NCBI GenBank assembly: GCA_025765595.1
Contig: JAIVFH010000054.1
Coordinates: 62,001-126,000, forward strand
Source of the DNA: Obelidium mucronatum
Taxonomy: Eukaryota > Chytridiomycota > Chytridiomycetes > Chytridiales > Chytriomycetaceae
Direction of reading: 5' to 3'
Length of the DNA stretch: 64,000 nt
The position numbers and the translations under genes are program-made. Shown in pieces: positions 1 to 64,000 of this stretch. The notes beneath the pieces are model-generated. The model was not told the DNA's origin and ran no database searches. It saw only the letters and a list, made by a program, of their open reading frames with translations. The stretch's first letter is position 1. Every line of letters begins with the position of its first letter.

Positions 1-981
1 GGATTTGCAGTCTATGCCAGCAAGTGCAATTTCGAAGTAATCCAAATGCTCGCGAGTATTGGAGTAAAATTCGATTCAAGCCTTGAATTCAACAATTCCT
101 CTGCCTTCTTTTATTCCGCTGCGGCATCAACTGAAATGACCGAGTTCCTGTTGAGCCTTGACAAGACGAATTTGATGGGCAAGTCCCGATGCAACAGCAC
201 TGCGTTCTACACTGCGTGTTCGTCGGGCGCGATTTGGGAAACGGCAGCCGTGTTTTTGGACGCTGGGGCGGATCCAAATGCTGCGATTACATTTGCGTTG
301 GCGCCAGAGCGTGTTGGATACACGGCGATTCATAATGCGTGTCGGACCAAATATGTTGATGCTGTAAAGTATCTTTTGACGGTGGATAATGTTGACGTTA
401 CCGTCAAGGATTCGGAGGGAAGTACGCCGCTTCATGTTCTGGCTGCAACTGGCTTGTTGGCAGACTTTCGAGTATGTGATGCGATTGAGTTTGTGGAAGA
501 GGCTGATGATGAGAGTGAGGAGTCGGAAGTGAAGGAGGATGTAGAAGAAGATGGACAAGTGGAGGCGGAGAAGGCGGAAGATAAAGTAGAAGTGGAAGCT
601 GTAGAAGGGGAGGGAGAATATTCGGAAACCGCAGCTGCTGTCATTAATGAGTCGGCTGATGCGGTTGGTGAGGGTGAACCCATCATTATTGATAGTGAAA
701 ATGATGTCGAGGATATCAAAGCCGATAACGACAAGGAAGATGTGGAAGTTGGCGAAGAAAAAGACGAAGCTGCAGCAAAAGTCGTAGAAGAGGAGCAAAT
801 TCTGGATTTGACCGCCTTGATTCGAAAGTTTATCAAGCGAGGTGCTGATGTGAATGCAGTCGATAATCGCGGACGAACGCCTTTGGATGTTGCCAAGACT
901 GCACCAGAGGGAATTATTAATGGAGAAAGCGACATGATTGAAGCCTTTGTGGCAAATGGCGCGTCTTGTGCAACAGCATAA
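1..981 (+). CDS. Ankyrin-repeat protein, 3' end of gene (5' end outside window)
   Basis: The reading frame is open from base 1 to the TAA at 979-981, so the gene starts upstream of the window. Visible are several ankyrin repeats: the TALAxACSSG/ADPNAA-type helices around 180-340, a YTAIHNACR...VKYLLTVDNVDV repeat at 310-410 and a STPLHVLAAT repeat at about 420-460. A final repeat (IKRGADVNAVDNRGRTPLDVAK) lies at about 820-900. A strongly acidic Glu/Asp-rich stretch of about 100 residues (about 490-800) splits the last two repeats; such an insert inside an ankyrin solenoid is unusual. Ankyrin repeats bind proteins; no catalytic domain is visible and the partner cannot be inferred. It lies head-to-tail with the hydrolase gene downstream. 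Confidence 0.85.
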   Translation, partial: GFAVYASKCNFEVIQMLASIGVKFDSSLEFNNSSAFFYSAAASTEMTEFLLSLDKTNLMGKSRCNSTAFYTACSSGAIWETAAVFLDAGADPNAAITFALAPERVGYTAIHNACRTKYVDAVKYLLTVDNVDVTVKDSEGSTPLHVLAATGLLADFRVCDAIEFVEEADDESEESEVKEDVEEDGQVEAEKAEDKVEVEAVEGEGEYSETAAAVINESADAVGEGEPIIIDSENDVEDIKADNDKEDVEVGEEKDEAAAKVVEEEQILDLTALIRKFIKRGADVNAVDNRGRTPLDVAKTAPEGIINGESDMIEAFVANGASCATA

Positions 982-1105
982 TGTCATTCATTCATTCTCT
1001 TCATTCGCCGCCACGTGTTTTTCTGATTTGAAAATATATTGGATGGACTCTCTTTTCACATTGCATTGCGATTCTCCAAACATCAACAGCAACGAACCCG
1101 ATTCA

Positions 1106-2324
1106 ATGAGACTATCCAACAGCTCCCTTGAGAAACTAGCGCACATTGAGGGCATCTTGCTGAAGCGGTAAGAAGGGAGCGTGGAAGTACTCTGAAGTCT
1201 GAAACACCAGCAGACACGTCTCGACGCCGTTCCGGCGCCACCTCGTCCAGCCGCAGGGGCGCGACTGGGCCATCAACACGCTTGTTCTCAACGGGCCGGC
1301 GGACGGAGCGGCGGTGCTCGACCCTGGGCGGCCGACGCTGGTGCTCACGCACGGCTACGGGTCTGGGCTCGGGTTCTTCTACGCCAACTACGACCAGCTC
1401 GCGCGGCTGACGGACGCGGCGACGGGGCAGGCGGTGCAGATTGTGGCGGTCGACTGGCTCGGCTGCGGCGGGTCGTCGCGCGCGCGCTTTGCGAAGCGGC
1501 GGTGTTCGGACGCCGACGCGGGCGCCGACGCGGACGCGGCGCTGGTGGGCGACGCCGAGCGCTACTTTGTCGACGCGTTCGAGGAGTGGCGCGCAGCCGT
1601 CGGGCTGCCGCGCTTTGCGCTCGCGGGCCACTCGCTGGGCGGGTACCTGTCCGCCGTGTACGCCGTGCGCCACCCGCACCGCGTCGCGTCGCTGACGCTG
1701 CTGTCGCCGTTCGGTCTGCCGTGCCACCCACAGGACTCCGTCGCCGTGACGAAGGACGTTGCGCGCCAGCTGCCGCTCGCCCAGCGCCTGTTTCTGTCCG
1801 CGTGGACAAACAACGTCACGCCGCAGTGGATTCTGCGCGGCCTGGGTCCGTACGGCCCGCGCATGGCCTCGCGCATCGTGAGTCGCCGCTTCCCGGCCAT
1901 GGACGAACACGACCAACGCCTGATTTCGGACTATGTGTATAATCTGTCCACCGTGCGTCCGGCCGCGGGCGAATACGCACTCAACGCCCTGATGGAAGTT
2001 CGTATGGTGCCAAGTAGTAGTAGTAGCGGCAGTAGTTTGAGGGACCAAGAATCATCAAAGAAGGGCAATTTCAATTGGTCCTTGTATGCCCGTCATCCAG
2101 TGGGTTTGAGATTGATGCAGCTACCTGCCCATATGCCTGTTTCTATTGTATTTGGGGACAATGATTGGATGTTTGCCAATCGGCGGGACATTTTAAAGTT
2201 GGATGTGGTTAGTTCACGAGCACAGTCTAAACTCCATGTACTCTCGAATGCTGGCCATCATTTGTATTTGGACAATCCGGATGAAATGTTTCAAGTCTTT
2301 CAAAAGTCGCGCTTGTGGGGTTGA
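1106..2324 (+). CDS. Alpha/beta hydrolase of the ABHD4/ABHD5 (CGI-58), Cld1/Ict1 family
   Basis: Two exons: 1106-1167 and 1211-2324, with a 43-bp intron (GTAAGA...CCAG). Splicing joins the frames so that the family's TPF(R)RHLV and INTLVL segments read through. The oxyanion segment THGYGSGLGFF, the nucleophile elbow GHSLGG and the HHLYLDNPD motif near the C-terminus are present. The last fits the HxxxxD motif of the family. The nucleophile is Ser, as in ABHD4 and yeast Cld1, not Asn as in mammalian ABHD5, so an active lipase or acyltransferase acting on (lyso)phospholipids or cardiolipin is likely. About 391 residues, close to family length. The stretch 1220-1980 is far richer in G+C than its surroundings, which produces long meaningless antisense frames. 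Substrate cannot be told from sequence. Confidence 0.85.
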
Positions 2325-2396
2325 GCATAGTACCAATCCCCTCACTTTTTAAGTTATAATTATTATGCATTGGATACTGGAGTAATCGATGATTTT

Positions 2397-2811
2397 GGGA
2401 TTTGATGTTTAAAACGAGGAGGTTCAGGCTATATATTTCATGATGACGGAATAGAAAGTAAAAAACTTTTTTGAAAAACAGTAAAAAGATATTCACACAA
2501 TAACAAAGACAACACTACGCCAAATTGTCAATGATTTTTTGGGATTTGATGTTTAAAACGAGGAGGTTAACGCTATATATTTCATGATGACGGAATAGAA
2601 AGTAAAAAACTTTTTTGAAAAACAGTAAAAAGAGATTCAAACAATAACAAAGAAAACCCTACGACAAATTGTCAATGATTTTTCGGGATTTGATGTTTAA
2701 AACGAGGAGGTTAACGCTATATATTTCATGATGACGGAATAGAAAGTAAAAAACTTTTTTGAAAAACAGTAAAAAGAGATTCACATAACAACAAAGACAA
2801 AACGAAGAAAA
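2397..2811. repeat. Three tandem copies of a 144-bp unit
   Basis: The unit starts at 2397, 2541 and 2685 with GGGATTTGATGTTTAAAACG and is nearly identical in all three copies; the last copy decays around 2805. It lies between the hydrolase stop and the convergent CSC1-like gene stop, so it forms the shared 3' flank. It is A+T-rich and has no coding potential. Confidence 0.9.
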
Positions 2812-2826
2812 AAAATGACTTCTTGA

Positions 2827-5800
2827 TCATCTTCTGGAACCTTGTCTGACCGGTGGAGTCGGTCTGCCAGCTTGCTGCAACTGAACGATTTCACCATTGC
2901 TTGGTCGTCTGGCAGGAATTGCGTCACCATTACTTGGTCTTCTGCCCGCCGCTGGAATACCGTCTCCGTTGCTGGGTCTTCTTCCCGACTGAGCTGCCAC
3001 AGACGCTTCTACATTAGGTCTTCTTCCAGAAGGCTGACCACCCGCGGTTCTTCCCACCGATGGAGATCTGCCTGGTGGAGCCTGCTTCTGCTGGGGGTCC
3101 TGATGTCTAAACAAACGACCAATCACATTTCCACCTTGATGAGTATTGCCTCCCGCATGGTACCCGCCTTTCCCACGTTGCTCTTCATGCATCTGGATTC
3201 TCAACGCCTCCATCTCTTCAGGCGGCAACAAATCTTCACCCAACGGCGACGCCGCGCGACCCGCCTCACCATTCGAATTGACCAAAAACTCAGTCGACCC
3301 ATACTGCTGTCTCCGTTCACTCAACTCAATCGACTCACTACTACTCGAATCCTCGTCCTCATCGTCCCGCCCAGCATTCCTCTTCAACAACCCATCTCCA
3401 TTAGCAGCCTGCGCCGCTTGCACAGCCTTCAACTGCGCAAGCTCCTTCTTTTTCCCTGCAAGCGTTGGCAACCCTCTCAACCACGCTTTACGGTGCTTAC
3501 TCGCAGCGTTGCTGCCCATGGCTACTTCCGGGTGCGCGTTTTCGTAGTCTTCAATGTTGGCGTATTGTGGGGTGTACAGGTTAGCCAGCAGGTGTGCAGA
3601 TTTGGCGGCGACCCAGACTTTCATGAGTGGTTTCGCAAGGGCTGGGTTGAGAACCTTGTCTTCGAGAGTGGATGCGATTGTGCTGGTTTCCGTGGCGGTG
3701 GAGTTTTCGTTGTAGGATGTGGCGGTGCTGTTTGCTGGGCGGAGGTTGGCGGCGGATTGTAACGTGGATGTGCAGAAGGTGGCTTTTGGGAGGAGCCAGA
3801 TTCTGCAGCCGACCCAAAGGGCGATAGTGATGAAGGGGAGTGGGGCAATGATCATCCATTGGCGGAGAGTTGTTGTGCCGGTAGGGTCAGAGTTCTTGGC
3901 CTTGTTTGCGGCAAAAATTACAGTGAGCGTGAGGAATTGGAAGAATCCGGCGGAAAAAATCAAAAGGTTGAAGATTTTGATAAAGTAGGATCCATAGGAT
4001 TCGTTCTTGACAGCGTAGACATACTATGCATACATATATATCCACATGTAAGCAATCCCTTTAAAAAAAATTTTCCTAACAAGTTTCTCACCATCAATTG
4101 GTACTTCATGACAACGAATACAAGTCCAAAGAACAACGCAGTAAAAGGCAAAATAATTGGCGCCACAATCGAGAACGTCAGTGCAATAGTGAAAGCAATC
4201 ATCAAAGTACCGTAAATCTAAAAAAAAAAAAATTCATCGAAACTCAACAAAAAGAAAATACTAACAATAATTAAAAAAAAAAAAAGAAAACATACACGAG
4301 TAAAGTCAAACACGGGGGGTTTGTTCAATTCAAAGTTGTCTCTTGGAGTCAATCTGAAAAACTTTCGCTTGATAAAGTTGACAACCAACGGAATTCCTTG
4401 AATAATCTCGATTCCGTAACCAGCATAGTACGATGCCAAAAGCGCAATGTAAAAGTTGGAGTTGCTTGCAAGACCCGTAATGGCACCCGTGATTTGAAGC
4501 TTCAATTCGTCAGTGATGGAAACACCGTCTGGAACTCGTTGCTTGTACGCAGTAATCAAGGCACTAACAGCGGCAAACAAGAAAATTTGAATCATGTAGA
4601 AGGTAAACAACTTGTACAGAACACTGCGTTCCACACCAGCATGACTCTTGGCACCCTGCCAGACGGTTGCCATTCTCAAAACAATGGGCAGCAAGTAGTT
4701 AAGAACAGCCAAAAGAATCGGAGCGAGGTAAGATTGCAAGAAGGCCTTGGCTTTTGGGTTCTGGGCGAGCCAGTCCAAAGTGGCTTGATTCCCCGCAAAA
4801 ATATTACTCAAGTTGGACAAGGAGGAAATCAAACCCGCCAACAAGACCCAACCAATCGAAATACCAATCGTCAATCCAAGTCCAAACATGCGGCGCGTGA
4901 ATCTTTCGGCTTGATTGATTCCGATATTGTCCCAGATGATGTCGTCAAACTTTGGAGACAACTTGACGTTCAAGGCGTTGGCGTTTCGGGATGACTTTTT
5001 TGAAAAGACAGAGTTTATGGAAAAGCCTTGCGCCGCCTCGTGGGCATCAACGACATTATCATACGAAACGAAACCACTGGAGTTGACAGAGTGCTCGGAA
5101 TCCGGTTGAGCGCGGTAAAAATAAATCTTCTCTTCCAACTCTTTCAAATTGTCTCCCAAGAACTTGATGGCATCAACGGTCCCAGTAAGCCCGCGGATGG
5201 GATCATTTCCAATGTTTAGCGTGGGTCTTTTTGATGGGATCTTATCTGGGTTTGCCAAGTACTTTGCCAACACGCCTTCCATTTCCCGAGTCACCTTTTC
5301 GTGTTCTGCAACAAGTTTGGTGAGGTGAGGGACGTTTCTGTTGACAACGGCTTGGGTTGGAGAAGGGAGGTCTGGGCGAGATGACATGAACTTGTGAAGG
5401 GATGCGTCGGAGCGAAGCGATTCTGGAAGTTCAGTGATGAGCAATGTCTTTTGCTGGAATGAGTGTTGGAATTCAGTGCTGTTGAAGAATTCTTGGCGGT
5501 ACACGTTGTAGACGTTGTACAACCGGAAGAGCATGACTAATAATCGTGAGCGTTATGATCTGTAATCTATTTTCCCAAAAGAGAGAGAGATGGGACTTAC
5601 TGTAGAAAAAAATACTGACGACCCAAGTCAAAGCAGTTGGCAGCCAGTACCAAGGACTTGTGACATCGAGTTGGTTGATGGAGAGGACGTTAAGGGAAGT
5701 GTCAAAGATAACAGTTAAGTTGGAGTTGTCAATATCACTACGTCTTGAAGCCCTCGCGGCAATAGTAGGGACTACAGCAGAAGTGGTGGTTACCACAATA

Positions 5801-6551
5801 GATGTTGTTGGGATAAGGACAGTGGCTGTTGCAATAACTGTAGATCGAGTCAGTGTGCCGCTCGCATTCACCACAGCAGTTCTAGTCGCCGAAGGAACCA
5901 GTGTAGTGGCAGTTGCTGGAGGGATATCGAGCACTTGAGACTTGACCTGAGCCAGCTCGGCCTGGTTGAGACCGTTGTCTGCAGCCTTTCCACCATTAAT
6001 TCGTTCAAAGTTGGCATTGATTCCCATGTAAGGAACACCTATAAGGCCCGGGTAATTAGCAGCTATTGAATGTATCCACAATGCTGCATGTATCCCTTTG
6101 CTCACCTAGCAATGTCAAACAGCAAAAGAGGATGAAACAATATTTGACGAACTTGAGGAACATCACAGCATCAACACCCAGTTGCCGAACGGACTTTGAC
6201 GAGTCTTCTTTCATAATTGGAACAATCCAAGCCGTTGGATTGGCGCTGAGGGGCGGCGGTCGTTTGCTGGAAGTGGGGAGGTGAGTAATAGTGGTTGTGA
6301 TTGGTCATTGGTCCTAATCACACTCACTCTTCAGCTGCAAACTTTGACTTTGGTTGATAGACAATCTTGTTGGCTGGACGAAGCACAGAAAACCCAGCTA
6401 TGCAGGCTGGCAAGTGTCGTATGGACAGATTAGTGACACTCACTCTCACACACTCACACACACACTCCGCCCTACCGAATGCAACTAAGAACTGGATCAT
6501 GAATGAGGTCAGCACCCCAATGATGCTGAAGTCTCCATCGACAGCAACCAT
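2827..6551 (-). CDS. CSC1/OSCA/TMEM63-like (DUF221) membrane channel protein
   Basis: Multi-exon gene on the minus strand with start codon at 6551-6549. Exon 1 encodes an N-terminal membrane segment. The next exons carry VLRPANKIVYQP and GVDAVMFLKFVKYCF, matching the CSC1 N-terminal membrane domain. A Ser/Thr/Val-rich extracellular loop with 'TSPWYWLPT' follows (5.6-6.1 kb). The large exon 4.3-5.5 kb contains the cytosolic RRM-like region beginning KTLLITELPESLR and the pore-forming helices, including NIFAGNQATLDWLAQNPKAK. The last exons hold further membrane helices and a basic, Gly/Pro/Arg-rich cytosolic tail of about 200 residues with repeated GRRPSNGD motifs. Members of this family are osmo- or mechano-sensitive cation channels or lipid scramblases. 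Exon borders are approximate; the family call is strong. Confidence 0.9.
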
Positions 6552-6780
6552 GTTTTTAGATGAAGGAGTGGGTTTCAAATTTAGATTGAATGAAAAATTG
6601 TGAAAAGCCAAAATGCAGTCGAACACTGTCGAACGGCTAAATGACTTTCCAATGTACCACATTGCCACAAACGCTGTTGACCAATGATAGTAAAATTGAT
6701 AATTTTGCGGATTTTCCCGAATCGCAGCGTTTCATTGTTCTCATTGTTCAAACACATTCACAGAAAAGAGTCTTTTTTTG

Positions 6781-8165
6781 ATGCACCTCTTCTTAATCCT
6801 TGTCGCGGCTGTCTCTCAAGCCAATTGCCTTTCTTTCCTTGGACCACGTGAGGCACCCAAGTTAACCAAGAAAGATAACGCAAAGAATCTTACTTATTAT
6901 GGCGGGCCAATCCTTCAAAACGTTGAAGTGTAAGCTCATATGAACTCTTAATTTTCACTTCTCCACTCACAATTGGGGTTTTTTTTGCGTTCGTTCTTGC
7001 GCTATCTTTTCTTGCACAGTACTCCGATATTTTACGGGACCGTCCAAAGAGCAGCGGACATTGTTTCTTTCAATAAGTTTCTTGTCAAATCAACAATTAT
7101 GGATATAATGAGTTGAGTGGAGGCTTGAATTTAATTTCACCCAACTTACTCCTTATCGAACAGTCGCCGAGTACAGTGTACCGAGCCAAAAGATGGGATA
7201 CGGAACAGTAAAATCACCGATATATATTACAAGTGGTTTGAAATCAAGTTTGGACGACACAGCTGACACAGCGCCGTTTCTTCGGGATTTGGTTTCAACT
7301 GGAAAGATCCAACCAACAGCCAACTCATATTACCCAATTTACCTACAATCGGGAGTAAATGCAACTTTGGATGATAATGTGGCTTGCGTGGATATTTGTG
7401 GATATCATGGTGTAGTTGATATTTCCGATATTTCCGATAAGGTGGATTCCATAGCCTATGCAATACTCCCTGATCAGTCCGGCTGGTGTATGGGAGGATG
7501 TGGGGCATCATCAGATCCTTTTGAGAACCTGAGCTCAGTTGCAACGCACGAATTGACTGAGGCAATAACTGATCCAATGGTTTCTTTTGCTTGGGAAATT
7601 GGCAGTCCTTTGGGATGGTACCAGAGAGGCCAATCTGTAGATATCAATGCATTAAAGCAGATTTTGTTTTGTTTCAGGTACAATAGTGAACTCGGCGAAA
7701 TCGCTGATATTTGCAACGGAGTTGAGGAGGTACTTAAAGATACGACTGGCAAAAAGTGGGTCGTTCAGCAGATCTGGAGGTGCGATTTTCTATATTCTTT
7801 TGTCTTCCAATATTTTCTAACCCTGCCCTAGTAATAAATATGAAAAATGTCTGGCAAAGTATCCTTCTGTTGCCAGAATTCTCCAGCCAACAACGACCAC
7901 TTCAACAACCACCAAAACAACAACCACTTCAAAAACCACTAAAACAACAACCACTTCAAAAACAACCACCACTAAAACCACGACAACGAGAACAACATCC
8001 ACGAAAACAACATCCACAAAAACAACGACCACAAAAACAACGAAAACTACATCGACAAAGACAACTTCTACTTCTACCACAACAAAGACAACAACCACTT
8101 CAACCAAGACAAAAACTACCACCACCACAACTCCAAACGTTATGGGTAAAAATAGGACAAAATAA
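6781..8165 (+). CDS. Secreted HExxE-type (metalloprotease-like) protein with Thr-rich stalk
   Basis: Four exons with introns of about 6930-7019, 7098-7163 and 7780-7831. The start ATG at 6781 gives a signal peptide (LFLILVAAVSQANC). The mature part has YYGGPILQNVEVTPIFYGTV and a VATHELTEAITDP motif at about 7540-7570, i.e. HExxE followed by TDP, seen in a class of secreted fungal and bacterial putative metallopeptidases; Cys residues of VACVDICGYHG and GWCMGGCG look disulfide-forming. After the last intron the protein ends in about 80 residues made almost wholly of Thr, Lys and Ser (TTTKTTTTSKTT type), a mucin-like O-glycosylated stalk. No GPI signal is evident after it. The third intron phase was chosen because it joins Trp-Ser-Asn-Lys-Tyr in frame. 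Proteolytic activity is inferred, not shown. Confidence 0.7.
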
Positions 8166-8244
8166 ACGTGATGGGGGTTATGAAGCTTTTCAAAAATATT
8201 GCAAAAGAATATATTCAAATCTACGTGCTTTTCTGGGAAATCCT

Positions 8245-10122
8245 CTACAACCAATCCTCCTTCTTTTCGTGGACCAGGTCCAACACAGGCTGCCAGGTAG
8301 GGCTCCAAAGAATTTCCTGATGCAGGGTGATATATCGCAATCCCATATCCCGTTCCCTGTCACCCAATCGAAACACTTCTTTCCTTGGAAACAATGGCTT
8401 CAAGCAAAATGGCGCATCGTCAATTTCCCACAGCCACTTGAGTGCATACATTTCAGTGTCAATCGCGTAATGCTCAAATCTCATGAACCAATCGTCCCGC
8501 TCGGCACCCTTTCTCATCGTTATACCCCCATTCCACCAAAACGGCCTCAATGACTCATCCACATGGAAATTGCTCCCACAAACCAAGTTGGTCCCGTTCT
8601 TATATCCAAGGGCGCCTCCGTAAGTGGGTGTGAATTGAAATGGAACCCGCAGAAACTCCATTGACAACCAAAATGTTTCTTTGTCACCCCACATGTGAGA
8701 ATAAGTCTCGATCCTTGTATCCTTTGAATTCATTCTACAAGCTAAAATCAAAGAAAGAAGGACACCTGTCCGTGATTTATCCATCGCCACAACCCCAGAT
8801 TCTTGTTCATGAAAAGAAAGGTGTTTATAGTACCGTGAATGATGAGCCGTATAGTTTGTTGGGATTGGATTCACTTTTCGAAACCACGTGCCAAAAGTTC
8901 CATTTTGACGATTTAGACTGCGGTCTCGAAAAAACACTTGGCCATGCTTTCTGAAATGCATGGATTCCTTGAGAATTGCTTTAGCGGGGTCTTGAAAAAG
9001 TAGAACGTCTGCATCGAGAAAGATGACGTTTTTGAAAGAAGAGGCGAGCATTGCAAAGGGCTTGATGGACCAGCCACCGTGGTTGAGCATTTCAAGATTG
9101 AAGTGGTTCATGAGGTTAACTGTTGTCAGGTTCTCAAAGTTACTAGATAGCGATTCGACCATGGGCCGAGGCAGGTCCCTGTATCCCGCGTAATGAACTT
9201 CAATAGGAAGCGTGCAGTTGAGGACAGTGCGGAGACTGGTGATTGTGAGGAGGAGGTTCTGGAACTGCTTTTTGCCAGCGGTAAGAACAATACCGCTTTC
9301 GAAAGGGCCCCCCGTCTTGTTGATAAATTCGAGTTGCAATTCCCGAATAGATGGGGTTCGTTGGAAAAACAGCCACGGAAAAATTGTTTTCGAATACTTG
9401 AGGGTAATGGAGTTGAGGTCTTGCTTCAAGCGTTCCAAATCTTTTGATGTTTCTCGGCTTATAATTTCAAGTGCTGAAGGAGACTCATGAAGGAGGGTGT
9501 AAACAATAGCGTTTGTTTTGACGATTTTGGCCAATTTCTTGAAATCAACTCTCCAAGTCGCGAATTCACGAAATTCTTCTCCGATTTCAACATAGTCTGC
9601 GTATTTGTACCGATAATGTTCAATGTCGGCTTTCATGGCGTATTCGTAAATTCTTTTCCATGTAGAAACAAGATTGAACGACAGAGAATTCAGCAGTGAG
9701 CCTCCAAAACTGAGAAATATCCAAAATTTCAAATGTATCAGCATTATTGAATGAGCTCATTTGGAGCATTCAGCATCACAAAGATCATACCTATTCGCAT
9801 CTGTTGTCCTTTCACCGTGAAGAAAGTCCAACATTTGGGCCTGGTCCGTATCAATCGTTTGTTCCAAAGCTGCCAGTTCCGCTCTGAGGCGTATTGTTGT
9901 TTCACTTTCCATCGTTGGTTGTATGACGGGTAGCTTTGCCTCCTTCCCTTTGGCAGGTTCTTGATTCTCCAAGTACATCTGCACAGCGAGATGCACCAAG
10001 TTTACTGCCACAAGTGCAATCAATAGGATAAGAATCCGTTTGAATATGCGTCGGGGTGAAGATGGCAGCATTTTGACAGATTTTGACAGATTGTTAAAAA
10101 GAAATTTCATCAAAAGGAACAC
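8245..10122 (-). CDS. Mnn1-type alpha-1,3-mannosyltransferase (GT71), type II membrane protein
   Basis: Two exons, 9791-10122 and 8245-9709, intron 9710-9790 (GTATGA...CTCAG); the junction codon becomes Ser. An N-terminal cytosolic stretch is followed by one membrane anchor (ILILLIALVAVNLVHLAV) and a coiled stem, a Golgi type II topology. The catalytic region contains GIVLTAGKKQFQNLLLTI, GWSIKPFAMLASSF and the DxD motif in FLDADVLLFQDP, all characteristic of the MNN1/GT71 family, then ESGVVAMDKSR and MWGDKETFWLS. It likely adds mannose to glycoprotein glycans in the Golgi. An internal Met at 10071 would leave a more typical short cytosolic tail and may be the true start. Divergent from the ABC transporter upstream (about 100 bp apart). 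Confidence 0.85.
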
Positions 10123-10223
10123 GCATGATGTCTCGTACTTCCATTTTTTTTGGAATAGCCGAGTAGTGTAAGGAAGTAGTTTCTGGAATAATCATCCTTA
10201 ATAATATTTTGAAGTGCGGCATC

Positions 10224-13062
10224 ATGACAATCTCTGTCGTCAACCCATTCACCGTCAACGGCCCTCGAGTCAGGGGAAAGCCATGGGTCTTGCCGCAATA
10301 CCCACTTCCCGAGTTCATACTAAACCAGATTAACGTTTCCGGATTTGGCTGCTTTGAAACCCCCTTTATCCCGATGGGATTCCCACTGTTCTCAGACGAT
10401 GAATCCAAATCCCTCACGATCGAGAAAGCGTGCAAACCAGGGTTTTTTTGCCCGTTTCTCGATATAAGCAATCCGGGAACTTATCCTGTTGGTTGTCCGC
10501 CCACTGGTAGCTGCTTTCTCACAAGAACGTATGGATTCGCGTGCAAATATCCCCAAGGGGTCTTTGAGCCGATGGTATGCCCCCAGGGATTTTACTGCCC
10601 AAACTACAAGACCGTTGTTCCATGGTATGCTTTTAAGGCTTATTTTTTTGTGGTTTTGCTTCAGTACTGAATCTTTCCGCAGCCCACAAGGTCACTATTG
10701 CTTAAGTGGACAAACGACGCCAACACCATGCGAGTTTCTAAGTGTTTGCAATGTCGGAACTGTTATTCAGCAGCATTATGGTCTCCTTCTGCTTGTAGCT
10801 ATGGGCGATGTATTTCTGTTTGTTGTCTACATACTCCTCCGCCTTCGTGAACACAGGCTCACACGGACCGGAACCTTCACGTTTATTCCTCGAAGCTCGA
10901 AATTGAAAGACGATGATTCCAAAAAACCAATGGCGCGGGGATCAAAGAAAGACTTGGATGCAACCGAAATTGATGCAAATATTGTTGCATTGACTGCTGG
11001 GTTTCATAAAGGGTTGGATGACCACGATGATTTGAAAATGAATTATGAATTTGACGGGTTGAGTTTAACACTTCCTGACGGGAAGATGGTTTTGCAAGGT
11101 GTTTCTGGGTCTATTCATGCAGGAAGAATGACCGCCATTATGGGACCTTCTGGTATGTTTCTTAAATTTTAATCTTTTTAGAATGTTTTCTTTTTTTTTT
11201 CTTTTTTGGAATTGCGACTGATTGTTTGTTCTCCAAGGTGCTGGCAAAACCACCTTCATGAATGTGTTGATGGGTAAAGTTGCGAGAACATCTGGGTCCC
11301 TCAAGATAAATAACGCAGTAGCTGAAATGAAGTCATTCAAGAAAATCATTGGATATGTACCTCAAGAGGATATCATGATTGAGGAACTCACGGTAAAAGA
11401 GAACATTTGGTATTCGGCACGAACCCGTCTGCCAGGCTCTTGGTCCAACAAGGACGTTGACGAGCACGTGGAAAATATCTTAAAGGCTCTCAAGTGAGGA
11501 TTTCAATTAAATCAACTGTGTGACTCATATGTTTGATGTATTTAGTTTGTCACACGTTGCTCATAAACGAATTGGAAACGTTCTCGAAAGAGGAATCTCT
11601 GGCGGTCAACGTAAGCGTGTCAACATTGGAATGGAGCTTGCTGCCGCCCCGCTCTCTGTCTTCTTGGATGAACCCACGTCTGGTCTTGATTCAACCGCCG
11701 CCCTTGATTCCGTCAATATTCTGTCTTCAATTTCTCGTCTAGGTCTAACTATTGTGGCAGTAGTTCATCAACCCCGCATTGAAATCTTTGAATCATTCGA
11801 CGATGTTCTAATGATTGCTCCTGGTGGCCGAACTGCCTATTTTGGGCCCGTCAGTGGAGCAAAACCATACTTTGAGTCACTGGGATTTGTTTTTCAATCC
11901 GAAGTGAATGTGGCTGATACTCTAATGGATATTCTGGCTGGTCGTGGCGAAACAACATCAACAAACAAAACAGGAACTTCAGTTGCAAATATTGTTGATC
12001 AATGGAAAGAACGCACCAGATCCATGAAAACAAATGTTATTTCAAATGGCCCAGCTGAAACCTCAATCGCGTCAATGAACAGGATAGCCAATTTGCGTGG
12101 TGCATCGTTTGTCAGACAGATTATTCTCTCGCACAATAGATCCATGAAGCAGCAGTCAAGACTGGTTGGCGCGTTTATTTTGGAGCTCCTTGTTGGTCTT
12201 TTTGCAGGCGGAATAATGGGGTATGCGTCAGCAGGCGGGGAAAATTTCACTGCCCATTATGTTGCCCCTTACACAGCGCTTTCTCCGGCTCCGAGAACGT
12301 GGTTTATTGGAATGTATGGAATGATGATTGGAATCGCTATTTCTCTGGCAGCAGCTCCAGCCGGAGTCAAGGTATTCAGTGAAGAAACTGCTGTCTATAT
12401 TCGAGAAGCTGCTGCAGGACATAGCGGGACCGCGTATTTTATTGGCAAAAATGCGAGCACGATTTATCGCATCGCTATCTCTTCAGCCCATTTTGTTGCT
12501 TTGTATGTTTTCATGGCTCAACCACCAATTGGTGTTGGAACTCAGTATTTGCTTTTGGCTCTCAACTTTTTCGGCGTGTATGGAATGGGACAAGCGATTT
12601 CTATGACAGTGCGACGTGAGAATGCTCCTCTTTTAGCGGTTACCACATCGCTGGTGACGGAAGTTTTATGTGGATTCGGTCCGTCTTTGGGCGATGGTAC
12701 TGAAATCCCTTCGTAAGAATCATCATTAGCCTAACCAACACTCCCTTTCAGCCGTTTCTGGAGGATATGATATCATTATGAACGTAGGCGTGAATAGGTG
12801 GATGGCAGAAGCGCAGTTTTGGGAATGGGCCAGTGGATACGATAAGGTTTATGATCGAGTGTTGTTGGAAAACTATTTTGGCTATATCAAGGGAAACACT
12901 ACCAGGAATCTACTCGTGATGTTGGGTCTTGGGATTCTGTATCGATTGATTGCTTACGTGTTTTTTCAAGCTGTCCTTAATGGAAGTCAGCTGAGAGTTT
13001 TCTGGGAAAGAGTTTCACCAAAATGGCGAATCAACACCTCGAAGAAGGAAACTCGAGTTTGA
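10224..13062 (+). CDS. ABCG-type half-transporter, copy 1
   Basis: Five exons: 10224-10624, 10683-11152, 11238-11493, 11546-12697, 12752-13062. The N-terminal part is Cys-rich with repeated CP-x-GFxCP motifs (KACKPGFFCP, VCPQGFYCP, QGHYC), followed by one membrane helix. Then the nucleotide-binding domain: Walker A GPSGAGKTT split by intron 2, Q-loop YVPQED, signature ISGGQRKR, Walker B LSVFLDEPTSGLDS, H-loop VVHQPR. The C-terminal half has about six membrane segments ending RRENAPLLAVTTS... and the last exon. This order (NBD then TMD) is the ABCG/White layout; proteins with this Cys-rich head are known in plants (ABCG24/28-like), oomycetes and early fungi. Substrate unknown. The paralogue at 26.5 kb shares all intron positions. 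Confidence 0.92.
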
Positions 13063-13092
13063 GGCAGCAATAGATCAGTGCCAGCTAATTAA

Positions 13093-13777
13093 TCATTGTA
13101 TTTCCTTTTTCGCACGTTCTTTCTCAAAATCGTAGTGGAACACGATGGCATCCACAAGTTTGTCTGATCCCTTCAATCGACCCGCCTTGGGCACACGTCC
13201 GATTTCACTGAAACCAAGACTTCTCCACAGCTCCACAGAGGCGACATTACTCTCAAATACGAGATTAAAAACAGATGCCTTGTATCCAAGCAAGGGCGCA
13301 AGAACCAAAAATGCTTTTGCCATGATTTTACCAACACCTTGCCCACGAAACTCCTGTGCAGTGATGAATCCGCCATTGCAGATATGACTGCAGCGTCCTG
13401 GGTAATTTGGCTTGACGTAGAATGTGCCCATAATAACGGCGGGATCATGGGCATCAACGACCATGAATGCAGTGGCGCTCAAGAAGTACCCCTACAAAAT
13501 CATAAATCATAAATCATCGGCTATAAAAAAACACAATAGATACCTTGAATTCATTTTCATCCATCTCGTGTTCGAAAGGGTATGTGTTGCCACAGGTGAT
13601 TTCAAAGTTGAGGAGAGTCTGAAGGCGGGACAGGGAAGCCTGATCAGGGTCAGAAGGAACTTGTACTACGTGGACTAATGTTCCGTTTTTAAGAGTTGCT
13701 TGGATTGGGAGTGGGAGCGATTGATTCGCTCTTACGGGGGGAGCAATGGCTCCATAAGCACCACCAGTTTTGGACAT
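13093..13777 (-). CDS. GNAT N-acetyltransferase of the yeast Mpr1 family
   Basis: Two exons, 13544-13777 and 13093-13491; intron GTATCT...TTGTAG. The protein (about 210 residues) has NFEITCGNTYPFEHEM, GTFYVKPNYPGRCSHICNGGF, the acetyl-CoA loop FRGQGVGKIMAKAFL, LLGYKASVFNLVFESN and IGRVPKAGRL, which match the yeast Mpr1 layout closely along its length. Mpr1 acetylates azetidine-2-carboxylate and the proline intermediate pyrroline-5-carboxylate/GSA, protecting against oxidative stress; the same role is likely here. It is convergent with the ABC transporter, with the two stops about 30 bp apart. Confidence 0.88.
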
Positions 13778-14191
13778 TTACACTTCGCAGAAAAAATAAT
13801 ATGAGATGGTGTGTTCGCAAGGCCAATCCCTCATCTTTGAGTTTACTGAATTGTTTAGATTTAAGATTGAAATATGAGAAGATCCGAAATAAAATAAGAC
13901 CACACTCATCATGGTTCGACTTTCGATTTGGTTTTGAACACAATTTGTTTCACGGTCTTGGCAGATGTGTGGTTGTTGATTTCTTCCAATAGACCCCCGC
14001 TTCTAATGTCTTTAAATGGACCCCCGCTTCTAAAAAGGATGATCATAATTACGGTTAATGTGATAGTGGCTTATTTGGTGGTGGGAGATGAGGGTTGCGA
14101 GTGCCACCTCAAAAGACAACTCTACAGAAAAATTTCCAATTTCGCCTTTCCTCAATTTGTTTGTTCCCGAAATCACAGCGGATTAAAAAAG
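13778..14191. other. Divergent intergenic region with a short duplicated motif
   Basis: This is the shared upstream region of the acetyltransferase (minus strand) and the VHS-like gene (plus strand). The phrase 'gacccccgcttcta' occurs twice about 30 bp apart (13992-14034). No coding exon is convincing. Nothing else is recognised. Confidence 0.5.
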
Positions 14192-15523
14192 ATGGCTGGA
14201 AAGATGGACGATCTTCTAAAGGATCTCGAGCAGTCAATGGACTCGTACCAAGTAACCCGCACCAAATCACAGGCGCCTTCTGTAGGATCCAGCCGAGGAA
14301 AGCAATTACCAACGCCTCCGTTCCAGCCACTACCGCTGCCGAGCCCCCGCCAGCAACCTCAGCCAATGTACCAACAGCAGCAACAATACCAGCAGCAGCA
14401 GCAAGGGTACCAGCAGATGTACCAGCCTCCTGTGGCAGTGCAACAGCAGGCGCAGCACCAGGCTTACCAGCAGCAACTGTACCAGCAACAGCAGCAGCAG
14501 CAGTTGATATATCAGCAGCAGCATCAGCAGAAGCAGCAGCAGCCAGTTGAGACGATTGACGACGAGGTAGGAAGGCAGTGCCATCAACTGCAGACAATCT
14601 AAACACAAACGAACCAACAAACAAACAAACAAACAAAACAAAACAAACAAAAACAGATTGCGCGCCTCCGCGACGAACTCGCGCGCGCCAAAATCGAGCT
14701 CGAGCGCCAGAAGAGCATTGCGCTCGCCGCCGCGCCGCCGCCGTCCGCCGCGCGCGCGCCGGCGAGGGACGCCGCGTCGCTGCACTCGGCGGACTCGGCG
14801 GGAAACTCGTCAATGTCAAAGTCCGCAAAGTCGCGCGCCGTCAGCACAAAGACGGCGGCCAAGTCCGCGTACGGCTGGACGGGGAAATGCAGCGTCAGAC
14901 AGCCGGGCAAGATCTGCGACGCCATCCTGGATGAAGCTTGTAATTTGGACCACGATCCAGTGCCTTACTCCATCTGCTACTCTATTGCAAACCAAGTCAA
15001 GGAATATGTGAGTGTGGCATCTTTTGTTAACCGCCATTAACGCATCAATCAGTACTATGAAAAAACAAACAAGGGAAAGGGTGCCAATGATGCAATCCTC
15101 TCGATCATGTACATGATCAACTTGGAAGACCCAGAACTGGTTCGTCGCGGAATGGAAGTCCTGGACATCATGTACAACCTCTGCGGCCCCATCTTTTGGC
15201 AAAACGTGAACCTCAACCTAGATTTTTTCGTCTTTTTCTTGGAAACAAGAAAGCACTTGACGGAAGCGGAGAAGGATAATGTTAAGTACCTTGCTGGGAT
15301 TTTTGCCGGCTGGTACCAGATGGATGCCAACAAGAAGGATTTGGAAGATGCAGGACATATGGCAGATCCCACAGTGAGGATCAAGCAATTCTTTGAAGGT
15401 CTTTTGCGTGCAGAATATGAGTTTCCCACCGGTGCCCTGGATGCTCTTCCAAGAGACAAGTTGGCTGCAATTACGTCTTCGTGGAAGAGAGGAGCCTTTT
15501 CGTTCACTAAATATAAAAAGTGA
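14192..15523 (+). CDS. VHS/ENTH-like protein with Gln-rich N-terminus (tentative)
   Basis: Three exons: 14192-14566, 14657-15007, 15053-15523, all phase 0. The N-terminal 125 residues are rich in Gln, Pro and Tyr. Exon 2 begins with a coiled-coil (RLRDELARAKIELERQK), then an Ala/Ser/Lys-rich linker encoded by very G+C-rich sequence. The last 230 residues are helical and contain SICYSIANQVKEYY, ANDAILSIMYMINLEDPELVR and MEVLDIMYNLCGPIFW. This resembles VHS-domain spacing, where the helix ending in a Cys-Gly precedes the next helix, so a membrane-trafficking adaptor is possible. The match is by eye and weak; it may be another helical-repeat family. Intron 1 is A/C-rich (repeated AACA units). 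Confidence 0.6.
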
Positions 15524-15755
15524 TTGATTTCTGGGATGGTGGGAATTGTACAGATTAGGAAGTCTTGGTTGTTTCTAGTGTTTTCTGTTTGGGGAGATGG
15601 AGGTCACGGATTGTTGCATGTTGTCCTCATTCTTTCCGTTTTTGGATTCGTTAAGTTTAACATAGAATTAGTATTGATGTGTTTTAAGTATTCAAGTTGA
15701 GTTCGGAACGGAAGCATTCTTGAGTGGCGGTTCAAAAATGATCTCAATTCTAGGG
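15524..15755. other. 3' flank between VHS-like gene and retrotransposon
   Basis: About 230 bp of non-coding sequence between the VHS-like stop codon and the left target-site duplication. It probably holds the gene's 3' UTR. No other feature seen. Confidence 0.5.
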
Positions 15756-15760
15756 AAAAG

Positions 15761-15872
15761 TGTCGTCGGAGCTATAACCCTAACTTCTAGAAGATATAAG
15801 AAAACACAATAAAGATGGATATCCAAGGGATTCTAACCTCGCACACCCGGGAAATCCCGAAGACAGTCCATA
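15761..15872 (+). repeat. Left LTR (112 bp)
   Basis: Starts TGTCGTCGGAG and ends CAGTCCATA; identical by eye to 21800-21911. The LTR is unusually short for a Ty3-type element. Its 3' end is set by the AAAAG duplication that directly follows the right copy. Confidence 0.93.
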
Positions 15873-16592
15873 TTTTTTCCCTTGAGTTTCCACTATCGGA
15901 TCTTTACTTATCAGATTACTTTAATAATGTAGAACGTAGCACTTTATTATCACACACATGCGATATGACCAACCCCATACGCTAAACCAATAAACCGACA
16001 CATACCCAACGGTAATCAAATCGATGACCCAATCTTGCAATATAGCGGGATAGAGTGCAGATAGCGAAGCGTACGCGCCGAACTGTCGCATCTCGAGTCC
16101 ACGGAAAGGCGGCCCGAACAGCACTTCAAAGCCATTGAGCCGAAGTTGCAGCACCGATGCCGAAAGGCCGAGTGTGTTCCCCCTGACCAATATTGTACTT
16201 GATGGAAACTACCATGATGAGCACTACACCAACAATGCCATCGTGGTAGCGGTTGCACCATACGCGCGACGGTAAAACCGATCGCGCTCACTCAGTGGAT
16301 GGTTCGTGCAGCCCACGCCATGCTGAGGGTGCTTGGTAGTGAAGATTGTCGCAACCCGGCTCTTCTACCATATCGATAAGAACACCTCAAACCACGTAAT
16401 ACAACGCAACCACACAGCAAACAAGCAACCAACTTCACGCGACTTAAAAACAAAACTGCACCCTTATTACAAACACTAACTCACACAAAGAGAAAAAAAG
16501 AGACAAAGAAACAATAAGATAGCAACAACAATAGAGGCGAGAAGGTATAAAACGAACAAGGAACACAATGAAAATGAAGAAAGAACTACAAA

Positions 16593-17936
16593 ATGTCAGA
16601 GAGAAGCAACGAAGGACCAGCTGACGAACCAATGACACTCAATGAGATAGAGGAAACCCTATCCTCGCCACAAAAACGAAGAGCGCTGAGCCAAAAACAC
16701 GGCCTCGGCGACAGTGAAACCAGTGTATACTTGGACATGAGAAAATCATGTATGTTAGCAGAGCAAGCAAGGAAGGAATTCGAAGAGGACCAACTCAACA
16801 GAACCCTTGTGAACAAAGCAATGACTCTGTACAAAGCAGCTTCGGCAGGACTACTGAAGAGCAGACTGAAGCTCGAAGAGTTGCAACAGGGATCAGAAGA
16901 ATACAAGACCACCAAAGAGAAAATCAAAGAACAGGAAGAGAGAGTGACGAACCTAAGAAAAGCAACCCAATTATACGCACACGAAGAAGCAACACAAGAG
17001 CAAACAAAGAAAAGACCACTACAGGACGAGAAAACAACGAAGCCGCCCAAACTACCAGCCAACTCACCACACTACAAGAGCACAACAGCAACGGCAGTGG
17101 AAGTACTGAAGCACGGTGACGAATGTAGGAAGATGCTCGCGCTGTTCTCAAACGAATCAGAAGCAAACAAGGCATGCTTGATCGCACAGACCGTCGACAG
17201 TGCCACACACAGGCGTATCGGAAATCACAGCAACAGCGAATCGCTCACGGCAGCATTGTTGGAAGATAACCTAGGACAAGACTACGAAACAACACTAAGA
17301 GACGAACTGCTGAAATTGGTACGCATCCCGGAGAAATGGAGAGCAGGGCAAATCCGCGAGGCGCACAACACCCTGCAACTCGCAGCCAGTTATATCGGGA
17401 CTAGAAGATTTGAAGACCTCTACATCCGAATTTTGCCTCGTAACCTCCACAGCATCGCATTGGCAGAAAGGAACTCCGAAACGACGGCAAGGTTCAAAGC
17501 GGTCGAAGAGTACGCAAGGAAGACAGAAACAGTTCCTGCAAGAGTTGAGCAATCGGGATCAACAAACGACTGGCAAATCAGACAAACCGGACCCTTACCT
17601 GACCAATGCAGCTTGCACCCGTTCATGCGACACACAAACACAGAATGCAGAACCCAAAAGAAAGTACGAGAAACAGCAACCACGGCCACGAAAACGGCGT
17701 CAAAACCAACCGAAGGACCAAACAGATGCGATCACTGCTCGGAACTGAGCAAATCCGATGCCAGAGTGAACCCTCATCATCCAACGGAAAGATGTTTCAG
17801 ATTGCACCCGGAACTCAGAAACGAACGCCAGATTACCGTTAAAGCCTTCAACATCGGGGACACCGAAGAAGAAGCAGTCGATGAGCACGACGATGAGCAC
17901 GCGGTAGCAGAGACATTCCTGAACGGACTCAGTTGA
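16593..17936 (+). CDS. gag: Gag of the chromovirus
   Basis: A 447-residue protein. The first 150 residues are rich in charged helices (coiled coil likely), then a capsid-like helical region (about 160-300). Near the C-terminus are two Cys/His clusters: CSLHPFMRHTNTEC (about residues 335-350) and CDHCSELS...HHPTERCFRLHP (about 380-405), the latter like a nucleocapsid or C2HC-type knuckle with long spacing. It ends in an acidic tail. The 720 bp between the left LTR and this ORF are untranslated leader; no tRNA primer-binding site was recognised immediately after the LTR. Confidence 0.8.
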   Translation: MSERSNEGPADEPMTLNEIEETLSSPQKRRALSQKHGLGDSETSVYLDMRKSCMLAEQARKEFEEDQLNRTLVNKAMTLYKAASAGLLKSRLKLEELQQGSEEYKTTKEKIKEQEERVTNLRKATQLYAHEEATQEQTKKRPLQDEKTTKPPKLPANSPHYKSTTATAVEVLKHGDECRKMLALFSNESEANKACLIAQTVDSATHRRIGNHSNSESLTAALLEDNLGQDYETTLRDELLKLVRIPEKWRAGQIREAHNTLQLAASYIGTRRFEDLYIRILPRNLHSIALAERNSETTARFKAVEEYARKTETVPARVEQSGSTNDWQIRQTGPLPDQCSLHPFMRHTNTECRTQKKVRETATTATKTASKPTEGPNRCDHCSELSKSDARVNPHHPTERCFRLHPELRNERQITVKAFNIGDTEEEAVDEHDDEHAVAETFLNGLS

Positions 17937-18032
17937 AGGAAGCCCCTCGAACTTCTACCTTTATTTTTCTTCCTTCTTTCTCCCAGATTCCGTAAATCCC
18001 TCAGTGAGCAAAGTAACAATAATAATAAATAA

Positions 18033-18034
<2 letters not shown>

Positions 18035-18068
<34 letters not shown>
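18035..18068 (+). repeat. 34-base poly(A) tract between gag and pol
   Basis: An uninterrupted run of 34 A, preceded by AATAATAATAAATAAAT, lies 99 bp after the gag stop and 21 bp before the pol ATG. Such a run could act as an internal polyadenylation relic or as a slippery site. Length is likely to vary between copies. Confidence 0.9.
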
Positions 18069-18071
<3 letters not shown>

Positions 18072-18089
18072 ACCAGAGAGATCGACGGA

Positions 18090-21000
18090 ATGCACTGGAG
18101 ATCAGCAAGAGACAACTTCATCAGATACTTGGCCCTAGCATCGGTGGCAGGGACAGCAGCACAATGGGACGAACCCGATGAGCGGAACGAAACCCCGCTG
18201 ACACCGCGAGTTGCAAAAGAAAGGGACTACAACCCCATATACACCGATCTCCACGCGAGGATGAAGAGGAAAGCAGAGGATAACACAAAGACTCCTAACA
18301 CCGTCATCGGACCAAGCGCGCTGTTAGAACCGGGACCAATATACCACAGCATGGTTCAGATCAACGGCATTACCCAATTGGCGATGATCGACGACGGTGC
18401 GCAAGTGACAAGGATCAACAAAACATGGGCCAACAAAAACGGAATATTCACCAAAGAAATAAGCACAGAAACAATCACGATGGCAGATTGCAAAACACGA
18501 AAAGTCGTATGCGAAATCTCGGACAAAATCAAATTCGCAAATTTCAGGGGCAACAGCACTATGCGGAACGTGATATTAGCTCGAAACCCGAAACAGATAG
18601 TGACAATAGGTAAAACAGAAATAACAATAATAATAACAATATAAAACGTTAACCAATCTGCCTGTAGGAACGGACGTCGCCCCACAACTCAATCTAGGAC
18701 CAGACAACCTAGACCCAATCGGAGACGCAACCAAACCCGAACCCTTCGACACCCGCAGAGAAAGAATAGTATCATGCCCAGAAGAAACCTTATCGGACGA
18801 GGACGAAAAAGCCAGGAAAAAATTCTTAGAGGATATCAAACCAGCGCTACAAAGGAACGCAGCGATCCCCAAAAACGCAAAGGCAAACATCGCAGGGTCG
18901 GAAATAACAATAGACCTATACGATAACGCCCAACCGTCGAGGATCAAACAATATAAGATACCCCAATCACGGCACCCAGTTGTAGACGAGCAGATAAAGA
19001 AATGGAAAGAAGAAGGAAGCGTAAGATTAGTGGAAGGAAGCGCCAACTGGACAAGCCCGCTTATAGCACCCCCAAGGATCCAGAATGGAATCGTCACAAA
19101 ATACAGAGTCTGTCTAGACTTGAGAAGATTAAACAGTCAGACGAAACCATACAATAGAGAATTCCCCACATGCAGAGACAGTCTGGAACAAGCGGCCGAA
19201 GCTAAAGTAATGTCAGTTATAGATCTCGAAGGCGCCTACCAGCAATGCTCATTACGCAAAGAAGACCAAGAACTCACAACGTTTTCGTGGAAAGGAGAGC
19301 TACTCTGTTTCACATCACCACCATTTGGACTGCGCAACATGCCAGCCCAATTTCAACAACTAATGGAGAAAGTCTTACCTCAAAATACGCCAACCATAGT
19401 CTACATGGACGATATATGCGTACACTCAAAATCATGGGAAGAACACACAAGAGACACCATAGAGACGCTGGACACACTAACAAAAGCAAACTTGCGAATC
19501 AAACCTAGCAAATGCCAATTTGGACACACCCAGGTCAAACTTCTAGGATTCGTGAAGAGCGCAGACGGAATAAGCATAGACCCAGGGAGATTAGACGCGA
19601 TTAGAAACTGGAAAACTCCAAGGCAGAACGGAATAGGGAAGGACTTCACCGGAGTGAGCAACATGCTGGGATTCCTCAACTACCTGAGAGACCACATACC
19701 AATGTACTCGACGCTTGCAGCAAAACTAGAAGAGATAAAGAACGCCAAGAATTTAGAGAAAGCATGGACCGATGACGTGGAAGCCTCATTCCAAGCGTTG
19801 GTAGCAATGGCAGCAGAAGCACCAATTTTGTCACTACCGGACTACAACCATCCCTTCAGAATTGCATGCGATGCATCAAACTTGGGAGTCGGCGCAATGT
19901 TATACCAAGAAATAGATGGTAAAAGACGATACATTAGATTTTGCTCGAAAACATTGTCAGACAGACAGTCACGGTACTCGGCGACCCACAAAGAATGCCT
20001 AGCGATTGCATTTGCACTGGACAAATTCCACCCGGTCGTATACGGAACAAAATTCGTCCTAGAGACGGACCACAAAGCGCTGACCTACCTATTTGGACAG
20101 AAAGAACTGAATGTGATTCTGCAAGGATGGATAGATAAGTTCCTATCTTACGATTTCTCAGTGACGCACATAGCGGGGATGAAGAACAGGCTACCCGACC
20201 ATCTGAGCAGGATACTCACAACATTTGAAACGCAACTGCCTACCGTACGTTTGGGAAAACAACAAGGCGGATCATCGTCCAGTGAGAACGGAGGCATATT
20301 GGTAAAAGACATGATGGAAATGGACAATGAGCTTGCAGACGAATTCGCAGACGCCCCTATAGAGATGAAGAATCTAGAGTTGCAAAATACTAGTGACAGA
20401 CAGTCGCCGCCGGTAGAAGAAAGACAAGCTTTGTTGGAGAGTACTCATGCACAAGGCCACGGAGCACCGGAAGCTATGGTGGGAAGAAGGATGGGTATGG
20501 CCAAACATGCTGAGCGAAGCGAAGAAAATCTCAAGCCACTGCCCGGAATGTCAGAAATGGAATGTAGCAAAACGAGGTTTTCATCCAATGAGGTCTATTG
20601 CGGCGAATTTACCTTTCGACCATGTCGCCATAGACTGTTTTTCAGTCTCTACAACTTCTCTGCAAGGTTATAACCATGTCCTGTCTCTGACAGACGTTGC
20701 AACAAAATTTACTATATTGCGCCCATTGAAAACAAAGGAGATGACTGAGATGACGAGCACTTTACTGCAGATATTTTGCGATTTTGGTTTCCCAAAAATA
20801 TTACAATCAGACAACGGTTCGGAATTCGTGAATAAGCTCGTGAAAGGACTTATGGAAACAGGAAAAGTGGATTTTCGCCAATCGACACCATATAATCCAC
20901 AAGGAAACGGACTCGCGGAACGCCACGTAGGAATGTCACAAGATTTGTTCAAGAAACTATTGAAAGGAAACTTCGAGCAATGGGAATCCATCATCCCATG

Positions 21001-21694
21001 GGTTCAGTATTTGAACAACCTTAAGATATCCAGGACTCACAAATCGAGCCCCTTCAGTTTGATGTTCGCAAGACTAGCAAACCAATTGACGGATTATTCA
21101 TACAGCGAAGCAGCTACGATGTCCTTAGAAGAATTGCAAGCCCGCAGCGACAGGATGCATGATTTAGTATTTCCCACAATAGCAGAATCGACAAAGTACT
21201 ATAACACTTACATGAAATTAAAGTACGATAAGAAATTCCACGTCAAAAAGGAACTTTTCCCTATTGACTCATACGTGATGGCAACCACAGAGAGACGGAG
21301 CTCTAAGGATGAACCAAGATACGAGGGTCCTTATAAAGTCATGCGTCGGACTAAAGCAGGAACGTACGTACTGCTAGACAGAGACGGTCACTTGCTCCAC
21401 AGGGAATACTCACCACATCAGATGAAATTAATATCCGGAGACCTCTCAGACGACTGGTTCCTCACAGGGTCGGTGGCAGCAATTCTAGACCATGCCGAAG
21501 TGGATGGCGCTACGGTTTACTTGGTTCGCTGGGAAAACTTACCAAAGGAGGAAACGTCGTGGATACCGTACTCCGATTTCCAAGATACCGTTATGATAAC
21601 GAATTACCATAAACGGCTCCTTTCGAAGAAAAGGAAAGCGGTGGGAGCCACCGTCGATACCAAAGGGAAACGTCGAGCCACTAAGGAAGATTGA
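18090..21694 (+). CDS. pol: Pol of the chromovirus: protease, reverse transcriptase, RNase H, integrase, chromodomain
   Basis: The protease part (18090-18609) contains MIDDGAQVTRINKTW, with the DDG active site in place of the usual D[ST]G. It is joined by a 58-bp intron (18610-18667, GTAAAA...CTGTAG) to IGTDVAPQLNLGP, restoring the typical IGxD segment of retropepsins. Reverse transcriptase follows in frame 1 (YRVCLDLRRLN, IDLEGAYQQ, TIVYMDDICVHS), then RNase H (FRIACDASNLGVGAMLYQ, FVLETDHKAL). Near 20470 the frame moves by +1 within the integrase HHCC domain: HAQGHGAPEA is in frame 1 and WWEEGWVWPNM...CPECQ in frame 2. The integrase core (HVAIDCFSV, LQSDNGSEF, ERHVGMS) and a chromodomain (VYLVRWENLPKEETSWIPY) finish the protein. 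The break may be a mutation, a sequencing error or programmed frameshifting. Confidence 0.9.
18610..18667 (+). other. Intron inside retrotransposon pol
   Basis: Without removal of these 58 bases the protease ORF ends at an in-frame TAA (18642-18644). Removal joins ATA-G to GA-ACG and reads Ile-Gly-Thr-Asp, the conserved retropepsin C-terminal motif, and enters the reverse-transcriptase frame with no stop until the integrase. Donor GTAAAA, acceptor CTGTAG. An intron in a retrotransposon is unusual, because genomic RNA must escape splicing. Confidence 0.8.
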
Positions 21695-21799
21695 CACACT
21701 TCATTATAGTCTTCCTCCTCCATTCTATTTCATTCCTTTTATATTCTCCCTCCTCCTTTCTATTCTATTCCTTCATTGCACTCAGTCTGGGGGGGGTGA

Positions 21800-21911
21800 T
21801 GTCGTCGGAGCTATAACCCTAACTTCTAGAAGATATAAGAAAACACAATAAAGATGGATATCCAAGGGATTCTAACCTCGCACACCCGGGAAATCCCGAA
21901 GACAGTCCATA
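21800..21911 (+). repeat. Right LTR (112 bp)
   Basis: Identical by eye to the left LTR at 15761-15872 and followed directly by the AAAAG target duplication (21912-21916). Preceded by CTGGGGGGGGTGA, the likely polypurine tract. Confidence 0.93.
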
Positions 21912-22074
21912 AAAAGTCGAAGGTCATCTTTCCAACCCCGCCTATAGTAAAGATTAGGTTGCCTTTACCCTTTAGATGGCATGAACTGATAAATATCTAT
22001 AATAAAGAGTCTTCACGAAGCACTCGATGTTAGGTCTTGTGTCGCATCCAAAGAACATATATAATTTCCAAAAA

Positions 22075-25000
22075 ATGAAATCACCATCCCTCGATCCACA
22101 CAAAACACACGTGAAGAGCCACCATGTTTCCCTGCAGATGGCGGCTCGTGACTCTCCGTTCCTGAGGGCAAACTTGAACCATTTTGAAGATGAACTGGAT
22201 GAACTTTTGAAGTGGTAAGACTAATGAGGAGAGTCCATCCCATTTAGAATGCGGCTTAATGCAAACGGCGTTATGTTTTTATTAACTGCGTTCTTAGGGT
22301 CGATGGTCTGATCAAAGCCGGAAAGAACTACTCAGAAGCCTATTTGAGTTGAGTACCGACTATTGTTCTCTCGAACTGTCCACCTACAGACCTTGCGAAT
22401 TGTATGCATCATGCATGTGTGTCTATGAATGAGGAGTTCAGAGATAGGATCGGCAGTGAATGATCATCTCCATTTACACAAACCATTTGTAACCCATACT
22501 CCGCTAGAAATGAACGACTACTCGCTCAGTCTTGTTGCTTCGTTTACTTCTCACAGGCGTCTAAGTATTCTTGGTGCGTTCGCGATCTTTGGTTCATGAT
22601 CCGCTCTAATTCTTGATTGCAGGCGACACTTCTGTTTTGGATTCGTTTGCTGATGCCCTGAAGACTGTTTGTTCGTTAAATGCGCAAATGGTTCGTATAA
22701 GCTATAGGGGATGTTAGCTGAAATCTGATTGTTGGCAGGCTGAGGACTTGACTGAGAATCTGGTGTTTCCCTTGCAGCACTATTTGAGAGAAGAGATTAA
22801 GGAACTTCGTGTATGTGATATTTGAATTATTACTGTCTCGTGCGTATTGTGATTCCACCTATCTTGCAGGAACATCGCAAAAACCATGATCGAGTCACTA
22901 CCAATTATGATGCGGCCTTAACAAAGTATTCCCAGCTACCGAAAAACAAAGAGTCCAGCGCTTTGCACGAAGACTCTTTTATTTTGTTTGAAGCCAAGAA
23001 GGCATACATTCACTCCAATTTGAACTACGCGGATCATGTCATCAGCTTCAAAAACAAAATGATTTACTTTTTCGTCCAGCAACTGATGCTTGGAATGTAC
23101 ACGCATATGGACTATTTTGAGAACAACTATGAAGTCTTTCATGGAATGAAAGGGTCGATGGATCTGTTAAAGATAAGAATCGAGGAACGAAAAAGGGCTC
23201 TGCCAACTCAAGATGAGATTTTATCTTACAAAAACGCACTGGAAGAAGAGGCATTGAGTATCGCGCGACCGCGGTTGGATGATCGACAGCAGCAACCCCA
23301 CCTGCAAAAGGGTCGAACTGACTCGTCTGCAACAGCGTCTTCAAACAATTCCAACATGACTACTCCTCCATCTAAAACGAACAGTTCTGGATCAAAGGGG
23401 CTTACTACAACGTCTCTCGCGTCGACTTCATCCAAAGACCAAGGCCCGAGCGCTCTCATGCTTCCAGCATCGGCTATTCCGCCTCAACAGCCCTTAGAGA
23501 TTGAAGGTTATCTTTTCAAAAGAAACGAGAAGAAGGTTTGGATTCGGCGGTATTTCATGATCAAGAAAGGAACACTCTTTTATGCCAACACGTATCCAAC
23601 GGGGAAATTGAGGGGTGTTGTCTTATCTACAGACTCTATCAATATTCTTAATTACTCCATAAGGCCAGATAATGTGGAGGATCGTAGATTTTGCTTTGAA
23701 GTGTATGGCGGAAAACGGGCCTACAAGTTGCAAGGTGAGTATTTCCTTTGGGATCTGTTATTTATATGCAATCTTACATCCTCCTTTTAATTTTAGCTGA
23801 AAGTGAACGTGACATGATGGATTGGATCAATGTGTTTGAGGCAGCAAAAGCGGCACTGTTGAATCCTGTTCCAGTGGCTGTTTCGCTTACGGCAAGCCCC
23901 GATTCAAAACCCCAACCTTCTCAATTCGCTTCTCCGTCGAGTATCTCATCATCCGGAGTACCGGGTGTAAAATCACAGCCAATGCCACCTCCCTCATCCA
24001 TCATTAGTGATGGAGAAGATGGACTACCACTGCACCAACTGGAAGGAGAGGAGTCAGAAGAAGATGAAGAAAGCGCTGTTGAAGATGTAGATTTTGCAGA
24101 AGAGGTTGGCGGTGACTTGGTGGTTGAAGATAATGGAAAGGCCGCGGTTCTGTTTCAAGATGTCGAGCTTGTGTATCCGGACAAGCCTTCTGAAGCTAAA
24201 AATAGAGAACTTCATAAGCTGCTGAAATCAGTTCCTGCCACAGACTACGTTATTGACTGTTGAGTTGTTTCTTTTATGTGTCAATGTTCTCAGGTTTTTT
24301 TTTTCAGCCTTTGCGATTTTCCTTCAACGAGCAAATTTGATTCAAGGAAAAGTTTATGTGACGCAGAATCGTATCTGTTTCTATTCGAACATTATGGGAA
24401 TTATTTCGGTGCTCGTGATACACTTGAAGGAAATTCGGACAATTACTCGCGCGAAACATGGTCTTTATAAGTGTATTAATATCGAAACCACCAAAGCTCC
24501 TGTTGCGTATACTTGGGTTTGCTTTTTATTGATACGTGTTCCTTATGATTTTCCCCCCAATATTAGCACCTATTCAAAACTTTCATGAAGGATGATGGTA
24601 GGACACATGCTGTCATTCAAAGCGCATTTGAGAACTCTCAACGTATTACTGGGGTATGTATAAGCTATGTTGAAATAATTTATCTGATTTCTTCAACAAC
24701 AGCGACTAAACGCCCAAGAACTTTACGATAAACTCTCGGCAACCTCAAAAAAATTGGAAGAGAAGGAGGAAATCAAAGCCGTTGTCGCTGATAATGACGA
24801 TGGTACTTCTGTTGCAGCAGTTGACGACAATGGCGGTGACCCAATTCGGTCCACAGGTATGCACGCATATGCTCCTCCAACAATTTGTTTTTAACTCGAC
24901 GTCTGCTAGAATTTGACCTTCCGGAAGGGACAGCTGCGCCAGCAAACAACCCGTCCTGTGAATGTGCCGATCACCTGGAACACAAGGACGAGGAGTTTAC

Positions 25001-26462
25001 ACTTCCGATTCCTGCAAAGCGAGCGTTTGAAATAATGTTTGGAGCATCACCAGAAACCAAAACCATGTGGGCAAAGTTTTTCGCTTCTCGTGGGGAAACC
25101 AATGTTGTGTCTGAAAATTGGGTGGAGCCAGCAACGGGTTTGATCATGGGCGAAGCACCTCCTGGAGCAATGTCCAGCAAAATCTTGAATTACACCATGC
25201 CAGTGAATGCTCCAATGGGTACTGAACTTGTAATTTCTCCTATCTGTGATATTTAATTGTGCCTTGATTCCATTAGTGAAAGTGAAGGAAGCTGGAGTAG
25301 AAAGCATTTTGTATCTCATCAAGAAAGTGGACTACTTGTATGTGACATTTTTTTTCTACCGTATAAGTTTTAACGTTTTTACTCAGCGTTTATGTTGTGG
25401 AGAAGAGAAGCTCCACCCCAGCCTTACCATACAGTGACAGTTTTGCTCCAATTGTCAAGTACTGCATAACTTGGACGGGGAAAAACAGTTGCAAAGTCAT
25501 GATGTGCACCGGTGTGAAGTTTTACAAGAACCCGATGGTGAAGGGAATTATTCGACAGCAAGCCATGTCAGGAAGTGAACAATTCTCAAAAGACCTGGCG
25601 AAAGCCCTTAAAGAAGAAGTAAATGGAATTATTGCCAGGGAGAACCCAAAGAAGGCCGGTGCGCCAGGCGTTGACGCTGGGCCCGTTGTAGACACTGTTG
25701 GCCCATCGCCAACTCCCTTAGGCTCTACAGACTCTGCCAAAATTGACAGCATATTGCCGTTTGGCCTTTCTCATTCATTTGTGTGGCAGTGGGGAATGGT
25801 GGGACTACTGGGACTATCTTTGCTATTGAATATAGTGTCGATGTTCAGAGGAAGACCTGCGTCTGCTCTCCCTCCGCAAAGCATTGCTATTCGGGAAGTT
25901 ACTTCTGGATCGTGCCAAGCACCGCTTGCTGGATCATTAGACTGGCGATCTGAAATTCTTTTTGCAAGTAAGATGGGAGTAATGAGTGAAAAGAGGTTCG
26001 TTTGTTTAAGCCATACCTGTTCGGATTGTTCTAACATCGTGCATTGTTGAATACAGTATTTTGGGATACTTAGCTTCTCATTACCCGGAATGGAATCCAG
26101 ATAACTGTAACTCTTCTGTTATTTCTCCATACAAGGCATCGGTTCATCGCATCTCTCACTTCCCACCACCACTTTATCATCAGACACAAATGAAGAAAGT
26201 TTTTGCACGTCTTCATTCCATTCATGAAGCAGCAGAAAACGCGCGAGAAGAAGCTTTGGAGTCTTTGAAATGGCTGGATGAGCTTGAACGCGATGTCTTT
26301 TGGGCAGGTTATTGGAACTGGATCGCGGACGGTGTTGTTGCGAATGAAGCAACTAACAAATGTCGCGAAGTGCCAGGAGGGGTAGCGCAGTATGTCGGAG
26401 GCTGCGATAAAATTCAGGGTGTTTTAGCTGAACTTGAAATGCGTACTTCCAGAATGAAATGA
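22075..26462 (+). CDS. Sip3/Lam3-like BAR-PH-GRAM-VASt sterol-transfer protein
   Basis: A many-exon gene; several exons near the 5' end are only 40-80 bp long. Domain order: BAR (from FLRANLNHFEDELDELLKW through EHRKNHDRVTTNYDAALTKY to FFVQQLMLGMYTHMDYFENNYEVFHGM), a Ser/Thr-rich linker, PH (IEGYLFKRNEKKVWIRRYFMIKKGTLFY ... RRFCFEVYG, finishing after an intron with DMMDWINVFEAAKAAL), an acidic linker, GRAM (FQRANLIQGKVYVTQNRICFYSNIMG), VASt (FTLPIPAKRAFEIMFG ... NWVEPATG) and one membrane helix (GMVGLLGLSLLLNIVSMF). This is the architecture of yeast Lam1/Lam3, ER proteins that move sterols at ER-plasma membrane contacts. An in-frame upstream ATG at 22027 is an alternative start. Confidence 0.85.
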
Positions 26463-26512
26463 TATCAGATTTGGTGGTGATCAAATGACAAATTTACAAT
26501 TTTCCGATAATT

Positions 26513-29386
26513 ATGGCAGCCACAACTTCTGCTTTGCCGGCATTCACCAATCCATTCACCCTTAACGGTGAGCGAGTCCTGGGACAGCCTTGGGTTCTCC
26601 CTTCCCTGCCTGCCTTGCCGCCCCAACTTACAGCCGCTGGGTACGGCTGCCTCCAAGACCCGTACGAACCACGAGGACTTCCGCTGTTCAATGCAACCGA
26701 GTCTGCTTCCCTTACCATTGAGAATGCATGCAGACCAGGCTTCTTCTGTCCTTATCTCGACATCAAGAACCCAGCCACATTTCCAGTGATGTGCCCGGTT
26801 GATGTTCCTTGTTTCTCCAACCGATCAATTGGATTCCCGTGCAAGTATCCTCAAGGGATATTCGAGCCAATGGCTTGTCCGCATGGCTTCTACTGTCCAG
26901 ACCACAAGACGGTGTTACTTTGGTGAGTGTGCGTGCTTTTTGCCAAGGCGCACAAAAAAATTTGATTTGTCGTAAAACACAGCCCCGAAGGACATTACTG
27001 CGTCACAGGTCAATTTGAGCCAACGCCTTGTGAATTCCTGAGTATTTGTAATGTTGGCTCAATTGTGCAACGACATTACGGAGTTCTGCTATTAGTTGGA
27101 ATTGTGGACGTTCTCCTCTTGCTGGTTTATGCCATTCTTCGTTTCCGAGAGATGAAACTGGCAAATTCGCAACACCTTCCCTCGCCTGATGCGAAGACCA
27201 TTGATAAAGACTTTATTGTCGCGGATGGTGCGCAAGTCGGAACTGAACTTGTTGGTGTCGTTGCAGGTCAAAGCGGTGGCGATGTTGAGATAAAAAATAA
27301 CATCTCGGCTTTGACTGCTGGATTCCATAAGGGATTGGATGGTCGCGATGACTTGCAAATGAACTATGAGTTTGATGGATTGAGTTTGACGCTTCCCGAT
27401 GGAAAGACTATTCTGCAGGGTGTTTCTGGGTCCATCAATGCAGGAAGAATGACTGCCATTATGGGACCTTCTGGTTAGTTCGCTTGATTTCGATCTTTGT
27501 GGACATCTTTTTTATTTGCTATTTTTTTTTATTTTATTGGAATTACGACTGATTGTTGTTAAAGGTGCTGGTAAAACCACCTTCATGAATGTGTTGATGG
27601 GTAAAGTTGCAAGAACCTCTGGCACGCTTAAGATCAACAATTCCGTTGCCGAAATGAGAACTTTCAAGAAAATTATTGGTTACGTTCCACAAGAAGACGT
27701 CATGATTGAGGAACTTACTGTCCGCGAGAACATTCGCTACTCTGCCAGAACACGTCTTCCTGACTCGTGGTCCAACAAGGAAGTCGATGATCATGTCGAT
27801 GCTATTTTAAAGGCCCTCAAGTAAGTATTCCTGTGAATCTTTCAAGGTCTAGCGACTTACCATGTTGTATTTAGCTTGTCCAACGTTGCACACAAGCGTA
27901 TTGGAAACGTTCTTGAGCGAGGAATCTCTGGTGGTCAACGTAAGCGTGTCAACATTGGAATGGAGCTTGCTGCCGCCCCACTCTCTGTATTTTTGGATGA
28001 ACCCACGTCTGGTCTTGATTCGACGGCCGCCCTCGATTCCGTCAATATTCTTTCATCCATCTCTCGTCTTGGCCTCACTATTGTCGCCGTCATCCACCAG
28101 CCTCGCGTTGAAATTTTTGAATCATTCGACGATGTCCTCATGATTGCTCCAGGAGGACGAACAGCGTATTTTGGGCCAGTTTCTGGTGCAAAACCTTACT
28201 TTGAATCTCTTGGCTTTCTCTTTGGTCCGGCGAGCAACGATGCTGACACCTTGATGGATATTCTGGCGGGTCGTGGGCAAACAACGGCGGATGTTCCAAA
28301 AGCAAATTTGACCGCGAACCACCTTGTAGAGCATTGGAATCAAAGAGTGCAATCTTTTGAACGTGGAACCCCCAACGTTTCCGCTGAAACATCTATTGAT
28401 TCCATGAACAAGATTGCCAAACTCCGTGGTGCATCGTTCATTCGACAAATTGGTCTTGCTCATAATCGATCGGTCAAGCAACAAGCTCGACTAGTTAGCG
28501 GTTTTGTGTTAGAACTGTTCATTGGGTTTTTGTCTGGTGGGATCATGGGATTCGCATCGTTTGGTGGTGAGAACCTCTCGTCACACCTTGTTGAGCCATA
28601 TACTGCCATTTCTACCGCTTCAAAAACTTGGTTTATTGGAATGTATGGAATGTTAGTTGGGATTGCGATTTCCCTTGCTTCGGCACCGGCTGGAGTCAAG
28701 GTTTTCAGTGAAGAGAAAGCAGTGTACTTGAGGGAGCACGAAGCCGGACACAGCATTTCGGCTTACTTTATTGGGAAAAACTTGAGTACCGTGTATCGTA
28801 TCGCAATTTCATCTGCACACTTCGTGTCTCTTTACGTTTTGCTGGCACAACCCCCTATCGGAACTGGTACTCAGTATTTGCTCTTGGCTCTAAACTTTTT
28901 TGGAGTGTATGGAATGGGTCAAGCTGTTTCAATGATGGTGCGCCGTGAAAATGCACCGCTTTTGGCCGTAACCACTTCATTGATATCCGGAGTCTTGTGC
29001 GGATTTGGACCACAGCTTAACGATGGTTTGCAATTTGTATTGAATCTATTTTCATGAACTTAACATGAATTTTTTGTTTACCAACAGCTACGAAGGATGG
29101 ATACGTTTTCATTTTGAATATTGGTGTCAACAGATGGATGGCCGAAGCACAGTTCTGGGAATGGGCGGCCAAATACGAGCACGTCTTCGACGAAATGATT
29201 CTCGAAAATGCTTTTGGCTACAAGAAGGGCAATACAACTCGGAACTTGCTTGTGATGTTGGCACTTGGTTTCGCGTATCGCGTTCTTGCATATCTAGTTC
29301 TGCTGCTGACTTTGAACAGCGGATTGTTTCGTTCCATTTGGGCAAAGTTTGGGCTTCAGAAGAGAAGCAAGCCAGTTAAAGTGTGA
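26513..29386 (+). CDS. ABCG-type half-transporter, copy 2
   Basis: Five exons: 26513-26932, 26993-27473, 27565-27820, 27875-29025, 29088-29386. Introns fall at the same codons as in the copy at 10.2 kb, including the one that splits Walker A after GPSG. The same Cys-rich head (ACRPGFFCP, ACPHGFYCP, EGHYC), Walker A, ISGGQRKR signature, Walker B FLDEPTSGLDS and six-helix C-terminal domain are present. The NBD is nearly identical to copy 1, while the linker after the first membrane helix and the spacer after the NBD (VPKANLTANHLVEHWNQR) differ. This looks like a tandem-type duplication later separated by other genes. It starts only about 50 bp after the Sip3-like stop. Confidence 0.92.
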
Positions 29387-29431
29387 GGAGAGAAGGGGGG
29401 ATAACATAACTGAAAAGACGTTGGTGAATAA

Positions 29432-31416
29432 ATGTCTGCAAAGCACTGGATTACAATTCCCAATTCAGCTCCGGGCGATGCAAGCAGACGGCCGACCATC
29501 CGCCAAGGGGAAGCATTGCTTCAAATGCAGCTTGGAGTGGGTTTGTACGATGGGTGAGTTGCTAGGCAGCCAGGGACTTTTCTAACAAATACCAGCCCAA
29601 CCCGGTCCTCACAACTCGAGAGCGGCGTTCTTTGGGTCACATCTCACCGCCTTGTTTGGCTGCATGATGCACCGGCCGGACCTGGCTTGGAGCTATCGCT
29701 TGCAAGAGTTAAAGACATGTCTCTCTCTGGTGGTTTCGGGGTACTGTCTTTCCCCTTTCGATTCGCATACAAATATCGCCAATATCAATCTCTTGTGAAT
29801 TGTTTAGAGTATGCTTCCTGGAGCCTTGAAGTCTTCACCAAAGATAACCCTGACTCTTCTTTCTGCGGCAACAACGTCCCCTGTGGAATCGACACAACAA
29901 TCAGCCCATATCGCTCCATCATCATCGACAAAATCTACTTGGATATGCTCAATTTGCGACTCAATGAATGCGGATTATTTCACTGCATGCAACGAATGTG
30001 GGGTCAAACGCGACCCTGTTACAACAGGTTTTTCATAACCCCCTCGAATGAATCCCATTGATCACTTTTTATTTCCATATCGACAGCCACGAACAAGTTG
30101 CCACAAACAATCATTCCGCTAACATCAGCTGCTGAAAAGCCGTGTCCCATCTGCACATACATCAACCATATAGACGTGCTTTTTTGCGAAGCTTGCGACT
30201 CGCGATTCCCAGAACAACCAAAAAGCGCCTCGCAGACGAGCATCTCCCCACAGCCGGCGAATACTCCCGCCGAAGAACTAACTGTGAAAATTAGTTTCAG
30301 ATCTGGAGGCGTGAATGAATTTTTTAAAGTTTTGAAAGCATCCGCTGCTGCTCGTGAATGGGAGGTAAATTTTGTGACCGTCAACATAAGGCAGTTTGAC
30401 TTACCTGATAATGTTTGGGAAGAAAACGGATGTGAATCAATCAATGAAAGCTCTCGAGGTTTCAACGCAAGCTTTGAATGTTGTTGCGAGTGGTGGTGGA
30501 ATATGTGAGTGTGTTCAAGACACTCGATTTGCTCTTGACAGCCCCATTTTTTCAAGCCGGTATCATCAAAAAGGCGGATCAGACAAATCAAGTCTTGGAC
30601 CAAACATTGAGCAGTTCTTTCCAAGACCTCGATGCGTTAATGGCAAAAGCCTCTGATATGGTGAAATTGGCAGAGTCAATTAATTCTCGACTAGCGGCTG
30701 CAACGGCTGGGGCAAGCCATGGCGTTGCCTCTTCCCTAGAGAACCCAGAACTCATAGCATTCCGTAGCTTTCTGGTAGATCTTGGAATCCCTTCGCCGGT
30801 TACAAAGTTTGTTGTCATTTCTTTGAAGACCTTGGAGATGGCCGAGTGATATTTTTTTCGTTCCAACTCCAGAGAGATGACAGGAGATGCATATTCCCAG
30901 GAGCTTTGCAAAGAACTTACAGACTTTCTCAACAAGGTCATTAAGCGATATGGAGGGATGATTGCATTGACGGATTTATATTGCATTTTCAACCGGGCCC
31001 GAGGAGTTGCGTTAATCTCTCCTCAGGACTTGCAAAAGAGTGCGGCACTTTTCGAGTCGCTAGGGCTTCCTTACCGACTAAGGAAATTCGACAGTGGGTT
31101 GCTTGTGATTCATTCCAGCGACTATAGCGATGATGCAATTGCAACGAGAATTTTGATGCATGTGCAGAGGGTTGGAGGAGTTGGTAACAATGCCTCAGAA
31201 TGGGGAACTGGAGTTACTTGCTTGGATATAGCTTCGCAGGAAGGTGTTTCAATAGTGTTGGCGAAGGAGCTCTTGCTTGTATGTATACCCTTCCTCCATG
31301 GTGTTTTTGCCATTTCACACGTTTTCTAGATCACAGAAAAGTACGGCCTTATTTGCCGAGACGATAGCGTTGAAGGACTTCGCTTTTATGACAATATGAT
31401 TGTAAAGTTTCAGTAA
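29432..31416 (+). CDS. VPS36: Vps36, ESCRT-II subunit (GLUE-NZF-EAP30)
   Basis: Multi-exon. The GLUE domain is split: its N-terminal strands (GVLWVTSHRLVWLHD, about 29.6 kb) and C-terminal part (VKISFRSGGVNEFFKVLKA, about 30.3 kb) flank two Ran-BP2/NZF zinc fingers. These are WICSICDSMNADYFTACNECG and CPICTYINHIDVLFCEACDS, the same insertion as in yeast Vps36. The C-terminal EAP30 region holds YSQELCKELTDFL, GGMIALTDLYCIFNRARG, ISPQDLQKSAALFESLGLP and, in the last exon, EKYGLICRDDS. Vps36 recruits ESCRT-II to endosomes by binding ubiquitin and phosphoinositides. It is the last ordinary chromosomal gene before the accessory island. Confidence 0.9.
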
Positions 31417-31653
31417 AATCCCTTGAATCACATGAGCACCTGTACCGCACTATCTTGTTGGTTTTTAATAAGTCAAGGTCCTAGACGTACATCTATCATA
31501 GCTCGTGCGGCAATTCTAATTGCTGGAAAGGGCATCCAAATACTGTTAATTTCAAAAAGAGTTCCAAACTCTGCCAACTCTTTTCATAAAGCTCTCTCTT
31601 TATTTTACACAAAATAATACAATGTCAGTTGCATTCACAGTAAACTTAAGATA

Positions 31654-31672
31654 ATACTGTTTAAAACAGTAT
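31654..31672. promoter_or_regulatory. Palindrome ATACTGTTTAAAACAGTAT at left side of the island
   Basis: Inverted repeat with 9-bp arms around one central base. Its half-site ATACTG is shared with the palindromes at 34.41, 43.91 and 46.07 kb. It lies 225 bp beyond the stop of the leftmost island gene. The rest of 31417-31897 is A+T-rich and shows no coding exon. Confidence 0.5.
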
Positions 31673-31897
31673 CCAGGTTTGGTGGTTCCTGGAATAAAAG
31701 AGCAATCTTTTAATTCGTATCCCCTGTTTGCTTTGTGAATGAACTACATAATTATACTTTATATTTATTAATGCAAAAGATACAACAGAAAGGAATACAA
31801 AAACAAAACACAAGCAGTTCAGATATCATGCAAAAATATACAAAAATAAGGAATAAAAGGCAGGAACAAGACACACAAACAACTCAACGACATATAG

Positions 31898-34438
31898 TTA
31901 CTGGTCTTCAATTGGTTTTCTCAACTGTACCAACTGACGTGGGTCTTTAACGTCAATTGTTTTGACGAAACTTTCACTACCTCTATAAAACCAAATTGCA
32001 ACAGATTCCAACTTTCCCCCCGCAGTGAAATTTTGAGTACGTAGTGTCCCCAATTGCCACTCAGAACCAACCAGAATCTCAACGTCCGCATCCTTGGCCA
32101 TGGTAAAGATCCAGTGAATTTTGGGGTTGCAATCCTCTGGAGTAGAATGCTGAGGAGCGGTGGAAGGCAGTCGAGGTGTTCCACCGCGGTAAGTGAGGAA
32201 CTCTTGAACATCCATTTCACTTTCATGTAGGCTAGATCCCTCGTTGGCTTCCGACATTTCTGTATCTTTGGTAGCATCTGATTCATTACCACCGACTCCA
32301 ACAGAACCAGGTGAGTCAACCCCACTGATTGCGGAGCCTCTCCCTGGTGCTGCTGCAACATCCTCCCCCCCTTGAACTAAATCACTTTCCCTGTCAGACG
32401 GTTCCTCTGCATTATCTGACAAATCAGACACTAGCTCCTTTGAGAGCGGTGCTAGTTTACTTGTTGGTTAGATTGTGGCATCAAAAAAAGAAATCAACAG
32501 AAAAAGACAATAACATACCTGCAGGGCACGCAGAGAACGCGTCCGCAAAGATTTGACCAATCTGCTTAGCGTATCCTGCTGCAGTAATACGTTTCAGGAA
32601 CTCGGTCATTGTAAGATTTCCGTACTGCAGAAAATTTGCCGCCCCTCTTGAACGCTCACTTGTCACATAAACAGGGTTGGCTGTGGTTGACACATCGACA
32701 AGATCCTCATCATCACTGCCCTTTTCAAATGTTGCACCGAACGCTTGCTCGATGAAAGACCCATGCTCAGCAATAAGTTGCTCAGGATTGGAAGATTTGG
32801 GTATATTCTGACCCCTTGGTTTTCTTCCAGATACTGTTGACTTGCTGTGGGGTGCTGGTGAAGAATGGCGCCTCTTTCTTGCTTTGGTAACTCGCGGTTC
32901 TTTGTTTGCAGCTTTATGAATCCCACCACGGGTTCTTTTTGGAGGTGGAGAAGATGTGGCTTCGCGAACAGAGGTTGGGGTAGAGGGAGATGAGGGGGGG
33001 CTATCATGCCCAGATGCTGGTGGTGGACTTTGAACTTCTTGAGCATTGGGCTGGGGATCTTTGGCTAATGGTGCGGGCGATGGCTCTGCGGAACGTGCAA
33101 ATCGCTAAAGTCCAGATCCCCCCCAAACATTTCAGTGTCATTGTCCGAATCCAGAGGTGACGTTTCCTTTGTAACAGCCAGGGAAGCCGCAACAGGCGAG
33201 GAAATCCCTACTCAACTTAATAAATTAATCACAATTAATTTGCCAAATAAAAAGAAAAAAAGAATACCTTTCTTGTGGTTTTCAATGGTTTTATACAAAC
33301 TTTTACCTGTAGCATTGTCCAAACCACACGCGTTTTTCACCACAACCGAGACATCTGCAATCCCGTGTACTGACGGTTTGGGGATAAACTCTTCAAAAGC
33401 CTCCAATAAAAGCAAGCAGAAATCTGATGGATCCACCTTTCTTGCAGTACAACCATTCAGATAAGTATCTGAAAACCAACGCGTCTGGGCAACAGTGATA
33501 CCAACAATAACTGTCTGACGGAATTTTGCTTCTGTGGTGATTTTCAGCCCTGTGAATTTGAATGCTTTCCCGCACATTTCACGGTAAGCCCTCTTTCTTG
33601 GGTTTGTAGTCTCTAAGGAAGCCCAGTCGTACTCTTCAGAGACCAGACTAAGACTTCAAAGTTAACTAGTTGCAACACTGCAGGAACTGTTAACTTACCA
33701 CATGTAACTACATAAAAACCCCAATTTAACTTGATTATCTCTGAGCGTTTGCGAGGTTACAATAATGTTTTCTTGGTACTGTCTTGCCACTGCAAGACAC
33801 CTGGTGCCAAATTCATCATCTGAGAAGGGATTCTATAGGAATAGCAGTTTAGAATAAAAATGCCGTAGAGAAATCATCAAGACCTCAACGTCATCTTGAG
33901 TATCAGAATCATCCTCCTCGTCAAACTCCATGAGATGCGTTGCTCCTTATAACAATCATGTTGAGCTTTACATATACAGCTTAAATCCCTAACCTTTGAC
34001 TGAATCATAAAGCCTGTCAGCTGAGTTGGCAACAGAGGAGCTTGGTTCTGCAGATCCATGTTTGGTTGTGTTGGTTGAATGCTTGGGTCAGTCAAACAAC
34101 ATACCCATCATGCGTTGAGAGGCTCTTCCCACAATCGACACACCGCCTTCCCTAGCAGCTGCGATCAGTTCTGATAGTTAGATGTTATCCAGGTGCATGA
34201 TGAAATTAAGGAGAAACAACGACTAACTTGGTATTGCTAGTGTTGTAGATCCCCCTGCTGGCGGCACCGAGGATTGACCTTGCCCCACAGTATTGACCCC
34301 GTTCTTTGAAGCATTCATGTGTGCAAGGACTTGGGCACGTAATGCTAAGGCCCGGTTGCGATTCGCAGCGACTTGGTCTCTATTCATGTACATTTTTTTC
34401 AAAGAATTAAATCTCATACTTCGCAGTATGGGATTCAT
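31898..34438 (-). CDS. Large acidic multi-exon island protein, function unknown (gene a)
   Basis: About ten exons on the minus strand. Exon 1 starts MNPILRSMRFNSLKKMYMNRDQ (34438). Later exons give an acidic stretch (EFDEEDDSDTQDDVE), then a structured region (WASLETTNPRKRAYREMCGK, VGITVAQTRWFSDTYLNGC, VDPSDFCLLLLEAFEEF). A disordered Pro/Ser/Lys/Arg-rich part and an AANFLQYGNLTMTEFLKRI helix follow. The C-terminal 75 residues (ADVEILVGSEWQLGTLR ... VAIWFYRGSESFV) look like a small beta-barrel, possibly Tudor/SH3-like. Between the exon at 33.1-33.2 kb and the next part the frame appears to slip (around 33085-33100), from an error, decay or an unrecognised intron. No known family was recognised. 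Confidence 0.5.
34410..34435 (-). promoter_or_regulatory. Imperfect palindrome at the 5' end of gene a
   Basis: AATCTCATACTTCGCAGTATGGGATT, an imperfect version of the perfect palindrome at 46065-46091. Here it overlaps the first codons of gene a. The reverse complement of about 34390-34460 matches 46045-46110 over roughly 65 bp, including AGCTGGT, TTTGGATT and AGTATGAGATTTAAT. Confidence 0.6.
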
Positions 34439-34831
34439 TAATCCAAATCACCAGCTAGTCACTTGTCACTGTACCCACCAAATCCGTTGAAGATGTTAAT
34501 ATTAGATTAACGTTGCATATTTACTTGCAAAAACACGCTATAAGTGTTATTACAAGGTGTGGGGGTGTGTAGAGTCGACACCAACCGCACACCGCGGTCA
34601 TTTAAAGATCATGTAAAGTCATTATTGGGGTCTACTTAAACTAAGAAACTCAATCCAAGAGTTTCCAGGAAGGTCCCTTGCTTGGGGGTGGGCAGCCTGG
34701 GTCGTGTATTTTCACACCCTGACCTCTCCTTCACACCCGAAGCCCGCCTGCACCAATTCAGTCCCAACTAATGTTGGAACCAGCCTATTATATTACTAGG
34801 TTGCATAACACGCTAAAAATGTACGCGCTGA

Positions 34832-34985
34832 TGCGTGAATATGTATTGCGACCACTTCAATGTGGCGCAACTTTGGCGCTCCTTGGCGCCTCACCTTGTC
34901 CTTTTGACTTGGTGTTTTAGAAGTAGGTAAACACGTAAGGTCGAAAGGGCGCCACACGGCGCCTTACGTTAGTAAAGATACGGCT
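34832..34985 (+). repeat. GGCGCC-rich intergenic block, left copy
   Basis: About 150 bp containing AACTTTGGCGCTCCTTGGCGCC, CCTTGTCCTTTT, ACACGTAAGGTC and GGGCGCCACACGGCGCC. It aligns in the same orientation with 45772-45930 at roughly 70% identity by eye. The wider gap 34439-35205 shows no coding exon and also holds ACACCGCGGTC at about 34589. The two copies bracket an 11-kb group of island genes. Confidence 0.65.
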
Positions 34986-35205
34986 CTGAGCACAACTTGA
35001 ACTTTTCTCTACATCTGCTTGCAGATAGCGCAAGAGAAATAGCTATTGTTTTTACCCATCTTCAAACATGCTATAACAAAACACCACCAACTCCACCCAA
35101 TAGAGTCAGTTACGTGATGGTGTTTGTAAAACTTAAAAAATAAACAAACAAAACACTGCGGCCCCAAGCCACCGCACCGCACTCAAGAAATCCACCGCAG
35201 ATCCA

Positions 35206-35787
35206 ATGCAATTTGACCTTACATACATTGCCCCTCATTTCTCTCAAAATAATCTACATGTAGTCAACCCTGGAGCCATACAAACTCCCACCCGCTTGCT
35301 CTTTGACTACACTCCTCCATCATACCATCGCCTTTCACCCAATCTCACCGATGTTGAAAAGAAATCTGTTATAGTTCATGGTGTGGTTACTCAAGCCCAC
35401 ACACAATTCCCTCGCCAGCTGCAAACCTGTTATGGTATACGCCATCTACTCTCTCTCACGGTCAATCCCATCTCAAACTACTCGGCCCCTCAGTTGGAAC
35501 AAATTGTTCAGGCCTTGACGTCTCCTAAAGGGCAAATGCCTGTCTTTCGAGGACAGTTAGAGTTTGGTAGGTGGTTTCGAGAGGGGCAGTTTGAAGCATT
35601 GCGTGTGGGAGATGCCTCCAATGGGTGGGAAAATATTCCTCAACTTGGACGCGAATTAAATCCGGGGGATGTTGTTGCAATAGCCTTTGGTATTACGTAC
35701 AATTTAAACACTTGTAAAGTTTCATTTATTCCATCATATGCTGTTTATTTGGGGCGTGCATATGTAGTACAGGGAGCGAGAGTTTGA
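35206..35787 (+). CDS. Uncharacterised intronless 193-residue island protein (gene b)
   Basis: A single ATG-to-TGA frame with no intron. The protein is not recognised. It is probably mostly beta strand, with alternating hydrophobic segments (SVIVHGVVTQ, DVVAIAFGITYNL, KVSFIPSYAVYLG), no signal peptide and no membrane helix. The NPGDVVAIAFG segment followed by short strands would be compatible with a small beta-barrel, but that is only a guess. It is the only plus-strand gene between gene a and the SET gene. Real coding is supported by length and by reasonable amino-acid composition in an A+T-rich setting. Confidence 0.5.
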   Translation: MQFDLTYIAPHFSQNNLHVVNPGAIQTPTRLLFDYTPPSYHRLSPNLTDVEKKSVIVHGVVTQAHTQFPRQLQTCYGIRHLLSLTVNPISNYSAPQLEQIVQALTSPKGQMPVFRGQLEFGRWFREGQFEALRVGDASNGWENIPQLGRELNPGDVVAIAFGITYNLNTCKVSFIPSYAVYLGRAYVVQGARV

Positions 35788-35934
35788 TTCATTATTGACT
35801 GCTCAATAAATGCTTATGGACCAATAAATGACTTAATGAAAGATATACAAAAATCCCCTAGGAGATGAAGTGGTTTCTGTTTTACAAGTGACTATGTGTG
35901 TCTTGTTATCAATAGCAATTGACCCCCTTAAACA

Positions 35935-36187
35935 AAATAGTCAATATTATTGTAAAGACTAATTACAATATTCCTGAAAGTTTCAGTCTTCCTGGAGTCG
36001 TGGTTGGTTTTTGATTAATCTGATTCCTCACACTATACGCAAACCCCCTATCGGCCTGCACCAAAAATCCTAGAATAAATGGCATTATTATTGTAAAGAC
36101 TAATTACAATATTCCTGAAAGTTTCAGTCTTCCTGGAGTCGCCGGAGTGGCCGTTGGTTGGTTTTTATTTAATTGATTCCTCAATTT
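35935..36187. repeat. Two tandem copies of a ~141-bp unit 3' of gene c
   Basis: ATTCCTGAAAGTTTCAGTCTTCCTGGAGT occurs at 35970 and 36111 with surrounding homology (TGTAAAGACTAATTACAAT before, GGTTGGTTTTT after). The same unit, diverged, occurs three times 3' of the paralogous gene d (41907-42310). Each array sits directly downstream of a protease-like gene stop codon. The rest of 35788-36304 has no coding exon. Confidence 0.85.
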
Positions 36188-36304
36188 ACAATGGTAAAAA
36201 TGCCTACATCACTGAATTGCAGTTTAGTTTTTAAAACCAGCCAAGGATATTGGCCAACACTTGGGTAGGATATAAGAAGAAATGATTGGGGCTTCTTTAT
36301 TTTT

Positions 36305-37647
36305 CTAAAGGAGTCGCAGTCGTTTTGAGTCCACTCCTGCCTCTGAATCCATGTCAGAATCCAAACTTCCATTGTCGTCACTGGATGAAGCTGATGATGA
36401 ATCAATGTCATCAGTTTCCCCTTCAGAAGAATCAGATGCATCAGACAATGATGACGATAAACTTTCCCCACAGTCATCCTCCGGAGAGTAGGCCTCCGAA
36501 GATGTATCGGCATCTTTTACTTGATGTTTCGCTGATTTCGCCCTTTCTGGGCGCCATTCCTCATCCTGTTCCTCTGCCCTTTCCTGCCAATATTCCTCAT
36601 CCTTTTCCAAAGATTCCTCTCTATATTCCACCTCCCGTTTCAAAGATTTCCCCTTTTCCTGGCTAGTTTCTACATCTTGCTCTGATATCAATATAACAAA
36701 GTCATCACACTGACCACCGTCTACAACTGATTCTTCTTTGCTATTTTCCCCCAATCTCAAATCATCTCCATCAGAATCACTGAAAGAAGCACCCACTGCC
36801 ATGTCCTTTTGGCTCTTACCTGTCTCTCCCTTACCTGTCTCTCCCATTCCACCCTTCAACGCCCCCTTCAAAAATCTTTCGGATTTTGACCCCTTCACCA
36901 AGTCGCCATTATATGGCACACGCATGACTCGCTCCGTCAAACAGCGTGGCATACCTCCCCTGTCGGGCAAGGCAATATACTGTCGAATGAAATCAAGACA
37001 TCGAAGGGCGCAATCTAATTGTACATTATTTTAGATGCACTTTGTGTGGATATTCTTATTTGAAGAAATAAATACCTGATTCTCCGTGTTGGTCGCCATT
37101 CACAATATGAATATTGTCGAAAAAAGATTTTCGTAAATGTGTAACTAGCAAATGTGTTTGTGTTGGCCAAATATCAAAGTCTTTAAGGGGCTGATAAAAG
37201 ACGACACTTTGATGAGCTGTGCCGTGGTGGAATACAAGAACTTGGAAATGAGTTGGCGCGTCGAGGGTATTTTTAACTCTGTAAAATTATGTAAGGGGGA
37301 GTATGGTTAACCCCATTAAAAGACAAGGGGCCGTAATACCTTTTGTGTTCAGACGCGACCAAGACAATCAACATTCCTTGTTCCTGAACCAACTTTTGAA
37401 GTGTTGCTACTTCTCTCTGAGTTGGTGCAAATCCATTAGCCCATACTTGGAAGTCTGGGTCATTGGCATAAGATTTCTTTTGCTTGTTGTCCTTGAATAC
37501 AAGTGACTTTTTGTAGAAGAAGGCAGTCTCCGGCTCCAGAAGCAGCTCTTGAAACTGATCAAGTGTTAAGCCTTCATTGGTGTTTACTTTGGAAAGGTCT
37601 CGCGTCTTGCCCAGAGCCGCAAGGTTGAATGGTTGGAGCATGGCCAT
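36305..37647 (-). CDS. Ulp1/C48-like cysteine protease-type protein with acidic tail (gene c)
   Basis: Three exons: about 37340-37647, 37090-37280 and 36305-37012. Exon 1 has LDQFQELLLEPETAFFYKK and ends EQGMLIVLVASEHK. The joined core reads THFQVLVFHH ... VVFYQPLKDFD ... IHIVNGDQHGES-DCALRCLDFIRQY. The order His, then a YxPL strand, then Gln, then Asp-Cys followed by a hydrophobic helix is that of Ulp1/adenain-type (C48-like) proteases. The usual acidic residue of the DSL motif is Gln here, so activity is uncertain. The last 200 residues are acidic Ser/Asp/Glu-rich with repeated EEYW/EEW units. Gene d is a paralogue with the same core. The family call rests on motif order seen by eye. Confidence 0.6.
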
Positions 37648-37720
37648 TTTTCAAATTGATTTTTTACAAATTAAATATTTTTTTGATTGAAAAACACTAA
37701 GATTGCATCATGTTTATATC

Positions 37721-37990
37721 CACCGCGGCCGTAATAAAATCAAGTAAAATCACTTTTGGGATTTATAAACATGTAGAAACACGATCCAAGTGTTGTTGGG
37801 AGGTTCCCGTCGAGTGGAGGGTTAAAACTGGGTTTTTTTTTACTTTGACCGCAAGACATCACCGCGGCCGTAATAAAATCAAGTAAAATCACTTTTGGGA
37901 TTTATACACATGTAGAAACACGATCCAAGTGTTGTTGGGAGGTTCCCGTTGCGTTGGGGGTTAAAGTTGGTTTTTTTTTTATTTTCAACT
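37721..37990. repeat. Pair of ~139-bp direct repeats containing CACCGCGG, upstream of gene c
   Basis: The unit starts CACCGCGGCCGTAATAAAAT at 37721 and again at 37860, and includes AACACGATCCAAGTGTTGTT and GGGAGGTTCCCGT followed by a T-rich end. The two copies are almost identical. They fill the gap between the start of gene c and the stop of gene e. The ACCGCGG core recurs in other island gaps (about 34591, 41471 and 41755). Confidence 0.85.
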
Positions 37991-38037
37991 TATTAACAAA
38001 TGAGCAACTGGTACGGCGGCTTGGTAAATCGCCCCTT

Positions 38038-39461
38038 CTACATAACCACTAGATCATGCGAGCTACAAATCACCTCTGCGCGATTCCAGTTATCCCCTGC
38101 GTTTATGTGGGCGCTCAACCTCTCCTTGAACTTTTGCAAGTAACAATATTCCATATTTTCGCACAAGATAACAACCACCCCTCTTGATGTTGCTTCCAAA
38201 AGTTCAAGGTGACTCATATTACCCGTGATGTACAATTGGGCGGGATACCATCGAGTCAAGACACTATAACCGCTCCCTGCACAAACAGCAATATTGATAA
38301 TGTGTTTTTCAGAAGCCGTCGTTCCTGGAGGTAGCACTAGACGAACACGGGCTAGGGGAACTCTCTTCTTGAGGCGCATGACCAAGTTTTCCACTGTTTT
38401 GGTTTGTTCGAGTGAAAAGTAGGCTCCTGTACCAGGGTGTACCTTTCGATCCATGCGATAGTGATAGGTCCCATCAAGACCAAGGATAGGACGATACTTA
38501 TCGCGGATTTCAACTGTGAGACCTGAGGCAATCCAATAGTTGATTCCACCCGAACACGTCTCCAGGGCATTGCGAGGGGTCACTATTGAGATGCCATTGG
38601 CAGCACACAGAAGCAACATGTGCTGAGTTTGATCCGCAGTGGTGATGCCCTGCAGTGCAGGTAGGTTTGGGGGGTGGTAGGCCATTATGACTCCAATTAA
38701 GGGGTCGTTGATGGCCTCTTGAACTGTCTTCATGGTAAGATCCAGAACAAGAAGAACCTGTGCCAATTGATTAGTGCTTGATCATCACTGCGACACAACG
38801 ATTTACCTTTGATGCATCAGTGCGTGGCGTGGGAGTCTCCAGCACTATTACAACAGTCTTGGGGTTTTCAGTAAATCCATCGTGGGCAATGCGTTCAAAG
38901 AGCGCATGGTTGACCCTTTCCAAGAGATTCAATTCCTCAGGCACAGGTCCATGCCTTTGCTTATCTTCGTCCTCTGAGGAGTAAACCTCGTTCTCTTGGT
39001 AAATGGCATCATCCTCTTCCCTTTCCCTCTGTGCCTTTTTCCACCGCTCAATGTACGGTCGAGGATCATGATAAGGATCGTAACGTCCGATCATTGCGCT
39101 TTTGGGCCATTTGTTCCTTGGGTATTTATCCAGAATGCCTAATCTACGAGCTAGAGAAAGTTTAGTTATTGTTACATTCAAAAGAATGTAAGGGGCCACC
39201 TTGATCTAACAGGAAGTCATCCATGCTTCTATGGTTATTCAAGCTTCTAGGCGGTTTGCTTTTAGGGTGTTTATCGTTAAAATCGCCTGGGGAGGTGGTT
39301 GCTGTGGATGGTATTGTTCCCCTTGGATCGCTACTGCTGCCGGATTCACTGCTGCTGGATTCACCACAATGTAAGGGATTGGCACTTCCCACGGGCTGGC
39401 TGGATCCAGAAGCGTCGCAACCGCTAGCAGGTTTGCTAAGATTGTTTGGCTGTTGTGTCAT
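38038..39461 (-). CDS. NIF3-like protein with disordered N-terminus (gene e)
   Basis: Three exons: about 39201-39461, 38815-39150 and 38038-38760. The first 90 residues are Ser/Pro-rich, the next 60 charged. From about residue 150 it follows the NIF3 fold: IVLETPTPRTDASKVLLVLDL, IMAYHPPNLP, GISIVTPRNALETCSGGINYW, then after the middle insert INIAVCAGSGYSVL, QLYITGNMSHLELLEATSRGVVVIL. In typical NIF3 proteins a dimetal site uses two His in HHPP, a His/Asp in the HTxxD segment, and His/Glu near the end. Here these read YHPP, RNALE, and CENMEYC, so several ligands are lost. NIF3 proteins are widespread housekeeping proteins of unclear role, which makes a cargo copy in this island unusual. Confidence 0.75.
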
Positions 39462-40193
39462 TTAAGGCCCAAATTATAAATGAGATTTTGGAATTTTTTA
39501 AATTAAAAAAATAATTTCGATAAAAGGAAATGAGATCGAAAAATAAATCACTTTGTTTTGTTCTAAATCAACAAATTCTGCCGACATTAGGGGGTTTCAA
39601 AGTTAGATTTTTTTCAAACAAAAAAAGCTGTTTCTTTGATGTTAAAACTCTCTAAAAAAATCGAGTTTTTCTGGCTGGGGGTTTCAAAGATAATCCCCAG
39701 CTTTTCATGGACCGCCAATGCCCTACCAATGCCCCGCCAATGCCCTGGCTTTCTTCAACTTGGCTCCTGAAACATAAGTACCATTTAAAGCGGCAGAACC
39801 AGTAATAGGTTTGAGTTTGGCTGTGATTTCCAGCCAGGAAACGATTGCGTTTTATTGAACAGGAGTTTTGAGCTTTGCGTATGGTTTAACGTTTGTAGCC
39901 GCATTCGTTGTCTTAGTTGCAGCCTGAGGAATGAGGGCACAACCCTTTGGCATAGCTGCTAGAAAAAAATGACAGAAAGAAAAAAACGGGAGAAAAAAGC
40001 ATCTCCTGAAGCATCTCAGGAGATGCTTTTTTGAGAAAAAAACGATTTCTTTTGAGAAAAAAATGAACAAAAGAAATGAATTTTTTTTGTAACTTTGAAA
40101 CCCCCTATTATTGGTTGTTTGATGAACTTGTGGTTTTTTTTTCTTTTTGTTTGACCAAAAAAAGTCCCCAAAAAAAATTCAGGAAGTGAAAAT
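39462..40193. other. Divergent gap between gene e and the SET gene
   Basis: This 730-bp A+T-rich gap holds a short motif run (GCCAATGCCCT...CCAATGCCC) near 39715-39745 and the long hairpin at 39993-40032. No credible exon was found. It would contain both promoters. Confidence 0.5.
39993..40032. repeat. 17-bp perfect inverted repeat (hairpin) upstream of the SET gene
   Basis: AAAAAAGCATCTCCTGA, a 6-base loop AGCATC, then TCAGGAGATGCTTTTTT. The arms are perfectly complementary over 17 bp, and the right arm ends in six T. It could be a terminator-like or processed hairpin RNA, or a short element relic. It starts 200 bp upstream of the SET-gene ATG. Confidence 0.8.
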
Positions 40194-41141
40194 ATGGACA
40201 ACAACGAGACATTCACCTATGGCACCAAGCAGCGCATTGAGATTGCCGTCGCCAACATCATCCAGGATCAGAGACCGAAAGGGGTCAAATCCAAAGACTG
40301 GCCACGCATCAAGGCGGCATGGGCAAAGAAGACGGGAGCCAAGAAGCCAAAAAAACAACCAGTCCCTAAACCAATCACCTACTGCTTCACCGCTACTCCA
40401 ACTCCTTGTGGAAAAGTTGCTTACATGTCAGGAAGATGCCGAGAGTGCTACAATCGCCACTACTACATGGAGCAGTCGGTGAAAGTCATTGCTGCCTTCA
40501 CTGGTGAGACCAACGTCTCAAAGTTGCTGCGTGCCGAATCATGGATCCATTCTGGGAACCCGTTAATGTATAGTTTCCGTGGAAAGTGCTCAACAGATGG
40601 ATGCAGGGATATGTGCGTGTTGACTCACCCATTGTGCTCAAGTTGCTCATCGGATCAACTGGGTTTGGGAGTGGTTGGATCGCTGATCCCTGGCGGTGGT
40701 TTTGGGTTGGTTGCCACCAAGGACTTTGAGGCAAAACAACGTCTTGGTGTGACTTATGGAAGGCGCCTCCTTTCTAGAAAGGAGAAGGATGACATTGAGG
40801 CTTCAGAGGACCCCCTGCAGCAAGCACGCGTCGCCTATTTGATGGAGCTGTCAAAGGACACATTTATTGATGGATTTGGGGAAGACTCTGGGGTACTGCG
40901 ATTCATCAACAATGCTCCCAATGCAAGCCTGGTGAATTGCCGTTTTGTTGTGGACAGAGTCAAAAAAACAGTGTCAGTGGAAACCATCCGAAAAGTTGCT
41001 GCTGGCTGTGAGTTCTTTTTGGTGTACAGGTTTAATTCAAACGGAAATGGAGTTTACTGGAATCAAATCCACTCCGACTCTGCAGAAAGACTTGCTCAAC
41101 GCAAGCAGATTATTGCAGCAATGAAGCATGTTGATTTGTGA
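40194..41141 (+). CDS. SET-domain protein with N-terminal Cys-rich module (gene f)
   Basis: A single-exon 315-residue protein. Residues about 60-150 contain two Cys clusters (PTPCGKVAYMSGRCRECYNRHYY and CSTDGCRDMCVLTHPLCSSC) that likely bind zinc. The SET fold follows: GGGFGLVATKDFEAKQRLGVTYG, then DSGVLRFINNAPNASLVNCRFVV corresponding to the RFINHxCxPN motif, and GCEFFLVYRF corresponding to the GEELxxDY motif. The motif residues are altered (Asn for His, Arg for Asp), but the fold signature is clear. SET proteins methylate lysines, often of histone H3. Its neighbour 2.5 kb away encodes an H3-tail-like sequence. Activity is uncertain because of the altered motifs. Confidence 0.75.
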   Translation: MDNNETFTYGTKQRIEIAVANIIQDQRPKGVKSKDWPRIKAAWAKKTGAKKPKKQPVPKPITYCFTATPTPCGKVAYMSGRCRECYNRHYYMEQSVKVIAAFTGETNVSKLLRAESWIHSGNPLMYSFRGKCSTDGCRDMCVLTHPLCSSCSSDQLGLGVVGSLIPGGGFGLVATKDFEAKQRLGVTYGRRLLSRKEKDDIEASEDPLQQARVAYLMELSKDTFIDGFGEDSGVLRFINNAPNASLVNCRFVVDRVKKTVSVETIRKVAAGCEFFLVYRFNSNGNGVYWNQIHSDSAERLAQRKQIIAAMKHVDL

Positions 41142-41906
41142 TTTATTTGTTTGTTGGTTTTTGGTGGAATAAAAGATCTTAGTTTGTTGCACCACATTGC
41201 CTAGCGCAAAGTTTAGAAGCCACTTTTTAAATGGTGCCAGACAACAATATTCTGTGTTTTGACGGAGTGAGTGGACGCGATTCTAAAAGCGTTTGGGTCC
41301 CTGGACCTTCACTACTACAAATGTTATAAATACTGAAGAGAGAGCCCTGGAACTTTGCAAATAGCTCCAAAGAATGTAATAAACAGCATTGGTGGAGGTT
41401 TCGTGAATTTTTGTGCTTACCGTTGTTGGGTTGTTGTGTTGAAACTTTGGGCCAAACTAATTTCACCATCACCGCGGTGGTACAATCACAAATTCTGAGT
41501 GGAAAACACTTCTATAAGCGTTTAAAAGTGTTTCTAAAAGGTGGGCATGGGTTTCCCTTTGTTGGAATCTGTTTTGGTGAAATCTTGCACCTCTCCGCTA
41601 CAACTCACAAACAGACTACCACCATGGGCCCAACTCTCAAAACCATGCAAACCAATCCAAAGCAACCTTGAAAATCTATTGGTAAGCGTTACAAAGATTT
41701 TTGTGCTTGCCTAAAATCTTTGGGTGAGTTTTACTCTCAACAGTATTACCGCCACCGCGGCCCTAAAATCACAGAAAGACGCTTGATCTAGCATTAATAG
41801 ATACGTAATAACAAAAATATGGTCTCAGATTCCTTGTCCCTGTGCCACAAGGCTGGCAATAATCATAAAACAAGTCAAACCCTCTCCAACAACCAATGAC
41901 TCAACC
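41142..41906. other. Gap between SET gene and 140-bp repeats
   Basis: No convincing gene. The CACCGCGG core appears at 41471 and 41755, each followed by similar words (ACAATCACAAATTCTGAG and CTAAAATCACAGAAAGACG). The segments therefore look like diverged copies of the intergenic repeat found upstream of gene c. Confidence 0.45.
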
Positions 41907-42310
41907 GAAAAATCCCATAATAAATGTCAAAACTATATTAAAAACCAAGTTAAATATTCCTGAAAGTTTCAGGCTTCCTGGAGTGGCCGTTGGTTTTGTT
42001 TTAATTGATTCCTGCACAGTGTACACAAGCCCCTATCGGCCTGCTCGAAAAATCCCATAATAAATGTCAAAACTATATTAAAAACCAAGTTAAATATTCC
42101 TGAAAGTTTCAGGCTTCCTGGAGTGGCCGTTGGTTTTGTTTTAATTGATTCCTGCACAGTGTACACAAGCCCCTATCGGCCTGCACGAAAAATCCCATAA
42201 TAAATGTCAAAACTATATTAAAAACCAAGTTAAATATTCCTGAAAGTTTCAGGCTTCCTGGAGTGGCCGTTGGTTTTGTTTTAATTGATTCCTGCACAGT
42301 GAAAACAAGG
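41907..42310. repeat. Three tandem copies of a 140-bp unit 3' of gene d
   Basis: ATTCCTGAAAGTTTCAGGCTTCCTGGAGTGGCCGTTGG occurs at 41956, 42096 and 42236; the copies are nearly identical. They create spurious minus-strand ORFs with identical peptides. The related array 3' of gene c suggests that gene and repeat were duplicated together. Confidence 0.92.
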
Positions 42311-42526
42311 GATTGCCCAACAACCCCCCACCTTCGACATCCTTTATTAAAAAATGCGTTAACATTCAGTAAATCTCTTTTTTCATTACTTCTTTTTATT
42401 GTTTGAATCTCATTCATCCAACAAGTTATTCTTAGGTACAACGGTAAACAATGCCAAAATCACTGAAATGCGGAAGGATTTTATATCCTTTAAGACATCC
42501 ATTGCTGCCACTTAGTTGAAGACCAC

Positions 42527-43734
42527 TCACTCTTCAACTGGCTCTTCGTCAGATGTGTAATTCAACGACGTATCACTTTCGTAGCTGAGATCATCTGGAT
42601 CCTCAAGACTAGCATGCTTTTCTAACACCATTGGTTGGATAGCGTTGTCAAATGCTTCCCACACAGTTTTATATCCAGCAGCGTCTTGAAATTTGGCAAA
42701 TTTCTGTCTTGCCTTCGTTGGGTATTCCCCGTTTATGAAGGCCCGGTCAAATTTCCTCGCTTGGCACCTGGGGAATCCAGCATTGGAGGGTAGCAATGTA
42801 TAGGAACGAATGAAGTCCAAGCAGTGATATGAGCAGTCATGAGTGGTAGTTTGTCTTCCGTTTGCTACAAACAAGTTGCGAGTAAACTTGTCATTCAGTC
42901 CAGCAAGAAGAGGGACGGCGGGCCTAGGCCAGTGAAATCCCGAGAAATGTGGCTGAAAGAAGAGAACAGATTGTTCCTCAACTACAACCACAACGGAATG
43001 GCTTGGGGAAATCTTCTTACCGCTATAATACAAAATGAATTACGCCTTTATAACCAATTACCAATAACCAAACTCACTTACTTTTTCTTGGTCTGAGATA
43101 CCAAATGGACAATGGCCATACCCAACTCTTCCACTTTTTCCATGACTTGTTTGCAGTATTCGGAAGTTGCATAACAGCAGCCAGCCCATTCCCTTTTGGA
43201 TTCCTCGTTCATGCGTAAGAATTCTCGCTTAGCTTGATCTGCTTTTCCATACCCAAGAGCCTTGCCCATAACGTATTTGGAGGCATGTGGTGCAAGTCGT
43301 GTCTCAAACCCATTCACAGGCAGCCCTCCCTTGTAAGGGCGGGATTCCGGAATATTACATGCTTCTTTAAGGTCAAGGAATCTATACACGGGTATGCGTG
43401 GCATTGCTGAGGTTGGGTTGATGGGGTTATTGGCTCCAAGCGAGCAGCCATGATCAATGAGCAATTTCATGGCATCAATGGCATGCATGACGGTTTCAAC
43501 GTTATAGGGCCCCCCCGCAAAGTCATTGGATGCTATTAGCCCACGTTAGATGTGGATGGTTTGACCCCTTAAATACGTACCTGCAAGAGCTACCAAATCC
43601 GAGATTGCAGCACCATCGGGTCCTGATACAACAGAATCGGCAGGAGGCTTTCTTCTCCTTTTCCTTGCTACAAGTTGTTTCTTAGGCGTTTTGCCTCCTG
43701 TGCTTTTTCCTGCTGTTTGCCTGGTGCGTGCCAT
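42527..43734 (-). CDS. Histone H3-tail-like N-terminus fused to Ulp1/C48-like protease domain (gene d)
   Basis: Three exons: about 43572-43734, 43082-43524 and 42527-43021; introns GTACGT...AATAG and GTAAGT...TATAG. The first residues are ARTRQTAGKSTGGKTPKKQL, which match 17 of the first 21 residues of histone H3 (counting Met). Lys9, Ser10, Thr11, Lys14 and Lys18 are kept; Lys4 and Arg17 are conservatively swapped (Arg, Lys) and Arg8 is Gly. A basic patch (RKRRRKPP) follows, but there is no histone fold. The middle part (ETVMHAIDAMKLLIDHG ... EELGMAIVHLVSQTKK) and the core (PSHSVVVVVEE, LFFQP, NGRQTTTHDCSYHCLDFIRSY) parallel gene c: His, Gln and Cys of a C48-like protease. The tail is acidic. 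It is probably nuclear and may act on or imitate chromatin. Confidence 0.75.
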
Positions 43735-43908
43735 TTTAACAAATTTAAAACCATTTTTTTTAAAATCCCATAAAAATGGGTTTGCATCGTGTGAACATAA
43801 TAATTGTGCACTAGTTGTAGTAATACACTCACCGAAAACACGTGAGGATGGTATTGCGGCCTTTCGCGATACACCTTGCCTTCTTTTATTTTTTGAAGAA
43901 TTTTATCC

Positions 43909-43925
43909 CATACTGTGACAGTATG
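43909..43925. promoter_or_regulatory. Perfect palindrome CATACTGTGACAGTATG upstream of gene d
   Basis: Arms of 8 bp around one base, about 175 bp upstream of the gene d start. It shares the CATACTG-N3-CAGTATG layout with 46070-46086 and, less perfectly, 34415-34430. Probably a binding site for a dimeric regulator. Confidence 0.6.
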
Positions 43926-44021
43926 CAGTGCAGAAATGCAAAACACTGGCATGTCAGTAGCTAGTAGTACCTACATACCCTGAAAAAATCAGTTGCCCAT
44001 TTTCCAATTTTTTATTGTAAA

Positions 44022-45518
44022 TTATTTGAAAAGCGCCATTTGAGCAATACCAAACTCAAACAAGTGATCTTCGCTATGTCTAATCTTTAAATTCTGCAAC
44101 ACTCCAAAAAAATTTGAAACTACAGAGCCCTTGTCTTGTTCATTCAAAGCGTCCCAGCACATTAGGTACCCACCAAACGATCCAAACTCTAGCGCCCTGA
44201 AAGATTTGCTTCGGTGATCCCAAACAATGTCCAATCGGCAAAAATCCAGATGGGTCAGAGTATAGGCAGAATACTTTTTGAGTTTGTGAATAACTTTTGA
44301 ACAGAAATCAAGAGCATCCTGCATGCGATCAAGATCCTGGTCCTTTGTTGGCTCAGAGTGCATGCATCCAGTGAGTGCATCAATATAGAGTTTTGCCAAG
44401 TGGGTTGCGTGGTGGGATTCCCCTTTTGCTTTGGTTGCCGCTACTAGTGCCATGTATTGGAACTCTTCTTGAATGAAATAGACCTTGAGCTCAGACAACG
44501 CCACGGATTCAACGTAATCCTGACATATCCAAACATTAGCCAGCGGAGTTTGGAGTGAATTTGCCTTGATGTATTCCTTCAATTTGGGATTGGATTTAGG
44601 TTTGACTAACTGATTCTTGGCTTCGCTGGACCAATTGCGCTTGATGATTTTGCCCTTAAAGTGGCCAAATCCTTTAGCCAAGACTGCGCTTGTGTTCAGC
44701 AGCTCCGTTTCCAGGATCAGACCTTTGAGTATTGAATGGAGAACAACCTTGTCACAGTCTGCGCGAATGCTGTCTGGTTCGGGAAACAGGATCACGTTGT
44801 TTTCTAATCCAAAGAGCTTCAAATGGCGGAGAAATTCGTCCATTTCTTCGGCCCTTGTGATGTCCTGCACCATTTGCGCCGAGATGTTGGGAACCAGGAA
44901 AATATCCAAGGTAAGCGGTATCCTTTCAAGAAGCGACTTGAATGACCAAGTTGGTCCACTTGTTGTTCGAAGTTCCTTCAATTCTTCCCAGGACACAAAA
45001 TACAGGTCCACAAGTGCAGGTCTTTGGTTCCTGAGGCGCGCAAGCATATCAAGCTCCTCACGGATGCACTGCTCCGCATCCACAAAGTCGGGGTTGTTGG
45101 CAATTGGTTTGTTGAAGATGGTGGTCGGATTAGATGACAGAAACTTTGCAGACTCTGCAGTTGGGTGTTTAGTGAAGTAGATGTTGGCATCATCTCCAGC
45201 TCCAAATAAGGGATGAGGCAGAAACAGGATCACCAATCGTTTGGGGGTGTATTGCTTGGCCAGCCAAGCAGGGGCATTTGTAAAGTTGTGGCAGTGGTTT
45301 TTAATACGAAGAGCGTCAGACGTTTTCCTCCCAGGTACTTCAAGGGCCAAACAGCACTGCCACTCAAGCTGGGCTGACTTTTGGCACGAATTACAGCGGC
45401 GAGTTTTTAGACTGATGTCACCGTCTTGGCAAGCCGGATTGGAGCAGATCCACTCAAAGTTGGCGGCAGGTACAGGTGCTAGCGGCTTGTGGTTCATTTC
45501 AAAAGAGTGAATGCACAA
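44022..45518 (-). CDS. ATP-grasp-like enzyme with N-terminal zinc module (gene g)
   Basis: An intronless 498-residue protein. The N-terminus has CSNPACQDGD...RRCNSCQ and CC, a probable zinc ribbon. The C-terminal half follows the ATP-grasp pattern: a DK pair (RADCDKVVLHSIL), a Lys strand (GKIIKRNW), VWICQDYVESVALSELKVYFI resembling the QExI...DIRVFVI segment, and LDFCRLDIVWDHRSKSFRALEFGSFGG, resembling the final RxDxx...EINxxGG metal and ATP site. ATP-grasp enzymes ligate a carboxylate to an amine or thiol, for example in peptide or glutamate tailing. The substrate cannot be predicted. An internal Met (MNHKPLAPVP) could be the start. Unusually long and intronless for this island. Confidence 0.6.
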   Translation of the reverse strand: MCIHSFEMNHKPLAPVPAANFEWICSNPACQDGDISLKTRRCNSCQKSAQLEWQCCLALEVPGRKTSDALRIKNHCHNFTNAPAWLAKQYTPKRLVILFLPHPLFGAGDDANIYFTKHPTAESAKFLSSNPTTIFNKPIANNPDFVDAEQCIREELDMLARLRNQRPALVDLYFVSWEELKELRTTSGPTWSFKSLLERIPLTLDIFLVPNISAQMVQDITRAEEMDEFLRHLKLFGLENNVILFPEPDSIRADCDKVVLHSILKGLILETELLNTSAVLAKGFGHFKGKIIKRNWSSEAKNQLVKPKSNPKLKEYIKANSLQTPLANVWICQDYVESVALSELKVYFIQEEFQYMALVAATKAKGESHHATHLAKLYIDALTGCMHSEPTKDQDLDRMQDALDFCSKVIHKLKKYSAYTLTHLDFCRLDIVWDHRSKSFRALEFGSFGGYLMCWDALNEQDKGSVVSNFFGVLQNLKIRHSEDHLFEFGIAQMALFK

Positions 45519-45559
45519 ATGCTGGAGATTTTTATAGTCTCAACATTGAACAATACAAA

Positions 45560-45597
45560 TCAGTCAGTCAGTCAGTCAGTCAGTCAGTCAGTCAGTC
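45560..45597. repeat. (TCAG)n microsatellite
   Basis: About nine units of TCAG in the region upstream of gene g. Confidence 0.95.
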
Positions 45598-45620
45598 GGT
45601 ATAGTAGTTTTTTGATCGTT

Positions 45621-45636
45621 GGGGGGGGGGGGGGGG
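45621..45636. repeat. Run of 16 G
   Basis: A homopolymer G tract immediately after the TCAG array; assembly length may be unreliable. Confidence 0.95.
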
Positions 45637-45771
45637 TTATCTTGTAACGCTCATAACTCCGGCGCCCCTTGGCGCCTTGTGACGCTCTTGGTGTATGAGA
45701 TAGTTTCAATATGTTTCTATTGATGCGCGAAGAGGAGCTGCGTGGGATCTGAGTGGAATGTGGCCTGTTGG

Positions 45772-45930
45772 TGTGTGCATACACATTGTTCCACTTTAGC
45801 ATGATATAACTTTGGCGCCCCTTGGCGCCCCGCCTTGTCCTTTTAACACAGTGTTCTTTACATGGTTATACACGTAATGTCTAAAAGGCGCCATGGGGCA
45901 CCTTATTTTACTAAAGATACACACCTAAAT
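45772..45930 (+). repeat. GGCGCC-rich intergenic block, right copy
   Basis: Contains AACTTTGGCGCCCCTTGGCGCC, GCCTTGTCCTTTT, ACACGTAATGTC and AGGCGCCATGGGGC, aligned with 34832-34985 in the same orientation. A further GGCGCCCCTTGGCGCC occurs at about 45661. It may be a promoter block for gene g or one end of a duplicated segment. Confidence 0.65.
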
Positions 45931-46064
45931 GGTCTGTGAGTGCAGACAAAAACAAACCTTGCCTGGAGCCAAAACTGTCAGCAGCAAAATTACCATAAAT
46001 TATTATTAATTTAAAGAGCCTACAACACATTGTATTGAAGCTGGTTAGCCCCTTTGGATTGAAT

Positions 46065-46091
46065 AATCTCATACTGCCGCAGTATGAGATT
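46065..46091. promoter_or_regulatory. 27-bp perfect palindrome upstream of gene h
   Basis: AATCTCATACTGC, one central C, GCAGTATGAGATT: 13-bp arms with no mismatch. It is related to the sites at 34.41 and 43.91 kb. Just after it ATGAGATTTAATACTTCC resembles the first codons of gene a (MRFN-KK), here closed by a stop. This indicates a shared ancestral 5' region. The remainder of 45931-47453 has no firm exon. Confidence 0.7.
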
Positions 46092-47176
46092 TAATACTTC
46101 CAAAAAATAATTTTAAACTCGCTGGCCACCACCACCCCACCACCAACACAAGCTATACAACCAAGGACACTTGAGCAGTATCAAACGACTCTGTGGCATG
46201 TGTGTTCAATCAACAGAATGCCTGGAACCAGTCAAGGCCTGGAGATCGCTGGGGTTGACAATCCTGACTTGACAGGAAGGCATGCATTACTGGACTGGCC
46301 TGAGCAAGCCACCATCTGATGTAAGTCCTTATTTTCAAAACATCCTGACTTGCTGCAGCGCTCCTGTATTAACAAGTGATTGTATTCAATAGCCGCTGCT
46401 TGGGTCGCTCATGTTAAAACCAGCCAACCATCCAGCACCAAAACACGCTATTTTCTGGCTCAAATGGACCTATTTAAATGTAAGAAATATCCTCATTTAA
46501 TTTATTTGATTTTGATATGTGTTGGAGTGCTAATTATTCATGATTGTTAAGTCTCCAACACCTGCTTCAAAAACACGAAAAATACAACAAAGGGAAGCAA
46601 AATACCAACCAGGTACTTGAATACTATGCTGAATTTTGGAGCAGGAGACTAATGTCCAGTTTGATTTTATCAGGAAGGAATCCCTGTGGTGACTCTGAAA
46701 GTATAATCTGGCAGGCCTGCAAGCACCCAAACTGCCGCCAACACATCCATTGAGGCTTCGTATTATTCAAGGTAATATGGGCTAGTTTTACTTTTATTTT
46801 CGACAGTGGATCACTGAAAGTTTCTCAATTAGGCTGTTTTACTGTGTTTACCAAAACTGTTGCTCTGCTATTTATTGTTGGTCCATCCTTGTGGGTATGA
46901 GGCAGACAGGATAGCAGAGCTGTGTTGGTCTGTCTGGGGGAGGAGGGGGCTGTAATATTTGAGCCCACCTGTGCCTTTGTCAAGCCAGGTTCTGAAGCCT
47001 TGGCCTCCATGCAATGCAGATGTCCTCACACGCGCTGCATTGACAACCAGTATGTTGAGAATTCTCACGGCTGGTGGTGGCTTTTGGTATCTGTTTGGTT
47101 TGGTGTGAATCCCTTGATTGGCTACACACTCGAAACTTTTATGTTTCCATGATTTGTTCTCTTGAATGAATCTCTC

Positions 47177-47217
47177 CTTTCTCTCTCTCTCTCTCACTCA
47201 CCCCTCTCTCTCACTTC

Positions 47218-47252
<35 letters not shown>

Positions 47253-47280
47253 TCTCTCTCTCACTTCTCACTCTCACTCG
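47177..47280. repeat. (CT)n-rich simple repeat
   Basis: About 100 bp of CT repeats interrupted by CAC/TTCT words. It gives false Leu/Ser-rich ORFs. It probably lies in a UTR or intron of gene h. Confidence 0.9.
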
Positions 47281-47453
47281 ATTGGCTTTTAATCGCATTG
47301 GTTCCCACCTCATGTTACCAAGTGTCCCCAAACGGGGGCATGTAGGTTTAACTACTGCCATGTCTCTAATCAGAGTCATAGCAGAAGCAATGGGCTTTGT
47401 GGAGAACAATAAGGAGAAAATTTTCTCCTTCATCAAAAATCCATTGTCTTGAA

Positions 47454-50400
47454 ATGTGCAAAAAAGTAGCTAAAAACTGTGACGCAAGTCTATCACCCAC
47501 CCCTGAAATTGGAACACTTTCAACAAGCATGCAGCGCCTCCATAGCAAGCCCAAGGCCAACCAAGTGAGTACTGGATCCTTGATTTTCTCTGTTATAGGC
47601 CTTGTGCACTCACTAACATTTGATGCGCACCAACAGATGCCAGCCCCTTTGATGACAACCGCCAACACTCCTTGCTTGCAAGATGATCGAGGATTGCAAA
47701 CCATGGCACTTCTTGACTGTCTGTGGCCATTCAAGTGGGGTTGTTGCCAGACACCCTGCCCCTTGTCTCCAAAAACAAAGCTTACAACAACACATGAACA
47801 GTCGATGCCAGCAATGCAACCGTTGCTTCAAGAACATGACACAGTCATGTCTGTTCCTGTGGTATGTGACTTGAAGGTTTTGGTTTTGATTGGGTGTGTT
47901 TGTTAATTTGTTCACACACACTTCAACATTTTCCAAAGTCCTCCTCCACCTCCAAACAGGAGAAAGTCTTGAGACATGCTGCTTGCATCAAGTCCAAAGT
48001 CCATGTCCGGCTTTTCAACGGGACAACTCTGGCCCTGCAGGTGGGCCCTGGTACTACTGTTGGTGATGCAAGACGGATGATTTATTGCAAGACTGGGGTG
48101 CCCACGAAACAAACATATCTATTATATCAATCCAAAGTACTAAGAGACTGTTTGGTGCTGTCAGGTACCTTTTTTATTTTTTTGTTATCTTTTACATTTT
48201 CCACACAAGTGACCCTAACCCATACTACCATTTTACAGATTGTGGAGTCAATTTTCTCTCACAGCTCACCTTATCGTCGCATTTGCCTGGAGGCAGCACC
48301 AGGAGGAAAGCTCAAAGACCAGTTGATGGTGGAGGTCCTTCTAATCCACCTCCAGTTGTTCCGCAACCGGTTGTTGATGCCCCCATTCCTCCACCCTCCT
48401 CCTCATCTACAACCAAGCAACCAATGTCGCGCAAAGGAAAAGAAAGAGCCATTGACATTGTACAGGAGGCCACCACCCAACCACCACCACCACTGCCAAA
48501 ACGCGCGAGGGCTCAACAGAAGGAGGACTCAAACAAAAAATCAAAGGTAAAAAAATGTTCACTTTTTTACCATCAATCACATCACGTGCTTATTTTTTTT
48601 CTTACCTCTAGGCCAATTCTGACATACCTGCCCTTCCTGCTGGCTCCTTGATTGTAAATGCCAATGGAACTGTAGCCCCTGCTCCCTCCCATCTTGTCCA
48701 ACGATATGCTAGAAAATACGACATCTTTGTCCGTTCAGGGGGGTCGCAGCAGAAATGTCAAGACTTTTTAGCCCATCTTGACACCAGTGCTGAAGTATTC
48801 AACAACTTGGAAACTTGCCTTGCCGAGTTTCTCCAAGTTTTCCAGTTTGGGCACCCTGCCAAAAACGCGCTGATTCAAATCAAGGAGGTGATCCACCATC
48901 AGCAGCAGGTCAACATTGACACCGACTCTCTGGACATTGAGCGTGGTGTGATGGTGCCAACCACCAAGTTTGAAGTGGTGCCCTGTCTGTACAAGTGCCC
49001 CCAAGGCTTTCATGATGGAATTGACCAGTGTTCCTGCTTTACTGGAGATTGGAGCTGGGCAATCAACAACGCATGTCTTGACATGCTACAAGCCAACAGG
49101 GACATCAGCCACTGCACTCTTCAACAGGCTATTGGACACCCCCAAGCCAATTACCCAAGAGTTGTGTTCATGCTATCGCTCAACCGATACCTTTATTGTC
49201 CAAAGTTACTGGCGGACTATGGTATTTGCGCACAACCACTCTTGGGGTCTTCTTCCAAAGCTTGTATGGAAGCCACTCATCAAGCCATGTATGCCATCAC
49301 CCTTAGATTAATTTCGAAAGCTGGAAACTACCCCAATCAGCAGGAGCCTGGGTCCAATACTCCTGAAATTTCGAAACAACTGGTTGCTGGATCGGATGCT
49401 AGCCAGTGTGTCACCAACAAGGGAATCATGAAGATTCTTGGGAATGTTGTCAAAGTGGGGGAGCACTCCATCTTTTCAATCAACCACCCTGCTACAGCTC
49501 CCCACAACTTTGAGTCAGGGACATTCCCAACTTGGAATAAACGCGGTGGAGGCGGCACAGCAAACTGGATTCTGGATCCACCAAAGGCTCCTATGCGGGA
49601 CAGAGACTTGAAGTTGCTGGACTTTCTGGTCTTGACCCAAATCAAAGCTACTGTTGGTTGTCTGACTGGAGTGGACCTATCTGATGAAGAATGGTCTACA
49701 GCCTATGAGTACCTCAAGAATCAAGATGCCGCTCGTGCTTTTGGACCCTGGTTGGCAAGACGAAGCAACTACCAGACAGCAAATTTGTACCAACTGTCTC
49801 TGGCTGATGCGGTGGTTAGACTTGGGGCTAAACAGCAGTATAATCCAAAGGGGAGCATCAAGTTTACAACAGCCAAGATTGTGGCTTCTTCTGAGTGGGT
49901 GGATGCTGCAAGACTCTTGAATACTCCCATTCACCACTTCAGCGACGACAATCAGCACAACTTGGCCATTGAGACTGATGCTTTGCTTAATGTGGCTCTT
50001 GTGGATACTGAAGATGTGGAGATGGCGGACGCAATTCTGGAGACTTTGCCTGCGGACCCTGTGGCCATGGAATTAGATCCTCCAGTTCTTGAGGATGATC
50101 CCAATGGAAATCCCTGCCAGCTTGTGGCTGATAATCAACCAGTCTCTGCAGCTTCCTTCAGTCAAGCCTGCACTTTGTTCAGTGAGCTCTCTCTACTGGC
50201 CAAACTGCTTGGGATTGGCTTGTCACTGGTCAACAAGAAGTTAATCAGCCGGTCCTACAAGATCCAGCGTGAGGGAATTCATGTTGTGTTCCAGCGAGCT
50301 ATGGATAAACTGACTGAGTTGGACAAGTCTCCAGGAACGTGGCATCCAGGAACAGTCATGTACAGAATCTATCCCAAAGATCCTGACTTGGCCAATCCAA

Positions 50401-51631
50401 CAAAGTCAATCAGTGTTTCAGAGGTTGCTGTTGTTTTCAAAAGAAGAGCTGACAAATCCAAGAGCATCTCAAAGGTAAGCATTATTCTTAACCATCTCAT
50501 TTGTTGAGTATTGGCCAATTAAATCAATCTATTTTCCCCCAAAAGCTGGTTCCCCTCTTTCGTGTCTTGGAGTCCTCCACATTCAGTCCAAGTACCACCA
50601 ACCCCACTGTTGCTCAAGTCAAGGTCCAAACCATCCACTCCCTCTTTTACAAAAGTCACGTGTATTTGAGGGATTTCCAAAGAGCCACAACATGCTGTTT
50701 TGACTTGGGCCAAGAATCTTTGTCAAAACTACACACAATCAGCAAGCCGCTGCCAACCCGTACTGAAATGCTCGACCCCAAGTCAAAGACATGGGATGCA
50801 ATGTCTTTGCGAAAGTGGGGGCTGGATAGGGCCATTGCAGCCGTTGCCCCACAGACTATGACAACAGTTGATGTTCCCCTTAATTCATTTCTTGGGAATA
50901 CCTACAGAGACAACTTCAACTTGCTTTTCAAAAAGTTGCTCAAATCTCATCCCTCAATGGCTGGAATTGGCACACCATCTAGCAAGCTACTCATGGGGGC
51001 TCTCGACTCGTCATTTGGAAGAGGGCACATCTGGAGGGCAAGAACGTCTGCTGAATCCATAACCAAGCTGGACCTTGAAGATTTAACTGTTGTCAATCAG
51101 AGGTGGCTTGGAATTGTGTATTCATCCAATATTATCCCAGACTCTCCACCAGGCAACCAGTCCACTTTGACTATGGACTTTTCTCTGAGCTCAACTGTCC
51201 AGGAAATACCACCTGACGATACTCCAAATTTCCACTTCAAGTTCCAAAATCACACTGTTAATGGACTGGAGATTCAGATGCAAGACAATGTATCTGCAGG
51301 AAAGCAGCAAAACATTCAACCCCTGGTTCTGTCCTTTTCAAGTCAAGGTCTTTATTCTTTCAAATTTGCTCCTGGTTATCGAGGGAGGCACATGGCTGGT
51401 AAGGCCAATCCTTCAATACATGGTCAAGCTGGTGCAATTCCAGCACTCTGGAATCAGCTAGAAAACAACCCATTTGCAGCTCTTTTTGACCATATTGATG
51501 GTTTGGTCCAAGGGCATGGGCGGGTTGCTGAAGATGAAGAAGTGGTCAGTGATGGGGTCAAAGATGGGGAGGATGTTATCGAGGAGGTTGCTGAGGATGA
51601 TGTCCAAGATGATGTGACAAAGAAGGATTGA
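47454..51631 (+). CDS. Large island protein with ubiquitin-like domain and Gly-Gly junction (gene h)
   Basis: At least five exons. The 5' end is uncertain; 47454 is the first in-frame ATG of the exon ending at 47565. The exon 47641-47861 is Cys/His-rich in one frame (PCLQKQSLQQHMNSRCQQC, zinc-finger-like), but splice phases fit another frame better. Next comes a ubiquitin-like domain (KVHVRLFNGTTLALQVGPG, GVPTKQTYLLYQSKVLRD), continued after an intron to LTLSSHLPGG, in register with the end of ubiquitin (Gly-Gly). It is followed by STRRK and a Pro-rich, basic linker. The remaining 1000 residues (48606-51631, intron about 50476-50544) include CPQGFHDGIDQCSCFTGDWSW and are not recognised. The C-terminus is acidic. 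It lies directly upstream of the Fanzor-like gene, same strand. Confidence 0.55.
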
Positions 51632-51781
51632 TGTAAAGAAGGCAAACGAAGAGGAGAGGATTAGAATGGTAAATCTTAATCACAAGTCTGTTACTGGAAG
51701 CAAAACTTAACCAAACCATATTAGACTACCAGACGAATCCTCAAAATCAGCAAAAGCAAAAGCAAAAGAAAACCAAAAGAG

Positions 51782-54700
51782 ATGGATGGAGCAGCAATGG
51801 TGCAAGCAGATAAAGCCCAGCTGGCAAGCTTTAATCACAAGGTAAAAGATCTGCCATCAGACTCAAATGGTACATTGGTGGACACAACGTAAGTTTGAAG
51901 GCAAATAATGACAATCAATACTCAGCCAACAAATCAACAGACTGATGGAGGCAGCCCTTGCGGATATGATTGGCTCCCGAGAAAAGATTGCATCAGGTGC
52001 TCTTGAACACAAGCAGAAAGTTTTGAATAGCTACTCTGCAAAAGGTGAATAACTAGTCACTTAACCAAATTAATTTAAATTCTAAATAACCTCAAAATAT
52101 TGCACATTTCCCAAAGCCAATGTCATGGAGGGTGATGCAATAACCATGAAGTTTTTAATTGAATTGGCCACTGTAATTTTTGACACTGGCCGAGTACTTG
52201 TTCAAGGAGCCAGCAACCTTTTTACTAAGATCCATTCAAAGGCTGTTTCACTAAATCTCCCTGTTCTTGTGAATGATCAACAATCCCTGTCACTGACTGA
52301 AAGTGCTGTAGCAATCACCAAGTTTTTACAGTCTGATGATTTCAAGCGATACTCAAACCCTCTGGAAGACACCAACATGCTTGAAACTGATCCGGCTCTA
52401 TTGTTGCAAATTGTCAAGAGTCTGTTCAATGCATCAAAGGGATCATTTATTAGTTCATTGCTCTTGGTTGTCAAAGAGCTGCATTTGTTGACCTTGACCA
52501 AGAGGTCAAGCTGGTCCAAGATGATGGTGTTGGCTCTTATTCTTGATGTTGAAGGCTCTTGCTACACGGATGATTTGGAGGAATTAAAAGATGCCATGAC
52601 TGCTGGAGCTGTTGGATGGATCAGGGATAATGATGGGGCAAACATGAACCACTATACGCCTTACCGCTACTACCCTCTGGATCAAACTCCCCATGGTCTA
52701 GCTGTGCTGAGGGAGTCCATCATTGATTCTCTCCTGTTGGAAGGGAATGGATTTACCATCCCTGAAAAGGCTGCTCTCTCAGCTTTCTGGATTTCTTCCA
52801 AAAAGAACTTGCCACAATTCAAAAAGATTTTGGAAGAAAAGTTCAAAGAACCTGACATTGCTGGAAAAGGGATGGATGGTTCCAGTGATGGAGTTTTATT
52901 GTACAGGGTGAGGCCCCGACTTCCAGCGGACCTTGACATCCAGGATGTTCGTGAAACCAATCAAAAGAAAACCAGATTGTCAACCAGTGAAAGCTTGGAG
53001 GACCAGGCCGCCCTTGCTAGGAAGGAAAAACTGTTGGCCTTGAAAAGATTGGAGGAGGAAGCCTTTTCAGTTCTTAAAAGTGAGGCTGCTCAGTTTCTCT
53101 CTGACTTTTTATGTCCTCGGTTTGCGGATTCCAATGTACCACTCAGTGAGGCTGAAACCACCTTTGACGCAAGTCTTGAATTCATCATTGAAACGGCTCC
53201 ATTCAATGAAGTTGATGGCTTGAAGTTGGGTACTGAACATCCAGTCACTCTTGACCACCTCTCTCCTCACGAAAAAGCAATTTACTCGTACCTCTTGAGT
53301 GTACCACCTGAAGCAAGTGCAAAATACCGTCATAATGCCATCATGACTGGAGCGCTGCCAAATACCTCAAGTGATTTTGTTGCCAGGGGTCTGTTTGAGT
53401 TTTTGAGTGGTTTGGCAGTGTCATTTGTAGTTTCAGATGCTGGAAGCAACGATGTAGCAGTTGGAGGTGTTGTTCATGATGAAGCCAATGCTGATGCGGA
53501 GGAGGGAGAAGGGGTTAGACTTGGGGGATATACTGACCAACAGAGCCAAAGAACAATTGAGGAGCAATATTCTATACAATACCATGAGCTATCTCAAGCC
53601 GGTTCAGTGGTCTTTGGCAAATTACCACGGGGGTGGGAAACTTGCAAGCCGGAGTCGCACTGTACCTACTCGTCCATATTCAAGCTTGATTGATATGGCA
53701 AAAGATGATTTTCTTCATTTGCTTGATGGAATAGATAAGCTGGTGAATGCGGAGTGGATGTTATTTGGAGATGGAGGGAAGATACAGTCAAAGTTTGGAG
53801 AATGTGCCAAAAATATTGCCAGATTCTGTCAGAATTCTGCAAGAAACTGGAAGGCTCGTCATTTGTCATGGGCTTCCATTCATGTTAAAGCAGGTATTTA
53901 CAGTTACTGAGGTCTTTTTATTTCAACATCAATTTATTAAAAGACCATACCTCAAGGCAAACCCTTCCTTGAACAGCTTGCATCCAGTAATCGCAAATAT
54001 TTGTCTGTTGATGGGAAAATCATTTTTCCAGCTCTTGTTTCCTCAATGCGTCGTGGCTATCAACAGGCTTCCTTTGACTTAACCTCCGGTACTCACATAA
54101 ATGTCGGAGCTTGGTTTATGGACTCCATTGATGCCCCTGATATTCTCAAGAAATCCCCACTTGATTTCGACTTTGAACCCGTTCCTCTGTCTGGTTTGAA
54201 TCTGATGCAATTGGCTCTTCATCGTGGACCAGACAACCACAGGCGTCTTGTTACACAGCCACTTGGGTACAAGATCAGTGTCTCAGAGAAAGCAAAGATT
54301 GTGTTGCAATTGCAAAACCAGAGCACTGTCAATTTCCCCAGGGATAATCGATTTTTAAGTTATTGTCCTGGTGAACTCCAAGTCTCTCTGGATCGTGATA
54401 CTGGGGATTACACCGCAACATTGCCCTTGACTACTGTTCACATGACAGTGAAGGAATTGGAGGCAATTAGACCAATCTTTGTCAACCGCATGTATCCTAC
54501 GCACAAACTGAAACCAGAATCCAATGAAGCCCTTTTTCAAGCTATTGTTGATCCCTTGACTGATGCAGTCAAGAACTTGGCCGAAGCAAGGCAGGCCTTT
54601 GCCAAAGACAAGTCTGACTTAGTTGCCCTCAAGACTCTTCAAGAAGCTTCACATTTGGTCCAGTATTTGCGCACAAAGTTCAAGGAAACCAATTCTCCCA

Positions 54701-56684
54701 AGTATCGGCGAAAGTTTGATTCATTGCTGGAGACGCTGAGCCGTAAGTTCAAGTACAAGTCAACCAGATATGATCCATCTGTTATGGATCCAGACTCTGC
54801 GACTTTGTTTAAATCCAAAGCTGGTAACTTTCGCAGTCCTCATGTATGGGTCCAGAATCCCCCTGCTGTTGAGAGAGACCATCAAGAAAATGGAAGTGAC
54901 CCACCTTCTCCTAAAAGCTCCTTCTCTTTGGCGTTTGGAACCACAAGGCTTGTTTTGTCCAGTGATCCAGGCGGAAGAACTGTTGAAACTCAGCAGGCAT
55001 CATCAGGTCATCGAATTCAGATTGCTCCAGGGTTTGAACACCAAATTCGATTCATGCAGGGTCAAATTGACAAACTTCAGTCTATGCGTGATTCTGCCCT
55101 TGAGGAGGTTGATGATGTCATTGATACAAGACAGGCAGTTTGTGAGGCTGAAAGACAGTTGGATCAGTGTTTGCTGGGGGTTGGTGACCTGGACCAAAGA
55201 GATTGTGAAAGATCCCTATTTGAGGCAAAGAAGGAGCCTGATGATCTGCTGGATAAGAGGCGGAAAGAGGCGGTAACTGAAGAAGGGGTCCTGTATTCCA
55301 TAAGGATTAAGACACTGCATGAAAATCTTGCAAGATACTCTGAGCAAGTGCAGTTTGACGCAGCAAGGTGGAATTCCAGTGCAGATGTCTATATCACCTC
55401 CGATTTCAATTCCAAGTCAACCAACAAAGTGAAAACTTCTGGAAAGCAGGGAATACCAGGTTTGCATTTTTATTTTTTGATGCCCAAGAATAATTCCTAA
55501 CTCTCAAGGGTCTTTTGTCAGGTTTTGTCAAGACTGTGCTTTCATATGCAGCCCATGCCACAATTCGTCGAAAAACTACCATGATGGCATTCAAGAAATC
55601 TCAAAATGCAGACGCATGGTTTGAGAAGGGGTCTCCTGGAAAGGGGGAAATCAAAAAGTACTTGGCTGAACCACAGGATGATGTTACTCTGGGTCGTGTA
55701 GGAAGAATCAGGATAGTTTTGCTTGTAACTGAGTGTGGTATTTGACCCAGCCTTTTTCAATTGGGTATGCATTGGTTTGATTAATGAAATCCATGTTCAT
55801 CAGGCTCTACAGTTCTCTGTTTCTGTGGTCGCATTAGCAGAATTGGGGCCAGCAAAACTTTCAAGTGTTCAAATCCAAGGTGCGGATTCCAAATGGAAAG
55901 GGATCCGAAATCTGCTTTGTTTATTGAAAACCTGGCTTGGACAATCTCCTTGATGCGTGTCTCGCATGACGTTGACGAGCTTTGGAACAGCGGGATAGGT
56001 GGCTATGGTGGTGGTGGTGGCTATGGTGGTGGTGGTGGTGAAGGTGGCTTTGGTGATGGTGGTGACAGCGGTGACGGTGGTGAAGGTGGTGACGGTGGTG
56101 AAGGTGGTGACGGTGGTGAAGGTGGTGACGGTGGTGAAGGTGGTGAAGGTGGCGATAGTGGTGATGGTGGCGAAGGTGGTGATGGTGGTGATGGTGGGAG
56201 TAATGTAGGTAGTGGTGTGAACAAAAGTAAACACGGTACAGGTGGGGATTCTAAATCAGACGGAGGTGTCACTAGTAGGGGTAGAAGCAGGGGGCGTGGT
56301 AGAAAGGGTACTTCAACTCTTAAACAGTTGGGAATGACCGTTGACAGTCCCTCAAAGCTGTATTTGAAACCAATGGCAGTTGATGTCTGCCCTACAAGCC
56401 TGGTGATGCGTGCGTTATTTGCATATTTGCTCTTTTTGATGAGCACAATTTATTTGAGTTTCTTGCTCAAAACTATTGGCCCATATGCCTCCTTTGGAGC
56501 GGTCAACACGGTGATGCCGAATAATCGTGAGTCTTTATTATTTTTCCTTTTTTTTTGTGATTTTTGTTAACTTGACAATTCTACCTGACAATTTGTTTGG
56601 GTCTTTCTTTTCAAAATTAACAGTATACAGATTCTGGCCAGGTGAATATCAAATATGTCCTTTGAAGACTGATTTCATCGTGTA
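51782..56684 (+). CDS. Fanzor-like RNA-guided nuclease family protein (gene i)
   Basis: Multi-exon; roughly 1400 residues. About 650 N-terminal residues are unrecognised. Exon 53952-55460 holds the RuvC-I motif RLVLSSDPGGRTVET, then long helices (FMQGQIDKLQSMRDSALEEV, SIRIKTLHENLARYSEQ). VYITSDFNSKSTNK follows, continued after an intron by GFVKTVLSYAAHATIRRKTTMM, matching the Fanzor pattern between RuvC-I and the zinc ribbon. The following exons read IVLLVTECGSTVLCFCGRIS then FKCSNPRCGFQMERDPKSALFIENLAW: a C-x-C/C-x4-C zinc ribbon, an acidic residue before it (the alternative Glu of Fanzors) and the RuvC-III Asp in RD. A Gly/Asp/Glu minisatellite tail and an RGRSRGRGRKG basic patch (likely nuclear signal) follow. 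Near 53510 the frame slips by one in a run of five G. Fanzors are eukaryotic TnpB relatives guided by RNA. Confidence 0.75.
56000..56215 (+). repeat. Coding minisatellite (GGTGAAGGTGGTGAC)n in the Fanzor-like gene
   Basis: Units of GGTGGTGGTGGC and GGTGAAGGTGGTGAC encode repeated GGYGGGG and GEGGDG peptides. The tract is G-rich on the plus strand. Length polymorphism would be expected. The opposite strand gives a false Pro/Ser ORF. Confidence 0.9.
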
Positions 56685-57084
56685 GAACTTCCGTTGGGGG
56701 ACGGACTTAGCAATGGCTGCTGGAATAAGTCCAGAAACAATAAATTTGTGGCAGGTGGCAGTAGCAACCGAGCAGGATGTTGAACACGAGTTACTACAGT
56801 AGTATGAGGGAATGCGAAGGTAAGCAAGAGCCTGGCGATATTGTTACAAAAAATATGCTGAATCGAATGCGTAAAAAAGAAATGCTTTATATTCTTTTGT
56901 TAAAACCATTCATTCGTACGAACAACGACACGCTCAGTCGGACAATACAGCTGCGGCTTCCTTAAGAAACTGAAGTAAATGATCAGATAAATACTTCATA
57001 TTGATTCTTCTTGCTTTAACTCACCAAGCTTTCGTGCTCGCTGTGTAAAATACAATAGGGTTGGCATTGGCATTAGGAACATGT
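56685..57084. other. Right edge of the island: no firm gene
   Basis: A short reading frame starting at 56713 (MAAGISPETINLWQ...EHELLQ) could splice at GTAGTA (about 56798) to an exon after 57312 reading QQASGEYCIQAIS and ending at 57413. That would place the tRNA gene within an intron; support is weak. The sequence CTACAGTAGTA occurs at about 56792 and 57271, on both sides of the tRNA. Any guide RNA of the Fanzor-like gene would be expected near here, but none can be recognised by eye. Confidence 0.3.
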
Positions 57085-57156
57085 GGTTGCTTAGTGTAGT
57101 GGTTATCACGTTTCCTTTACACGGAAAAGGCCGCGGGTTCGAGCCCCGCAGCGACC
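57085..57156 (+). tRNA. tRNA-Val, anticodon UAC, no intron
   Basis: A 72-base cloverleaf. Acceptor GGTTGCT pairs with AGCGACC (one T-G pair). The D arm is GTGTAGTGGTTATCAC. The anticodon stem TTTCC/GGAAA encloses the loop TTTACAC with anticodon TAC. The T arm is GCGGG-TTCGAGC-CCCGC. The internal A box (TAGTGTAGTGG) and B box (GGTTCGAGCCC) promoters are intact. It lies about 400 bp right of the last Fanzor-like exon. Confidence 0.96.
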
Positions 57157-57436
57157 TCATCTCATTCTTATTATATTTCTTTCATTCTGTTACGGATTTA
57201 CTTCTTTCATTCTGTTATGTAATGACGCGCGAAGCGATACCAACGATTTGTTTATGCAGGCAATAAGTACCTACAGTAGTAGTACAAGAGTTCATGATTG
57301 ATTTATTATTTTAGACAAGCCAGTGGGGAATATTGCATTCAAGCCATCAGTTTGTCCAAAGAAAGATCATTCCAAGACTGGTCTTCCATTGGATTTACTT
57401 CGAGCACTGTTTAAGAGTTGAAATTGGTTAAAATAA

Positions 57437-57875
57437 TCAAAATTCATGCGCCTTACTCTCAGCAGTGATTCCAAACTCATCAAGCCCTGTGCCCAAAACA
57501 CCCGAATCTCTGGTGCTCAATCCCGCGCCCGATTCTCCACCACCATACAAGCTTTTCTTTGCTGCATTCGTTTTTTTCGAGTTGTTGAGCGCGATTGCTT
57601 TTGCTGCAGTGGTAAGTGTAGCTTCCTCGATGGCAATATCTGTGCTTAGCACCATATTGGAATCAGCATGTTGTTTGCAAATTCTCAAATTCAAAAACCG
57701 TGCCATCTGTTTGTGGTTCCAGCTTTAGTTTCCAAATATCAGCGTCTTGCTGTCTGCTGTTGCTCGACAGCAGCAGGGCTTCGTCGTCGGCCGTCAGTTC
57801 GTGGCAGCGAAAGAGGACGCTGAGTGCGGCTTGCGATAAATGCACGTGTGCCGTGAAAGCAGCATCTGACGACAT
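57437..57875 (-). CDS. Small uncharacterised protein
   Basis: Starts at ATG 57875-57873 with MSSDAAFTAHVHLSQAALSVLF and HELTADDEALLL...DIWKLKLEPQTDG. This frame closes at about 57663. A second minus-strand frame from about 57700 (NMVLSTDIAIEEATLTTAAKAIALN ... LGTGLDEFGITAE) may be a second exon, but no splice pair keeps phase cleanly. The protein may therefore be only 71 residues. No family recognised. Divergent from the LRR-RhoGEF gene. Confidence 0.4.
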
Positions 57876-57960
57876 AATGTGAAAATATTTATTTAAAATC
57901 AACAATAAATAATAAATAAAGTCGTAAATAATCCAAGAACCCACGACTGGATCGCTTTGA

Positions 57961-60900
57961 ATGTCGACTAGTCCGAACAGCCGAGTCTCGCGCATCGCCA
58001 GCAGCTTTGGCGCAGACGCTGGCGGCAGCGGCAGCAGCAGCGGCAGCAGAGCCCCTGGCTTGCCCGCACGGACAGCCCGGGGCAGCATCAAGGACCTCAT
58101 CCGGGCGTTCGATGCGCCGGCTGCCCAGTCGCCGCCGAAGGTACTGAGACGCTCTTTGTGACTAGACTGACGTTGTCCAACTCCCAACAGCCGCCAAGGA
58201 CCCCAAAGAGTACTACTCCGCTGAGCAAACCGCCACTGGCCAAAGTCCAAACAGAAGTGCTTCGGCCGAATACAGAAAGTGCGCCGGAGATACCTCCCGT
58301 GCCCGTGCCGATGAAGGAGACACCTCCACCACCACCACCAACGCTGGCTGAAAGCCCTCTAGAACCGTCCCACGAACATCAACCATCTGCATCTCATTTA
58401 ATTTGGTCCATGATACCTCTTCCTATTCGTGGTTTTGTTCAGCACCGCATTCTTCCAGCCTTGGCCTGTGTGATTGCGTTGCACATTATTTCTCCAAGAT
58501 TGTCCACCGCCATATGGGTCTTTATTTTCAGAATTGTATTTCGAAAGGACGCAGTTATTTCTCCTCCCCCTTCTCGTTCTCCAAAGAAATTGGTTGCATC
58601 AGATACTGTCGGAGGCAGTTCGTTTGGGCTGGTCACCGTGTTGTTGCCTGCATTTGTCATCATGGTGGCAGTGTTCATGTTTTCTCGACCTCCACCATCT
58701 CCTATTGAGCCAAAAGAATCTCTTCTAGAAAGTGCACTTTCGAACATTGTTCCTTGTGAATCGAAGGATGAGCCTGAAATGCCAATTATTGAACCTGTTG
58801 TTGAAACTATTCCGGCACCGATACCCAAAGCCCCTTTTATTCCCGAACGAAGAGAATCGATTCTTGATCCAACTCCCTCTCCTCGGTCTGATGTCCAATC
58901 GAAGGAAATGGTTGGCAACTTGCTTCCGCCACCAATGTCGGTATCGCCCTCTTTGAATCGAAACAAGCCACTTCCTATTCCTGAAACGCAAGAAGTTTCC
59001 TCCAACTTACTGGAGCAGGCACCGCCCAGTTTGCCCCTCCCTGCCAAACCGTCTAAACAGTCGCCTGCCGTCAATCCCAGGCTTTCTGTTGCATCGACTA
59101 AACAAACTATCCCTGAAGTAGCCGACAAACCCTCGTCTATTCTCAGTGATCATAGTCGTCGTTTTTCGGATGGATCGTCTTTTGATCTTACACTCGAAGA
59201 CAGCAATAATAGCACCCTCCGAAATCCCAGTTTATTAGAGTCAACAGGCCGCAGTGGAAGCTTTTTAGACACTCTCAATGAGTCTTTTGGTGATTCGTTT
59301 ATGGTTGAATCAGCATCCTTGAACATTTTCAAGTCACCAGAAGCATCCCCCCGTCAGAGCTGGAAGCAGTTACCATCGCCTCCGCCACCTAATCTCATTC
59401 TTGAAAGAGACACTTCTATAACGCTACCAAAGGCAAACATTCCGAAGCCTTCTCAACCTCAACATCCGAATCTTGCATCGACGCCAGAAACAACTCCCCA
59501 ATTTAATGAACAAGAAGACGAGCGGAATTTCGTCTCATCCATAGACGAAGACACTCTTAATGCTATTCTGTATGATAGCACTAATGAACTCGCTTCGCCT
59601 CTCATTTCGGACCATGAGTTAGCCTTATTATTTCCACTCCCAAACCTTCCTCAACAACAGAACTCCCGACTCAACATTTCTCAGACAAATCCTCCAACTG
59701 CAAGACTACCTCGTAAAATTCCACCCAAAGCTCCCACGACATCTTCCTCATTATCAATCTTCAATAATCCTCATTCGACTTCACTGGATTTCAAGAGCAT
59801 GAATTTGACAAGTCTTCCAACCGATTTCCTTCCTCATATGTATCTCACACGCCTCCACCTTGCTGGTAACTACTTGCAAGAGCTGCCCGATTTGACAATG
59901 TCCTTGTTACCATCTCTACGTTTCTTGGATGTGTCGGATAACAAAATAGCATGTCTCACCAAATCACTTGGGGCAAGTTGCAAGAATCTTAAAGAACTAT
60001 ATGCAAGAAATTGTGGAATGGTTGTGATTGAAGAAGGTGCTTTGGAAGGACTGCGGTTTTTGGAAGTCTTGGACTTGTCTTCAAATAAGTTGTCCTCTTT
60101 TTGTAAGTTGCAGCTACGTACCTTTTCGTTTTGGGATCAACTAAACCTCTTCTTTTACTGGCAACAACCAGCAAACTTTGCTTTTGCTCATAATACAGCC
60201 AAGTTGCACACTCTAATTCTGAGTAACAACAAGTTCAGAACACTTCCTCCTTCGCTGGGTCTTCATCGCGGTCGGGAGTTGGTGTTCCTCTTGATTGGTG
60301 GCAATCCGTTTGAAACCACTTTGAAAAGCCTTACGGATCCAATTGTTGCTGCGAGCCTTTCCATTATCCCACGAGTGACAAAGGATATAAATGCCAGGTC
60401 GACAGTTGTTCCTGACGATGTTAGCTTTTCTGGAAGCAGCCACAGCAAAAGCGGAAGATTCGGGTTTATGGACAGCTCTGCGTCGAGTTTTATGGATAAA
60501 TCGGATCAAGGCAGTTTGTATGAATGGGATGATGAAGATGTGAGGAGTATTCATGATGCGGAATTTGACTCCAATTTGAATGGTTGGTGTTTTATTTATT
60601 AATTTATTTATTTTTTTGGTTTTATTTTATTTTATTTTATTTTATTTATTTTTTATTTTTTTTGGCTTTTCTAATTTATTCTATAAAACAGGTTATCATG
60701 GGAGACCTGCAGGATTTGACAGGCTTAGAAGAAGATCTTCCCTTCCGGACGTTAATCGATCGGATTCCCGACGAGCGGCACGACGTGCTGTAACTGGAGA
60801 CTCGGGGCCTGGAATTGGGGGAGGTTGGGAAGCCGAAGCTTCTTCAACGACTTCATATCATGCCTCTACAAATCCGAGCTACGTGTTCATCCAGCGGCTC

Positions 60901-62694
60901 TTGTCACATTTACGAGACGTGTTTGACCTGAGTCCTCAATTCCATCCTATTAAAACTGCTATCGAGCGTGTCAATAGGCCCAGCTCGAAGCAAGATGTGC
61001 GGGCTATTGAGGCTACAGTGAATGGGGATGATCCCGATGCACCCCATTTGACGGAAGAGGAGCGGGAGCGCATAAGGAAGAGACAGAGCCCAACTCGTCG
61101 TGCTCATATTGCGGCTGAAGTTTTATCAACAGAGAGAACTTATGTGAATGAGTTGAGGACTTTGGTGAACTTGTATGCAGATCCATTAGAACGTGGTGAA
61201 ATTCTTGCCACCAACGATATCAAAGCCATGTTTTCGAACCTCAAAAGTATTTTGTATTTCCACAAAATGTATGTGTTTTTTTTTCGGGTTTTGTTTATTG
61301 ATTGGACTGAGTGGTTGGTGATTTTTAGGCAATTGCTGCCAAACATAGAAAGAGCGGTACAGGACCCGAATCAGCCGCTTGGAACTGTATTTCACGAAGC
61401 ATCACCTTTCTTCAAGCAGTACTCAATGTACTACAACAACTTTGATACTGCCAACGAACTTGTAATCCACCTGGACCAACTCGCAGCATCCGGAACAGGC
61501 CAACTACAGTCTCCGATAAAGAGTACCGGTCTTACTTCAACTTCCATTTCTCCCACCTCTTCCACTCAAGCGTCTCGTCGAACGCTCGCAAAGAAATACA
61601 AGAACCTCGTGAAAATTGCAAAAAGCTCACCCTCCCACACTCAAATATCTCTTCAGTCCTATTTGATTCTTCCAGTTCAGCGACTTCCCCGATACAAACT
61701 TTTAGTGGACCAACTTTTGGAATCAACGCCACTCAGCCATCCAGACCGAGCGCCACTTCAAGCCGCTGCCGAAGCCATTAGAACCTGTGTTGCTGATTGT
61801 AACGACAAGAAAAGGGAAACTGAAGAAATTGAGCGCGGGTTAAAGCAGTTCAAGAGAATTCGTTTTGTAAAGTCGAAGTCTACAGGGGCAATGTCCAAAT
61901 TTGTGACTATCCAAACGGGGCAACGTCAATATGTTAAAGAGACAGCATTCCGGGTAGTCAAATTTGTAGAGCGGCACCAAAGTGGTGGCGGTATAAGTTC
62001 AGAAGGAATGGCGGATTTACAGTTTGCCATGATTGGAAGCCGTGACCGATTTTTCAAGGCGATTTTGGGATCCGTCGTGGAAGCACGATTTACAATGGGG
62101 ACTGCCGTGTCATCACCTGCTGGGCCACCGCCGGTGGCAGTATTTGGACAGCCACATCTAGGAGCTGGTTTGGACGGTATGTCAGTATACGGAGTGCAAC
62201 GTACAATGGGTGGGGAATTCCGGTTTCTCTTGTTTACGGATCTGTTGTGTTGGTGTAAGCCGATTATCGTGACAAACTCGTCTCCTCTAAGTGGAACCAG
62301 TAGTTCGAATACGGAACAGGAGTTTGACTTGATTCGCGCCATTGAAATTGGTCCACAAACAAAAGTGGAATCCATGTGTATATTGGGTCCGGATGCTCCA
62401 GGTGGAATGAGGTTTGCGTCAGATAGAAGTAGTTCAGCTTCGACTGAACAGTTACGGGGTTATGCGCCTGGACCGCCAGTCAAAACACAGAGGTTGTCCG
62501 GGTTGTACAATTCGAGTCTTTCTGTGACAAACAGCCGTGGATCAAGTTTACCTAGCACGCCTGTTGTGAGGGAGTTGGAGTCTGTGTTGCGAATTTCAGA
62601 CAACGATTCCGTTGTTTACTTGCGTGGTACTCAAACGGAGATTATTGCATGGGAAGAAACGTTGAAAGGGCTTGGTTGTGATGGAGGGGATTGA
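57961..62694 (+). CDS. LRR-RhoGEF (DH) protein with hydrophobic segments
   Basis: Five exons; introns at 58141-58190, about 60103-60171, 60582-60691 and 61269-61329. The N-terminal 60 residues are Ser/Gly-rich. Two hydrophobic segments follow: ILPALACVIALHIISP...AIWVFIFRIVF and FGLVTVLLPAFVIMVAVFMF. Then about 380 disordered Pro/Ser-rich residues with PxxP motifs, several leucine-rich repeats (LTRLHLAGNYLQELPDL, LRFLDVSDNKIACL, LEVLDLSSNKLSSF, LHTLILSNNKFRTLP). A DH domain follows (AAEVLSTERTYVNELRTLV ... SYLILPVQRLPRYKLLVDQLLE) and a C-terminal PH-like region (FRFLLFTDLLCWCKP...VVYLRGTQTEIIAWEETL). It should activate a Rho/Rac/Cdc42 GTPase. The LRR plus membrane plus DH combination is uncommon. 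Confidence 0.85.
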
Positions 62695-62818
62695 TTTTTT
62701 TTTTTTTTCTGTCTCATTATTTTTGTTTTCGCGTTTTAAAAAAAGTAGATTATTGTTCATTTTTTCTTATAACCCCGTGCCCAATAAAATATCGTGGTTC
62801 CGTTTTTTTTTGACCTTT

Positions 62819-63679
62819 TCAAGCTTGTGTTTCCACCTCAAGTTTCTTCAAAGACTCCCTCCTTGCGACCAATGCCACCAAAGAACCCGAGTAAACGCCA
62901 ATAAAGTAGAAAGCAGGAATTTCGCTCCATACATGTTCCGGATTCTTATTCCTCGAGTCAGTGGTTAATCCCCATAGCATCAACATAAATGTGGCGTGCA
63001 TCACACAACTGACAGCGACAAACATGACAAATCCAATATGTCGACGCCATGGATCCAGCAAGCAGTAAATGAAGCCACACGCATGAGCAGCAAAGATCCC
63101 TCGCCAAAGGAGTTCACCGGAAATCGTGTACTCATACCAACGGATGAACGCTTGAGGCAGGTCCCAAGATTGGAAGACAGGAAACGCAAAGAATCCGATG
63201 GCAAGAAGAACATACAAAACAGCCAAGGCGATTCTGTAAGAGTTTGAAGGGGAAGGAGATTGTGAACGAATTGTCAAGGCTCCGCTTTTGGCAAGTCGCA
63301 TGTGACAAACAACAAGGACACTCAGGTACAGAGTCCACGCGATTCCAGCACCCCACATGCCTCCCACAAAGTTGAGAATTGAAAGTAGAAGAAATAGAAA
63401 GATTTCAAACAAGTCCAAGGCATTGAGGGGGTGAATCCAGTCTGGGCTTTCCACTGCTGATCGTGAAAGCGAGAATAGTAGCCGCGTGTTTACGATCGAT
63501 AGACCAATCATAATAGTTATAAACATGCCGTAGTAGTTGTCATTGGCTGGCGTTGATCGGAATGCTGCCTCGTACCAGGTATTTTTGGCTCCAAGTGTGA
63601 TGAGAGAAGGAAGGACCAGAGATCCGGCGATAGATACAAGTTTCCGAATTCCTACCGGAGTTGAAATCGATTGTGACAT
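62819..63679 (-). CDS. Multi-pass membrane protein, unknown family
   Basis: A single-exon protein of about 286 residues from ATG 63679. Roughly seven hydrophobic helices are visible (NYYGMFITIMIGLSIV, DLFEIFLFLLLSILNFVGG, IAWTLYLSVLVVCHM, IALAVLYVLLAIGFFAFPVF, GIFAAHACGFIYCLL, IGFVMFVAVSCVMHATFMLML, FYFIGVYSGSLVALVA). A short basic/acidic cytosolic tail ends it. No catalytic motif or named family was recognised. Convergent with the RhoGEF gene, stops about 120 bp apart. Confidence 0.7.
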   Translation of the reverse strand: MSQSISTPVGIRKLVSIAGSLVLPSLITLGAKNTWYEAAFRSTPANDNYYGMFITIMIGLSIVNTRLLFSLSRSAVESPDWIHPLNALDLFEIFLFLLLSILNFVGGMWGAGIAWTLYLSVLVVCHMRLAKSGALTIRSQSPSPSNSYRIALAVLYVLLAIGFFAFPVFQSWDLPQAFIRWYEYTISGELLWRGIFAAHACGFIYCLLDPWRRHIGFVMFVAVSCVMHATFMLMLWGLTTDSRNKNPEHVWSEIPAFYFIGVYSGSLVALVARRESLKKLEVETQA

Positions 63680-63863
63680 TATAGAAAATGTTAACTCGTT
63701 TAAAATGATGATTTGAAATGTTGAAAATCGCAAAACAAAAAGGTTTTGCCCGCTTCACACAAGGAGTCTTCGAGCGTTCATTTTCAGAAAAGTTAACAAT
63801 CTTTTCGCTTTCCGGTAACTCTGCAAAAATGGAAAAGTGCCAAGAAAACAGTTACATTGGCTT

Positions 63864-64000
63864 TTACGACGCCAAAATCCGCTCAACTTGCACCTTTCCC
63901 TGCTCATCTGTTTCATTCTTGACTCTGTTTCTAACCAGTTGAATAGCACTGTCCAATTGGTTTGAAAGCAGCTGACCACCCGCCACTGCGTCCTTCGCCA
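63864..64000 (-). CDS. 3' end of a gene running off the right edge
   Basis: The minus-strand frame entering at base 64000 reads AKDAVAGGQLLSNQLDSAIQ, continues LVRNRVKNETDEQGKVQVERILAS and stops at 63866-63864. The composition and helical pattern look coding; only about 45 residues are visible and no family can be named. It shares its 3' or upstream region with the membrane-protein gene start at 63679. Confidence 0.5.
   Translation of the reverse strand, partial: AKDAVAGGQLLSNQLDSAIQLVRNRVKNETDEQGKVQVERILAS

Follow-up and report, generated by a model that had tools for sequence, protein, structure and literature searches.

An N-terminus resembling that of histone H3 is described for the host protein PAF15 (PCLAF), where it is read by the PHD finger of UHRF1 (PMC7060239), and for the Shugoshin Sgo1, whose AKER tail is bound by Survivin (PMC9253516). 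Viral mimics of the H3 tail, for example the C-terminal ARSK of NS1, have been reviewed (PMC10208167), and the dispute over ORF8 illustrates that a motif match alone can mislead (PMC10833455). Fungal DNA transposons of the Dothideomycetes are reported to have captured host H3 coding sequence, most copies being truncated; the H3 copies are RIP-inactivated in P. fijiensis and five relatives, while many potentially active copies are reported from Pyrenophora tritici-repentis (PMC6710886). The VANC proteins of Arabidopsis VANDAL elements are described as anti-silencing proteins that act on DNA motifs (PMC5735166).

The locus compared here with these systems lies in the chytrid Obelidium mucronatum (Chytridiomycota; assembly of 48.3 Mb in 694 contigs), within a window of 64,000 nucleotides (contig C54, positions 62001-126000), where a gene inside an element with terminal inverted repeats (TIRs) encodes a protein with an H3-like tail. 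Like PAF15, this is a non-histone protein with a putatively free H3-like N-terminus, and the Pfam PAF (histone-like) model touches the tail of one group of copies, type B, under its cut-off (E 0.037). PAF15, however, is a host protein encoded outside a transposon and has no CE-clan domain, and its H3-like binding has been demonstrated, whereas the tail of the element protein is known from sequence. PAF15 also resembles H3 more weakly. Sgo1 shares H3-like N-terminal residues after Met removal, but these number four against about 20-30, Sgo1 is a host gene, and the use as a dock is that of Sgo1. The viral mimics are likewise parasite proteins bearing an H3 tail motif; those in the review are short motifs, while the element protein has a whole N-terminal tail, derived from a host gene, in a DNA transposon. 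As described, the Dothideomycetes elements amplified H3 coding sequence, whereas the Obelidium element has the tail only, fused to another protein and kept. The element protein resembles VANC, so far as VANC is described, in being a transposon-borne non-transposase, with silencing as its proposed target, and both elements have tandem repeats, which VANC targets often form (PMC5735166); an H3 tail is not mentioned in that description of VANC (PMC5735166). The protein also resembles Ulp1/SENP, adenain, XopD and other CE-clan proteases in its predicted fold and in its His-Gln-Cys positions, but differs from Ulp1/SENP, adenain and XopD in having Gln at the aligned Asp, no Pfam C48 match and an H3 tail in front. 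H3 capture by fungal transposons and H3 mimicry in viruses and host proteins are thus known, and a selected tail on a transposon protein would be a new variant of histone mimicry; no report of a transposon-encoded H3-tail mimic under selection was recognised among the openly licensed papers searched.

The gene and its parts, in window coordinates, are as follows.
42527 to 43734, minus strand: type A gene ("gene d" of the original prediction), a spliced model of 366 aa with exons 43734-43581, 43532-43082 and 43022-42527.
43672 to 43731, minus strand: H3-like tail, residues 1-20 after Met, from translation and comparison with H3.
42761 to 43362, minus strand: predicted CE-clan (Ulp1/SENP/adenain-like) protease fold, residues 109-289, intron included, from an AlphaFold2 model and VIA-align 2.

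Exon 1 begins MARTRQTAGKSTGGKTPKKQL, and translation of positions 43583-43734 on the minus strand gives MARTRQTAGKSTGGKTPKKQLVARKRRRKPPADSVVSGPDGAAISDLVAL. The stretch to which the original prediction pointed (43572 to 43734) is exon 1 plus 9 bases at the start of the 48-bp intron that follows. Its count of 17 of 21 H3 residues was confirmed by translation and comparison with H3: identity is 17/21 when Met is included and 16/20 after Met, with K9, S10, K14 and K18 kept and K4R, R8G, A15T and R17K as the changes. When the type B tail was compared with the PDB sequence set, H3 was matched at E 1.2e-8, the match stopping near residue 36. At the DNA level the type B tail from C118 is 87% identical to the host gene H3_L007 over 70 nt (E 3.8e-18), and the type A tail from C75 is 76% identical to H3 over 74 nt (E 2.3e-5). 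The type B match begins at most 10 nt from the ATG and extends no further upstream, where a piece of DNA is common to types A and B. The tail is thus a piece of host H3 coding sequence. On these protein and DNA matches chance resemblance is excluded, and the proposed H3-tail mimic stands in that sense. That no histone fold follows, as had also been claimed, agrees with Pfam, in which no core-histone family was found for types A, B or C, and with the AlphaFold2 model of the type A protein, which predicts another fold.

A whole-genome search with the first 50 residues found 22 places, nine of which, at E 6.2e-6, were H3 genes with the canonical tail. Besides H3 genes and fragments, the tail stands in front of the protease-like family at ten loci on nine contigs, and these, with a sister gene in the window, were sorted into types.
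Type A: three copies, on C54 (the window), C35 and C75.
Type B: intact copies on C118, C149 and C67; a stop-bearing copy on C36.
Type C: copies on C35 and C53, that on C53 with its frame shifted in the part read.
Type D: a stop-bearing copy on C14.
36305 to 37647, minus strand: type E sister gene of 406 aa, 100% identical to NCBI P0125.

The start codon proposed for the window gene is supported by NCBI protein P0003 (366 aa, O. mucronatum), which is identical to the spliced type A model and starts at the tail Met. The tail ATG was the first in-frame ATG past an upstream stop in all eight copies checked (three A, three B, two C), and AAA precedes ATGG at the tail start in all six A and B copies checked. 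The NCBI type C protein P0002 (476 aa) also includes the tail and has one splice site unlike that of the 472-aa spliced model. P0004, the NCBI model of the C149 type B copy, starts at an inner Met downstream of the tail; the corresponding residue is Leu in the C118 type B copy, which disfavours the inner start. A single exon of type B encodes both the tail and the first 186 residues, so that their joining requires no splice.

Identity to the H3 tail is 16-19 of 20 residues across the six intact A and B copies. With stop-bearing copies included, Q5, A7, S10, T11, G12, G13, P16 and L20 are kept at all ten tailed loci and A1, R2, T3 and A15 at nine; K18 is kept at eight, K9 and K14 at seven, T6 and Q19 at six, R17 at five, and K4 and R8 at four. 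K9, K14 and K18 are present in all six intact A and B copies, while K9 and K14 are lost from types C and D. All three type A copies read AGK(S), with Gly at R8, and ARK(S) is found only in the three intact B copies. Type E has no H3 tail but has the same H/Q/Q-x4-DC pattern as the tailed types. Conservation of the tail among homologues, on which the original prediction had been made to depend, therefore holds for types A and B and fails for C, D (K9 and K14) and E (the whole tail). Outside this genome, a profile of the body found three proteins, all from Obelidium, among the best 8000 candidates by shared words; a search of viral contigs gave 111 pattern matches and no relatives; and for type E three of 579 candidates matched, again only from Obelidium. 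In the tail search among longer proteins, 3015 of 3022 candidates matched at E<=10, and the 120 matches listed carry histone domains. As the body and type E searches returned only Obelidium proteins, the protein family is known, at the sensitivity used, from O. mucronatum only.

The codons of the tail differ widely while the residues stay, which is read as selection on the tail. Ser10, for example, has the codon AGC in types A, C and D, whereas type B and the compared H3 genes use TCC or TCT. Between chosen representatives of each type and H3_L007, codons 2-21 showed 1 nonsynonymous and 8 synonymous differences for type B (C118), 7.5 and 11.5 for type A (C54), and 13.5 and 15.5 for type C (C35). 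In a strict but rough test of constraint, in which the mimic branch was credited with only half of the synonymous change, p was 3.2e-5 for B, 0.006 (C54) and 0.0006 (C75) for A, 0.03 for D and 0.29 for C. Type A from C54 and type B from C118 are identical at 15 of 20 tail residues and at 96 of 308 in the body, the tail being the most conserved 20-residue stretch of the protein, and nonsynonymous change between A and B was reduced in the tail relative to the body (p 3e-4); no such reduction was seen for the pairs A-C (p 0.86) and B-C (p 0.21). The recent A copies on C54 and C75 differ in codons 2-31 (window 43731-43642) by 6 nonsynonymous and no synonymous changes, against 11.5 and 19.5 in the body (tail-body contrast p 0.007), and five of the six tail changes lie past residue 20. 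Adaptive change is possible in residues 21-31 of this pair. As judged from these sequences, the tail core is constrained in A and B, residues 21-31 are unconstrained, and in types C and D the tail has diverged from H3. The B tails may in part reflect gene conversion from H3, although a very recent conversion is disfavoured by a synonymous divergence of 8 of about 15.5 sites.

The tailed gene had been placed in a putative mobile element, and a repeated unit with inverted repeats at both ends was indeed found around it, with the following features.
31541 to 56625, no strand assigned: mobile element, 25,085 bp between inverted repeats (TIR pair, 0.01 expected by chance).
31541 to 31560, plus strand: left TIR, TACTGTTAATTTCAAAAAGA.
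56606 to 56625, minus strand: right TIR, with 2 mismatches.
38041 to 38781, minus strand: NIF3-like open frame (Pfam DUF34_NIF3, E 3.8e-29).
40194 to 41141, plus strand: SET-domain gene (Pfam SET, E 1.1e-8).
41906 to 42309, no strand assigned: tandem array of 2.9 units of 140 bp, located 3' of the tailed type A gene.
44022 to 45497, minus strand: orphan gene of 491 aa directly upstream of the tailed gene.
47999 to 48148, plus strand: ubiquitin-like domain (Pfam ubiquitin, 28.1 bits, cut-off 25.4).
48612 to 51631, plus strand: large orphan open frames, their DNA partly common to type B elements.

The repeat TACTGTTAATTTCAAAAAGA occurs genome-wide at 52 sites with at most 2 mismatches, against 2 for a reversed control pattern. 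On C67 a TIR pair at 13046 and 32482 encloses the type B gene; C35, C75, C118 and C149 each have one TIR at a fitting place, and C75, C118 and C149 end before a second. Five further right ends (C45, C89, C35, C3 and C657) have a common terminus and four flanks, those of C35 and C657 being alike. Relative to the window copy, the repeat on C136, C75 and C6 is displaced outward by 1.35-1.48 kb, a shift that points to a deletion in the left end of the window copy. TA is present at both ends of the complete copies C54 and C67, as target or as part of the repeat. No transposase family was recognised among the open frames scanned (Pfam, NCBIfam, PHROGs). The 491-aa orphan matched no family of Pfam, NCBIfam or PHROGs, either above cut-off or at E<0.1; Pfam gave no convincing family for the large orphan frames at 48612-51631, nor did further NCBIfam and PHROGs scans for the frame at 48612-50507. 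In the comparison of DNA between copies, matches over 80 or 150 bases were listed. A large orphan region begins with the ubiquitin-like domain, and the DNA of this region is common to type A and B elements. Units related to the 140-bp repeats (78-93%) follow type B and type E genes on the 3' side (36009-36144; L021 4095-4261), and on C149 units of ~283 bp stand in tandem immediately upstream of the type B gene (L022 5019-7990), with fewer on C118 and C67. In the right-end gene (window 52086-56570) a Cys-rich stretch ending RDPKSA and a DPG-RT motif were seen by eye; the part at 55788-56570 matched PF07282 (TnpB/Fanzor zinc ribbon) at E 0.037, under cut-off, a weak resemblance to Fanzor, and a search of the own genome gave no match at E<=1. 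Outside the element, Ty3-like frames with reverse transcriptase and integrase by eye and a chromodomain-like end were noted at 16578-21694.

The neighbouring SET gene was also borne out; it is convergent with the tailed gene at a distance of 1.4 kb. Among PDB sequences its nearest match is KMT5A/SETD8 (E 7.5e-4), and the nearest NCBIfam model, AnkI/LegAS4, scored 21.5 bits, far under cut-off. Copies lie on C54, C75, C35, C31, C41 and C16: the frame is intact in the window, carries a stop on C75 and is split in two on C35, and C31 has an unbroken relative at 84%. As the gene is broken on C75 and C35 and was not found on type B contigs, the tail does not require it. The host genome has two SUV39-class Pre-SET loci; a search of it for a UHRF1-like SRA domain gave no match with either query or control. 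In the C35 element copy a divergent H3 variant precedes the SET gene at a short distance upstream (C35:36273-36629; L025 about 5492-6150). It has two additional residues following the first long helix and looks CENP-A-like by eye; on C54 and C75 none was listed by the genome search. In the genome as a whole 39 stretches match the H3 fold, some being exons of one gene, and many are 39-67% identical (C55, C209, C15, C45, C20, C62 and others), an apparent spread of H3 variants.

A protease-like domain had been predicted behind the tail. The AlphaFold2 model of the type A protein is modest (mean pLDDT 52), and on it structure comparison shows a CE-clan fold for the body. Family alignment places H210, Q225, Q259 and D264-C265 in the type A body; H210, Q259 and C265 are kept in types A, B, C and E, while Q225 falls, in an alignment by eye, at the catalytic Asp position, so that the full His-Asp-Gln-Cys set is absent. 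The Pfam C48 model (PF02902) listed other genes of the genome and none of the tailed family. Pfam gave no protease family for the tailed types or for the type E row, scanned as a provisional splice, and a PDB profile search gave no protease match. Comparison with a protease profile by hhalign, using the provisional type E row, gave Prob 0.6, and a YopT-type NCBIfam match (E 0.13) was far under cut-off. Because all sequence and profile searches failed, it is structure comparison that carries the assignment as protease-like; the fold was thus recovered, and support from Pfam C48 or profile-profile comparison was not. A recognisable Peptidase_C48 gene (C194:42493-43616, 56.9 bits with neighbours) lies beside DNA similar to window 34306-34849, and relatives of the element may therefore carry a true Ulp1-type protease.

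As the H3 tail was copied from the host and has apparently been kept by selection, these data suggest that the element touches host chromatin machinery directly. Met before Ala at the start of a protein is normally removed. With ~30 residues of host H3 fused to the N-terminus of a CE-clan-fold protein in a TIR element, this removal would leave a free A1-R2-T3 end and a K9-S10-T11-G12-G13-K14-x-P16 segment, which host readers or modifiers of the H3 tail would bind as though it were H3. The bound tail would then tether the protease-like domain to H3-reading complexes, or occupy them, and would so weaken either the silencing of the element or its ubiquitin-dependent marking in chromatin. We give an even chance to this reading, in which the H3 end is a ligand that tethers or occupies readers or writers; opposition to silencing is the part that we infer by analogy with VANC of plant transposons. 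A1, R2, T3, Q5, A7, S10-G13 and P16 hardly vary, whereas K4 and R8 do, which makes an N-terminal reader of PHD type, or a writer centred on K14, more probable as partner than the pair of H3K9 methyltransferase and HP1. In fission yeast, as described in a preprint (PMC12407891), Clr4 couples the ubiquitylation of H3K14 with H3K9 methylation; the element protein has both K14 and a CE-clan fold.

The tail might instead be a pure decoy, modified in place of H3 (for example at K14, by a Clr4/Cul4-type ligase) and titrating the writer, with the fold as its carrier. H3K9 methyltransferases need R8, and its loss from type A, like the high expression needed to titrate an abundant H3, speaks against a decoy; K9, K14 and K18 in every intact A and B copy, and the Gln that aligns with the protease Asp, speak for it, as does the pocket of fission yeast Clr4, which is reported in the same preprint to take the H3 tail for K14 ubiquitylation (PMC12407891). 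On balance we regard it as rather unlikely. It is also unlikely that the tail is a relic, an H3 start captured by chance as a ready start codon and leader with no histone-like role. Such a relic would fit the loss of K9 and K14 from types C and D, the 6 to 0 excess of nonsynonymous change between the C54 and C75 copies, and the absence of a tail from type E and from the NCBI type B model, but it is opposed by the constraint in B and A and by the tail being the stretch best conserved between them.

Recognition by H3K9 enzymes and HP1 needs an ARK motif, and this bears on the original proposal that the tail recruits or titrates an H3K9 methyltransferase or HP1-type proteins. K9-S10 in types B and A, ARKS in the three intact B copies and the Pre-SET genes of the host are in its favour; AGKS in all type A copies and the absence of K9 from C and D are not. 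By sequence type B could fit it and type A fits it poorly, since R8 is Gly in each of the three A copies, and overall it seems improbable. A basic N-terminus of general use, in nuclear import or DNA contact and with no reader specificity, might be suggested by the RKRRRK run after the type A tail. That run is absent from type B, however, the best-kept positions are mostly A, T, Q, S, G, P and L, and R2 is present at nine of ten loci whereas the remaining basic positions are kept at four to eight, all of which makes this explanation very improbable. Several copies lie close to contig ends (C53, C75, C118), as might be expected of an assembly or annotation artefact, but the recurrence of the tail at ten loci on nine contigs, its synonymous codons having diverged, and its inclusion in NCBI models P0002 and P0003 leave this a negligible chance.

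The preferred reading is that of a ligand for H3 readers or writers. That this is the first known selfish DNA to wear a host H3 tail, retained under selection in two diverged lineages and joined to a ubiquitin-like-protease fold, docking on or starving its readers and so resisting silencing, we put at slightly short of an even chance. If true, histone mimicry would extend to selfish DNA, with a near-complete H3 tail from a host gene in a DNA transposon, and the natural variants A, B, C and D would reveal which H3 positions the parasite must keep. The element would allow a direct test of transposon against chromatin silencing in early-diverging fungi.
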